DNA from: Halichondria panicea
Taxonomy: Eukaryota > Porifera > Demospongiae > Suberitida > Halichondriidae
Assembly (NCBI RefSeq): GCF_963675165.1
Contig: NC_087389.1
Coordinates: 95,001 to 159,000 of the forward strand
Direction of reading: 5' to 3'
DNA length: 64,000 nucleotides
Positions 1 through 64,000 of this stretch are shown in pieces. A model generated the notes under the pieces. That model saw only the letters and a list, made by a program, of their open reading frames with translations. It had not been told where the DNA came from and searched no databases. The translations under genes and the position numbers were made by a program. How positions within the stretch are numbered: the stretch's first letter is position 1; the number at the start of each line of letters is the position of its first letter.

Positions 1-483
1 GGTCAGGCCGTTCAGATACGGCTTGGGGTTCAATGGCATAGCCTGGAGTGTGTGGGCCATAGTGTGAACCAACACAGCAGATCTGAACTAACAACTTACT
101 GTAGTCATACTTGCACTGTTGTATGTAGGGGTACTTGGAGTTCAAGAGATGTGAAGAAAACCTCCTTTTGGCTTGAGCTTCTCGGTCTGCCACGTGCTGT
201 CTATTGTGATTAGGTTGATTAGCAAGCGAAATCCCCACCTGATTAGAGGGGTCCAAAGAAGTGGGCGTTAGTTTATCCACTTCGCCTAGGAGACAGCAAG
301 GAAAACATTGGCGGGTCATCTTCTTTTGATTGTTGGCCACACGCAAAGTAGGAGCCAGAGAAGCAGTGCAGAACTAAGAGAAGCCATCTAAATCTCTTCT
401 TGCAAAGAAAAAACAGACTCTATTTTCTGCCTGGAGCTAGCTAGTTGTAGATATTTGTGGGCGTTACCTCAAGCTAAGGAAAG
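1..483. other. upstream region of the EGF-like gene
   Basis: No coding exon is recognised here. The stretch leads directly into the start codon at 484 and presumably holds the 5' UTR and promoter of that gene. A CACGTG E-box-like hexamer lies near position 191. No convincing TATA box was seen. Confidence 0.3.
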
Positions 484-1727
484 ATGAAATTGAACTACAG
501 TGGTTGTCTATTGCTTGTGATGCTGGTTAGCATCGGTGCAGTCTACGCTCAGTCCGGAAATAGCACTGCATCTGCATCTGGGAGTGGCAGTGGCAGTGGA
601 GATGGTAAGTAGCTGCATTGGTAGCTTTGTTGTATGGCTTGTACAAGCTAGCAGCATGATGAGCTACACCCCCTTTAACCAATTTTTTACTCAGATGATA
701 ACTGCGAGAGCTTACAATGCAGCCATGGTTGCAATGAAACCTCCGTGGGCCCTATGTGCTACTGCCCAGGGGGTTATGAGTTGGGTGATAATGAACAGAC
801 ATGCCAAGGTGAGTTTCAAAAGTAGCTATTATAAAATACTAGCTCTTCAAGTATTCACACTTATTTAAATAGAGTGTCGTGGTGGTTACTGGGGGGTCGG
901 TTGCAGTATGATGTGTGAGTGTTCGTCAGGGGGCGCTGGTAATCCGTGCAACAATGTCAACGGAGCCTGCATCTGCAACAGTTGTTGGACTGGCACGAGC
1001 TGTGAAACTAGTAAGCTCTCTGTTAAATATGAAAATTGCTGTATGAGCTAAATAATTCCCTACACAGGTGTGGGAAGCGGTTGTTTTCTGGAATTTTTAC
1101 AGTTAGCAAATAAGGTAAGAAACATTATATAAAAACCGCAACTACGTCTACATGTATACACCTGTATAGGTGTGTTGGTGTGTCGATATCAGTCCTTGAT
1201 TTTGTCATGCACAGAGTGGAGAAATTCTTCAAAAACGGTATGGAGGAGCCTATTTCCCTACACCACACGTGGACACCATACAGGGTCTTATTGTTGATGA
1301 CTTATTGGAGCTCAACACAGCAGCCATTGTTGCTAACCCTGAGCTCACAATAGTCTCAAGAAGCGATGTAGGACAGGGAGATCTGGCCAAGGTGAGAACA
1401 TGTGCACGTGCAATCATATTCACAGCAATAATTATGATACCCAATTAATGTCTAACCATAACCATATCCGATTGTGACCTAAAAATGTCCTCATAGTGAT
1501 ACCCCCCCCCCCCATCATACACTCTCTCTCATGCCCCCCCCCCCCGTACACACACACACACACAGCTGAAATTCACGGTTGACTACACAGTGGATCGTCC
1601 AGCGGCAGAGGCAGGCCTGGCTCGTCTCGCAGACAAGGTCAAGCTGGGAGGTCTCCGGGTGACACTCATTCAGCAATTATTCACTAACACGGCTGAAGTA
1701 ACTATCAATGCTGGCACTAACAACTAA
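484..1727 (+). CDS. small secreted EGF-like protein, six exons
   Basis: The ATG at 484 opens a typical signal peptide (MKLNYSGCLLLVMLVSIGAV, then YAQS), followed by a Ser/Gly/Ala-rich linker ending at the donor near 604. Exon 2 (about 694-810) encodes an EGF-like module with Cys spacing like a complement-type EGF (CESLQC, CNETS, CYCPGGYEL). Exon 3 (about 873-1011) encodes a second Cys-rich module resembling laminin or MEGF-type EGF (CRGGYWGVGCSMMCECSS). Exons 4-6 (about 1069-1727) encode a Cys-poor C-terminal domain of about 130 residues that I do not recognise, ending in NAGTNN and a TAA. All junctions keep frame with GT-AG sites. The predicted protein is about 260 residues, with no membrane segment after the signal peptide, so an extracellular or secreted role is inferred. 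The last introns contain poly-C and CA tracts. No family name is assigned. Confidence 0.7.
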
Positions 1728-2075
1728 CTAGCCAACAGCTTCTCTATTTTATAGCTGTATTTTATGATTGTGAGGTCACCTCGGCACGAACTATGTAACT
1801 AGTATGTAACACATTATTTCTAGACATTATAACACTTTTTATATGTTTTTTAAAGACCATTGTCCCTCGATATGTTTCATAGTTTTTTGCATTACAGCAT
1901 TATAATTGATGTATTGCGATGTTGTCATGGTGATAATTAAATTATTAAACATTACAGGGAGATAACATCTAATGTGCAACAATGATACGTAATTGTAATT
2001 CTGATGCACTAATTAACCATCAGCGTAAGTTCAAGTGACAGTTCAATTTAATCATGTTGAGTGAGCTAGTTGTGT
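1728..2075. other. convergent 3' region between the EGF-like gene and HUWE1
   Basis: AT-rich stretch between two converging stop codons. It should contain both 3' UTRs. No gene, RNA or repeat structure was recognised. Confidence 0.4.
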
Positions 2076-5000
2076 TCAAGCCAGTCCAAATCCCTCAGGG
2101 CATTCTCTGACAGCTGTCAGGAGCATATCGTACAGTTTGTCATAAGTTGGGTACGGGGGAAGGTCAAGTTGGTTGAAACTGTGTGAGAGAGAGAGACAGT
2201 CTAAACACATGCTTGTTGTTTTGTGGTTTCTCAAAAGTAGCGGCTACAGTTACTACACACAGTCATACGTATTATGGTCAATCTACTACAAGTACAAGTA
2301 CAAGTCATGTATGTCCAACAATTATAATAACACTGCATTGCGAAAACAAGTACAAACAAGTTATTTACGTTACCAAGGGGCGGGCGTGTAACTAAGTTCC
2401 ATAACTACAGCAGCGTACACAATGAACCCACCATGTGTGAGCACAAGGCAACCTGTCAGTACACAATGAACCCACCATGTGTGAGCACAAGGCAACCTGT
2501 CAGTACACAATGAACCCACCATGTGTGAGCACAAGGCAACCTGTCAGTACACAATGAACCCACCATGTGTGAGCACAAGGCAACCTGTCAGTACACAATG
2601 AACCCACCATGTGTGAGCACAAGGCAACCTGTCAGTACACAATGAACCCACCATGTGTGAGCACAAGGCAACCTGTCAGTACACAATGAACCCACCATGT
2701 GTGAGCACAAGGCAACCTGTCAGTACACAATGAACCCACCATGTGTGAGCACAAGGCAACCTGTCAGTACACAATGAACCCACCATGTGTGAGCACAAGG
2801 CAACCTGTCAGTACACAATGAACCCACCATGTGTGAGCACAAGGCAACCTGTCAGTGGACCTGTCGTCTCTGTGGATCTGGAATTTCTGGAGTCCATTCA
2901 TCCCCTCGAGAGCGGCAAAGCCTTGTAGGGGCACTTTGGAGGTCCCGGTGACAAACTGAAGGAACCTGGCCCTGTCCGCCTGGTCAAACGAGCGAAGAGC
3001 TCTCCAGAACCACTGAATCTGGGAAAACGAAAGAAAAAGAAGGCTTACATGTACGCCCAGTAATTAAGTAAGAGATCACCAAACTACATAATTACGATAC
3101 AGTGACATTTGTATACTACATTGCACTGATGCACAGTAAAAAGCTGCTGAGAATAAGTAAAGGGCCTTTGTCAGTACAGGATGTGTTTAAGATACATGTA
3201 CCCAATGACCTTTTGCTGCTTACGTGGACAGTTTAATGCACTATGAAACCACACACTAGACTAATACACAGCAGCGTGAAGTCACATGACACACACGCAC
3301 ACACCTGTAGAGAAGTCTCGGAGTACTTGTGGTATTCAGTGTTGGCCTTGAGGTCATCAATATCAATGGAGGGTAATCCAGATATGAGCAACTCAAGCTC
3401 CTGTTCATTGAATATAGAGATGAGGTCCTTGGGAATCACCTCGTAGAAGCCCTCGAGGAAGCTCTTGATTTGAGCTTGAATGGACCCGGTCATTTTCATC
3501 TGACAAGCCAGCTGCACATACTCCCTCTTGTTGGCCTCTGTCACAACTAGGTTTGTACCATCTGGTTTGAGCTCCTTCACCTCCGTCTTGCCGAACTCTT
3601 GAACCTGAAGTAATGGGACACAGTCACACTCACGTACTCACGAAGTTTACTACACCTTACACCACCGCATGCAATGAATATCTTGGAAAGTGTGTACTAC
3701 ACCTTACACCACCGCATGCAATGAATATCTTGGAAAGTGTGTACTACACCTTACACCACCGCATGCAGTGAATATGTATCCAGCCTGATGTACACCACCA
3801 CATGCAGTGAATATGTATCCAGCCTGATGTACCGCATTTATCATAATCTAAGGCCCTCGAAATATACGACACTTGTGTGCATGGTCTTGCCAGTTAATTG
3901 CCTAACACACATACATAGCCTAATCTCTTGCACAATCAATTCATGAAATAATTAACACCTATAAACTTACCTCTGTGGTGAAATTCAAATCGATTCCCAG
4001 GTCGCCATAGTTATGTTCCAAGAGGTAGACCATTCCCTGGTAGAAGGCGTAGTCTTCAGCCTCTATGTCAGAGAAGTGGACGGGCTTCCCGAGGATGTGC
4101 TTGTAGAAAGACCTTGTGAAGTAGCAATCGAGCAACTTGTTGTCGTATATAGCCTTGGCAATCACTCTTCCGATGAACTTGAAATAGTTGAGATGGTTAG
4201 GATTGACGTAAGACAAAGCGTTGGGAATGTAAGTCACACGGTCGCCAGAGGTGAGCTGAAACAGGGCGTAGTTTGGATTGAACATCTCCCGGGCGATAAT
4301 CAGATACCACTCGCGAAGCAGACCCCCCACATCCTGTCCCTCCTCCCCCTCAAACTGGATGTACAAATTCCCCTTGAGTTCCTCGGACGAGCGTCGGTAC
4401 AGCTCTCGGAACGAGTCCTCGAAGATGTGGTCTCGACGGATATGAACCACGATGTCATCTCTCCTCATCCCATCGTCGGTCTGATCTAGTTCGTGTCTAA
4501 AGTATCGTCTCTTGACATCAAAGTCGAGGACCTTGGTGTGATGGACAAGGACAGAGAAGGGACCCTCCGATAGTGGGATGGTGCTCTGGCGGAGGATTTG
4601 GTTGAGAACAGTGCGATGTTTTTCTGCAGTGACGGAAAATGAGATATTACATCATTATAATTATATACATTTACTTCTTTCTTTTTCAATAAATTATAGC
4701 TTTTGCATTAGATACGATGTGTGCATTATTCTAGTACTATGCATGCACACATACACTCTGTCTAAGTGTCCTCTCACCTGCAAACTTGAGGAACCTGGCA
4801 ATATCAGGGGGTAGGTGGGCATACAGGTCTATCTCCGAGTCTCCACCGGGGGTCCCAGGGACGGGGCTTATGCTATCCATGGGTGCGGGGGCGGGAGAGT
4901 CAGGGGGCATGTCAGAATCACCTAGGGTGTGGTAGGAAGCTAAACGACCCGTCCTAGTTAGCAATGATCCTCTTCTCTTTGTTGACTGTTTGAGGTCATC

Positions 5001-5367
5001 GTTTGAGTCGGCATGAACCAGAAAGAAAGCTTCGACCAGTGGTTGCAATACGAGAACAGCGTGAGAGTCTTTGGTCCTCCCCAGGGCATCCAGACAATCA
5101 CTGAGCATGCTCCATAGCTCCTCCAGCTCCAGTTGAAGACTGAGTGGTTGTAGCATGAACTTCTGACTGGAGGGAACCGAGGTGGTTGACGAGGGCTGGT
5201 CCACTTCCATTGGTCTAGAAGTGGACAATGCTTGACGTGGAGGTGCTCTACCGGGAGGGCCTCGACCTGTTGCATGGAGGAAACAACAAATTCTGGCTTA
5301 AATTACTGAACATCTATATTGTACACATGACTGTACTACATGTATTGTACACGCACACACACACACG

Positions 5368-5438
<71 letters not shown>

Positions 5439-8400
5439 ACACGCACACACGCACACACAACACACAGATACCTCGTGCTGAAGTGGTGGTCATAGTTGGC
5501 TTCCTCTGAGTTGCAATGGCAGACTGCGCTGACTCCCTCAACTGACACACCACCTTGAGCATCCTCAGGAAGAATGACTGTTGTGAGCCCTTACAGGTGA
5601 GGGGCACCATCGAGGGGAGATGAAGATCGTTGGAGTGATCAGTATGACGTTGCTGCTCCGGGGTGGCAATCGACGGCAGCACAACACCAGTCAAAATCGA
5701 TACTGTCGTCTTAGAGTCACTAGATACGCCTTCAGCTGGCTTCATGTCCATCAAAGACTCCATATTGTCAGAGAGGTTCTCAAAAAGAGTGGAAATTTGG
5801 GAGCTCAGTGTCTGGCCAATAGCTTTGACCCCTTCAAGTAGAATGACTAGAATCTGTTCTCTGGTTTCAATTGAGCATTTTGAGAGATTTGTTAAGAGTG
5901 ATGTGGCATCTTCCAATCCATCCTCGCTGCACCGACCAGATATCAGTACACTCACGACCGTCCTGAGAAGGTGTGGACTGATCAGAGATAAATCTTTATT
6001 GTCTTGGGACTCATTTTTTATCTTTTCGTCCATCTTTTCGTCCATCTTTTCGTCCCCTTTGGCTTGTGAAGGGTCAGGGCCAATAACTTGAGAGAGTTTG
6101 GATGGAAATAGTATTTTTCTGACTAGACCAGTTTTGGGAATGGCTGTCGAAGCATAGTTCAGTACTCGAAGGAGCTTGTCGGTCAGAGGGATACTGTCTT
6201 TGAAGATGTCTTGCGAGAACAGAGAAATCAGTTGCCCGAGAATGGAAGATTCAAATAGCTCAGCATCGGAGTTGAATTGGGCGGGGTCTGTGTATTGGAA
6301 CAATCTCAGGACACTCCTACTCTTGCGGCTAGACAAATTGTCCAATTTTAGCAGCGTATTCCAAAACTTGCTCACTACTCGTTGCTGATCAGTTTCGACA
6401 GCTGGCGATTTCGTGGAGACAGGTAGCAGCTCGGCAGGTAGGAAACTTGATTGGAATTGTCTTGCTAGAAACACTAACAGATCGAGAACATTGTTACAAA
6501 TGTTTGTACTTGCTAGAGGATGGATCTTGACGGAGGGATTTGCTCCAGCCTTTCTCGGCTGCTCAACTTGAAAGACTTGTGTGTGAGATCCCAGGGCAGC
6601 GCTGATGCTGATATTGAGCCAGTGTGGTGAGTTGGGGTGTGGAGATGGAACAATGCGAGGTCCTGAAGTTGAAGGTTCTTCTGTTTGTGAGGTAAGCATC
6701 GGTGGCATTGGACAAGGGACCCTAACAAGAGGATGTTGAAGCTTCCTAATAATCTCTAGCAAGCTCGACAGAACCCACGATCTGGTAGAGATGTGTTGGC
6801 AAACGTTTTTGATGATTCTATGCAGTCTGTTGATATGTATACGATTATGGTCCAAGAATAGTGGCACCAGGATACACACTAGAGACTCGGGGGCAAGCAT
6901 CTGCTTGCTGTTGGGCTCTCCTTTAGCTGCAGCTTGTGCGGCCAGGGCTCGTCTGTCAGGTCGGTACGTGGGCATATCGATGAGAGCATACGGATTGAGA
7001 TTCACAATCGCATAATGAAGGCCAGCTGCTTCGAATGAGTGATGAGAAAATGGGTGTGGTACGCCTGAGTTAGTGCCAGAGCCCCCGGCACCTGAGGCCT
7101 CTGCACGGATATGAGCTTCTTCCATCATTCGTTCCAAGAAGGCGTCTCTCTGAGCTTGCATTTGTCGTCTCCGAGATTCTCTGTCCTGTTGTAGACGTCT
7201 TGCTTCATTGGCTAGGTCATCGGGAAGATGTCCGAAGGAGCTCTCGTCGAGATCTGAGAGAATGGTACGTCGGAGATCAGAGGGGAGGTTTCGAAAGAAG
7301 GATGAGTTATCGAGTGGATCAATGGGGTCCATGCTTCCTTGCTGTCTTACTCTCTCCAGTCGTTCTTGTTGAATCACCTGCACACACAAACACAATACAA
7401 TTATCACATGACCTACACAGGAGAACTTGTGTAATCACATGACCTACACAGGAGGACTTGTGTAATCACATGACCTACACAGGAGGACTTGTGTAATCTG
7501 AAGTACATGCATGCTGTACTGCGCACAAAAATGAATTTGTAAAGCTTTTAAAGTTCTTCTAATCAGCTTTTGTATAGCACACATGTGTAATGGTATCAGA
7601 GACAAACACTAAGAAGTTATATTTACATAAACACACTCGTAAGAGCACTCACCTCAGACTGTATGGTGGGAGGGAGGGCAGACAGGAACTCGGGACTAAT
7701 ACTGCTCTGAAACGGTGCCTCTACTTCTTGTTGTTCCGAGGGAGGCTGTCTCACCCGTTCCTCTCGACGATGCTGAGCCAGCACTTCGTGACGAATGGAC
7801 AGTGGTAGAGCAGCTAAGAATGTCGGGTCAATGGCGCTACTCTCAGGAGTCTCCTGTGATGATGCACCCTCTGCTGGGGGTGGTGTGGTGTTGCTAGCGG
7901 CGATGGATAGAGAGCCGGCAGCAACAGTAGTGGGTGTGAGCATATCGGATGGGAGACTAGAAGATGCGCCTTGGGGGGACGGGGTTGCCATAGTAGCAGT
8001 GGCGCTGGAGTGGGGGTGATCGTGTAGAACAGTTGCTTGTAAGTTATTAGATGTTGGTGTAGAGGCCACAGTGTTAGAGGGAAGTTGGAGGCTTGATAGC
8101 AAAAGAGGAGCCAGTGTATCTGATGGGCTAGGAGATTGCTGCGACTGGCTGCTTGAAGGGGGTGTGGCCCGTTGCATTGCATCAGTAGCACGTGTGTTCA
8201 CTCTTGCCGAAGCACGGGCTAAAGAATCGACGACTGATGCGAAATCTTGCGCCAGATAAGGACTGCCCTCGTTTGTTGAAGAGCTTCTACTGACAGGATG
8301 TTGTGCAAAGAACGAGTTGACTTGAGAGGCAATATCGGGGGCATCACTATTGACTGGTTCTGTTACTATGTTGTCTCCTGCTGACTGCTCCTCCATGCTC

Positions 8401-9092
8401 TGTACATCGCCCAGTGTGAAGGAGTCTTGTGGGGAGGGCTCAGCCAGTGATAGGGGACGAGCATCTTGTATGACTGGAGTTCGAATAGCAGACTGACTGT
8501 TTGTAGGTGTTTCAGATGTTGAATTGGTGAGCTGCAATTAGAGAGAGAATTGGTACTCTAAATATCTATGCACAATTGACATGCACAGTACAAGCATCTA
8601 CCAAGTATGTACGAGCAATACTGGCCATAATTATACCACCAAAAAATTAGCATAAAAATGGGATCATAAAGTGGCATCACAAGAATTGGGTACATTCAAA
8701 ATGAAAGCACATGCCTCGGTGGAAGCTAAGTAACTGCATACAAACTGAAAGAGTGGGTAATGATGGACCATAATTATTGTTAAAAACGATTGATGCCAAA
8801 AGTTCAAGTCTGGCTACATCAGCAGAGCCTTGCAGCTCTCTGCTCACTTTTGCAGCTACCAATAGCTAGCGTTGTGGTGCAGAGCTAACTACTAAGTAGA
8901 GTAGCAACACTTGGTGAACAAGTTTGGCTACGGACTCTTCTGAAAGGCTGCAATGGCATTCCAAGTAAGCAAAACTATTGAAAACGAAGCATTATTTAGC
9001 AAATCCACGAATTAAAATCCAAGAAAACATGACTAGAAGCCTATACTTGCACTTCATTGATCCTTGAGCAGCTGTAGCAGTCCACACACACG

Positions 9093-9171
<79 letters not shown>

Positions 9172-12100
9172 CCGTATGCCTCGCTTGCGCATGCGCACCG
9201 AGGCATAATAATTATCTTATGCATTCACTAAAAACGTACACAATACTGAAATTGGTAACTAGTATGTATATATACCTCTCCAATGCTTGTTGGTGGTGGT
9301 GGTTGAGAGGAGGGCGTGTCAGTAGTGGGCGGGGTCGGTGCTCCAGCTACAGCCGATAAGAATGTGTAGAGTGGGTCTTCTCTGTTTGTTGCAGCAAGTG
9401 ATGCTACGGCAGATTCTTGTGTACCATCGAATGTCGCCATGATCGGGTGGGCGGAGTTACTTGCAGTCGTCGTAGTTATGAGTTGTGACGAAACAGCTGT
9501 CGAAGCGGCCACTGAAGAGGCAGCTTGAGTAGACATGATGGATGATGTAGCATTAGAGACCTGATCCCTTGCTTCAACCACGCCTTCCATTGCAGTCACT
9601 TCTTCGTCCCTCTCTGTCAACTGCTCTCTAGTGCTACGCACAGCTGCCACTGTTTGAGCGAGAGCGTCTGCCACTTGCCTAAGACTCGAACGAAGTTGGT
9701 CCACGGACGTCGATGCATCGCGAGGACTAGAGGGTGTGGCTTGATCCGAGGGGTGAGGGGCATTGGGGGGGACATTTGTTGTATTTGGTTCTGAACGAAA
9801 GGTGATAGTTCGCGTAGCGGTGACTGTTGATGTAGGGGGTGTGGCCATTGCAGGAGAGGGTGTGGCTACAGCAGAAGCAGCAGCGGTGGTGGTTGTGGTG
9901 GTAACAGTACTTGTGCTAGTTGTGCTTTGTTGAGAGGTAGACGCTGGTGTAGTCGTTGTTGTTGTTGTTGTTGTTGTTGCCGTGGAAGCAGTGCTTCGAT
10001 TGTTGCGTCGTCGTGACGAAGAAAAAAGTTCTTCATCAGATGAATTTTGTGGATTACATTTCAGGAAGATGGCACCCCACGTTGCTTTGATAGAGTCTCT
10101 TAATTCGTGCATACAATGAACAGTGGCAGGGCCATCGATGATCGCACTTGTCTCCTCCCACCGTCCGAGAGCGTTCTGGATAACAGGCGATTCCAACTCT
10201 TCTTGAACAGACTGTTCCCGGGAGCTCGGCGATTCTATAATTATGGGGGCAAGAAGTCATCAAAATATAACAAAACAACATCAGGAGCGGAAAGTTCACA
10301 AGAAACTAACATTACAGTGACACAAAATTCGGATCAACGGTACTAAAGTTATGGCTGTTGTTCAACTACACCCCTACTCGTTTCAACAGCCTTAACTTGA
10401 GTATCGTTGATCCAATGTCAAAAATTTTCTAATTTTCTGAAAGCTTAGAAAGAGACCTTTCAAATGATGTGTTGCAATCCAAAATTTCGTGCGGGCTCAA
10501 ATTTGTCATTTTTCGGCCTTGGACAAATTGATATCTCTCAAATATTACTTTTGATGACATCATTTGAACTATTTTTTTCTAAGCTTTCAGAAAATCCTAA
10601 AAATTTGACATTGGATCCACGGAATTCAAGTTATGGCAGCCGAAAGAATCCCTAAACCATTGAATGAATCGAGTTGTAGTTGAACATCTTTCAACAGCCT
10701 TAACTTGAGTATCGTTGATCCAATGTCAAAAATTTTCTAATTTTCTGAAAGCTTAGAAAGAGACCTTTCAAATGATGCGTTGCAATCCAAAATTTCGTCC
10801 GGGCCCAAATTTGTCATTTTTCGGCCTTGGACCATGGGCTATTATTCATGGTATCGCCAAATTGGTATCTCTCAAATATTACTTTTGATGACATTATTTG
10901 AACTATTTTTTTCTAAGCTTTCAGAAAATCCTAAAAAATTTGACATTGGATCCACGGAATTCAAGTTATGGCAGCCGAAAGAATCCCTAAACCATTGAAT
11001 GAACGGAGTGTAGTTGAACATCTTTCAACAGCCTTAACTTGAGTATCGTTGATCCAATGTCAAAAATTTTATAATTTTCTGAAAGCTTAGAAAGAGACCT
11101 TTCAAATGATGTGTTGCAATCCAAAATTTCGTCCGGGCCCAAATTTGTCAGTTTTCGGCCTTGGACCATGGGCTATTATTATCCATGGTATCACCAAATA
11201 GGTATCTCTCAAATATGATTTTTTATAACACCATTTGAACTATTTTTTTCTAAGCTTTCAGAAAATCCTAAAAAATTTGACATTGGATCCACGGAATTCA
11301 AGTTATGGCAGCCGAAAGAATCCCTAAACCATTGAATGAACGGAGTGTAGTTGAACATCTTTCAACAGCCTTAACTTGAGTATCGTTGATCCAATGTCAA
11401 AAATTTTATAATTTTCTGAAAGCTTAGAAAGAGACCTTTCAAATGATGTGTTGCAATTCAAAATTTCGTCCGGGCCCAAATTTGTCATTTTTCGGCCTTG
11501 GACCATGGGCTATTATTCATGGTATCGCCAAATTGGTATCTCTCAAATATTACTTTTGATGACATCATTTGAACTATTTTTTTGTAAGCTTTCAGAAAAT
11601 CCTAAAAAATTTGACATTAGATCCACGGAATTCAAGTTATGGCAGCCGAAAGAATCCCTAAACCATTGAATGAACGGAGTGTAAGTTGATCAATGGTTCG
11701 GGGACTCTTTCAGCTGCTCTAACTTGAATTCCATCGATCCAATTTCAACAATTTTTTGATTTCTGAAAGCTTAGAAAGATACTTTTCAAATGGTGTCATC
11801 AAAGTTCATATTTGAGATATGAAAAAATTCTGTCAATCCAGCCCAATACCATGGATACCATGGTCTAAGGCCGAAAAATGACAAATTATGGCCCCAACCA
11901 AATGTTGGATTGAAACACATCAGTTGAAAGGTCTCTTTCTAAGCTTTCCGAAAATCATAACATTTTTGACATTGGATCAACAGTACGAAAGTTAATGGCT
12001 GTTGAAAGATGTTCAACTACAACCCCCCCTCTCCGTTTAATCAAAGGTTGTACGAGGTAAGTACATACGAAGCACTGTCTGTTGTCATGTGATCACAAAC

Positions 12101-15100
12101 ACTTACGTCTCATTCTCTGAGCTCCAGAGCTACCCACTCCATACACGAGTCCATCGTTGCTACCGGCAGCCACGCTGATGTGAGCCAACAGCTGATGCAT
12201 AGCCGACTCTGGTTGCTCTGACGACTGTGAGCCTACTCCCCCGATGGGCATAGGGGTCTCAAAGGAGACGGCCGATCCTAACCGCACCCTCTGGGCCAGC
12301 TGTGACGAGTGATCGCTCGTCCGTGTCAATAGCGGGTGTCGAAGAGGGATGGTTTGTCCGGTGAATGATGTCACCGACGAGTCAAGGTCTGTTGAGTTGT
12401 GCTGTCCGGGACGTGTGTGGAGGGAGCGTGTGTACGAGGTACCACCTGCCGATCGGCCATCCGTGACCTGTATCTCTCCGTCTTCTGGACAAAATAGAGA
12501 ATGAAGATTAAAAAAGTGCAGTCAAGCATTTACTACATTGTTCGGAACTAATAATTAGAGAACCAAGAGTTATAAATTATTTCTCTGCAGTATAGGGGGA
12601 TCTTAACTTTCCCTTTTTCTCAGATTGCATCGCACAATTATGTGTACATTGCATTTACGGAATGGCTTGGCTTTCATTATACACTCTCACAAATGTAGTC
12701 AAGTGCCAACGTAACTATAGGGGAACATCTAGATCAAACATTAACATCTGATCACTTACGAACTCCCCAGGGCATGTCGATGAAGTAATCCATTTCCTCG
12801 TTGATATCATCCTCAAAGTCATAATCCAATTGGAGCACGTCCTCTCCCTCGAGATCAGAGTCATCTTCCTCTTCCTCTTCCTCCATGTACGAGATGTCAC
12901 CCTCCCCCTGGGACTGGGAGGGGTTGAACGAGTCGTCAGCACCAGTGTTGTCCTATAATAATAATAATAGAGTAACAATTACGCACTTACACACATGCGC
13001 ACACCAATATACAACTGTACATGCATACACTAACTGTATGGAAGATCCTATTTAAGAAACAAAACAGTCAGTCTATATATACGTGATTATCCCAGAGATC
13101 ACTATCGGATCCAATTCCCTCAAAGTCTGTCTATACCTTCTTGTATTGTACCACACTCACTCACCCCATGAACCTCTGAGTCCTCAAGGCTCTGTCCCTC
13201 GTCACTACCTTCCGCATCTTCCACCTCCGTGTCCTCGTCATCACTATGGGAACTGTCCGTGTCGCTGAGGTCAGAGTCCACTTCAAGATGGGAGGAGTCA
13301 AGCTGGCTCTCATCAAACTCATCATCTTCAACCTGAGAGGGCAGGCAATACATTATAATCATGGATACTGTATAAAAATGGCCTCCGAGCAGCAATAAAA
13401 AACAGTTTCTGATGTAAATAATAGGAAGAGCATTACACTACAAATAAAATAATTGTTTGGCTGTAGAAACACGTAATAATTCCTGTACACGTATAGTAGC
13501 CGTTAACTATGCTTGTCCCACAAACAACAAGGTCACATGACATGACACACAGGACACACCTCTTCCCCTGCCGAGTTGCATCCATCTTCCAACACATCCA
13601 CCTCATCATCATCATCGTCCTCAAGGTCAGAGTCCGTGACCTCGTCACTGATCCCTCCTTCCTCCACCATCATGTCTGCCGAGTGTTCCCCTCCGTCAGA
13701 GAGGCCATCATCTCCGTCAACCTCAGCAGATTCTGGCAATAGTATTATTGTACTCAAATTATCATTTCAACACGTACTGCACATGTACATGTAGTCACAT
13801 GATCACCGTAACATGAATATATGTACTGTACGTGAATTCAATCGTTGATGGGCACAGATGGGAAGGTAATTTACAATGTAATTCACTAGACAACAAATTG
13901 GCCCAAAGAGCTTTAATAAGTTAATGATGGAACGAGAAACTCAACTTTTAAAGTACACGTATAAACATGTACAATCAAACAGACCACACACCTCTTTGCT
14001 GTCTGTGAACACGCCCAATGCCATGAGCCAGACTGGCAACAGTGTTCAGGATGGGGTCCCGATCTGTCTCCATGGCAATATCAGGCTCCTCCCCCTCCTC
14101 TTCGTCCTCCAAAGGCACCAAACTCTCGTGAGTTGCATCAAGATGTGCTTCTTCAGATAAGTCTTGGCTTGACGGTTGACTGATAGCAGCAGCAGTACTT
14201 GTGGCTCCGGCTACGACAGCTGGTGAGGAAGTAGCCACTTCCCCACTTCGAGGCAGCTGGCTTGCGTTCGTAGTCGATGCTCTGTTCACCGGTTCACTCG
14301 ATGCTTCTGGAATTGATGTGTTTGGTTTGACAATGTTTGTGGTTTGCCGTGAGGTGGTGGCTACTTGATTCACGACTCGTGTGAGTGCCTCCAAAGGTTT
14401 GAGGATTCCATTCAGAGTGAGTGGGAGAAGAGAACTTGTGAGATCTAGGTGGTATAGCGCTCGAGTCATGTCAGATATGATTCCTTTTCGAATGAGAAGA
14501 CGTGCAAATTGGCCTGGATTCACGGGGCCACGAGTCACCAGTACGTTGTAATCAGTGACCAATCCTAGGAGACCCGTTAATGACCGAATTCTATTGTGCT
14601 TGGTCAGAGATTCAGGGAGACAGAGTGCCCTACTCAATGCTGCTTTGAACTCTACAACGAGGATGTTGATTACTTCAGGCTTGTAGTTAGCAGTGGCTAT
14701 ACAGTGAACGAAAGATTTGGCAAGTTTTGCGAGATTTTGTATTCTGCTGTTTGAATTTGATGAGCTGGGTATGAGAAAATCGAAGATGAATGCTAAGATT
14801 GTCATTTCTTTCGGAGGCTGTCCATTAATTGAGATAGCTCGAGAACTTGAAACTATCATGGGACCACATTGAGGATACGAATCGAGTGTTTCCGCTAATA
14901 ATTTGAGAGTGGCTGCCTTGGACAGTAATGGCCGCTCGGTGAGCTGTTCCCCTTCCGATTCTTTCTTTCCAGAGCTCAAACCAATGCCGGGATCCTCGAT
15001 TGGACTTGAGGAATTTGTGGGATTACCGGAACTACTGGTCTGTCGTGAGGGGTGATCCTCTCCGTCTATTGTCAAATCATCATCATCATCGTCAAATCTT

Positions 15101-18100
15101 CCAGGCTGATTCCGTCTAAATGAAGTGTCTCTATTTCTTCGAGTTCCTCTGAACATTCTCGGTACGGCGACATCTTCGACCCTGCCCTCGTCTGTTTCTG
15201 TGCACGACTGTGTGTCGCCAACAAAAGGATCGGAGCAAAGATGGTCAATGAGCAAGTTGATAATGGATGATTGGCTAGGGGTCAAAGGTGCTTCAGGGAT
15301 TTTGTTGGGACCAATATAATCTAGGTATGTGGGGGTGGGCCTCTGAGAGACGAAGTACGATTCAGAACGAGGAACTTTAGATTTGACTCGTAGGGTGGAC
15401 GTACAGATACTTGTCAACATGTCTTCATTGCGACTGGCTATGGGTGCCAGTCGCCTCAAAACGTAGTGGTAGTCTTTCATCCCGTTTCCAGTGGGTCTGA
15501 CCTCCTTGACAATGCTCGAAGGAGTGGTGAGGCATGACTTCACAATGTATTGCATAGTTCTTTTCATAGTGTCCTGATCTTCAATACAGTGCCGGAAAAT
15601 GTTTACCGCCAGCGGAGAGAAACCTTTGAAACCAGACTTTGTTTTTAACGAGAGAATGGCCTGGGGCCCTCCGGCTTCTATGAACAGGGTGCTTCCAGTA
15701 GCTTCACGAGTGAATCGTAGGCATAGCCTCAGGGTGGCATTGAGGGTGTCAGGATCGATTGGGGCTGACAGCAGGCGGACACAGTACTTGAGGCATTTAT
15801 GTGAATTTTCTTCAGTGATTTTACAAGGAGCTGCACTGCCATCTTCGTGAATTTTGAGTACATACGGTATTACTGGGGAAAAAACGGGATCATAAACCTC
15901 AACAAATTGAATTCATTGATCTACCTGGTTCCTCTTTATCAAGCTCTTCTTTCTTTTTGTATCTTCTACTGTTCCTGGCTACTTCAAGACGGATGACGGC
16001 TCTAATAGCACCTGTTTCTGTATTGACCTGCAAAGAAAAATAGTAGTTACCCAATAAGTAAAGGCTGGCAAAATAAGATGGGAGCATCTGCACTGATGGC
16101 CGAGTGGTTAAGGCGTTGGACTCGAAATCCAATGGGCTCTGCCCGCGCAGGTTCGAATCCTGCTCAGTGCGAATTTTTTTTCTTCTTTTTCATTATAATT
16201 ATCACAAATTTTCTAGAGGCTTAATTTTCATGGATTTCGTGGGTTAGAATCCTATATACAAGAAAATTGAAAGTCCATGAAAATTGTTCTTTAATTTAGA
16301 GTTACCTGCTATAACACACACAAAATATAAGTGCCTCGAAAATTTCGCGCTATACAGTACATGTACAATTAGAACATTCTGAAGCATACCTGTAACATAG
16401 GATCAAACATGACTACGTTCCGAAAACTTTCATAACGTGATCTGCCAGAACGAACACTGCACGAAAGAGAGCAACACAGTTACAACGTAAACAAAACAAA
16501 TTTCGCGGCTGCATATAAAACGCAAAGTTGAGTAATCACACCTGTAGCAATAATCCCCATTCAAATAGGACTTTTCCAGACATTGCCCCAGGTCATGTGA
16601 GTAGGAGCACCACCTGCTGTTCTCAAACCACTGCCACACAACTATGCAGTCCTGTTGAAAGTTAAAACAAGATAACAATATCCGACAATCTTTGCATGTG
16701 GCTTACATCTCTTTCTGGTCTCCACCATTTTGCAATCTTCATTGTCTTTCCCCAGATATCAATGAAAGTGAGGAGAGCTTGCAGCCATTTTGGAGTAGCT
16801 GGAACATGTAGCTTGTCAGACTCCATGTTGGCGTCTGGTGCACACAGAGTGTTAATGTTGCCTTGGCTCACATCCAACAGCTGTATAGCGGCAGCTAGGA
16901 ACTTGGGTTCACACACCACCCTAGCACAGGGGACTGGCATCTCCTGTACAAGTGTATGCATGGGTACATACATGGGTCATACATGCATACACAGCAATAC
17001 ATAATACACGTACATACATAGTAAATGTACGTGTTATCCTACGGCTAGAGAGAGGGAAAAGGCTCTCTAGCAAAAAAGGAAAACTATAATTATAGGCTTA
17101 GAATTCGTACACTATACACATACAGATATACACGCGTACATTTTTGACCTCTAACCTCAGAGTAAAGGTTTTGCACATAAAAGTCATCAATACAACAGAC
17201 TACCCACTCGAACATGCTGAACACATGTGCACAACTAACAGACCTCCATGATCATTGAGAGCAGCTGCAGCTGACAAGCCAGAGGCTCCATTATCAGTTT
17301 CTTGGGTTTGACATACTGTTTAGACATTACATCTTGAGACATCTTCTCCACTGATTGCAGTATCTAAACAAACGAAAAATATACATCACAAAATGCCAAC
17401 TACATATACAACCAACAGTAACATGTACACTTGAAATAGTTTAATACTATATCAACAGGTGGCTGTTGTATGACAGCTAGTACTCACCGTGTTCTTGACC
17501 CTCTCCAGTCCCTGACACCACCACCCGTCTCCGTTCCTCTTCGCCATGCTCACAATGAGGTCGCACACTCGTGACACACACTCGGGCACCACCGATCCAA
17601 GCTCAATCGAACTGGGCAACAGAACATTACTAAAGTCCTCCAATATTGACTTATCCATGGCTCTCAGAGCGTTGTATTCCTTCTCTTTCTCTTCGGCTTC
17701 TTGTCGCTCTCGCTCTTCGTCCTCTTCCTTTTTCCTTGCCTCCTCTTGCTCACGCTCGGCCTTCTGCTCCTCCGTTTCTGTTTCTTCGTTAGCAAGGGAG
17801 AGAGCTATAGCTCGTGATATGGCTTCTTCCTCGCTCAAACCAGCCATGTTGGAATCTCGACTCTACAGCATTGCAAAGAGGAACACAAATTAACAAATGA
17901 TAGCTGCAAGCAAATACATGATTTCTACTACTTGTACTGGATCTAATGTATAACTGTTCTACATATCCCTCTGCCATATCCAAGGGAAAGCCCCAGTATG
18001 TACGCTACAGGCACTACACACTCCTACACCCACCTCAGGGAAAGCCCCAGTATGTACGCTACAGGTACATACACTCACTTCAGTTGCAGGATGAGAGAAT

Positions 18101-21100
18101 ATCCACTCCATTGCTGCGTTGAGCTCATTCCCACACGCCTCCAGGGCTTCCTCCGCATGTGCCCTAGCGAAACCCATATCGCACAGCTGTTGGAGATGGT
18201 GGGGGTCCACCTTGGGCGGTGCTGGGGGTTCGTTAGCCTCCCTTTCACGCCGGGCAGCTTCTTGTTTCTCCTTTTCTTCCTTCTCTTTCTTAGCTCGATC
18301 TTCGGCCTCCATTTCGGCTCTGACTCGGGCCAGCTGCGACAGAGGGTCCTCTCTCTTATCAGCTGCAATATACTCGTCTAGTTTCTTCTCCATTGGCTCC
18401 TCTGAGCGGTAGAAATGGCGAATGCTGGCTAGTAGGAGCTCTATAACTTTGAGGGTAAGTTTTGAGAGGCGGGGGGAGTCCCACAGTGCCTTCAAGCACG
18501 GTAGAATGGCCTGGACAGAAAAAAAAGATGTTGAAACTTAAGATTTGATTGAAAACACAGCCTAAAAAGTTATATTGCATCCAAAACAAGCTTTCATTGA
18601 GGCCATTTGCATTAATTCATCTCTTTCCTCTCATCAAACTAAATGCAGAGTAACCATTACATGTACGTACCTTTTGTGTTCTAACAAAGAAGTCCAGTGG
18701 ATTGAACATGGGGTTGTAGACGAGCCTCTTGTTGTCTGTCTGTTCGTGAGGGGGGACTGCCATGTAGTGATTGGAGCTGATCACGGCCGAGGTGTTGAGG
18801 AACTTCTCGGCTAGATTTAGCCACGCCTCCAGAAAGTCTACGCTGCTACCTACAAAAGATTAATTTGTACACTGATACACTGCTCAGTTCTTGGTACATG
18901 TACCTACAACTTGTACAATAATAACACTATGATCCCACACGTAGGCCTAAGAGTGTACGGTCCCACACGTAGGCCTAAGAGTGTACGGTCCCACACGTAG
19001 GCCTAAGAGTGTACGGTCCCACACGTAGGCCTAAGAGTGTACGGTCCCACACGTAGGCCTAAGAGTGTACGGTCCCACACGTAGGCCTAAGAGTGTACGG
19101 TCCCACACGTAGGCCTAAGAGTGTACGGTCCCACACGTAGGCCTAAGAGTGTACGGTCCCACACGTAGGCCTAAGAGTGTACGATGCCACACGTAGGCCT
19201 AAGAGTGTACGATCCCACACGTAGGCCTAAGAGTGTACGATCCCACACGTAGGCCTAAGAGTGTACGATCCCACACGTAGGCCTAAGAGTGTACGATCCC
19301 ACACGTAGGCCTAAGAGTGTACGATCCCACACGTAGGCCTAAGAGTGTACGATCCCACACGTAGGCCTAAGAGTGTACGATCCCACACGTAGGCCTAAGA
19401 GTGTACGATCCCACACGTAGGCCTAAGAGTGTATGAGGACTGTTCCCTACCATACAGACTGGTCCCCTCCTCTTCCTCGTTGATGACCTTCAGGGCAACG
19501 TGGAATGTGCTGCAGGGAACACACAACTGTGCATGATATGACACCACATGATATGACACCACATGATGACTCTGATTGTTGTCATATAAACAGCATAATT
19601 ATACATACATGCTGTACATGTAGGTTCATTCATGTTATAAAAGGCATACATGTCCATGTAAGCACACACACACACCCACGCACACACACGCACACACACG
19701 CAATGCTCACTTAATGAATGCCTCCAGGCCAGACTTTTTGTCAAAGGAAAACAAGATCATGTGATACACCTGCTTGTGTTCATCGAACAGTAGTAGCTCA
19801 CAGAAGTCAGCTGCATACATCTTGAAAGTCATCCTGGAATGCGAGGTCATTGATTAAAACGTTGGTTGTCACTGCCTTGAGTTTTGTGTGTGTCTATAGC
19901 CTCCTTTGACTACTATCGAATATCTATTGACCCCACTCCACACAACACAGACATTCACACAAACAAATACCAGGCTAGAGCCCCTCAGTTTATGCAGCCT
20001 TGGACTTCTCCCATGCTCATCAAAGATACGACTGCACTCTTACACTCCTACAGTACACACAGTAACTCACCCATTAAAGAGCCAGTCCTTGATGGGTGAC
20101 CTCATAGCTTGCTCACATTTGCTCGGCGAGGGTACCTCCCACTGCAAGCTCTCCACAAGCAGTAACGTCACTTTGTCACAGATCTGCAATGCATCCTCAG
20201 ACGGAGCTACGTAGGGATCGTCCCTGAATCGGCTGCGATGGGGATTGCGAACCAGAGGGGTGATGGATATTCGTATAAGTAGGTTCATGAACTCTGCTAG
20301 CGAACGGCCAACTTTTGATGTGATGGTCAGTAGAGGTGTGATATGTTTGAGCGAGTCTACCAGCAGCTGCGGCTGGTCACATGACATGTTTCCACCCGCT
20401 GGAGAGAGTTTGGAGATCACCTCCTCTGATAATAAAGTACTGGCAGAGGAGTCGGCGTCTTTTGTCGAGGAAGAGGTGTCCATATTTTCTACATCCGATT
20501 TTTTCTCTCGTTTCTTCTTTTCTTCGTCTGCTGCCACTGCTAACAAGATGAATACCTCCCACACGAGGGCACGGTACAGTTGTGATAGCTGCCCCAGTAC
20601 CTCCTTTCCCAAGACAGAGGCAAACTGCTTCAGGCAAGCTTCTCTCGTCTCAAGCTGATAACGAGGGAAGAATTAAATGAGTGAGAGAACTCAGTACAGT
20701 TATAATAATTATACATGTACAAGTGAAAGTATTACAGGTTTCATGCCAGTGTTAGAAATTACTCACTGCCATTGACCAGACATTTAATTACAATGACCAC
20801 GCATTCCTCCATGTGTTCTTCCGTGTGTCCGATTAGTATGACCACAGTCAATAATCTAACACTGCATGCTATACACGCACAGCAGACACCATGCACATAC
20901 ACACACATGTACATGTACACTCACATTAGTATAAGAGGTGCAGCAGGCCTTGAAGAAGTAGACAAACAGCTGCATGAAAGAGTTGGCAATGGCGAGCTTG
21001 TGAAGGAGTGGACTGCCCTGGGGGGTCTTGATGGCCTCAGGCACATTGGAGAGGGGCCCCACCTCCTCCAGCAGAATAGACTTGGAAGAATTGGGGGAGT

Positions 21101-24100
21101 CTAGAAACACACTGAGGTCTTTGAGCACTGAGGAGAGTTGCCCAAGACACTCGGCTAACAGGTCCGATGGGCTGGCAAGGTTCTGGGGGGGGGGGGGGGG
21201 GGGTGACTATAGGAGAAGGCAATCATCTAGCTACAAATTAATGGTTTTTGGTATATTCTAAACACGGTACTTCACTACTAAACACATGACATGTAACTGA
21301 ACATGTACGTGTAGTAATAGACTCACTAGTATTCCTCTGCAGGTGCTACAGAGAGCATTGAAGCCGTGGGATGAGGGGAAGTCAACAGGGAGGGTGGGCA
21401 GAGCGAGCAGCTGGATGAGTGGCTTGAGACCACCCTGCTTGCTGAACTCTATCACATGATCCTTGGTGGAGTTATTTGTAAGGATAGCGTCAAGGAAACG
21501 AATCTGTAGAGGGAGGACAGTTGGATTGTATACAATGCTGGCTTCAAGTTAAACATCTGCTTCTACTGAGATACGCATAAAATAACAGAGTGAGCAACAA
21601 TAGGAAAACCTTGTACTCACCACGTTGATGACATATTCAGTGAGTAGTTGACCTCTCTTGTCAGGTCCCGCCTCATCTGAGGGGGAGTCCCTATCCGCCC
21701 CCTCTCCACCATCCTCACCACCCTCACTCTCCTCATCGTCATCGTCCACGTCCGAGTCAGCGCTCATGTGATCATCATTCAGTGGGTCCACGGTGGACAT
21801 CTTCCGACCACCCCCTGCCATCGAGGGCTTGTTTTTCTCTGACACACTACCCATAGAGAGCAGGATCTTCAACAACTACACAGGAAATGTCAGAGTACAT
21901 GTACACGCATGTGCAATCAATTTCAAATTACAGCTACATGTAGACGAGAACTACTAGCTCTGTACACGTACAGTATAGTACAGTACAGTACAGTACAGTA
22001 CAGTACAGTACAGTACAGTACAGTACAGTACAGTACAGTACAGTACAGTGCGTGCAGAAATTACTTTTGTAAGGCACTACATTTTGTATAACAATCTGCT
22101 ACTGGCAAGTATTTACTTAGCATGTGTTTGTTGACAATATAGAGTCACTTGTAGTACTTCACTCACCCTAACGAGAGCAGCAATGACGTTGACCCTGAGG
22201 GCTGGTTGATGTCTCATGAGCTCGTCCATAGCCACGCCCAGAATGGATGCAGTATCACCTAACTCAGCCCCTTTCTTTTTGCGCATTGCTGGCAAATATT
22301 CAGGTGATATAAGCACACTGAAGAGGTGATCGAAAGGCTCAGCTGCGATGAAGCTTTGCAGACCTCGTGCATTGAGGCACATGGCACTGAGGATGTTGGG
22401 TAGAGAGGATAGAACTTCTCGAGTAGCTGGTATACGTTTCGTGATGACAGAGTTGAGCACCACTCCAGGTAGGCCGTTGTCTTGGAGAGAGGACAGCTGT
22501 GATGGCTCTTGGAAGATGAACACAGTTGTCAGCTCAGTTGCTGGAGGAAGAGTCGTGGATAATGTTTGCTACTTTAATTACGTGGTTATACTTACAGTCA
22601 AACAAAAGAGAATGTAAAATCAGTACCATAAAATCTGATAAATACAATGTGGTTTTGTATAATGTAAATGAAATCTGATAAATATACATTGTGGTTTTGT
22701 ACCACACAATAGTTGATAACCTCATCAAAGCAAAAAGACAGAGATGGTTGGCTAAAATTATACTGTTCCAGTCATTTCCAGGCCAAGAGAAGACCATCAT
22801 TCATGGCCAACTATGCTAACGACTGGCCACACTTTAGCATTGCATATTGCACGACCAGGTCATGGTACAGAGACACCATACTGGAGATACCACACAATGC
22901 AACCAACCACACAGCTGCTGCTATACTTGAAACAATACAAGCACTTTCACATGTATACATACAAGGATACACCATTACCTCACAGCTCCAGAAAATAAAG
23001 TTATCCAATTTACATATTCAGATTAGAACCGCCTACCCCTAGCCCTCAAGCTCAAACCACTTACCCTCGGGGACCTAGTGACGCTTCATTTATCGTGGTC
23101 TATATCTGACATATAAGCACATAATATTTACTTTACCTGGTAAGTAGATTGAGGAGCCGTAGTACTCTGCATTGCTTACAATGTGCTTTAGTGATTTTGG
23201 CAGAGAAGAGTCAACAACTGCATCAACACACAACAGAACAAGATCAACATCAGCACATACAGAGGAGCAATGCACAGTACCAAAGGAGCAATAAAAAGTA
23301 CGTAGTGGTAGGCAGTCATGTATTTATTTAGACGTGTAACAATCACATGATATGCTGTTTAACATAAAGCTGGTACAAAAGAGAGGACGAATGAATGACG
23401 TACAGTTTCTTATATTCTCAGCAAACGTTGCCTCGGGAACTGCTTTCTTCAAGAAGTTGAGTATTGATTTGATGAGTGCTGCTCTCTCTGGCATGCAGGA
23501 TACCTCGGCCAAACCCTCTGCCTCGCCCACTTCCATGGATGTATCAGTTTCCATGACAGCAGAGTCATCAGCTGATGATGATGGAGCTGGGAGAGAGTCT
23601 GCATGGGGAGAGTATAGGTTCAATATACCACTGTGGCATAACATACAGTTAGAGGTTGCTAGTTCCTACATGTGTGTACAATTACTGGGAGCATTTCCTC
23701 ATTGTATCTCACGGAAAATGTGTATGTCTTTTCTATGAAGCTAACACATGCTTGCCACAATGCATGTACATGTACAATATAATTATACACTGTAGCTCAC
23801 CTGCATCACGCCTATTGACAGGTACTAATTCAGATGGTAAAATGATAGGGGCGTCCCCACGGCACTTATCCACCTCAATCTCGAGGCGACTAAGCATCTT
23901 GTCCCACCCTCCCAGACTGTGGAAGGCAGACATGTCGAGACCCGTCACCAGGTCAATAACACGCACGGCACGAGTCACCAGCTGCAGCAGAGAGACGGTC
24001 AAAGACTATTTGATGTTTCAGCAAGTCAGTGGAAGTGTTGTGTGAGAAAATGCAGTCATTACACACACACAAACAGTGAATATACACATTGCAATATATC

Positions 24101-27100
24101 AGCAATCAGCAAGAATTGTGTGAGAGAGTTTCCTATTCATGCAGCAACTGTTGCCATAAGCATCACTTGCTGACATGAGTGAGTCAGCAAGTGTGTATGT
24201 CATGGCTAGTACTCTGGCATAACGTTCTGCCATTGAGGTAACAGCACTTGGCAACACCACAATGAAAATGATGTATGCTAGCTCTAATTGGAACCACGCA
24301 AGCCCCCCAGGTTATATACAGTTAGACTCACTGTAATGTTCATTGGCTCAAATGCCTTCCACTCCAGCACTTGTAGCAGACTCTCCATGATACCACTGGT
24401 TACCAGGGCATCACCACCTGACATACCAGGAAACATTTGCATGGTTACAGTGCAATCAATTACACCAGAGCCTGAGAAATCTCATAAATTATGGGCTGGC
24501 TACTTAACTTAATTTACTGGGGTCAGTCTAGGTCCTAGACACACATGTACGCTGCTGCTGCTACTCACTGGTCTCGTAGGTGGCCAGGTGGTAGAGGAAG
24601 GAGAAGAGGGCGGTGTTGAAGGTGAGGGGGAACTGATCTTCCGAGGGGACAGAAGACGTGAACGAGGCCACACAGTCACGAACCAGACTGGGAAGGAACC
24701 CGTGATAGGCAGCTGCTCCCGTGGACTCGACGATAGCCATAAGTCTGGGTGAGAAATAAGGAGGTGGAGTAAGTCCTAGCTAGCAATTACCTCAGGCATT
24801 AATTACGCTCTGCACGTTACAAGCAAACATGGGCACTTACTTTGGATCTCTCTCAAGGTGTATGATGGCAGTGAGGGTCCTCAATACTGAAGCTTTGATT
24901 TCCTACACACAAAGTGTATACATACACAATTGATTATCTTGTGAGTAATTAATATTCAAAAACAAACATCAATACATCCACAATTTAAGCTGCATGCATG
25001 TTGCCATAAGCATCACTTGCTGACATGAGTGAGTCAGCAAGTGTGTATGTCATGGCTAGTATTCTGGCATAACGTTCTGCCATTGAGGTAACAGCACTTG
25101 GCAACATCACAATGGAAATGATGTATGCTAGCTCTAATTGGAACAGTGAAGTCAAAAGGTAGCTAGCTACATTACTCTTTCACTCACCATAAGACCTTTC
25201 TCTTTGGTTTCCAATACTTCAACGAGCTCCTCCACAAATCCCTCGTATATGAGAGGATCCACAATCTCAGCAGGGCCGTTTGAATACACTGAGAGGAAAA
25301 CAGCGAGACAACCTAACATCATCACCTCCAAATATTTCGGGTCAAAACCACACAAATATTACAAGGTACGTATCATTCGTAGCACTACACTGTGTACTAT
25401 CAAGTACACCTGCTTATAATTACCTGCGTAGTGTCTCAAGGCTAGCCAGCTTATTATACTCACCTAGTATAGACAGTGCCTGAAGTCTAGCCAGAATGCA
25501 CTTGAGACGTTGCTCAAAGTTGGGGAAGTTCTTGGCGAGCCGTACACGAGAGAGCAGCTGCATCTGTGCCTGGAGGGGTATCTTGTGACTGGAGGTCACC
25601 GTCCTCATGACCTCTGGGATGGTCTCTGAGCCCTCGTGAAGGTTCTCCAGGAAAATGGATGTACTGGGCTTAAGGGACTGTTGTGGGACAAAAAATCCAA
25701 ATGAATGGGATGCTTGCAGGTGGTTCAATTGCATACATTGGTCTGCATACATACATATACGCTCAAAAGTTTCCTTCCACAGAAACATTTTCTACAAGGA
25801 GTCGATTAGTCTAAGAATGCATGTAGCCGCCACTGACCTGGCCCTCTTGTTTCTCAGTCTCTGGCTGGTATTTGAAGAACACACTTGTACACGAAGCAGG
25901 GAAAGTCTATGGGAGCAAAAATACAATCAATATAATAGACAAGTTTTATCTAATTAACCACTTACTTTGATATCAGCATTGGTGCAACATTCAGCCAATC
26001 CAAACCCACTCTGCTTGCCACCCCAAGTCTAGAGAATAAGACACACCAATTGACAATACAATTACTACCGCAATGGAATGGGGCTGAAATAAAAATGTTG
26101 TGGTATGTACAATGAAACTCACCTCCCCCAGATACTCCAGGTGAGAGTTGAGACTGGAGCGTTTCTTTGCCGAGAGACGGGAGATGAAGTTAGACCTCTT
26201 GCTAAACACATAGAACAGATTAAGCGCAGCCAGCACTATCTCCAGATCAGGACATCCCAGCAGAGCAAAGAGGTGCTGGGGGGGGGAGGGGGGGGGGATT
26301 GTTAGAGTGACACTGTGTGTTTAGGTACCTAACACCATCAAAAAATGATCTCAAAAGGGCGCAAGCAAAAAAGGGAAATCCCCTGGGTTTCTCCTACTAT
26401 TATACAAGAATGTGAGTGTCGAATACAGTCAGTTTAAAGGTTACAGCACACATATTGTACTAGGTCCGTATTAATAAATTACACACATCCTGTACATGTG
26501 GTTAGTTTTGGACGGCAGCAATGGCCAATATATCAAAAGTAAGAATGACTACTCACCTCTGTCGAGTTGTAGATGTGTCTGGCATAGGAGTGCTCAATAA
26601 GGAGGGAGGTGAAGTTTAGGACAGCCACAACTTTCTCCTTGAACTGAAAGAAAATGTGTGACCATACAAGTATTCACTATTACAACAGTCTCTATAGTTA
26701 CGTGTACAGTGAGACACAATGCTTATACATAATGATGAATGACATTCACCTCAGGGTCTTTGAGTTTGGGGCACATGCATACACAGTTGATATTGGTGTC
26801 ACCAGCTGCTTCTCTGCTGGCGGCTTGCTCGAGAATCTCGTCGAAACGGTCCAGTGCATCCACCCAGTGGTACAACTCACACTGTACGGAACATGACTAC
26901 AAATTACAACACGTGTCCTTAAGGGGTGATTACTAAATACAATATCGACATATAAACTACCTTTCCATATCTCCAGACTGACACGCTCTGTAGAGTGCGA
27001 ACGAGATCTTCATCGGAACATGTCTGTAACTTTTCCGTCAGCTCTTTTGCCACGGGAGGCTATTCGGATATTACAATATGTTAAGCAGTGATCTGTATAC

Positions 27101-27165
27101 ACACTGTACAGCATAATTACCAGTTCCGACACTCCTTTTTTAGGTTTAGTTTTCTCAATCTTCAT
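2076..27165 (-). CDS. HUWE1: HUWE1 HECT-type E3 ubiquitin ligase, complete, dozens of exons
   Basis: Giant HECT E3 that ubiquitinates nuclear and cytosolic substrates. The start codon at 27165 gives [15 protein letters not shown], matching the HUWE1 N-terminus. Domains follow family order: ARM-like N-terminal region (about 27.1-19 kb; for example [17 protein letters not shown] and [11 protein letters not shown]), UBA (about 18.1-18.2 kb; [18 protein letters not shown]), UIM (about 17.8 kb; [12 protein letters not shown]), WWE (about 16.6-15.9 kb; [13 protein letters not shown]), a long acidic stretch (13.7-12.8 kb), UBM-like repeats (about 7.8 and 7.25 kb; [28 protein letters not shown]) and the HECT domain (4.6-2.08 kb). 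The last exon ends in REC-EGFGLA and TGA, as in other HUWE1 proteins. The catalytic cysteine (AHTC-FNQLDLP) is encoded by a codon split TG|T across the final intron. The introns carry many repeats and a tRNA gene. I saw no broken conserved exon, so the gene appears intact. Exon numbers were not counted exactly. Confidence 0.95.
2417..2856 (-). repeat. 44-bp minisatellite, 10 near-identical copies, overlapping the end of a HUWE1 exon
   Basis: Ten head-to-tail copies of a 44-bp unit (acacaatgaacccaccatgt, then gtgagcacaaggcaacctgt and cagt) occupy exactly 440 bp. On the minus strand each unit contains the last 29 coding bases of the second-to-last HUWE1 exon plus its GTGGGT splice donor. Only the copy nearest the exon (about 2813-2856) is joined to upstream coding sequence. 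The other nine lie in the intron as decoy exon-end and donor copies. The copies look essentially identical, so amplification or homogenisation is recent. Confidence 0.95.
3648..3832. repeat. imperfect tandem repeat of about 47 bp
   Basis: In a HUWE1 intron. Copies of ctacaccttacaccaccgca begin near 3650, 3698 and 3744, followed by degenerate partial copies ending at about 3832. It has no coding role. Confidence 0.75.
5347..5467. repeat. (CA)n microsatellite in a HUWE1 intron
   Basis: Long CA/CG-interrupted dinucleotide run just downstream, in the minus sense, of the donor of the large HUWE1 exon that ends near 5470. Reading through it gives an artificial Cys/Val-rich tail, which is not real coding sequence. 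Confidence 0.95.
7402..7497. repeat. 31-bp tandem repeat, three copies
   Basis: The unit tcacatgacctacacaggag plus gacttgtgtaa occurs at 7404, 7435 and 7466 within a HUWE1 intron. Confidence 0.85.
9079..9207. repeat. (CA)n microsatellite followed by a perfect-arm palindrome
   Basis: A CA run (about 9083-9170) is followed at 9175-9207 by a 33-bp hairpin: TATGCCTCG at 9175-9183 pairs with CGAGGCATA at 9199-9207 around a GCGCATGCGC core. It lies in a HUWE1 intron and looks like a small dispersed repeat. Related atgcctc...cgtagcc fragments occur near 30258 and 33318. Confidence 0.7.
10345..12045. repeat. hairpin satellite array, units of about 335 bp, in a HUWE1 intron
   Basis: The segment caacagccttaacttgagta recurs at 10384, 10692, 11026 and 11363, giving spacings of 308, 334 and 337 bp. 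Each unit is internally an imperfect inverted repeat: the block with ttttctgaaagcttagaaa reappears reverse-complemented as tttctaagctttcagaaaat. About 11,690-12,045 holds a diverged, partly inverted terminal copy. Short reading frames on both strands translate to nearly the same peptide (SKLSEN...FDIGST) only because of the palindrome, and no gene is implied. The same family forms a second array at 48.9-49.9 kb. Confidence 0.9.
12780..13757 (-). other. HUWE1: acidic low-complexity region of HUWE1
   Basis: Three exons (about 13,560-13,735, 13,165-13,333 and 12,762-12,952) encode a run of Asp/Glu/Ser-rich sequence (for example [18 protein letters not shown]). It matches the long acidic linker found at this point in HUWE1 proteins, between the ARM-like region and the UBM repeats. 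Confidence 0.8.
16090..16171 (+). tRNA. tRNA-Ser (CGA anticodon), intronless
   Basis: A complete 82-nt cloverleaf. The acceptor arms GCACTGA (16090-16096) and TCAGTGC (16164-16170) pair, with G as discriminator. The A box is TGGCCGAGTGG and the B box GGTTCGAATCC. The anticodon arm TTGGACTCGAAATCCAA exposes CGA. A long variable arm of class II type (GGGCTCTGCCC) identifies Ser. An oligo-T run just downstream is a Pol III terminator. The gene sits inside a HUWE1 intron on the opposite strand. Confidence 0.95.
16223..16285. repeat. short inverted repeat (MITE-like remnant)
   Basis: Perfect 12-bp arms AATTTTCATGGA (16223-16234) and TCCATGAAAATT (16274-16285) flank a 39-bp loop in a HUWE1 intron, next to the tRNA gene. 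Confidence 0.7.
18932..19433. repeat. 28-bp minisatellite, about 18 copies in two variant blocks
   Basis: Unit: cccacacgtaggcctaagag plus tgtacggt, with a TAGGCCTA palindrome in each copy. The first block (to about 19,185) carries the variant ...gtacggt. The second (about 19,195-19,433) carries ...gtacgat. One transitional copy reads gatgccac. It lies in a HUWE1 intron and there are no spacers between the units. Confidence 0.95.
21971..22049. repeat. (CAGTA)n pentanucleotide microsatellite
   Basis: About fifteen copies of cagta in a HUWE1 intron. Confidence 0.95.
24150..24294. repeat. 145-bp MITE-like element, copy 1
   Basis: Begins GTTGCC and has an internal GGCAAC. It contains a near-perfect hairpin: CACTTGCTGAC pairs with GTCAGCAAGTG across a short loop. 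A copy of the same length, differing at only a few bases, lies at 25,000-25,144, also in a HUWE1 intron and in the same orientation. Confidence 0.85.
25000..25144. repeat. 145-bp MITE-like element, copy 2
   Basis: Second copy of the element at 24,150-24,294, differing at a handful of positions (for example gtattctggc for gtactctggc). The two copies are about 850 bp apart in neighbouring HUWE1 introns. Confidence 0.85.
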
Positions 27166-27590
27166 TGCTCATATGAGCTCACAGAAGACAAAGAAAACTC
27201 TCTTTGTAATCCAGCAGTTTCTGTATCTCTAGCTTGATGATTTGGTTGCAAGCCTCAAGGGGTAAACTGCATTGAAAGATAGCTTAGTCTTCTCTTCTTG
27301 ATCTCAATATCAAAATCGTCAAGCATGGACTTTCAATATTATTTTCACAAGCGATTAATTAGAAAGAACAATGATTAAGTCAGATTCGAGGCAGAGCCAC
27401 AGTCAAAGAATCCACGGCTTTTGTTCGAGGTATAAATCATTTTGAGGGAAAACAATTAATAATTCATTGTGCTCACCATTCAATAATGAATTTTATACAA
27501 CTAGTGGGATAATAAATAAGGGTACAAAAATGGAGGGAAAGAGAAAGTTGCTGGAAAGGGTGTACAGATCTATACAAAAATATTTCCTAG
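27166..27590. other. HUWE1 5' flank and CLN8 3' flank
   Basis: Both genes run leftward. This stretch should hold the HUWE1 promoter and 5' UTR and the CLN8 3' UTR. No coding exon or repeat was recognised. Confidence 0.4.
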
Positions 27591-28526
27591 TTAGTTTTCT
27601 TTTTTCAACCCTTTCTTTGACTTGCTTTTCTTGGGGCTACTACCAGTAACGTCAGTCACTCCGTTTTTGCTATCACTCTTATTTTTTTGGAGTTCCGGAT
27701 GGTTCCAATCGACAGGGTTGAAGAGCTGCCCCATCTTTTTGTACGTCCAATAGGGAGTGAGAATAAAAAACTGAAGGGTGAGCTGCACGACAAGCATCCA
27801 GAAAATGGGGCGGGGCATATGGTGGTGGACATTCTCCCATTGCATATACAACTTGTAGTAAAAATATCCTTCAATCGTGGTTCGACAATGAAACAGATGG
27901 ACAAGGAGAATCTGATTGATTTTCCAGATAGGAAGATGAGCCATTCCAGCTTTCAAGAACATCCAGCACAAACATGAGAACGGAGTCGTCATCTCTAGCA
28001 GCATACCAACCACAGAGAAGAAATGAGTGGTCTCGCAATAGGCAACAGTTCCAAAGCCAAGAAGACTGAGTGTGTGATGAGCAACAAGGAACGCGTCGAA
28101 TCCTCCAAACATCGCTATTGAACTAAACAGAGCAGTGCACTCAAAGATGAAGAAGCCAACAGCTATATACACTGCGAGGAAAGAAGTCTGAGAGTTTCCA
28201 TTTACCACATCTTTTTGCAGGGTATCATCAAATGCAATGTACCAGAAGCCGATGAATGTGGAAACCAAGCCAAACAAAGCTCGAACAAATGACAAGCACC
28301 AGAATACCTTCTCTTTGGGTCTCAGCCTTGAGCGAAACGTCACAAATGTATAAGAAACAAAGTACGATGCACAGAAAACGAAGAGCGATGCAAAAAATGC
28401 CAGCGATATGACAAGAAGTTTCGTTTCAAATTTCCTCATATTTACGTCGGCCATTACGGGAAAGAAAAACACGACAGGATCAGGTGGGTTCTCCCATATC
28501 TGATGAACCCAGGTGGGGGTCTTCAT
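27591..28526 (-). CDS. CLN8: CLN8 homologue, TLC-domain ER membrane protein
   Basis: A single coding exon of 311 residues. CLN8 is an ER/ERGIC membrane protein of the TLC family that acts as a cargo receptor for lysosomal enzymes. Landmarks shared with vertebrate CLN8 are EKVFWCLSFVRALFG, FDAFLVAHH (the conserved TLC His pair), LLEMTTPFSCLCWMFLKAG, LVHLFHCR and, near the C-terminus, PYWTYKKMGQLFNPVDWN. Several hydrophobic segments span the length. The tail is Lys-rich and ends KKEN, a dilysine KKxx ER-retrieval signal. I chose the ATG at 28526 because a good splice acceptor (ttttgcag) lies just upstream. A downstream alternative is the Met of MADVNMRKF. A spliced 5' UTR exon with a GTAAGC donor probably lies at 28,888 and above. 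Confidence 0.9.
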   Translation of the reverse strand: MKTPTWVHQIWENPPDPVVFFFPVMADVNMRKFETKLLVISLAFFASLFVFCASYFVSYTFVTFRSRLRPKEKVFWCLSFVRALFGLVSTFIGFWYIAFDDTLQKDVVNGNSQTSFLAVYIAVGFFIFECTALFSSIAMFGGFDAFLVAHHTLSLLGFGTVAYCETTHFFSVVGMLLEMTTPFSCLCWMFLKAGMAHLPIWKINQILLVHLFHCRTTIEGYFYYKLYMQWENVHHHMPRPIFWMLVVQLTLQFFILTPYWTYKKMGQLFNPVDWNHPELQKNKSDSKNGVTDVTGSSPKKSKSKKGLKKEN

Positions 28527-29079
28527 TATCTGCAAAATTCACATAATTATGAACATGCCTACACGCACATGACAGTATAGTAGGCATGTGATTGCTCATG
28601 AATACTATAGGGTAATACTATACTACTGCCTTATCCTGAATTGCCATCTAGTACACACAAGTGTACAGAAAGGTTACCTATTTATTTTAAACAAAAAATT
28701 ACTATATATATATATTTTCTGGAGTAGAGTCTTTGTGCACATACACACATTTATTTTTCACTAGCCTATGATTATTATTGATTTATAATTATATGCCTTT
28801 ATACACAATGCAAAAACTGATCAGCAAAGATCATGTGTAGATAATATAATAATGAAAAGCTCCAACAATCTCTAAGTCTTGGCTTACCACTCTTCACTCT
28901 TAGCAGAGAAGCTCCTAGCACAGATCTTGGTGTTCACGTAGTTTCCTGGAAGTCGAGGGAGAAGCTCAAGTTCAGCTTTTCTGTTGGAATGTGTGAATGT
29001 GGTTGGAGCTGTCAGTCACATGTGGCTATGCAAGCCCCACCCCCTTTGATCAGGTACTAGGTACATGTAAATAAAGAAG
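28527..29079. promoter_or_regulatory. CLN8/COMMD7 divergent intergenic region with a probable CLN8 5' UTR exon
   Basis: Head-to-head genes share this 553-bp region. On the minus strand a GTAAGC donor ends an exon-like segment whose lower edge is 28,888. It could splice to the TTTTGCAG acceptor just before the CLN8 ATG. Joining it in any coding sense creates immediate stops (TGATAA), so it is read as untranslated. A (TA)n stretch lies near 28,704. The COMMD7 promoter must lie close to its ATG at 29080. Confidence 0.45.
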
Positions 29080-30164
29080 ATGGCACTGCACTTCAGCAGT
29101 GAGCGTCCAGAGGATCAGTTCTACACTGATTTTGGGAATCTGAACAAGTTTGGAGAAGATGTGAGTCTCATATAGGCCATCCTTGATTATAGCTTTGTCC
29201 ACCATGATCGATTGTATTTCCACTCTGTCCGACAGGCGTTTGCAGAATTGAACACTCTTGTCTTCAACTTTCTGAATGATCCACAGCAAGTGAGTTAGCT
29301 GTGAGAGGTATATATGACAGTACGCTGAATTTGTATGTGTTCACAGTCAGGTCAGTTTCTTGGTCAACTGGAGGAGTTTGCTGCTCAGAAATCATTTGGA
29401 CTAGCTGCTCTGAAGAATCTCGTCAAGACAATTCTAGTCATATCCTTTCCAACCTTTTAGCATACTGTACATTGTGTATTGACTAATCACTTGGTCTTTT
29501 GCTGGTGTCATAAGGTATATTGGTAATGCTCCTTCTTGTAGCACCTTAGGCCAAGTAGCATTTAACATTACACCCCTTGACTCGACAAACTTCTTCAAAG
29601 CCGCTCTCAAGAAGAACCTGTCTCCTGGCTATCTGAAGGAGGACCTCATTCAACTGGGTCTCTCTGAAGAAAAGGCTGCATGGATAGCTGGCAAGGTGAG
29701 AAACCACAATACAAATGGATGGAGTACACAAACCTCTTTTTTATCCCAAGCAATTTTTGTTATTAAATTGTATGCTCATTTATGGCTTATATTTCTAATC
29801 TACATTGTATTTGTCTTTAATTTATTGGTTTGTTACTCTCAGTGGAAAGCTAATCTGTTGTCCCTGTCGAGATTGGCAGCTGGTCAGTCGCTCACCGTCA
29901 ACCAACTGGTGGACATGGAGTGGAGGTTTGGAGTGACTGCCGCAGACAGTGACATGAAGAAAGTTGGCAACACTTTCCTACAACTAAAGCTGGTCCTTGA
30001 CAAGGGGGTGGGAACAGAAGAAGTCTTTATGGGCAAGTTATTATACAACTGAATTCCATTTCATTGAAGTTATTTTCTTACTTACAGAGCTGACTCTTCC
30101 TCAGTTTTACTCCTTCCTTCACCAAATGGAGAAGGCTAAAGCTAGCTTAGAATATTTAGGTTGA
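29080..30164 (+). CDS. COMMD7: COMMD7, six exons, with AT-AC and GC-AG introns
   Basis: COMM-domain protein of the Commander/CCC endosomal recycling and NF-kB regulatory complexes. Exons: 29080-29160, 29236-29289, 29347-29439, 29591-29695, 29843-30032, 30088-30164. They give 199 residues, against about 200 in vertebrate COMMD7. Diagnostic strings are LGLSEEKAAWIAGKWKANL, LVDMEWRFGV, FLQLKLVLDKG and ELTLPQFYSFLHQMEKAKA. Intron 3 starts ATATCCTTTCC at 29440 and has the branch-like CCCTTGAC about 10 nt before a terminal AC at 29590. Joining there aligns with the family without gaps (LVKTILV|FFKAALKKNL). Intron 5 starts GCAAGT at 30033, a GC-AG intron, and restores the codon G|AG for the E of ELTLP. 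All other introns are GT-AG. Confidence 0.93.
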
Positions 30165-30581
30165 CTCTTCATGTCTCACTAGTACTTGTTGGTCTCGTCA
30201 AATTGTCGTTTGTAATTGTGTTATCATGAAAACATAATCTTATGGTTAATATAATTATGCCTCAAGGCGTAGCCTCACAAGGGAGGAAGGGGATCTTTTA
30301 GCCTCGATCCAAGGCCGCACTGAAGATGCATGGCTCAATTATTTTGTGAATAGCATGTAAAAACTTTAATGTAAAATTCATTAGCTTATTCCCTCTACTG
30401 TATTTAACACTCTAATACTTTTTGAGCGAAAGCATAACATGGCAAGAGGCATTAGCACAGCGCAGCTTGCGACATTCGTTATATTATCTTTAAAGAAGTC
30501 ATTCTATGTGCAGTACGGCAATAATTCAGAAAAAAAATAAATAAGCAGAATGTATGGCCAGGAACGTGCAAAGCAAAAATA
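30165..30581. other. convergent 3' region COMMD7 / SLC35B4
   Basis: Holds the 3' UTRs of two converging genes. A short fragment near 30258 (atgcctcaaggcgtagcctc) resembles a dispersed repeat also seen near 33318. No gene was recognised. Confidence 0.4.
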
Positions 30582-32101
30582 TTATTCTTTCTTAGTCTTA
30601 TTGTCCATCTTTGGTAGTAGCCGGTCCAGGAGAGGGTTGAACACACCAGTGAAGAGGGCAGTCCCAGAGAACACGAGCAGAGTAGCCAGCCAGTGGGTGA
30701 TGGTGAAGGGGTTGTTGAAATAGAAGATAGAGAAGACGAGGCTAACGAATTTACGCAGTGTGACGACCAAGGTAACGATGAGGGAGGGGCACTCTGTCGT
30801 GAGAACGAAGACTCCTCGGATACAGACGTACTGAGTGATGCAGTTGCAGATAACATAGAACCACATCTTAGGAATGGTCAAAGTGTACACTAACGAGATA
30901 GGCTCTGCATGAAATGACAAAAATAAATTATGGAAAAACTGCTATAGTATTATTATAGGCCTAACCAGATGCTGAAAAGGAGATAATTCTGCTCCAAATG
31001 TTTGTTCCTAGAATCAGGAATGCTGGTAGAGGTAAAGCGTGCTGCAGAGCCAGAAAAGTTATATAGACACGATTGCATCAGTGAGCACTTACAGTATAGA
31101 ACATTGCCTCCCTCGGGTGTTTGCCATGCTCCTTGTAAAGCAATTCCTGTAATATCACGGGTATACGGAATGTTCTAAAAATAAGTCACAAACGATCGAG
31201 GTACCTGAAATATTCCCATTCTTGCCGAGCCAAACAGAGCAGTTAGAAGCATCACAATACCTGTAGAATATCGTTAATTTCTCCACTCATAATTAATGCC
31301 CACGTGTAGTCTATCTATGAGTGCACATACCAATGGTCATTGTGACGATACTGGTATAGCTTGTCTCGCTACTAGTCCCTTCATCACTGGACTCTCCATT
31401 CTAAATAAAGGGAGGGGGGACACCATTACATACAGTCATGTAAGTGAGTACAAGATGCTACATTAAATGGTGCATAAGTGTACCATGTATTGAGCTGACG
31501 CAAAGGTAGCCAGGGAAATACCAACAAAGATCATGAACACCGCAACATACTTTGATGCTGAATAACTGTGATGAAATGGAAACAATAGAAAGGACAAAAA
31601 ACACATAATCCTTTGTGTACAAACCTTTTCTTTAGTATCAATATACCCATAACCATATTCGCCACGAGAGAGCCCTGTAGGAAATAGCCGATAGGGTTAT
31701 GATGTAATCACACATTAAGAACTTACCGATCTGAAGATCATGTGCAGGGGGAGAGGTACATTGAAGTTGAGGGCGTAGTTGTTGACGATACTGACAAAGA
31801 AGTAGAACATGACCATGAAGATGTACTTGCGGATGGGGATTACTGGACGTACTCGGAAAAAGTGCGAAACAAACACAACTCCTTCCAGTGAGACAAAGAG
31901 GAACTGGAAAAACGTGATAATATTTCCAGCTCCGGGGTCATCTCTGTGCATGTGGTATATTTTTTATATTTTTTGATCGATTGCCTGATATTAAAATTGT
32001 GTAGTTGCTTACTTTATGATTAGCTCTAGAAACACAACATTTGAGCAGCATCCTAGGAACACCAGAGAGATGGCTATGAAAAGAGTTAACTTGAGCTCCA
32101 T
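30582..32101 (-). CDS. SLC35B4: SLC35B4-like nucleotide-sugar transporter
   Basis: Multi-pass Golgi/ER antiporter. Its vertebrate orthologue carries UDP-xylose and UDP-GlcNAc. The start ATG at 32101 gives MELKLTLFIAISLVFLGCCS and NVVFLELIIK. Family landmarks are GAGNIITFFQFLFVSLEG, VNNYALNFNVPLPLHMIFRS, SARMGIFQELLYKEHGKHP, FYTHALPLPAF, ITQYVCIRGVFVLTTECPS and LVVTLRKFVSLVFSI. The protein ends Lys-rich (NKTKKE), as in SLC35B4. The exons are small, with GT-AG introns of roughly 50-100 bp. The start lies 127 bp head-to-head from FBH1. Confidence 0.92.
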
Positions 32102-32228
32102 ACTCACTGAGTCACAAGTACACCTCCAGATGGTTAGGATCGTCAGAGCTGAATCAGCAAACAAACCACATGGACATGAAACTGAAACCATACCTCGAAC
32201 TCTGCTCTAGCTCTACTATTGAAGAACT
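32102..32228. promoter_or_regulatory. 127-bp divergent promoter, SLC35B4 / FBH1
   Basis: The two ATGs (32101 minus, 32229 plus) face away from each other with only 127 bp between them. The promoter and both 5' UTRs must lie here or extend into the first introns. No TATA box is evident. Co-regulation is an inference. Confidence 0.6.
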
Positions 32229-32444
32229 ATGGAAGATGATCTGCCTTCAGCTAAAAGGATTTGCTTGACAGATCTTGAAGGTATAGGAATGCTATATCAC
32301 TGTCATTTCTCTGTTGCATGCTAGAACATGGTCTTTTATAAATTATATGCAGAACGTGTGAGGGGAGGGAGATGCAGTACACCAGAGAGGTTTGACATCA
32401 ACAGCCAGTCATGTAGTGAGTTGCTATAGCTGCTATACTGTAAC

Positions 32445-32478
<34 letters not shown>

Positions 32479-35400
32479 CTCTCTCTCTCTCTCAGTGTCC
32501 TTTATTGAAGATGTGGAGGACGAACAAGAGCAGTGGAAAGCTACTGCATCACAAAGCTCTCACCTTGACGATGAAGACAAACTCGATATCAACAACCAAT
32601 CATTTGGTGAGTGTAAAAGTTGTAATTATGAAAATTACATATGACACTCGAGACACAATAATTATTGATGCAAATTAAACAGCCATTAAAAAATAACTTG
32701 TCACTTTGTTTCGTAATTGTTACTTTGCTCACATGTAGAATCGTTCATTGAAGAGGTGGAAGAGGAGCAGTCACTGGACCCTAACAACCAGTCTTTCAGT
32801 GAGTAGCTAGCTAGGGACATACATCCATCCATACATGTACGAAATAATATACCGTATAACTTTAAAATTTGGCAGGTATTATATTTGGCATATCAGCCAT
32901 TTTGACCGACTGGGCGTTTTTTAGGTAAAATTCGCCAAATCGCCAAAGTTATATGTAAGCCACTATTTATAAAAATGTATCTCCTGACCTATACAGCATC
33001 GTTTATTGAAGAAGTTGAAGATGAGCAGCAGCAGTTAAATGAGCACGGCAGTCATTCAGTGATTATATCAGACGACTCTAAGGACTTCTCTGACTCGCTA
33101 GACGCTGAGTGTACACTCACCCTTGACCCTGGTTCCCCTGCGGGTGTAGTTAATGGACTGGTGTTCCCACGTGAGGTGCTGGAGAACATACTTGATAGAC
33201 TGGGGGCAGTGGATCTGTACACATCGGCCTGCCTCGTCTGCAAACTATGGAACAGCATTGTCGTTAACAAGGTACGTATCATGTGATTTATCATATCATG
33301 TGAATTTCAGTGCTCTTTATGCCTCGGGGCGTAGCCGCAGGTGGCATGCAATGTAATACCCCTTCAGAGGTACTTCATCTATCGTGTAAATTGATTTGGT
33401 TACTGTAATATCTATAGGAGTGTATACCTCTTCTATTAATGTTACATTACTAACAAACTTTTTATTATAGTCGTTTGCGAAATGGAAACTGATTTACCAC
33501 AAAGGAGAGTTTGAGCGTGAACCTATCACGCCATGTCTGCCTGTTCTCCATGAGTCTCTAAAGTTCGTTTATATACAGTTCATAATCTTGTGATTGTTCC
33601 TATATAATATGTACGTAGGTTTGTGAAGGAAGAGTTCTCTCGTGTGCAAGCCACCCTGAAACCTGTCCTTGTGAAGCACCCACAGTATCCCTGCATCTCC
33701 CGCATCTACGACCAATCAAATACTGAGGAAGTATGTCATTGATTAGTTTATATCTCGATCTTGAGCATCTGAACGTCATATTTACTGTGTGTAGCTGCTG
33801 CAGGTTAGTGGTTGTTTGTACTTCTCAATATTTCAACTGTGCATTGTGGTGTCTGTCAGAGTGCCGTGTAAATATACATGTAGCTATTATATTGTGACTA
33901 TGGTGCAGCTGGCCTTTTCAAATTTTAACGGTGAGCCTCGATCTAGAAGCAGCCGGGGCACAGCTATATGTACTGTTGATACGTATGGGATGAGATATAG
34001 GACAACTGACAATTCCAGGATTGTAAACACCATCTGTGGCAGCATCTTCTCACACACACACACTGTGTACTTACTCTAATTATGATGATGTCCTTTCTTC
34101 CTCCAGAAACTGACTGATCTCCAAGAGTTGGTGATGCTGGTAGCTTGCTGCAAGAGTGTCCATCAGTTGTTGGATTTGGTTCGTCTCCTCGCTCGTCCAA
34201 TGGAGGGTGGGTTCAGTAGCCCTGCCCTCTCCTACACTGAGCTCAGCGAGATCCTCTACTGTCTGGCCACACTCTTTAAAACATCACCTACAATATCGCC
34301 TCGGTGAGCGGGCTTAGATATTATCACCTACTGGTGCCGTGCAACAATGGCTATCTTTGATGGTCCACGCTTTCTACTATTTGAATCGTTGCTTTAGTAA
34401 TTTTAATGTAGCCATTTGAGGAAGATAGCTTAACAGTTTACCTGACACAGCATTTTTGAAGTGATACGTTATAGTGGTGGTGTACGTGTCGTTTCCCTTT
34501 GTATTATTCGTTTTCTTCACATACGTGTCTGTGTCTCTAAGGTTCCATTACTACCTGTACTACGTGCTGGACGTCATGGAGAGAAGGGGTGTGGTTAACA
34601 TCACCACAGAGGAGACAGACAATGGGCACACTCTCGCTGCAGCCTCTAAACTCACGAGTCAGCAGATGAAAATTGTACAGCACGGTTTCCAGAAAGAACA
34701 GACCGTCAAAGTGTTAGCCCTTGCAGGTAGTTTAAGTGTACGGCTACTATTGTAAGAATACCCAGTTCATAGAGAGCTCAACACATTAATTTTGGCTGCT
34801 CTGTTTTATAAAAATATTTCTTGGTCTCAGTACGAGCGAATGCAAACTTTGTTAGGCCTGATAGTTACGAGCTACTTAGCCTTGTGTCAAAACCAATACG
34901 AACCCCTTGCCATCATCCCCCCTCCCTATGTGTGTCACATGATGTGCAGGCACTGGCAAGACCACCACTCTCTATCACATTACCAAGGCCAACCCTCATT
35001 GCTCGTTCCTCTACTGCGTCTACAACAAGTTAGTTGAGCTTCACTCAAACAACGCTAGTGTAATAATTAATGTATCATTTTCTCTGTTTGCAGATCTGTT
35101 CAACAACATGCCTACAGCTCAATATTTTCAGACTGTAGAAATGTGGAGGCTCGCACATTCCACTCCCTTGCTTTTGAACACACTGGGTGAGTTGCTGCAC
35201 TTCTCCAAGATCTCTTTTCTTGCTGTATGTACAGTTGTCTCTGTACTATTGTTCGATATCATTGACAGCTTATTCTCTCCACGCAGGAATTGGTTCAAGA
35301 AAAAACTCGGCTCTGAATTGCAAGTGTTCTCCATTTCTTGGAATATTGACTCAGAGCGCTCTGTTTCCATGAAAATGTGTCTGGCTAGGTGTGTGAAGGA

Positions 35401-38229
35401 CACTCTCAACAACTACTTTGCCAGTGCTGATAAAAACATTGACCTGAAGCATGTCGTCAATAGCAGTGTGAGTGATTGAACTACGTGTATAGCGATTAAT
35501 GTTTGTATACTTTCATGTGTTGTGTAGCAAGGATGTACTTAATCAATTGTTGCATGCTGCAGATACATTCTCAGTATTTCAAGATTATCCGTTTAGTTTT
35601 TATAGTATACTGATTGGTTGTCAACGTGTACATGTACGTTCTATAATTATTGTCCATCAATCAGCTCACTTACCACTTTCCCGAGACTGCCATCTTGGCT
35701 GATACTAAACGCTACTGGAGACTGATGCAATCATTGGAGGAGGACAATATGAAGATAAGAATGACTCACGATGGTCAGTGCATGTACACACTGTCCATAC
35801 TCAATGTTTTAGCCTCATGAAGATAAGAATGACTCACGATGGTCAGTGCATGTACACACTGTCCATACTCAATGTTTTAGCCTCATGAAGATAAGAATGA
35901 CTCACGATGGTCAGTGCATGTACACACTGTCCATACTCAATGTTTTAGCCTCTAGATAGTTAAACGGCCATTACCTAGGCCATGTACATGTACGAGCGTC
36001 CACCCACATACAGTGTACAATTGGCAAGTTCTAATTTGCTCACAGGGTATCTGAAGTTGTACCAGTTGCAAGAACCCATGGACCTGTCTCGGTATCATGT
36101 GATCCTGGTTGATGAGGCACAGGATCTTTCACCAGGTTCTACAAGTGCTGTCAAACTAAAAATAAGGACATTTTTGTCAATGAGTTGTTTTTAGTTCATT
36201 CAACTACATTACATGTATAGGGAGACGGTGATAGCTCGCTGTAGTTGTTCATCGCACTGACATGGAGCTTTGTTTGTCCTCTTACAGCCATCACCGATAT
36301 TTTGACACGTCAGCAGACAGCAAAGGTGTTTGTGGGAGACCCCAACCAGCAGATCTATTCGTTCAGAGGCGCCTGTAATGCCCTCAACCAGATCACTGCC
36401 ACCCACACCTACCATCTCTCAAGGGTGAGCTAGATCACTGCCACCCACACCTACCTTCTCTCCAGGGTAAGCTAGATCACTGCCACCCACACCTACCATC
36501 TCTCCAGGGTAAGCTAGATCACTGCCACCCACACCTACCATCTCTCCAGGGTAAGCTAGAAAGAATACGTGTAGTGGGAGGTTTGGTAAGAGGACCACTC
36601 CCACCCGATTGTTGTCCAGTCCAGAGATGCAGTACCTCGGGTTAGGGCAAACCTCAACCTTAGTTGTAAATGTGATTGAAAAGGAAAACTTACCTCTTAA
36701 AAGTTGAAGTGTTATAGTCGAGTAATAACCGCACACAGCTTTGCCTGCGTCACAACTATTACAAGTTTCCCTTTCAGTCTTTCAGATTTGGACCTGAGAT
36801 CTCTTACGCTTGTGAGCTTGCCCTCTCCCACTTCAAGCCTGACAAACAGCAGATCCTCATCGGCACACTGAAAGATGGTGATAAACATCAAACATTAATT
36901 GATTGACTTATAATAGTATGGTTGCAGGCAGTATCACTGGTGAGAGTGTGTCTGGACAGGAGGCGGTCATTTGTCGTCTTAACGCCACCCTCTTTGATGA
37001 GGTTGTCACGGTGATCAGGGCTAGGCCACACGCTTGCATTGGGTTTGCTGGTGTGGAGTCAAAGAAGGTACCCGTATAAGCATAATACATAATCATTTCA
37101 TTGTTGTGTGCTGATTGTGCATAATTTATACTTAATATACCCTCTTCCGTTTCAGGATCTCAATAAGTATGGCTTTAACACGCTAGAGGACATTGCTGCC
37201 CTCAAGAGAGGGGAAGACGTGAAGACTCTTAAGTTCCCTGAGATAAAGTGGGGGTACAAATCCTATCGTGATCTTGTTACCAGGGCCGTGCAGTCTGGGG
37301 ACAAACCGTTGTTGGGGAAGATAAAGGTAAACGATAGATATAGCCATGCTACAGTTGTGTGTGTCGTGATAATTCTGTAGGTGTGTGATAAATATTACAA
37401 GCAAATGCCGTATCTGATGGAGCAGATCAGGAAGAGAGTCATCTTCGATTCTAACACTGCAGGTAAGTTTTTTATTTTATTAAATGTTCAAAATCTTTCC
37501 CTTCTTGCAGATGTAATCTTCTCCACCGCTCATAAGAGCAAGGGGTTAGAGTTCGATACTGTATTCGTAGCCGACGACTACACTGCTGATTTTGAGATTG
37601 AAACTGGGGGATTTGATTCTGAAGATAGTAGTTCTGCAAGGAGTGGTAATGGTGAGTGTGTGAGCATCACATGACATCACATGACATCACATGACGTGTG
37701 TTGGATGTGTCTCGCTTTTTATCTCACTGCAGTTAGAGAGGTTGAGGAAGACGAGAGGAATCTTATATATGTCGCCATGACACGAGCAAAACGCAAACTT
37801 GTCATATCCCCAACTATTCTCGGTGTGCTTAACAAGGTATGTGTATGTGTGAACGAACGTTCTCTGTCGGTAAAGTGTGAACGATTTCTGAGCTGATTGA
37901 GACATCTTTTTTATTAATAGAAATTTGAGAAGTTTTGCTTTCCAAGAGTTCCAACTGAGGTGAGTTGGTCAAATGATAGCCATTCTATGTGTATATATAC
38001 GTACATCCAACTGCACAGGCTACTAGCACCTGTGGCCAGTGTGGTGAAGGTTGCCCACTTCTGCTAGAGAAACCAACATTTATCTTGGTAAGCAGATGTA
38101 CACTTACGACATCGACACCTATTGTATTACGTGATTAATGTTTTTGCACAGAGCACCAAGGAAACGGTATCTCAGCCTCCAGGGTGTGCTTCCTGCTGTG
38201 GCGAAAGACTGTTGCAGAAAATCTGTTAA
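32229..38229 (+). CDS. FBH1: FBH1 (FBXO18) F-box UvrD/Rep-family DNA helicase
   Basis: F-box helicase that unwinds DNA and limits RAD51 recombination at stalled forks, and that also works in an SCF ubiquitin ligase. Order: short N-terminus (MEDDLPSAKRICLTDLE), three homologous acidic exons with S-F-I-E-E/D-V-E, an F-box (PREVLENILDRLGAVDLYTS, ACLVCKLWN), then SF1 helicase motifs: Walker A in ALAG-TGKTTTLYHI (split by an intron near 34,728-34,950), motif II VILVDEAQDLSP (about 36,105), motif III VFVGDPNQQIYSFRGA, motif V STAHKSKGLEFDTVFVADDY and motif VI NLIYVAMTRAKRKL. The C-terminus has CxxC pairs (CGQCGEGC, CASCCGE) like the family's terminal zinc-binding segment, and ends LLQKIC then TAA at 38227-38229. 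Two exon ends are tandemly duplicated into their introns (35,749 and 36,391). Confidence 0.9.
32855..32953. repeat. 99-bp inverted-repeat element in an FBH1 intron
   Basis: TATAACTTT at 32855-32863 pairs with AAAGTTATA at 32945-32953, and further imperfect pairing (atttggc / gccaaat) continues inward. It looks like a small MITE. Confidence 0.6.
35749..35952 (+). repeat. 68-bp tandem repeat, three copies, starting inside an FBH1 exon
   Basis: The unit atgaagataagaatgactca plus cgatggtcagtgcatgtaca and 28 further bases is present three times in exact succession. The first copy contains the last 25 coding bases of an FBH1 exon (MKIRMTHD, exon end 35773) and its GTCAGT donor. The other two are intronic copies of the same exon end and donor. 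Confidence 0.93.
36391..36558 (+). repeat. 42-bp tandem repeat, four copies, starting inside an FBH1 exon
   Basis: The unit gatcactgccacccacacct plus accatctctccagggtaagc and ta begins at 36391, 36433, 36475 and 36517. Copy 1 is the exon end encoding ITATHTYHLSR, with donor GTGAGC from 36425. Copies 2-4 lie in the intron and carry a slightly different donor (GTAAGC). The unit is a multiple of three, but read-through meets TAG at once. Confidence 0.93.
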
Positions 38230-38444
38230 CTTTATCACTTCAGCTCAATAATTTTTTCCAAGTTATTTATCCTTGTTTTGTATTCAACAATCACTATATC
38301 TCCACAGTGCATTCCTTCTGCATTACATGTAAACTTACAGTGATAATGATATTCACAAGCAGTTGAAGGGCGGATACTGTGCAACCAGACACGAGCTGAC
38401 ACTCTAGCTATACAAAGAGAAGTACATAACGCTGAACACAGTGC

Positions 38445-39232
38445 ATGATGTCCACTCAACCTAGACCACTATCACACAAGTCAGACTCGACAGTAACTAA
38501 CAAAGTGTCTGGACAAACTGGTGCTGCTGCTATGCCTACAAAGCACAAGAAATCCAAGCGTCTCTCATGGACCCTGGGCAGAAAGAAAGCAAGAGACGAG
38601 CCTTATGTTGCAGATGGAAGTGGTGCGAGCAAGCTAGCTAGCTGACTGCATGCATGCATACACAACATCTTATTTACTTTTTCTGGCTGCATTAGCTGCA
38701 AATGAGCTCTAATTGGCTAAATTAGCCCAAACATCCAGCTAGATGTTGTAGAGTTGTAGAGAATAAAATAATACTAAGCTGCTTGATCTACCAGGTCAAC
38801 GTACATGCAAGTAATAGCTGTTTGTTCACGTACGTACAATCTCCCCTCAGGCAAGAGCACTGCTCAGAATGGGTTTGTGAATGTTGCCCTGGAGGAGGAC
38901 CATGTGGATGGCGACGTATACACAACCGATGGACCACTGCAGTCGGGAACTCAGAGCTTGCGAAGGATCAGCAACAAATCAAGGGTGAGACCCTTCATAA
39001 TACGTGCACTCCATTACCCCAGCCTCCGGTAGCACTAGTCCCTACCTCTGTGTTCAAGTGATAGCATTACCCCAGCCTCAGGCTAGTAATAAGGAATAGT
39101 GGTACATATCTAAAACAGGGAACCCAGCCAGTTAGCAAAAGCCTTTCCTCCTACTACCTGGTGGCGGCATACATTGTTATGTCTTTCTTTCTAACCAGCT
39201 CATCAGATAATATCTTAGCGACCCCACTGTGA
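38445..39232 (+). CDS. small unrecognised protein with C-terminal hydrophobic segment, three exons
   Basis: Exons of about 38,445-38,618, 38,851-38,987 and 39,119-39,232 join in frame. Exon 1 ends ...DGSG before a GTGCGA donor. Exon 2 starts KSTAQNGFVNVALEEDH and ends ISNKSR before GTGAGA. Exon 3 starts GTQPVSKSLSS. The N-terminal half is basic and Ser/Thr-rich (KHKKSKRLSWTLGRKKAR), the middle is acidic, and the end is a hydrophobic stretch (YYLVAAYIVMSFFL) close to the C-terminus, as in tail-anchored proteins. I do not recognise a family. The gene lies 216 bp downstream of FBH1 in the same direction. A separate gene is favoured because FBH1 already ends at a natural C-terminus. Without splicing, exon 1 alone would end at a TGA near 38,645. 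Confidence 0.5.
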
Positions 39233-39960
39233 GTGTGTTTGTACACAAGGACTGTAGCAAGGTCAACAAATATTTTACTTGTACAGACTGAGCATAATTA
39301 TATCTCATGTCAGATAGTAAAAAATAAATCTTATTCTGTTGTAATATTGTACACTTTAGATACGGTGTAAAAGCATACTACTTTATAAGTCCTTGTCATT
39401 GTGTTGTGCGGGTGTCGTATTATTATAACTGTGCAGTGTTATTGATACTCTGAGAATAGTTCAGTGACTGAATTTGAAGCACGGCTGTTTGTTTATTTTA
39501 TTGCTCCTGTTCTTGTACATATCGCATCTGTTTCTTGTGCTAGTGTAGTCTGGGTGATTTGTGCCCAATAAATCAAGTTTCACTGATTGCAAACAGCGGA
39601 TATTTGATTACACAAGGATCCTTTGTGTATCCTAATGAGCTGATGTGCCTGCTCAACCGTAGCAAACTATTGTTATCTTCGGTGAACTGTATCTCCCTTG
39701 TCCATGATTGTATCATGTTTCTTCGATTACAATGAATGATGTTATATAAACCGTGTCTGCATTAACCCCCCCCCCCCATTGTATCACAAAACACACACAC
39801 ACACACACAGTCCCCGCCATTTGCAGAGACAAACACAAAAACACAGCGTTTCACCCTCCCTCTCTTTGGCCACCTCGGTCGAGCGCAGTCTGCCACTCAA
39901 GTCAACACTCTACCACGGAACTTCCACTCCCATTCTCACTCATTCTCCAACCCGTCCAGC
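39233..39960. other. 3' UTR of the small gene and upstream region of the CDK
   Basis: An AATAAA at 39567-39572 is a candidate polyadenylation signal for the preceding gene. Poly-C and CA runs near 39,768-39,810 and a C/T-rich stretch follow, probably the promoter and 5' UTR of the kinase gene. No coding exon was recognised. Confidence 0.45.
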
Positions 39961-42900
39961 ATGACCGACCTCTCCATCAGTCCTCCTCTCTCTCCTTCCG
40001 ACCTCCTCCGGCCACCACAGCCACCGTCCTACATGCCTGAGGCTAACAGACGACAGAGAAGAGCCTCCCTGGTGAGCTGAGTAGTCCTGCGCTAAGCATA
40101 GCATCAATAGTCATTAATTAGTAGTCCTTTTTCTGTCCTTTAGTTGTAGTAGTGGTAGACCCTCCTGAGTAACTTCATGTGGTGTTTGTGGTGACCTGTA
40201 GTGGCCCTAGTGGGTCCATGGGTAGTGTTTTGAGGTGATAGAGATTGTCACAGTGAGTAGCTATGTGGTTGATTATAACTACTTTCTGTGTTTTGCAGTC
40301 TGAGATTGGGTTTGGGAAGCTACAGACATACACCAGACTGGAAAAGCTTGGAGAGGTGAGTGTACGGTCAGTTTAGAATACCATCCCGACCTTCAAAACA
40401 AGTTACACTGCCCCCCTTCCATAGCCGCATTCCACGGCCATATCCATAGTGACCCTGTATTCATAGCAGCTGCAATGCTGACACCTTATTGCCCTCAATC
40501 TCATTCACAGTGCCTACGTAGTCAAATACCATGCCCCCCATTTAAGGCTTAGGCTAGCTCATTGCACAGTTCTCATGGGACCTCTTTGTGACACAGGGCA
40601 TGTCAACAGAAGTGGGAGGAGATAGTTGGTACGTGTGGGAGGCTGTACACAGCTGTGTCTGTCTGAAACAAGATAGCCTCTTTATAGGCCATTTAGATCC
40701 CCTTTAGCTATTATAAGTATGTGTTGTGTGCATGGAACTGGTTGCCTACGTATACAGTGGTATAATAATTATGGATTCAAGTCTCCTTATGGTATAATAA
40801 TAATTAGGGCACTTCTAGTACTTTGTCTGCATTGTATAAATATAATCATCGAATGCGAATTGTTCCAGCGCATATACTTGGCCTATATATAATGTACTTC
40901 CTACAAGTTGTGGTTTGTTTATTTGCACTGTTTATATTATTAGCTGCTTGAGCGGTGGTAGTTTGTCAGCATACACAGGAAACTAGTCGAGTCGTGGAGG
41001 GTATTTACAAGCCTCATTGAGCACGGGCAGAAAATAGTCAACTGTGCCTTGTTTATATGGAGCGCTGTAATGTAGCCGATATCAATAGTTATGTTAGTAT
41101 AATAGTGCAGGTGAAATATTGTTGTTTGTCAGTTTTCAGTCGAACTAGGATAGTGTTTCAGAGCACACAGAACAATTACCTGACTCTGTTAGTGTGTGCA
41201 TATACAGTGTGCTCTTGACCACAACACACTCACATTGTTATGGTTATACAATGCCAGTGTGACAGACAGTATTCTATGTGTGGATATCAGTGGACTAGAA
41301 TCATAGCCATATATATTGAATTCAAAGCCTATCCAGTACATGCCTGATAGTGTAGGTAGCTACACAGGTGCAGGTGTCATGGTAGCCCACTGCTGAGTTG
41401 GGTAGCTTATTCACGACCTCTGTTAGTAAAGGTCTGAATGAATGTTTACCTCCTCTCATCTTGTTTCTTGCAGGGCACCTACGCCACTGTGTACAAGGGA
41501 AAGAGCAGGTACGTACACAGACAGCTGTCCACCATTATACTAATTAATTGTACTAAACGCATTTTTTTCTTATAAAGATTTGCGCTTAATTTTGTCTGAA
41601 GCGTTTAAATACTCTTGCTTTTGACGTATACCCCCCCCCCACACACACACACAGTATCACTGGGAAGCTAGTAGCACTGAAGGAGATACGACTAGAGCCA
41701 GAGGAGGGTGCTCCCTGTACTGCCATTAGGGAGATCTCGCTGTTAAAGGACCTGAAGCATGCCAACATTGTGCTGCTCCATGACATCATCCACACACACA
41801 TCTCCCTCACGCTGATATTTGAACACATGGACAGAGACTTGAAACAGTACATGGACAACTGCTCTGGGATGATGAGCATGAACAATGTCAGAGTGAGTGC
41901 TTATCTCTGTACGTATCAGTGTCAGGTGACGTGAGGGCGAGCACTGTACACGGATCACACTGTTAGAGAAAGTATTGAGATTGTTTGCATATCAGTGGCC
42001 CATCTCTCAAGATACACTCTGGTGTAGTCTTTCTGTTTGTATTAATTTGAGCTGTACATGTAACTTGATTTGTTTGTAACTATCGCTCTAGTTACGCCTA
42101 TACATGTGCATGTCCTATAACAACCTATTGTCCGCGCTAGCTGTACATGACTGCTTACACATTTGAAGCATACATGCAGCCTGATTGAAACCTCTTAGAT
42201 CATGTACGCGTCTCTTGCCTGCAGCTGTTCCTGTACCAGCTGCTCAGAGGACTGGCGTACTGTCATGCAAGGAGAATACTGCACAGGTATATTCTATCAA
42301 TTATGGCTAACTAACACAGGGCTAGGTGTGGCGGTTGGCTGATAGGTGTGTGTGCATATGATAATCTGGGACAGCTGTTTGTTTGCAGTGCATAGGCCAC
42401 TTGTGGGGTACTGAGCTGCTGGCTGATTGTCTACTGTGGTTGTGTCAGATATTTTGTTGGTGTACTAGATAAACTCCACTGCCACCACAATGGACCCACC
42501 ACCATAATGGACCCACCAGCATTGTGTGTTAATTGATAAGATAACAATGCATGGGCTTACTAGTTGTGGTTCTCAGTATGTGTCATCCCCACCACCTTTA
42601 ATCCTGTTCCAAGATTTCAGTATTTAGTACTGTACATTGCATTGGGCCATCGTCTACTTCGATTTTTTTTGAGATTCACCTCTCTTACTCGATCCGTTAT
42701 CCCAAAATTATTCCCTGAATGTCATGTACGTATATGTATAGCTATGCTGTGATGTGTACGCTTATAACTCGCATGCCCCCCCCCCCCAGAGATCTGAAGC
42801 CCCAGAACCTCCTCATTGGGGAGGAAGGAGATCTTAAACTGGCCGACTTTGGTCTAGCCAGAGCTAAGTCTGTTCCAACCAAGACCTACTCCAATGAAGT

Positions 42901-44489
42901 AGTCACTTTATGGTGAGCTATTATAGCTAGCTGCTAGAGGTTTTAATTCTACTCTGTACTTCCATTCATTGACTATAATTATGCATGCACAGTTCACAGT
43001 TGGTAAGGGCCTCAAATCCATAATGTATAGGCGCTGATATTCCATGTACTTTCTCTGTTCTATTAACAAATAGCTACCCATTATGTGAAGCGCATGGTTT
43101 GAATCGTATATGCAGTGAGTATAAATATAATAGGGGATATAAATTGTAACACTGTTTTATACCCCCCTTCAGGTACAGACCCCCAGATGTGTTGTTGGGC
43201 TCCATCGACTACTCAGACAACATTGACATGTGGTACGTACATGGAGTACATGTGGTATGGGGGGTACAAAATTCCTTATAGCCCCCTTTCCTAGCTATAG
43301 GGGGAGGATATGACTCAATGATTATCGATGCCACACTGATCTATTATCTCACCGTATCAATATCTCTGTTGACCACATTTCACTGACTGTGTGTAGGGGT
43401 GTTGGTTGTATCTTCTTTGAGATGGCGTGTGGGCGGCCCATGTTCCCAGGCTCAAACACGGAGGAGGAACTCTTACTCCAGTGGAAGGTATTGTTGCTAT
43501 GGATGCCTTTGTGTGCTATGCATGTATATAGCTACAGGCATTAATTTTGATCATGTATATTCTGTTAGAGGTAAAGGGACCTAGCTATTTGTATTGCCAC
43601 TCTCCTTAAGGACTTTAGAAGACCGTTTTGTGCTTTCATATTAAATTTTTAGCTGCAGCCTTTAATTTGTGTAGACATTTGTTTCAGTATTCTACCAGAT
43701 ATGACATATTGTGTTCACCAGCTATGACACCATGGATACGTGTGCTATGACACCATGGATACGTGTACGTACTCACACACTCGTTATAATAATTGTTTCT
43801 TATTCGCTGTGTAGGTTCTAGGCACTCCCACGGAGACCAGCTGGCCGGGGATCACCAAGAACAAGGAGTTTGAGTCGGCCATGTTCCCAATCTTCCACGC
43901 TGACCCCCTCACCACTCACGCCCCCCGTCTGGCATCAGAGCACGACGCCATTGACCTTCTCGAGCAGCTGCTGCGGTTCGAGTCCAAGAACAGAGTATCG
44001 GCTCTAGAGGCGATGAGGCATCCTTACTTCGAGTCACTGGGACCAGGAATACAGCAGCTACCCAACAGTGAGCTGTTGTGTGAATTAATTTGTCTGGCCT
44101 TCAATTAAAATAAGCATTCCCTATAGTATTATAGTATTTACTTTTAATTATATGTAACTAGCTAACTAACTACAGCAGATATAATTATAGAGCCCCGGCC
44201 CCTCTTCTACTTTCAAAAAGATAAGACATCCTGTACTTAATTACTTGCTAATAAATTATTAATTATCCAGTTGTAATCTCTCTCCCCCCCTCCATAGTTG
44301 TCTCCATATTCACACTACCCGAATGTACCCTCTCTGTTAACCCCGGTCAAAAAACACCCAACTCCATAGCAACGGATTCAAGATACAGCAGAGGTCGGTA
44401 ACAAATCGACATCATTAATTTTATGGACTTAATTCATATTTACGATACATTTTTTTTCTACAGATCGAAGAAAGAGCACTGTTTATTGA
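39961..44489 (+). CDS. PCTAIRE-type cyclin-dependent kinase (CDK16/17/18-like), eleven exons
   Basis: Ser/Thr kinase. Vertebrate CDK16 is activated by cyclin Y and acts in vesicle traffic, neurite growth and spermatogenesis. Exons: 39961-40071, 40299-40355, 41474-41508, 41655-41892, 42225-42286, 42790-42912, 43173-43232, 43397-43487, 43815-44067, 44298-44393, 44464-44489. Motifs: [13 protein letters not shown], the PKA-site context conserved in CDK16; Gly loop [20 protein letters not shown] (Lys); the class signature PCTAIRE in [18 protein letters not shown]; catalytic loop [13 protein letters not shown] in [11 protein letters not shown]; and [17 protein letters not shown]. The N-terminal extension is only about 40 residues, shorter than in vertebrate CDK16-18. 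All junctions keep frame. The gene converges on the TULP4-like gene, with 265 bp between stop codons. Confidence 0.92.
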
Positions 44490-44754
44490 TGTAGTTGTCA
44501 TAGTTACAAGCCTCATACAATCGACAGAACCATCACAACTATACTGGTATAGTTTTTTATTGTGTAAAATTGTTTTATTTAATTTTTTCATGTTCTTTTG
44601 CGTCCAATGCTTTTTTCTATGCCCCTTTATACCGTATGCTATTATACACTTGTTATTATTATTGATGGAATGAAACATTGAGAGAATAATTATGAGCATG
44701 ATGAAATAGACTCGGAAGATGAATATGCACGGTTACTGATCATTATTTGCACGG

Positions 44755-47407
44755 TTACTGATCATTATTCGTGAGGTTCATATAGTGGAGGATACTCGAC
44801 AGTGCAATGCACAAAGCTTGTATTGGTGAGAATGGAGCTTGAAAGTCCAAACAGTATTGCTTTGTGTCCGCCTTCCCAAACTGCAGAGCCTGTAATTATA
44901 CACAACAACAAAATAAAGCAGTGAAACTAATGTGTCACTATGACATAGTTATGCATGAGCTATATACACTGAATGAAAAACATGCAGCTATTAATTGATA
45001 GAAACTACGACTGTTGTTGTCTGGGTGGACAAACCCTGGGCGGGACATAATTCCACTGATCAATATATATATAGCATGAAGGAATATTTGCTGACACCAT
45101 TCACCTCTGTAGAATTAATGGCACCGTAGCACATTGTATCTTTACACACTTCTCTAAATAACTAACTATACATATATATGTAGCTAATACATTCATGTGT
45201 GTGGTTTGTACCAAGCACTGTACTTACCACTTGGTCGTTGTGCTCAATCTGAAAGTTCTTGATGGAGTCTCAGCTCACTCGACCCCCAAAGTCTAACTCG
45301 TAGATTTGAAAGGCAGCGTTCCATTCTGCCTGTTTAGATACAAGTATCAGTGCCTCCACCTCAGTGCCCGCATCTCCAGCCTTGGGCAAAACCACGGACA
45401 CCCTCATCGGCCTGCATTTGATGTAGTTAGTGCTGATATTGACTGAGCCAAGGAAACCATTTTGGAACTGGGGGTTGCTGGTTTGGAATCGGAAACGATT
45501 TGAAATGCTGTTCCCTTCCACTTCGGCTAGGACAGTTTTTTTGCGAGTGTTTCGGGCAGTAGCAGCAGGAGAGGACTGCATGGTATCCATGACTCCGTGT
45601 ACTGGATTGAACATCGACCACACTCTCCTTAGAAACGATGGTCTACTTCGAGCAGCTGAGATCTCAACTCCCCTAGTGATAATCTCTCGGCCCAATCTTT
45701 GTCAGTATCGTTTACCTGCGAATGGCTGCAATCGAATGCTGGCTCGATGATATAGCTGGTCTGAACAGAGGCTCTTTTGCCAAGCTTTTTCCTTGATTGA
45801 AGGAGTGGGATGTACTGATTAAAGTGCTCTAGTTGAAGAAGATAGCCGTCATCAGAGGGTTCAAGTATACAGTGTAATGGATGATTCGGAGGTACAGGCT
45901 CGTACAGACGTGCCATAATATCAGCTCTTCCAATATCATAATAATTCTGCAGGGAAGGAAACAAAATTGTTTATTATTATAATAGTAATCGCTTAGTGTT
46001 ACGGTATACAAATAAAGTTTATGCACACAGCTAATAATTAGGTTACTCGAGATTACTGTCATGAGTGGTTCATTGATTTTGGTGAGGCGATTGATCTCTT
46101 GAGTGGGTAGAGGAAGGAGATGGATTCTCGCATCTTCTCCCTCACTGGCAATCTTGGACATGATGGCGTGTCGACACAGATACTCGAGGGAGGGCAGCGA
46201 TTGGTCCACCTTCAAGGTGTAGACGTGTGGGCCACAGCTCAGTATCACACTGGAATCCTGGAGCCCCCACAAAACATTCAGTTTTTTTCATTTGAAACTG
46301 TAAAATGGTGATATTAAGTTTGTTGAAAGTAGATATATTAGCAAGAAATCAAATTAGCACATTCTAAGTGTTAGATATGCCAACCTGTGATGTGGGCAAT
46401 ATTGGAAGGTCTTTTGACACTGTGAACACAACGTCTCCCTGGGTGTTGAGGAAGCCAGCAATGGGTTCGGACCTCCTGGTGTAGCCAATCACTACCAGTA
46501 GAGACTGGTCTAAGTTCCATGCAGCTGTACCATCCACAATCCCAGTGTTGCTACAGACACGTTCTGTGCGGCCGGGAGTTTGAAAAAAGACACAGTCTCC
46601 GTTTCTCAGATATGTGGATAACTTTTGACTCGGGTAGGAAAGGCTGTCTTCATTCTGGCACTGGAGTACTGGGCCGTGCCAGTGCACTGTTTGAACAGGA
46701 CCTCCTTGGTTGATGGTCATGGTTGTCACTGTATACGTATTTCCACTGTCGGCTGGGCGGACGGCAATCACTTCTCCATGGGACGTACCAAAGGCAATTC
46801 TAGTTCCTGGTTGGTTCCACGAGCCAACTAGTAAACCTGGCCTTCTTAGATAGGGAAGAAGCGGTGGCCTCTATTTGAACAGAGAAGAGGGTCATGCCCG
46901 TTACTGTAGAGTAGGACATGATGGCCTTTCCTGGCACAAGCAACGAGGTAGTAACCACATGGACTCCACTGTATGTCAGTGATGGGAACAGCTGTATTGA
47001 TCTGGAGCTTGTACGCTAGTATATTGGCACGGTTCATCCACACGATGATGCAACCACGGGAATCGTAGCTTGAAAGTCGCATTTCACTAGGCATCCATCG
47101 AACAAGTTGCACCTATGGGCACAAGCAATATTTATGGTGATGCTCTCTCTACATTATATCACACCTCTCCAAGGTGTCCTCTTAGAATAAAATGTGATTT
47201 GTAGAGGCCCTCCTCTTCCTCCTCTGGATCCAGTGCAACCAGTTCTCCGCTCCTAGCTTGGTAGCTCACCCAACTGATGCCCAGGGTGCCATCACTGCAG
47301 CCACTGGCAAGCCAGCCTCCACTGCTGTCTCTTGCCTCCTTCCAGTCAGTCAGTAGGATGTTGCTGCTGCAAGTTCCCTCTAGTCTGGCTCCAGACGCCC
47401 ACATCAT
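44755..47407 (-). CDS. TULP4-like WD40/tubby protein, with in-frame TGA and apparent frameshift
   Basis: The N-terminal WD40-like repeats (ILLTDWKEARDSSGGWLASG, ITDIQWSPCGYYLVACARKG) and the C-terminal tubby domain resemble vertebrate TULP4, a putative substrate receptor of a cullin ligase. The last exons give WNAAFQIYELDFGGRVS, then TGA at 45270-45272, then DSIKNFQIEHNDQV and ALQFGKADTKQYCLDFQAPF to a normal stop at 44755. Sequence after the TGA still aligns with the tubby family at the same spacing, so the TGA interrupts the domain. A second break lies at about 46,846-46,873: the frame reading LLYSNGHDPLLCSN runs into a stop, while the conserved continuation (RPGLLVGSWNQPGTRIAFG) is one base out. 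The gene may be decaying, carry assembly errors, or use splicing I cannot see. I saw no SOCS box. Coordinates cover the full homologous span. Confidence 0.7.
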
Positions 47408-47637
47408 CTGCTAGCTTGTAGTTTGCTTGTACTTAGCTTGTATTTAGCTTGTTCATATCTTGTAGACATGTAGCTTGTTCAAGGGCTGGTATTATTTTTA
47501 GTGTGAATTCTTTCTTCTTCCAGCTCCACCCAAAATCATTTTGAATAATTATTGAACAGCATGACAAATAAATTATATGTTTAATCTGTAATTACGAATG
47601 GAAACGTAATGCATAAAAAAAATGCATAAAAAAGTGT

Positions 47638-50600
47638 TTAAATGTCAAACTGGAGCATTTTGTCAAAATCATCGAACACTTGTCCAATTTCTGATCTGTC
47701 CATGGGAGGTGGGTCTACTTTGGTCTTCTCTGTGGTCCTTAGCAACAGTGAAGGGTTGGACACACACCGCACCTCAAATACGTACTGGCCAGCTGAAGGA
47801 AACAAGATAAATGATTGAGATATGTTAGGAACAGTGATGTTGAACATACCTGGCTCAATAGTCAAGCCTTTGAAGGTGGCTCGCGATTTGTACCCATTAT
47901 TCTTGGCTATGAGTGGCTGTACTGTTCTTCCACGTAACCTTCCACCTCCTAATAAGACATTGTGCAATCAGTTAGCTCACAAGAGTGTGCATCATGCACT
48001 CACCATGCACAAGTATTTCCAGGTCACCGACAACGTAGGGATTGCTGAGTACAGAGATTTCAGGAAGCTGCAACAGAGAGAGAATGAGAGATTGAATACG
48101 GTACATCCACAGTAATTATTATAGAGCAGTCTCACCTGTTTATCACAAGACGTCCTGACCACTGGCGGCACTTCCCACCACAGATTAGTGGGCTGGCAGA
48201 CTAGTAAGGAACACAATACCTTATACAGCATAATTATAGTACCAACTCACATTTCTTCTTGAGCTGTGAAGCTTCTTGCAGCAGCAGCCTCTGATGGGAG
48301 GGGTCAGATACAACGTCCATGAGGTCCATACGACTGAGAGTAGCCAACTCACTCAGCTGGTTGAAACCCTAGAGAGAGAGAAAAACAAGTTGTCACGTAA
48401 GTCAATTGAAATCCTAGTCAGACAATATATACTCACCCTCAGGACAAAACTCTTGAGGTACTGCTGTAGACTCATTTGGTCAAACCAGTCCAGCACAGAC
48501 TTCTCTGCATGGGGAATCAGTGCAGTGATCGATGTATGGAGCTAGAGTGGACTCCATCAATATACTTACCCACACCAAAGAACTGGATCTCAGACAAGCA
48601 CGTTGTGGGGTCTCCAAAATTGTCAGCTACTATGAGCTTCCAACACTGTGTGAGTGCAGTGTCATGCATCAGCGTTCAATTAAGAGTTACAGTTAAAAAC
48701 ATCCCAAGAGTAGACCATGTACATTCTATTTGTACTTATTAGCTCACTCTGGCTGTCTCGTAGAATCCTTTGAAGTCCTGAGATTCCGAGGGGTCGCACA
48801 TCTCCTCTGACCCTACACCCTCCGCTTTGAACTTTTGCACATGTCGCCAAGATCCACTACACACCAGAAAGGGTCAAAAAATGAATGGTGTATCGTTGAT
48901 CCAATGTCAAAAATTTTATAATTTTCTGAAAGCTTAGAAAGAGACCTTTCAAATGATGTGTTGCAATCCAAAATTTCGTCTGGGCCCAAATTTGTCATTT
49001 TTCGGCCTTGGACCATGGGCTATTATTATTCATGGTATCGCCAAATTGGTATCTCTCAAATATTACTTTTGATGACACCATTTGAACTTTTTTTTTCTAA
49101 GCTTTCAGAAAATCTTAAAAAATTTAACATTGGATCCACGGAATTCAAGTTATGGCAGCCGAAAGAATCCCTAAACCATTGAATGAACGGAGTGTAGTTG
49201 AACATCTTTCAACAGCCTTAACTTGAGTATCGTTGATCCAATGTCAAAAATTTTATAATTTTCTGAAAGAGACCTTTCAAATGATGTGTTGCAATCCAAA
49301 ATTTCGTCCGGGCCCAAATTTGTCATTTTTCGGCCTTGGACCATGGGCTATTTATTATCCATGGTATCGCCAAATTGGTATCTCTCAAATATTACTTTTG
49401 ATGACACCATTTGAACTATTTTTTTCTAAGCTTTCAGAATATCCTAAAAAATTTGACATTGGATCCACAAAATTCAAGTTATGGCAGCCGAAAGAATCCC
49501 TAAACCATTGAATGAACGGAGTGTAGTTGAACATCTTTCAACAGCCTTAACTTGAGTATCGTTGATCCAATGTCAAAAATTTTATAATTTTCTGAAAGCT
49601 TAGAAATAGACCTTTCAAATGATGTGTTGCAATCCAAAATTTCGTCTGGGCCCAAATTTGTCATTTTTCAACCTTGGACCATGGGCTATTATCCATGGTA
49701 TCGCCAAATAGGCATCTCTCAAATATGACACCATTTGAACGATTTTTTTCTAAGCTTTCAAAAAATCCTAAAAAATTTGACATTGGATCCACGGAATTCA
49801 AGTTATGGCAGCCGAAAGAATCCCTAAACCATTGAACGAACGAGTGTAGTTGAACATCTTTCAATGTCAGCTAGATGCATAGCAATGCTGTATGCAAATA
49901 CCTGAGTGAATCGCTGCACTCGATCATGAAGTTGAGAATCATCTTTGGGTTATCCCTACATAATCATGAACACAGAGTATAGTTAATAAACACGAATATG
50001 TACATGCAGTATGAAGGTTGTGTAGTCCCTTAACATGATTCACCAATATTGAGGGTTTCCTCTAGAGAAAGGGTACACAGATATATACCTACCATCCCGC
50101 TATCCTGACTCCGGTGAGAGTGTACTCAGAGCCGAGGTCTACAGCCACCCAGTTGTATGCACCAGCTGCAGGTATCTTCCAGTAGCTGATGGGATCATCT
50201 GTGCATGGACACTTGATATGAGTTAATAAAATGAATGACCCTTTACTATAATTATTGCCAGGTAAAGAGTCATCTCATAAACAAACGAAAAACATAGTGA
50301 CTCAAGGTAAAGGGTCATCTCATAAACAAACGAAAAACATAGTAACTCAAGGTAAAGGGTCATATTAATAACAAACTCATAGTGACTCACTGTCCAACAG
50401 GCAGGTGGGTGGGTGCTGCTTGGTCCATGCACTGCAGTAGTCTGGAGTGGGTTGACACCATTCAGCCTTGTTCTTGAGCAGTGGATATGTGACTGTGCAC
50501 AACAGAATAGTGCATGGTAGTTACTAGGAAGTAAGTCTATGGTAGTTGCATGCACAACACAACACAACATACAGCTGCTAACAGTACTGAACGTATGTAG

Positions 50601-53600
50601 CATATGGACACTTACTGAAAAGATCGGCTGAAACTTTTTCTTTTGGAGAATCGTGAGTCTGTTGTGACTGTTTGAAATGTATACAATAATTATAACATGT
50701 AATTTAAAGCAAGACTAAACATTATAAAGCTCATAGAAAAAACACATTAATGTTAGTCTACTTAGAGAATAAATCATTAGTGGACACATAATATATAATT
50801 TTAGTGCTTATTAGTGCCTAAGAAGACAGAGAAGAGTTTAATGGTATTCACCTTTGGCACTCTGAGTGGCTTCCCACGCTGTTGAACAAACATGGAAATG
50901 AATTCATCCCTCTTGGCCTCTGGATGCTGTTTAGCTATGCTGATGGCCGTCTGTGTGTGGGTGGTGTGGGTGGTGTGTGGGTGGGAGAAATGCAAGGTAC
51001 AAGTGTACTTGGTCTAGAATTATATATTAGCATGAGAGTGTTAGGGTTTAATGGTAGCTATAGAGATATACACAGGTGTGTGGGTGGTGTGTGTGTATGG
51101 GTGGTGTGGGTGTGTGTGTGGGTGGTGTGGGTGTACCTGTCCATTGGAGACTTGTTGGGTCGGGTCTCCTCCAAACTCCAACAACAGCTGTGCCACATTT
51201 TTCCTAAGTATTTAGAGGGAGTACAGTACATGACCTAATATGCTAACACACCAAGTCCTTAATTAGATATCAATACACACAAGTCCTTGTAAGGTGATTA
51301 GCAGAATTAGCTGAGCTCACCTGAAGTATCTGATGGCTTCGTGCATGGGAAACGTGCCTGAAATGAGAGAAATTGTTAATTCTTCACTCATGCTTGACGA
51401 ATGTTGGTGTAGTCAAGTAAGCAGTACGTATCCAACGATGCTCACCTTTGTTATGATCAAAGATATTTGGGTCCATTCCAGCCTCCAGTAAGATCTCTAT
51501 GATCTCCTTACGACCTATATAGAGAGAAAGTGATGTAAGCTAGGGTCAGTCTTAGTATGCAATGACATACTATGATACAGTCCTGGGATATACCATCCAA
51601 CATCATTAGATATAAATTATTGCTCAGTTTGGGCTACCTTAATTGTTAGAAACAAAGAAGTAGTTGTTTGGTGAATGCATTGTAGACTAACCATTCTTTG
51701 CTGCCTCGATGATGGGTTTGGTCTGCTTGAGTGTACGAACATCAGCATCAATCAGCAGTGGCACTGCATCTGTGTGTGTGTATGTATGTATCAGTATAAA
51801 TTATCTTTTGAGGATTAAGCCTATTATCAGTAAGCCCCTCAAGAAAATAAATAACACTGCTAAAGGCTAACCTGAAAACAATAATTTGCTATCTTTCATA
51901 CTGACAACTCACCTATTTTGTTGAATCTGACGGCAAGGTCAAAGGGCGAATCTCCGGCCATGTTAGTGACGAGCACGTTGCAGTTATGTTGCAGAAGCTT
52001 GTTGATGGTGAAGGTCTTACCAGGAGGGCAGTACTGACAGGCATAATGCAGGGGAGTATTCCCTTCACGATTGGCTATTTCTGCCTATAGAGAGATTAGT
52101 GTTAATGACACTAATATCAATATTGACAGTATTCCCATGACACTATCAAGGACCACTACACCACCATAAGGGTACCACTACACCACTACATCACCATAAG
52201 GGCACTACACCACCATAAGGGTACCACTACACCACTACACCACCATAAGGGTACCACTACACCACCATAAGGGTACCACACATCACCATAAGGGTACCAC
52301 ACATCACCATAAGGGTACCACACATCACCATAAGGGTACCACTACACCACCATAAGGGTACCACACATCACCATAAGGGTACCACACTGTCATTGCAGTA
52401 CAATGTATGAAATCACTTGAGATAAGTTTTGGAGCATCTCAGAAGCTCTGTACGTATGTCTTCCATCCACACTTACCAGAGCTCCGTTAGCCAGTAGTAG
52501 GTCAACAATGTCTGAGCGATTGTGCCAGGCAGCAAAGTGGAGGGCAGTGTTCCTAATATATAGTAACAGGGAGGAACAGGGAGGAGTGAACATTAAAAAA
52601 CAGTCATTAATTTGTCGTTATGAGGTAGGGACACAATTAAAAGTTGGCAATATCTCGAATTGGTAGTATCAGTTTATCCCTAACACGGCAACCACTATAA
52701 GAGGTGTGTGTAGTGTTGTATGCTATGGTGCTCTAACACGGCAGTCACTATAAGAGGTGTGTGTAGTGTTGTATGCTATGTGTACGTAACTGGCAGCTAG
52801 CACACAACTACACATTGGCTTAGGCTCACACTGGCTTAGGCTCACACTGGTACTGAACACTGGTACTACACACTGGCTTGGGCTCACACTGGTACTGAAC
52901 ACTGGTACTGAACATTGGCTTAGGCTCACACTGGTACTACACATTGGCTTAGGCTCACACTGGTACTACACACTGGCTTAGGCTCACACTGGCTTAGGCT
53001 CACACTGGTACTGAACATTGGCTTAGGCTCACACTGGTACTACACACTGGCTTAGGCTCACACTGGCTTAGGCTCACACTGGTACTGAACATTGGCTTAG
53101 GCTCACACTGGTACTACACATTGGCTTAGGCTCACACTGGTATACTACACACTGGGTTAGGCTCACACTGGTACTACACACTGGCTTAGGCTTACACTGG
53201 TACTACACACTGGCTTAGGCTCACACTGGCTTAGGCTCACACTGGCTTAGGCTCACACTGGCAGTATAAATATTATACGTTACTAACAATAGCTAATTAT
53301 TATCCACTTAGCAACTCATAATAATACTAAAATTAGCACACAAAACAAGTAGGAGTGTTGATTGAAGGAGAGGACATACCCTTGATTGTCCATGGTGAAC
53401 AGCTCTGCAGAATACTGCAGGAGAGTGTAGACCACGTCCTTGTGTCCATGCAGTACAGCTAGCATGAGTGCAGTGGAGCCAGTGTCATCACGATAGTCAA
53501 CATTGATGCTAGAGGACTGCTTCTTGTTCTGGATCACCAGAGGAGGGGGGGAGTCGGAGAGACCATCACTCAACTTGTCAGAGGAGAGCAGTTTCTGGAG

Positions 53601-54110
53601 CTTGGACTGTCCCTTGAGCAGTTGCTGCAGGACAAATGCTGATGCACTACATTGTACATGGGTGGCAATTGGTTTTACAGTTTATGCAGGTGACTGATGC
53701 ATCATCTATACAGGTGCATTTAGTTAGCAGTTAAAATAAGCAGTGAGAGTGTCTTGCTAGTAAATGAGTCACTGTTGTTTCAGTACGTACACATCTACTG
53801 GTCACAAACATTGTAGAGACTATTCATTGTTTTTGTATTTTCCGGTAGGACAGTGGTGAAAATCTATAGCTAGTTTTGCTACTTGGAACCAATGACTTAC
53901 TATATCCAAAATACAGTGACACACTTTTAATAGCTAGCTTAGTAAATGAACACTAAACTTGCTAGAGCTAGCTAGCTCTACTACCTGTGGGGCCTAGTGC
54001 AGTGGCTAGCTGTGCAGTGTGGGTATATTAGTTTATTACTATTCACTCACCTCCACTTTACTATTGTTTCCAGCTGAAGCTGCCTCTAACAGTTGTGTTT
54101 CTTTCCCCAT
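47638..54110 (-). CDS. ankyrin-repeat / F5-8C-like / SAM domain protein
   Basis: The start ATG at 54110 gives MGKETQLLEAASAGNNSKVE, a typical ankyrin opening. About six ankyrin repeats follow over small exons down to about 50.8 kb (GSTALMLAVLHGHKDVVYTL, NTALHFAAWHNRSDIVDLLL, NTPLHYACQYCPPGKT). Next comes a galactose-binding, discoidin/F5-8C-like domain (WVAVDLGSEYTLTGVRIAGW, GSWRHVQKF, ARCWKLIVADNFG, CLSEIQFFGV) from about 50.2 to 48.55 kb, split by an intron that holds a satellite array. A SAM domain (LDWFDQMSLQQYLKSFV, LSELATLSRMDLMDVV) spans about 48.55-48.25 kb. The C-terminal 120 residues (GGRLRGRTVQPLIAKNNGYK, FDDFDKMLQFDI) are unrecognised. There is no signal peptide, so an intracellular scaffold role is likely. 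I know no standard gene name for this order of domains. Confidence 0.8.
48891..49865. repeat. second hairpin satellite array, same family as 10.3-12.0 kb
   Basis: Three units with gtatcgttgatccaatgtca at about 48,891, 49,227 and 49,557, giving spacings of 336 and 330 bp. Each contains both inverted arms (ttttctgaaagcttag and ctaagctttcagaaa). The array lies in an intron that splits the F5-8C-like domain. Sequence identity with the HUWE1-intron array is visibly very high, so this is a dispersed repeat family. Confidence 0.9.
50261..50395. repeat. 45-bp tandem repeat, about three copies
   Basis: ggtaaag-gtcat...gtgactcaa units begin at 50261, 50306 and 50351, immediately downstream (minus sense) of an exon donor of the ankyrin gene. 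The unit includes intronic sequence next to the donor but no coding bases. Confidence 0.8.
52145..52385. repeat. short tandem repeat (ccaccataagggtaccac family)
   Basis: More than ten imperfect copies of a roughly 20-24 bp unit, caccataagggtaccac, in an intron of the ankyrin gene. Confidence 0.85.
52800..53262. repeat. composite tandem repeat (ggcttaggctcacactggta family)
   Basis: Higher-order array built from two short blocks, ggcttaggctcacact and ggtactacacact or ggtactgaacatt, mixed irregularly. It lies in an intron of the ankyrin gene. Confidence 0.9.
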
Positions 54111-54365
54111 GCTATATACAGTATAGTACAGTGCAGTAGTACAGTGCAAGTGATGTCTAGTCTGTATTCCTCTGCTCTAAGATCAAGAAGGGCGTGACCA
54201 CTCATTAGATTCCCAGGCCGTTTTTATCTGATTGTAACGATACAGGAAGCTGATGTAGCTGACGGTATGTTAGAGAAACATTGGCCTGGAATATAAGGGA
54301 TTTCCCGTGGTACTTCCCCTCAAAAACAAGCCAGAGAGTTCAGACAAGAACAAAACGAGAACAAA

Positions 54366-56025
54366 ATGAGTGCTAGTGCAAGTGAGAAGCGCTCACTATA
54401 TCTTCAAGCTAAGCAGAAAATAGGAGAGCTAGGAGTAGTGGAATTCTTTAGGTCTCTGCTTGCCTTGGACAATGTGTACGAAGGAGAATCTAAACTGTGT
54501 GTGCAATGTCACTCACACATCTCTCCTGACTTTGACTTTTGCTCTTCACACTGTGAAATGAAGTACTGGGATGAGTTCAACCATCAGTACACCTACCATT
54601 CAGGTATAATTACTTGCACTATTTGATGCAGTACTATTTAATGAATCTACTTGCAGGGGAGACTCCACTGTGCAAATTTCCCAGATGTTTCAAGACTTGC
54701 TTCGTTGAGAATTACGGTCGTGTTCATGATTATTGCAGCAAATCTCACGCTGGAGAACACCAAAAGATGAAAGAAGCAGCTGAAAGACAGCAACACACTT
54801 CCAGAAACCGGAGGGGAAAGGGTCACTCGTGGAGAGGAGGCCATCAACTAGGAGGTGGAAGTGGAGGTGGAGGTGGAGCCAGAGGTGGAGCCAGAGGTAG
54901 AGGTGGAGGTGGAGGTAGAGGTGGAGGTGGCGGTGGAGGTGGAGGTGGCGGTGGAGCAGGGACGTCTCAAGCTGGGTATTATCAGCAAGGTATGTCAGGG
55001 TGTCATACAGGGGGGAAAGGGGGGATATCCCCCCCCTAGCTCCAATTTCCCCCCCTTTCAATTATGACTGAGTGTCCATAGCTGGGTATTGAAATAACGG
55101 TTGACCTTTTTTTAGCAACATTTTCTGGTTACTTTTCTCATTTCCCCCCTCTACTTCAAAATCCTGTATGACACCCTGTATGTAGCTACTTAATTGTTTG
55201 TAGTCACTTTTTTCTGCTCCATATATAGGGCATACACGAGGAGGTACCAACTATTCTCACTGCTCGGATAGTCATGGAACAATCTATTTCTATAATCGTG
55301 GCGAACCATACTACGAGTTTACTAACTTCTTCCCTGGTGCTGCATTCAGTCTTGATGACAGTGAATGGCCTACTACTGAGCACTATTTCCAAGCCCAGAA
55401 ATTCGTTGGTACACCTTACGTCCACAAGATTCGGAATGCCTTTGGGCCACGAGATGCTTTCGAATTGTCCCGCAATCCAGCTATCTCTCGCTGGAGGAGG
55501 AGCGATTGGGAAGATGTCAAGAAGGATGTGATGAGAAAGGCTCTTTTCGCTAAATTTACTTCCCACCCAATTTTGAAAAATAAGCTTCTTGATACTGGTA
55601 AAAGAGAGCTTGTTGAACGATCTCCACATGATAGCTACTGGGGAGACGGTGGTGATGGTACAGGAGAGAACCATCTTGGAAGACTTCTCATGGAACTGAG
55701 GGAAAAGCTGCAAGGTGGTCAGTACAAGGATGTGGAACGAGATGGTATGCAAGCAGGAACGAGTTGTGGCGTTCCATCATATAACAAATTGACGAGGAAT
55801 CCATTACGTGACAACACACAATGTAAAGTAGAAGATGAAGTTGAAGACATGGATTATGAGAATACTGGGTTTCCAACTGGGTCACTGGTGTTACTAGATG
55901 ATTCGAATGAAAACGCACCTGACTATCCACCGCTTCCAACGCATTTCAATGGGAAACCATTAATACCCTCCCCATCACCTACAACCCCTGTTGCTGGTGC
56001 TGATGCTGATGCCGTTGGCACTTGA
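54366..56025 (+). CDS. NADAR (YbiA-like) domain protein with Cys/His module and RGG tract
   Basis: Exons 54366-54603, 54657-54989 and 55229-56025. Order: a helical N-terminus, a Cys/His segment (CVQCHSHISPDFDFCSSHC), a module B (CKFPRCFKTC, GRVHDYCSKSHAGEH), a long Gly-rich RGG tract that suggests nucleic-acid binding, then a complete NADAR domain of about 170 residues: YFYNRGEPYYEFTNFFPGA, WPTTEHYFQAQKF, DVMRKALFAKFTSHP, TGKRELVE and YWGDGGDGTGENHLGRLLME. These are the signature blocks of the YbiA/DUF1768 family. Bacterial and bacteriophage-related NADAR proteins remove ADP-ribose, including from guanine in DNA. The same reaction here is an inference. The C-terminal 90 residues are acidic and unrecognised. 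AATAAA lies 143 bp after the stop. Intron 2 holds a MITE. Confidence 0.88.
54996..55178. repeat. MITE with 16-bp perfect terminal inverted repeats
   Basis: CAGGGTGTCATACAGG at 54996-55011 is the exact reverse complement of CCTGTATGACACCCTG at 55163-55178. The 183-bp element fills most of the second intron of the NADAR gene and contains C/G homopolymer runs. No transposase is encoded. Confidence 0.9.
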
Positions 56026-56167
56026 ACTAAGGACTGTGTTAGCTATATTGTGTAGCTAGTCTGTATATGTGTGTTGCTGTAAGTTAGTATAGTCATAGAT
56101 AAACTATGGTACAGTGTATAATTGTACATGTGTACAGTGTTGTTGATTGATAATGCTGATTGAGCAA

Positions 56168-56173
56168 AATAAA
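56168..56173 (+). promoter_or_regulatory. candidate polyadenylation signal AATAAA
   Basis: AATAAA 143 bp downstream of the NADAR-gene stop and 72 bp before the next start codon. Confidence 0.55.
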
Positions 56174-56244
56174 CATTTAGGGGATATCCCATTATAATTA
56201 GAAGTTGATGATCACTTATATTTCACACAAACTTCTACGGTACT

Positions 56245-57887
56245 ATGAGTTCTCCTGTTACTGACTCAAGAGGTGTGCTCAGGGGAAGGTGTACCAGTTG
56301 TAATTGCTCTGGGTATCAAGGTGGAACTGCTGGACTGAAGTGCAGCATCTGCACACACCCACCAGGGAAGCATCAGAACATCACACCAGGATTTGCTGCC
56401 CAGACCTATGGTAAGCATTGAAGTGTTATAATCACTCGTTCTATAATGTTACTACTATAATTAAAGTTACTACAGGTTCAAGCCGACCAAGCAATACCAG
56501 CGATGCTCATGGTGGATACAGTTATCAAAATGTATATCGGGTAATACCGTAAGCGTTCCAATTATAGAACCAGCCTCGGGTAGGACGCCCTCTTTTATAA
56601 CGCCCATATACCACAAATAAAATCTTTTTTTTTGGTACATGTTTCTAGAAAAATAATTATTTTTTACTGGTTTTATAATTAGAACGTTTACGGTAACTAG
56701 ATCTAGGTGTTTACTTTTTTTGTACAGCCTCCAGAAACAGGTCCATGCAGTGCAAACAACTGTAACAAGCCTTGCTACTATGATCCGAGTGTTGGGGAGT
56801 TTGACTACTGCAGTCCATCGTGTAGAGACAAGCACTTGCTGCCCAAGGAAAAAAAGAGTCTACAAGATGATCTCAAAGCCTTTGAATATCAGGTGAAGTT
56901 ACCTGTATCTGGTGGTGAAAAGCGTGGAATTGGAGCACACACAGCTGGTGGAGAGTCAGAGTATCAATCAACTCAAGCATCAGGAGGGAGGCATTCTTAT
57001 AGTAGTGCTGTGTCATCAGGTAGCCAAGCAACTACAAGATCCTCCAGCTCAGGCAAAGCCCATAATATTTCCCCAAATGTTAGTGAGTGTCTTGTTACTA
57101 CAGGAAGGCAGACGACAATCAAAGTGTTTTTTCAAAAGAGTCCATCAAATGATATTGGCCTCATTGTCAGTGAAGAGATATACAGATGTGACACATTTTC
57201 TGGGGTATGCCATTATACTTTTGATCAGTCAATGTACATATTTTGTATAATGCAGCTGCTGGTGCTTGGATTTGAGTACAATACTAAAGCTGAATACCTG
57301 ATTACTACGAATGAAGTACGTGTGCTGGATGTGATCACTTCATTGAATGACAAAAAAATCAGCCCGTTAACCTATAAAGAAGAAGCAACAAAGAATAGGT
57401 CATGTTCTCTGGAACTGAAAAGATGGATTTCACTTCCTCAACTGAAGCCACTTATGGACAAAGGTACTTTTGACATGCCTGAAATCAATTTATTGTTTTT
57501 GTTTTTTACAGCCGAATTCTCCAACCCAACAGCTCTTGTTGCTGTAATGAATCCAAAAGATTATCCCAATTGTTCCACTGCAAAAGGATTTGGACTGGGA
57601 ATCACTGTAAGCCATGACTGTTGCACATACTTCTTCTGTATTGATCATTCGTTTCTTAACAGTCTCTTCTTAGTACCACCTCTGTGGTTTCTGTGACAGC
57701 AAACACACCAGCACGATTCAGCAGACTAGAGTATGGAGATGAGATAATAGCCTATGGGTTTGTGAAGAAGAACAAGCTAGAAATTGGGAAGGATGCATTG
57801 AGTCTGACGACCAATCTGGAAGAAGCTGCAAAAGATGGAAAAACACTTGTCCTAGTAGTTAAGAGACCAGTGATAATTAACTTGTAG
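56245..57887 (+). CDS. Cys-rich module protein with two degenerate PDZ-like domains
   Basis: The ATG at 56245 opens module A (RGVLRGRCTSCNCSGYQGGT, GLKCSICTHPPGKH), ending at the donor near 56,411. A short exon (about 56,476-56,538) is followed at about 56,729 by a module B (CSANNCNKPCYYDPS, FDYCSPSCRDKH). A Ser-rich linker leads to a PDZ-like domain (TIKVFFQKSPSNDIGLIVSE, VRVLDVITSLNDKKIS) and a second one (GFGLGIT, VSVTANTPARFSRLEYGDEI, LVLVVKRP). No catalytic domain was seen. The last junction is a problem: the GTAAGC donor at 57,607 leaves phase 0, but the TAG acceptor at 57,671-57,673 would need phase 2 to enter the PDZ-like frame. Either another acceptor is used or there is an indel. 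It shares modules with its neighbours, so it may act as an adaptor in the same pathway. Confidence 0.65.
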
Positions 57888-57955
57888 ATTAAGAATAACT
57901 GTGTCAAAGTGAAACTATATAATTATATGATTAGTAATAATTGTGTATAAAGAAG

Positions 57956-60220
57956 TCATTTGAATGTAATAACAAAACGTGGTAAATCATGAGCAGGGTT
58001 CTTCATCACTACAATGTCCCCATGTTTTGTATGATGAGTTCCAGTCTGTCCTAGCAACAGTTCATTCAGTAGTAGCTTCTTTCCACTCTTGCAGTAGCCG
58101 AGAGGAATGGTGGGAGATGTTGCGAAGTATTCCCCGGCACCATAGGCTTGGCCATTTCTCTTCTTTTGGTCATAGCCAGTAGTACAAATACTGTCGATAT
58201 TACTCTCTGCCGTTCCATGAAATGCAAGGCAAGTGTTTCTTTGGCTAGTGGGTAGAGACATCATTGCGCTCCTAAATTTATTGAATAAAGCACCTCCAGG
58301 CTTAGCGTGGTCGTTTTCTTTCATTGAGGCAACTTTGAGATTCGGGAATTTCTGGAGAAACTTTTGAACTTCCGGCATACTTGTAAGAATCCTCGCTGCA
58401 AATTGAATACAATAGTAGTAAAATAAAATTGTTAAGCCAGCTCTATATAATATTCATTATACCATCTCTGTTGGGGGCGTCCTTCTGTGCATGGTCTAGA
58501 CAACAGTAGTCATGGACTGTCCCTCCCTCTGTTTTCCTTCTGTTAGTGCATCCAGGTAGGCCACACTGATCTTCAACCTTATCAGCTGTAGCTGCAGGCA
58601 CAGGCATCACAAGTTATAACAACACCACCCATTCTATATCATGTATTATCAAGTATTCTAAAACAGCAGGAGTAACTTCTTGGTAAGAGTATACTAGGGA
58701 CTTTCCCAGGGGAATTTTCAGTGATTTTATCAAACCACACATAGTGGCCAGATAGCTGACAGGGACTCTCCCAGGGGAATTAAACCAATAAACAGGTGAC
58801 CCAACAGTTAAAACCAATCCTAAAATAAAGGTGACACAACAGTCCACTCTTCACATACCATAAATGCCTCTCCTCTTCCCCTCATCAGCATGGCTCTTCC
58901 CACAGTAGTCATAGGTGGCCCCAGTACTGCTGTCCACAAACTTGGGCTTCTGACAACCAGGGATGATGCACGATGAGCTGTCCTTAGGCCCAGCTTGAGA
59001 TGCAGTGGTAGTTCCAGCAACTGGTGGTGGAGCTGTGAAAAACTATAATCAAGGCTATAAATGCAATGAAACTTACTTACCCACAAGCCCTTGTTGCAAT
59101 CCAAGATTAGCATGTGTTCTCCCACAATAGTTCTCAAAAGGCCATGTATGTTTATTACAGCCAGGTAGTAGACAGTGTGTAACTCCTTTCACCACTTGCT
59201 GGTTCACCTCTACATGCAGGTACATACACAGTGAAACGTACAAGATGTTAGCTTACGTTGCCACAGAGCCTGTCTCCTCTGGTGCTCCATAGCATGAGTG
59301 ATACCACAGCACTCATGCACCGTACCACTCTCATCAACATAGCATGCATTTGGGCACTCAGCAATAGCACATGTGGCCCTTGATGTGGGTACAACAGGAG
59401 CCTGTACTGGAGTTGGTAGTGCTGCACCATCTTGGATATTCGCTGTAATAAGCATTAGCAAAACTACTAGATAGAGTTGAAGCTTACGTAATATTCCTCT
59501 CATCTTCCCCTCTTGGGCATGCGTCTTCCCACAGTAGTCATGGAGAACTCCAGTGCCACTGTCCATATACTTAGGCTGGAAACACTCGGGGATAATGCAC
59601 AGGGAATTGTCCTGTACGCCTTGTGCCACGGAGAACATACTTGAATCTATAGAGGGAGAAATAAATGGAATGGGTGAGTTTATAATTATAGGCGTACACT
59701 CACCTTGATAAAAGTTCTCTTCATATTGATTTCCATGCCCAAATTGATTATCTTCAAACATTCTCATACTTGCAGTCATTATATGAAAATGACAGTGTAT
59801 GCTTTCCATGCCCGAATTCAAGTCGAAGTCAACCGTCTGATTACAGTTGGGGAAGCCACATAATGATGATATTGGGGACGACTGAATGTTCAGAGGAGAT
59901 GCAAATGAGTTAGAAATTGGAAGAGCGACATGACTCTGATCCGTACAAGTGTTTCGGGTAGAAGTGTCTCGGATAAAAGTGTCTCCTTGCTGTGATTGCA
60001 GGGACTGGTCCAGCCTAGAGTGTCCTGCAGGACGACAGCCACATTGGGAGCACTTGAGACCACTGCTAGGGGGAGTGTAGCCTCCACAGCTAGAGCAATT
60101 CTTGCACCTTCCTCTGGAGATTCCACGGGCATCATCCATCAAGTCTCTCTCACTCTCTCTAGCTCTAGCTCTCTCGATCTCTCTCTTTCTTGCATGTAGA
60201 TCTACTCTGTGTGAAGTCAT
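57956..60220 (-). CDS. multi-finger PARP-like ADP-ribosyltransferase
   Basis: N-terminal module A (RGRCKNCSSCGGYTPPSSGL, KCSQCGCRPAGH) is followed by up to six module B copies: a degenerate one (CGFPNCNQTV), CIIPECFQPKYMDSG with HDYCGKTHA, CAIAECPNACYVDES with HECCGITHA, CLLPGCNKH with NYCGRTHA, CIIPGCQKPKFVDSS with YDYCGKSHA, and CGLPGCTNRR with HDYCCLDHA. The last exon (about 57,956-58,396) encodes a PARP-fold catalytic domain: LAFHGTAESNIDSICTTGYD, NGQAYGAGEYFATSP, GYCKSGKKLLLNELLLG and DIVVMKNPAHDLPRFVITF. The His (FHGT) and Tyr (GEYFA) of the PARP H-Y-E triad are present. The third position, in GDIVV, appears to be Asp rather than Glu, which would favour mono-ADP-ribosylation. An alternative start is the Met at 60139 (MDDARGISRGRC), which matches the sister genes better. 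Confidence 0.82.
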
Positions 60221-60337
60221 ACAATGCCAATGGGAAGCCCCCTCTTATGTAATGCTATTGGCATGTCTATTTATGCGTACCTTAACCTATTAACTCGAGC
60301 TAGCTCTACGTCTACTATACTAAACAAAGTCTCTAAG
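60221..60337. promoter_or_regulatory. 117-bp divergent promoter between the two PARP-like genes
   Basis: The start codons at 60220 (minus) and 60338 (plus) are 117 bp apart, or about 200 bp if the shorter start at 60139 is used. Head-to-head placement suggests shared transcriptional control. No specific factor site was recognised. Confidence 0.5.
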
Positions 60338-62080
60338 ATGAGCTCCAACACTGATTCCAGAGGTGTACGGAGAGGTGATTGCAATTGCCCTCAATGTGAC
60401 TGTGACCAGTATGATGGAGGAACTGAAGGAATGAAATGCAATTACTGTGGTCACCCTCCTGGAAAGCATGTGAACATGAACACAGGCATTGCTTCTTTGG
60501 CACCAACAACTACTTCGTTCTTACCATCTAGCTCTTTCCATTCTACTATGGTTATGGATGATACCAAGTTCCCTAGTACCCAGAGTCAACCTTGTTTTGA
60601 TCTCAACACGGGCGTAGATGTACAAGATGGTTACAGCCCCCAATTTACTGACCACTCTGCACCCGATCAATCGACTATGTCGATGTCACCTCAAAGAGCT
60701 GTGCAATCACCACCGAGTCAATTTGATATTATGTCTTCCATATTACGAAGTCCCTTCAAGCGGCCACGACCAACTACTGCTCCCCCACCAGCATTACGTT
60801 CACCTGCACCTCAGCTAGCCCTAGCCCGTATGTTACTCTAATAATTTTATATAAAATTAATGATTAAATTATATTCCTATGCTTACAGTTCCACTTGACC
60901 AGCATTGTAAGCTCAGTGGATGCTCCAGGTGGTCGTGTACATGACTGTTGTGGGAGAAGACATGCGACAGAGTATGCCAAACAAAATTGTAAAGTTCTCA
61001 TGCTGTAACAGTACTTGTCATACTCTTTAGACATACTTCTATAGGTGAAATTACATCCGAGTTGCAATGCAAGACTCCTGGATGCTATAAACAGAGGTAC
61101 CCAAATGGCCAAGGAGGACATTTTGATTACTGTGCCAAATATTGTCGTGACAGTGGAGGCAAACCACAAGGGTCAATGCTTGCTTCAGGTAAGAGCTACT
61201 AAATGTGTACATGTTATAATACTATAAATTTATAGCTTCAATGCCGGACATGGCTCTGACAGGCGGATATGGTATCTGTCAGTTCCCTCAGTGTGCAAGA
61301 CCCAAGTACTGTGATCCTGCCAATGGGAGGGTGCATGACTTCTGTAGGAGATCCCATGCTTACCAAGCCAGAGTGCAAGGTACTTATTGCTGTGATGTAG
61401 ACTTATTATTATGTAGCTCTTGGGTATTTCCCAGGTGATTCCCCAAGTGATTCTCCAAAATGATAGTGGCCATTGTTATTAATGTGTCATGCTTTTGTTA
61501 TTCATACTTCTCAGGAATCACCACTAGCACTGCTGTGAATATCAGAGTAGCCACTGCACAAGAGCTCTCCACAATTGCAGGGAAGTTCAAGCAGTCATGG
61601 GCTAGTGCAAAGGGGGCCTGTCCACCAGTTTCATTTGTCTACATCATCAGTAACTCACAACTCACACAAAGATGGACCACGTACAGAAATGGGTTACAGA
61701 AGAAGGACGTTGAAGAGTACTACCATGGTACTAAACTGACATGCAACATTACAGCGACTTCAACTCTGTGCAACGATCAACATTGTGGTGCATGTGGTAT
61801 CTCAAACACTGGACTGGATCGAAGATGCATTCAAAAGAACATCAAGTTTCAGAGGTTTGGTCATGGCTTTTACCTCGCTCCTAATTCATCAAAATGCCAT
61901 GACTACACCCAAGGATGCTCCTCGTATAGAGCTATGCTGTTGTTTGATGTTTGTCCCGGAAATAAATCCAACCTCAAGAAAGACGATGCAAAATTAAAAG
62001 CACCACCTCAAGGATTTGATTCTGTTTATGGACGGAAAGGAGTCCGCTTGAACTATGTTATGGTTAGAACATGGGCATGA
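60338..62080 (+). CDS. module A/B PARP-like ADP-ribosyltransferase, truncated at the C-terminus
   Basis: Module A starts right after the ATG (MSSNTDSRGVRRGDCNCPQC, GMKCNYCGHPPGKH). A Ser/Pro-rich linker leads to module B copies: a broken one (CKLSGCS in one frame, GGRVHDCCGRRHA in another, about 60,890-60,990), CKTPGCYKQRYPNGQG with FDYCAKYC, and CQFPQCARPKYCDPA with HDFCRRSHA. The last exon (about 61,515-62,080) is a PARP-like domain: EYYHGTKLTCNI, a Cys/His insert CNDQHCGACGISNTG, RFGHGFYLAPNSSKCHDYT, AMLLFDVCPGN and GFDSVYGRKGVRLNY. His and Tyr of the triad are present. In this type of ART the catalytic Glu follows LNY(D)E. Here the protein reads LNYVMVRTWA and stops inside an inverted-repeat element, so the Glu is missing. 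It may be inactive. Confidence 0.75.
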
Positions 62081-62175
62081 GGTATCTATGTGTTATAGTG
62101 TCCCAAAGCTCGAGGGCTTTAGCCCGAGGGATGAGGGACACTATAACCATAGATACCGAATGCACATGTTCTAAC
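62063..62175. repeat. 113-bp hairpin element overlapping the stop codon of the PARP-like gene
   Basis: The left arm (62063-62104: gttagaacatg...ggtatctatg...ttatagtgtccc) and right arm (62135-62175, its reverse complement with a few mismatches) enclose a small secondary palindrome (ctcgagggctttagcccgag). The left arm encodes the last residues and TGA of the upstream gene. Confidence 0.85.
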
Positions 62176-62389
62176 TGATTTAGATCCCAAAACCTATTGG
62201 CTACTAGAAATGCACTAGCTTAGCAACAGTCAACCTATATAAACAGCCAACCTAGCAACTGCATCATTATTCTTTTGAAAACTAATATCTGAAGTTGGCA
62301 TCTCTGTGTCTCTACTAAGTCTCTATTCAAGTCAACCCTGTTCCTCCACCTCAGTTTGATGGACAAAATTATAGTCCTAGCTAGCTCCA

Positions 62390-62710
62390 CCCACAAAACA
62401 GAAACAACCAGCTCCTCCCCCAGTTTTGCAGCAAACAAGCCCAGCACACTTCCCAAGAAACGAGCGGCTCGTACTACTCTCACAAAGCGAAAGGAAGACA
62501 CCTAAGCTATAATTTGCAGCAAACAAGCCCAGCAAACGAGCGGCTCCTATACTACTCTTGAAAAAAGCGAAAGGAACTTTAGGAAGAAGCCAAAGCTAGA
62601 ATCCCAGCACTTCCATACATCCAGCTCCTCCCCCATGCAGCCTTGCAGCAAAAAAGCACAGCACACTGCCCAAAAAACGAGCGTCTCCTACTACTCTCGA
62701 ACAAAGCCAA
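62390..62710. repeat. degenerate tandem repeat, about three copies
   Basis: Blocks of cagcaaacaagcccagca, aaacgagcggctc and tactactct...aaagcgaaagga recur about every 80-150 bp. They fill part of the 1,056-bp gap between the two genes at 62,081-63,136. The remainder of this gap shows no gene. Confidence 0.7.
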
Positions 62711-63136
62711 AAAAAAGAAACTAGAGCTTCTCTCTTTCATTCTAGTTCTGTTATTATATTGCATCTAGCTACAATAATTTTTATGTTATTACATGTGTAT
62801 CTTCTTGTAAATCACAATACAATGTACAATGTTGTAGTTTGTAGCCCAGAGCAATCTATAGTACCCGGTACTATAGCTCATAGTTCCCTGCTAAATACAC
62901 TCAAATGGGATCTAAGAAGAAATAGTAGTGTACAACGCTGATGCTGCCCTTCCAAAATGTATTATTGTGTACCAAAAAGACAGTATAGGGAAAATAGCAA
63001 CAGGATAGCACTTTTCATTTTTTCAGTAGCATAGCGTAATACAGTAGAAGTTTTTTCTATACAAAAACATTGTGTGAGCTGTATTATACATTGTCCTCCA
63101 AAATGCACTCATGCTAATAGCTAAGACTTCATCTAG

Positions 63137-64000
63137 CTAAGAGTTCATCTGTGATTGCATAAAGCACTGGTCACACCAGCCCTTCCCTGGGTTAGCTTGT
63201 TTCACTCGACACTTGGAGCACATCTTGCCACCAGCTGTCGCTGGCATGGACTGAGTAGAAGGGCCCAGGGGCATAGATCCACCAGAATGGGAGATAGGCA
63301 AACTATCATATGGTAGCATCGGAGGGCCTTGTCCTTGCATTTTAGAGTAGTAGCTCATGGCCCCACGTTTATCAGTAGAGGAAGGCCCACTGGAAATAGC
63401 AGATGATCCTGGTGGCTGTCTGTAAGCCCTTGGAGAGCTGCTGCCTTGTTGAGCTGCATGATTAGAATAAGTAGCAAGATTATAAAAAATAAAACCCACA
63501 CCTGTCTTCGTGGCAGCAACCTTCTGTTGGTGAAAGGATGATTGAAGTTCATTGAACTTCTTAGCACATGTCCTGCTACAGAAATCGTGGATCTTGTCAC
63601 CTTCTCTTCGTTTTGGAAAAGTACATCCAGGACATTTACAAGTTCCATAAGTTACTAGCTGAAGAGGTTGTTCATGAGCGTCATATCTTGGTTCGAACCC
63701 GGAGGCGCCCTGGGCCTGGGACATCATCTGACCAGACGTCACGGGTGCACCCGGTTGCTGAGGACGAGGCTTGCGTACTGCGAGTGAAACAAAGAACTAC
63801 GTTAGAAAAACGTAGATAGCTGGTGATAGATTTACATACAGAAATGATATAGAAACACATACGGACATGTCACATACGATGACAACCATAGCTAGCTAGC
63901 TATACGTATATACATACGTTTATCAGCTCCAGCGTGCGTATGAGCAGGGCAGCCACAGTATTCACAGTCAGTGTAGCTGTTTGGATCCTCAGACTGGTAC
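63137..64000 (-). CDS. module A/B Cys-rich protein, 5' part cut by the window edge
   Basis: The C-terminal exons read to the stop at 63137. The segment at 63,919-64,000 encodes the end of a module A-like motif (SYTDCEYCGCPAHTHAGADK) and runs off the window. The next exon (from about 63,778) has RKPRPQQPGAPVTSGQMM and a module B (CKCPGCTFPKRRE, KIHDFCSRTCAKKF). After an intron of about 51 bp (near 63,457-63,507), a Ser/Pro/Gly-rich linker leads to a final CxxC pair (MCSKCRVKQANPGKGWCDQC). No catalytic domain is visible in the part present. The C-terminus looks complete. It belongs to the same module family as its neighbours. Confidence 0.7.

Follow-up and report, generated by a model that had tools for sequence, protein, structure and literature searches.

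A tandem array of NADAR and PARP-type transferase genes linked by a small Cys/His module: a candidate reversible ADP-ribosylation system

The window, a stretch of 64,000 nucleotides of contig C13, holds at its right end five neighbouring genes (g1 to g5), whose hand-made splice models and Pfam end-domain assignments bear out the gene order, strands and end domains given in an earlier note on this DNA, with the proviso that the PDZ resemblance lies below the family cut-off. The five are a NADAR gene (g1), a gene with a PDZ-like domain (g2), two PARP-type transferase genes (g3 and g4) and a finger-only gene (g5). Contamination and a prokaryotic insert were considered and rejected: the contig is 6.57 Mb long in a genome of 131 Mb, the array genes contain introns, and the other genes of the window include HUWE1 and COMM-domain and TLC-domain genes. 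These neighbours are eukaryotic and compatible with an animal, and the host of the array is probably one. TULP and SOCS-box matches were also seen among the window neighbours, both below cut-off.

When the contig was followed to the right, the array proved larger than the five genes first described. The right end of the window falls inside g5, which runs to C13:159182 (64182 in window coordinates), and between 149 and 207 kb of C13 there are three diverged tandem units of seven genes each, about 21 genes in total. Each unit consists of g1 to g5, a third transferase gene (g6) and a second NADAR gene (g7), which brings the NADAR genes to two and the transferase genes to three per unit; unit 3 additionally contains a g5/g2 chimera. 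In units 1 and 3 the predicted writer g6 and the predicted eraser g7 stand head to head. The three tandem units and the chimeric gene support the local duplication with domain shuffling that had been suggested for the layout.

The NADAR gene g1 (54366..56025, plus strand; exons 54366-54603, 54657-54989 and 55229-56025; 455 aa) matched the Pfam NADAR profile PF08719 with 133.9 bits (E 8e-39; cut-off 35.1) and YbiA (PDB 2b3w) with an E-value of 1.5e-36, and g7 scored 127.8 bits with the NADAR profile (cut-off 35.1). Identity to E. coli YbiA is 47.9% for g1 and 49.7% for g7. The YbiA-type catalytic domain of g1 (55258..55713, plus strand) contains the equivalents of E43, K50 and E125 of the P. 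nicotianae NADAR, a reference set taken from PMC11543638. The chain numbering of 8bau is 2 higher at all three residues, which is consistent; alignment columns were counted by hand. All six NADAR domains of the array score over the profile cut-off, are uninterrupted and keep the catalytic E/K/E, the E of the last strand included, and apart from the array NADAR was found in this genome only at C4:7.23-7.26 Mb. As judged from sequence, g1 and g7 are YbiA-type NADAR proteins and predicted erasers.

g1 also contains a Gly/Arg-rich, RGG-like tract (54851..54970, plus strand, limits approximate, read from the translation), which could speak for an RNA-associated role of g1, g7 or the modules. Such a role has a precedent in SNA-3, a multi-domain animal protein of nematode SL1 trans-splicing that needs conserved NADAR residues (PMC9303266), and retrotransposons carry NADARs for which an RNA role was suggested (PMC12477816). 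SNA-3 is called nematode specific, and the available part of its description mentions neither a transferase partner nor module A (PMC9303266). We consider an RNA-associated role improbable, as the g7 sequence has no RGG tract and the catalytic residues are intact and under selection. To our knowledge SNA-3 has no transferase partner, which also counts against it.

Among the transferase genes, g3 (57956..60139, minus strand; 7 exons, 550 aa) ends in a C-terminal transferase exon (57956..58395, minus strand; Pfam and PDB searches) with the motifs FHGT ... GAGEYFATS, and g4 (60338..62057, plus strand; splice model and Pfam) breaks off partway through its third catalytic motif. With PF00644 (cut-off 26.7 bits) g3 scored 40.5 bits (E 2.9e-10), g4 37.9 (E 1.8e-9) and g6 52.8, and no other ART family in Pfam was matched by the array transferases at E<=1. 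The best PDB match of g3 was PARP12/13, a weak one (E 0.004), whereas g6, a relative of g4 (40-43% identity), matched PARP4 and tankyrases (best E 2e-5); the two transferase genes of the window thus look different in ART subtype, as had been claimed. Of the H-Y-E motif g3 has the H and the Y, its third position being indistinct. Window g4 has the H and Y motifs and a third motif split by an insertion; H, Y and NYEE or NYDE are seen for g4 in units 2 and 3 and for g6 in units 1 and 3. In PARP12 and PARP13 (ZAP) zinc fingers precede the catalytic domain, in the same position as the modules of g3 and g4. Pfam detected neither a CCCH finger nor a WWE or macro domain in g3, g4 or g6, which sets them apart from these enzymes and from the PARP4/tankyrase-type PARPs. 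g6 contains CxxC motifs, and no module A was found in it in a scan with the chlamydial profile described below. The start codons of g3 and g4 are head to head, 198 bases apart (60140..60337), and the interval may be a shared promoter; it measures 237 bases in unit 2 and 8357 in unit 3.

An insertion of about 855 bases (62058..62915, right edge approximate) interrupts the last exon of window g4; it is missing from units 2 and 3, where g4 reads through. At its left edge a repeat search placed a palindromic repeat element (62058..62180; 40 scored places at 99-100% identity, 342 candidates), and the orphaned transferase C-terminus with its stop codon lies at 62916..63008 (plus strand). Of the two transferases noted in the window, g3 is uninterrupted and g4 broken. 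Three of the nine transferase copies are broken, one in each unit (window g4 in unit 1, g6 in unit 2 and g3 in unit 3), hence part of the writers may be decaying or not needed. One could go further and suppose that the array is losing its writers and keeps the erasers as a defence against foreign ADP-ribosylating toxins, made by pathogens or symbionts, all the more as none of the six NADAR domains is broken. The difference is not significant (two-sided Fisher p of about 0.23, by hand), the uninterrupted transferase copies have dN/dS values of 0.19-0.31, and each transferase subtype retains two uninterrupted domains, thus we regard this explanation as very improbable. Ten comparisons of catalytic exons gave dN/dS values of 0.08-0.36, and an eleventh, with two changes only, gave 0; four comparisons of gene tails gave 0.75-1.64. 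The catalytic domains are under purifying selection.

The remaining two window genes have modules and no catalytic domain, and their predicted role is that of adaptors. g2 (56245..57887, plus strand) has module B at 56290-56373, module A at 56746-56823 and a C-terminal PDZ_2-like domain, which we call PDZ-like only, because the match to PF13180 (20.8 bits, E 4.7e-4) does not reach the curated cut-off of 27. The finger-only gene g5 (63137..64000, continuing to 64182, minus strand) has module A at 63640-63563 and a CxxC...CxxC tail, and its 5' part, including module B, lies beyond the window; its match to the zf-FCS/MYM-type finger PF06467 (16.5 bits) is below the cut-off of 22.4.

The earlier note held that the five genes share the same two modules. 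This was correct for module A (C-x4-C ... HDYC-x3-H), found in all five genes in ten copies (one each in g1, g2 and g5, two in g4, five in g3), and not for module B, which is present in g2, g3, g4 and g5 and absent from the NADAR gene g1. The g1 copy of module A (54671..54751, plus strand) scored 31.2 bits with the chlamydial profile; by splice models, module B lies at 60106-60020 (minus strand) in g3 and at 60386-60469 (plus strand) in g4, and the two module A copies of g4 at 61068-61145 and 61277-61360 (plus strand). Neither module reached the cut-off of any Pfam family. From its composition module A appears to be a small finger with a treble-clef-like make-up and a putative zinc binder. A profile built from chlamydial modules only and scored on the array copies found 11 of 11 (ten in the window and one in g7) with 7.6-40.5 bits, compared with best control scores of 6.1 bits (1050 shuffles) and 5.9 bits (1098 other frames of the window); the g2 copy was the weakest, its 7.6 bits being barely over the controls.

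Searches of the whole genome found module B only within the array; credible copies of module A turned up there and, outside it, just next to two related transferase exons of contig C1. The strict module A pattern had 21 matches (15 in the array, two at the C1 exons and four elsewhere; two for a control pattern). Two of the four stray matches are in open frames without correctly spaced first two Cys residues, and the other two have no motif-bearing open frame of at least 40 aa. The C1 copy at 2997485 has probably decayed, because there is a stop codon inside its module. When loci were scanned with a strict expression, with flanks of about 1.5 kb, no module was detected at 28 PARP loci outside the array (30 loci were fetched for 56 matches, several overlapping one gene) or at four C4 NADAR loci; it must be noted that the expression also missed known variants.

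Module A was found in bacteria as well. In 7 of 232 Chlamydiota genomes it follows NADAR in one ORF, and in every one of the genomes with a module match at E<=1e-8 (all 232 were searched) the module is within a NADAR ORF, although in one of the seven just the end of NADAR is present, below cut-off. The domain order is the reverse of that in the array NADARs. The array NADARs have less in common with six chlamydial ones (30-42% identity) than with E. coli YbiA (47.9 and 49.7%), and given this and the reversed domain order a recent gene transfer between host and chlamydiae is not favoured. No PARP-family match was found in the eight Chlamydiota genomes with a module ORF, a count that is uninformative, as 16 of the 232 genomes were positive and 0.55 was expected; it follows from the module-bearing Chlamydiota without a PARP match that module A needs no PARP partner. 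The chlamydial modules also resemble several other zinc families, with scores below threshold, so part of the similarity could be generic to short Cys-rich fingers. The EsV-1-7 motif (PF19114) of brown algae and giant viruses also forms short C-x4-C ... C ... H finger repeats (PMC12477816, PMC12993054). One chlamydial module pair matched it with 20.9 bits (E 3e-4; cut-off 25), the module regions of g3 and g7 did not at E<=10, and nothing in the genome scored over the cut-off. The EsV-1-7 spacing is C-x2-H, as opposed to C-x3-H in module A. One strict pattern gave no module A match in viral contigs. A single copy was seen at a contig edge in a Gracilibacteria MAG (L069). A common zinc finger unrelated to ADP-ribose genes, which the earlier note had named as the outcome that would speak against it, is not what the genome-wide searches revealed: module A is tied to such genes in the array, at the two C1 exons and in the NADAR ORFs of seven Chlamydiota genomes.

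We think it moderately probable that the array encodes a reversible ADP-ribosylation system, comparable to the DarT1-NADAR or YarT-YbiA pairs, in which a common module serves writers and erasers for targeting or docking. The PARP-type transferases g3, g4 and g6 would be the writers and the YbiA-type NADAR proteins g1 and g7 the erasers, and module A would bring g3, g4, the erasers and the adaptors to one target or complex, and the mark could thus be set and removed at one place. The common target and the enzyme activities are what we infer here. The likeliest chemistry, judging from tested NADARs, would be removal of ADP-ribose from guanine bases or cleavage of another N-glycosidic bond; tested NADARs, eukaryotic ones included, take ADP-ribose off guanine, and in bacteria NADARs are the partners of ART toxins (PMC11543638, PMC11125620). 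An immune or stress role would be a guess. It speaks against such a system that three of the nine transferase copies are broken and that the writer g6 has no module A, and the adjacency of the genes in a unit could be a mere product of their history.

The array resembles bacterial DarT1-NADAR (DarTG1) in that an ADP-ribosyltransferase gene adjoins a NADAR gene, and there a NADAR with conserved ADP-ribose-binding residues clears guanine ADP-ribose (PMC11543638). It differs in that its transferases match PF00644 and no DarT family, its NADARs have E in the last strand instead of the D of the BC4488 type, and it is eukaryotic, with introns, several writers and erasers and shared modules. As in YarT-YbiA of myxobacteria, where the eraser reverses a toxic writer, a YbiA-type NADAR stands beside an ART gene (PMC11125620). 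YarT-YbiA is a two-gene bacterial operon, modules are not mentioned in the available part of its description, and YarT was placed in another ART subclade, HYD1 (PMC11125620), whereas the array writers belong to PF00644.

It is possible, although rather unlikely, that this is an ordinary lineage-specific family duplicated jointly by adjacency, in which the NADARs do metabolite housekeeping, the transferases act on proteins independently, and the module is an inherited linker or a general protein-binding finger. In bacteria and plants, YbiA-type NADARs act as N-glycosidases on intermediates of riboflavin (PMC11543638, PMC9303266). E. coli YbiA, to which g1 and g7 are so similar, works in riboflavin metabolism, so the array NADARs may have a small-molecule substrate; the three units are explicable by tandem duplication alone. 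Left unexplained are the same module on NADAR and on transferases of different subtypes, its detection elsewhere in the genome, in the searches made, just at two related transferase exons, and the bacterial joining of module A to NADAR in the opposite domain order. A bolder form of the reversible system, which we consider unlikely, would make the array an animal multi-gene counterpart of the bacterial ART-NADAR pairs, with guanine writers acting on DNA or RNA and erasers co-sited by the shared zinc module; chlamydiae would have coupled the module to NADAR separately, perhaps as a counter-measure to host marks.

In the titles and abstract beginnings of a partial literature set, neither an animal NADAR-PARP array nor NADAR proteins with module A were described. 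The role of NADAR in eukaryotes, animals included, is termed unclear (PMC11125620), and ADP-ribosylation of nucleic acids is said to be poorly understood in higher organisms (PMC13036486). The locus offers a concrete protein set for studying reversible ADP-ribosylation, possibly of nucleic acids, and similar systems in bacteria and eukaryotes can be sought with module A as a sequence handle.

The claim that the small Cys/His-rich modules of the window are tied to ADP-ribose genes was supported by searches of the whole genome (131 Mb; the window is C13:95001-159000, C13 being contig NC_087389.1). These searches were run exon by exon and only the best candidates were scored, thus diverged copies may have been missed, and they gave as credible sites only the gene array described here and two transferase exons on contig C1. 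The strict module A pattern had 21 matches (15 in the array, two on C1 and four elsewhere), the reversed control pattern two. The C1 matches, at 2997485 (locus L044) and 10825737 (L045), are dispersed, lie outside the array and adjoin g3-type transferase exons, the module at 2997485 containing a stop codon; the four matches elsewhere do not look like module A. A 404-residue query with the g3 modules found only the array and the two C1 loci at E<=1, and all ten places found by the module B query at E<=10 were in the array. As judged from sequence, the modules belong to ADP-ribose genes in this genome.

In our hand-made splice models the five intron-containing genes extend from window position 54366 to its right end. 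Pfam searches identified NADAR in g1 (E 8e-39) and PARP in g3 (E 3e-10) and g4 (E 2e-9); g2 matched PDZ_2 below threshold (E 5e-4), and in g5 no Pfam family passed the cut-off. The earlier note held that all five genes share both modules. This stands for module A, C-x4-C-x(10-17)-C-x3-[HC] with frequent HDYC at the third Cys, (one copy each in g1, g2 and g5, two in g4, five in g3), but not for module B (C..C.C ... C..C.HPPGKH), which is at the head of g2, g3, g4 and g5 and was not seen in g1. Neither module reached the cut-off of any Pfam family. Structure prediction for module A gave a small finger that ends in a C-terminal helix (pLDDT 87.6, pTM 0.55), and the model had only weak structural matches. 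It resembles the EsV-1-7 motif, below the EsV-1-7 cut-off; the chlamydial copies described below resemble EsV-1-7, Zn_ribbon_LapB, RING-like and FCS fingers, in each case below threshold.

To the right of the window follow g6, a transferase with CxxC motifs (PARP, E 5e-14) in which module A is absent, and g7, which combines module A with NADAR (E 6e-37). By tblastn each of the genes g1-g7 is present three times, out to C13:207 kb, and the units are 83-97% identical over aligned DNA blocks (compared up to C13:189 kb). Unit 3 contains a chimera (C13:204151-202781, minus strand) with a g5-type module A region ahead of the g2 C-terminus, which is direct evidence of domain shuffling. The three tandem units and this chimera support the proposed local duplication with domain shuffling. 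An ankyrin-repeat gene to the left of g1 (window about 49940-54110, minus strand) is inside the duplicated block, its repeat copy lying at about 5700-9770 of sequence L001. Outside the array the genome search found NADAR only at C4:7.23-7.26 Mb; PARP exons are spread over many places (56 matches). On contig C15 (690000-772000) PARP-domain exons with strong matches form an array; for six of these matches, stops are reported within the matched stretch.

The NADAR copies of the array are uninterrupted (6/6). Equivalents of E43, K50 and E125, taken as reference from the P. nicotianae NADAR (PMC11543638), align in g1 and g7, and both domains can be assigned to the YbiA family because of the last-strand E. 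Nei-Gojobori dN/dS between units, based on small counts and with broken copies left out, was 0.24-0.36 for g1, 0.08-0.11 for g7, 0.19 for g3 (one pair), 0.25 for g6 (one pair) and 0.29-0.31 for g4, where a third pair with two changes only gives 0; the tails of g1 and g7, which align less well, gave 0.75-1.64 (four comparisons).

Three of the nine transferase copies are broken, one per unit and one per subtype; the difference from the NADARs (0/6) is not significant. The reading frame is broken between the H and Y motifs in the g3 copy of unit 3 and at the HGT motif in the g6 copy of unit 2. The unit 1 copy of g4, in the window, is split by about 855 inserted bases, the first 123 of which are a palindromic repeat (window 62058-62180). 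With 40 of 342 candidates scored, this repeat was found at 99-100% identity in at least 40 places of the genome, 20 of them, including the window copy, at 100%; because of these many near-identical places it is probably a young mobile element. The transferase breaks may, alternatively, be assembly errors. The g3 and g4 genes start head to head, separated by 198 bases in unit 1, 237 bases in unit 2 and 8.4 kb in unit 3; for g6 and g7, measured to the g7 module exon, the distances are 282 bases (unit 1), 3.5 kb (unit 2) and 292 bases (unit 3). In both split pairs the minus-strand transferase is a broken copy, a coincidence that is only suggestive; the unit 1 pair with the broken g4 is not split.

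Module A also occurs in bacteria. A 26-base pattern for HD[YF]CG..THA was not found in viral contigs, and occurred in two places in prokaryote contigs (84,980 species). One is a Parachlamydiales MAG (JAFGQY010000042.1, L068), whose ORF encodes the end of a NADAR (28.6 bits, below cut-off) followed by two copies of module A. A lone copy of module A (JALQUC010000017.1, L069, 2-541) lies at a contig edge, the contig being labelled Gracilibacteria. The L068 ORF matched 29 of 232 Chlamydiota genomes, mostly in the NADAR part alone. In seven further genomes the match extended past NADAR; ORFs were read in six of these, all but G063 (stops in the match), and all six encode a NADAR over cut-off, then one or two modules. 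The gene contexts of these seven proteins (L068, L086-L091) varied. With a profile of the ten window modules all seven reached 13.7-89.8 bits, the highest of 1050 shuffle scores being 5.8. Conversely, a chlamydial-only profile recovered all 11 copies of the array proteins, which scored 7.6-40.5 bits; the highest control scores were 6.1 among 1050 shuffles and 5.9 among 1098 other window frames. The weakest copy, that of g2, is only just above these controls.

A joint profile (A4), built including these same modules, matched 12 of the 232 genomes at E<=0.01, and at E<=1e-8 the seven with NADAR and module A proteins. Genome G113 (E 7e-5) encodes a protein with two modules without NADAR (L099), whose N-terminal part resembles, by eye, that of the NADAR protein of G112, a genome with a second module ORF; the other four matches were weak, in short or stop-broken frames. 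L099 parallels the finger-only g5. PARP-family matches were found in 16 of the 232 genomes (11 over cut-off) and in none of the eight module genomes, which is no evidence either way because only 0.55 was expected. On one Chlamydiota contig a stretch of about 28 kb (G151:C6:54179-81765) holds eight PARP-family matches.

DarTG1 was considered as a model and ruled out, because the transferases are of the PARP family and the NADAR of the YbiA type. Judging from its genes, the array would work like DarT1-NADAR or YarT-YbiA pairs. The literature search, which had partial coverage, turned up no account of an array of this kind, nor of NADAR proteins that carry module A. Given this and the likeness to the known pairs, we call the array a variant of known writer/eraser pairs, undescribed in the literature searched. 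In the mechanism we propose, module A would bind zinc and a shared partner, the transferases (g3, g4, g6) would mark a target, the NADAR proteins bearing module A (g1, g7) would take the mark off, and g2 and g5 might link or compete. An antiviral role is suggested only by analogy. The Gly/Arg tract of g1 fits a nucleic-acid substrate and proves nothing. According to PMC11543638 and PMC11125620, the NADARs that have been assayed take ADP-ribose off guanine, and those of bacteria guard against ART toxins; guanine in DNA or RNA would therefore be the first candidate substrate.
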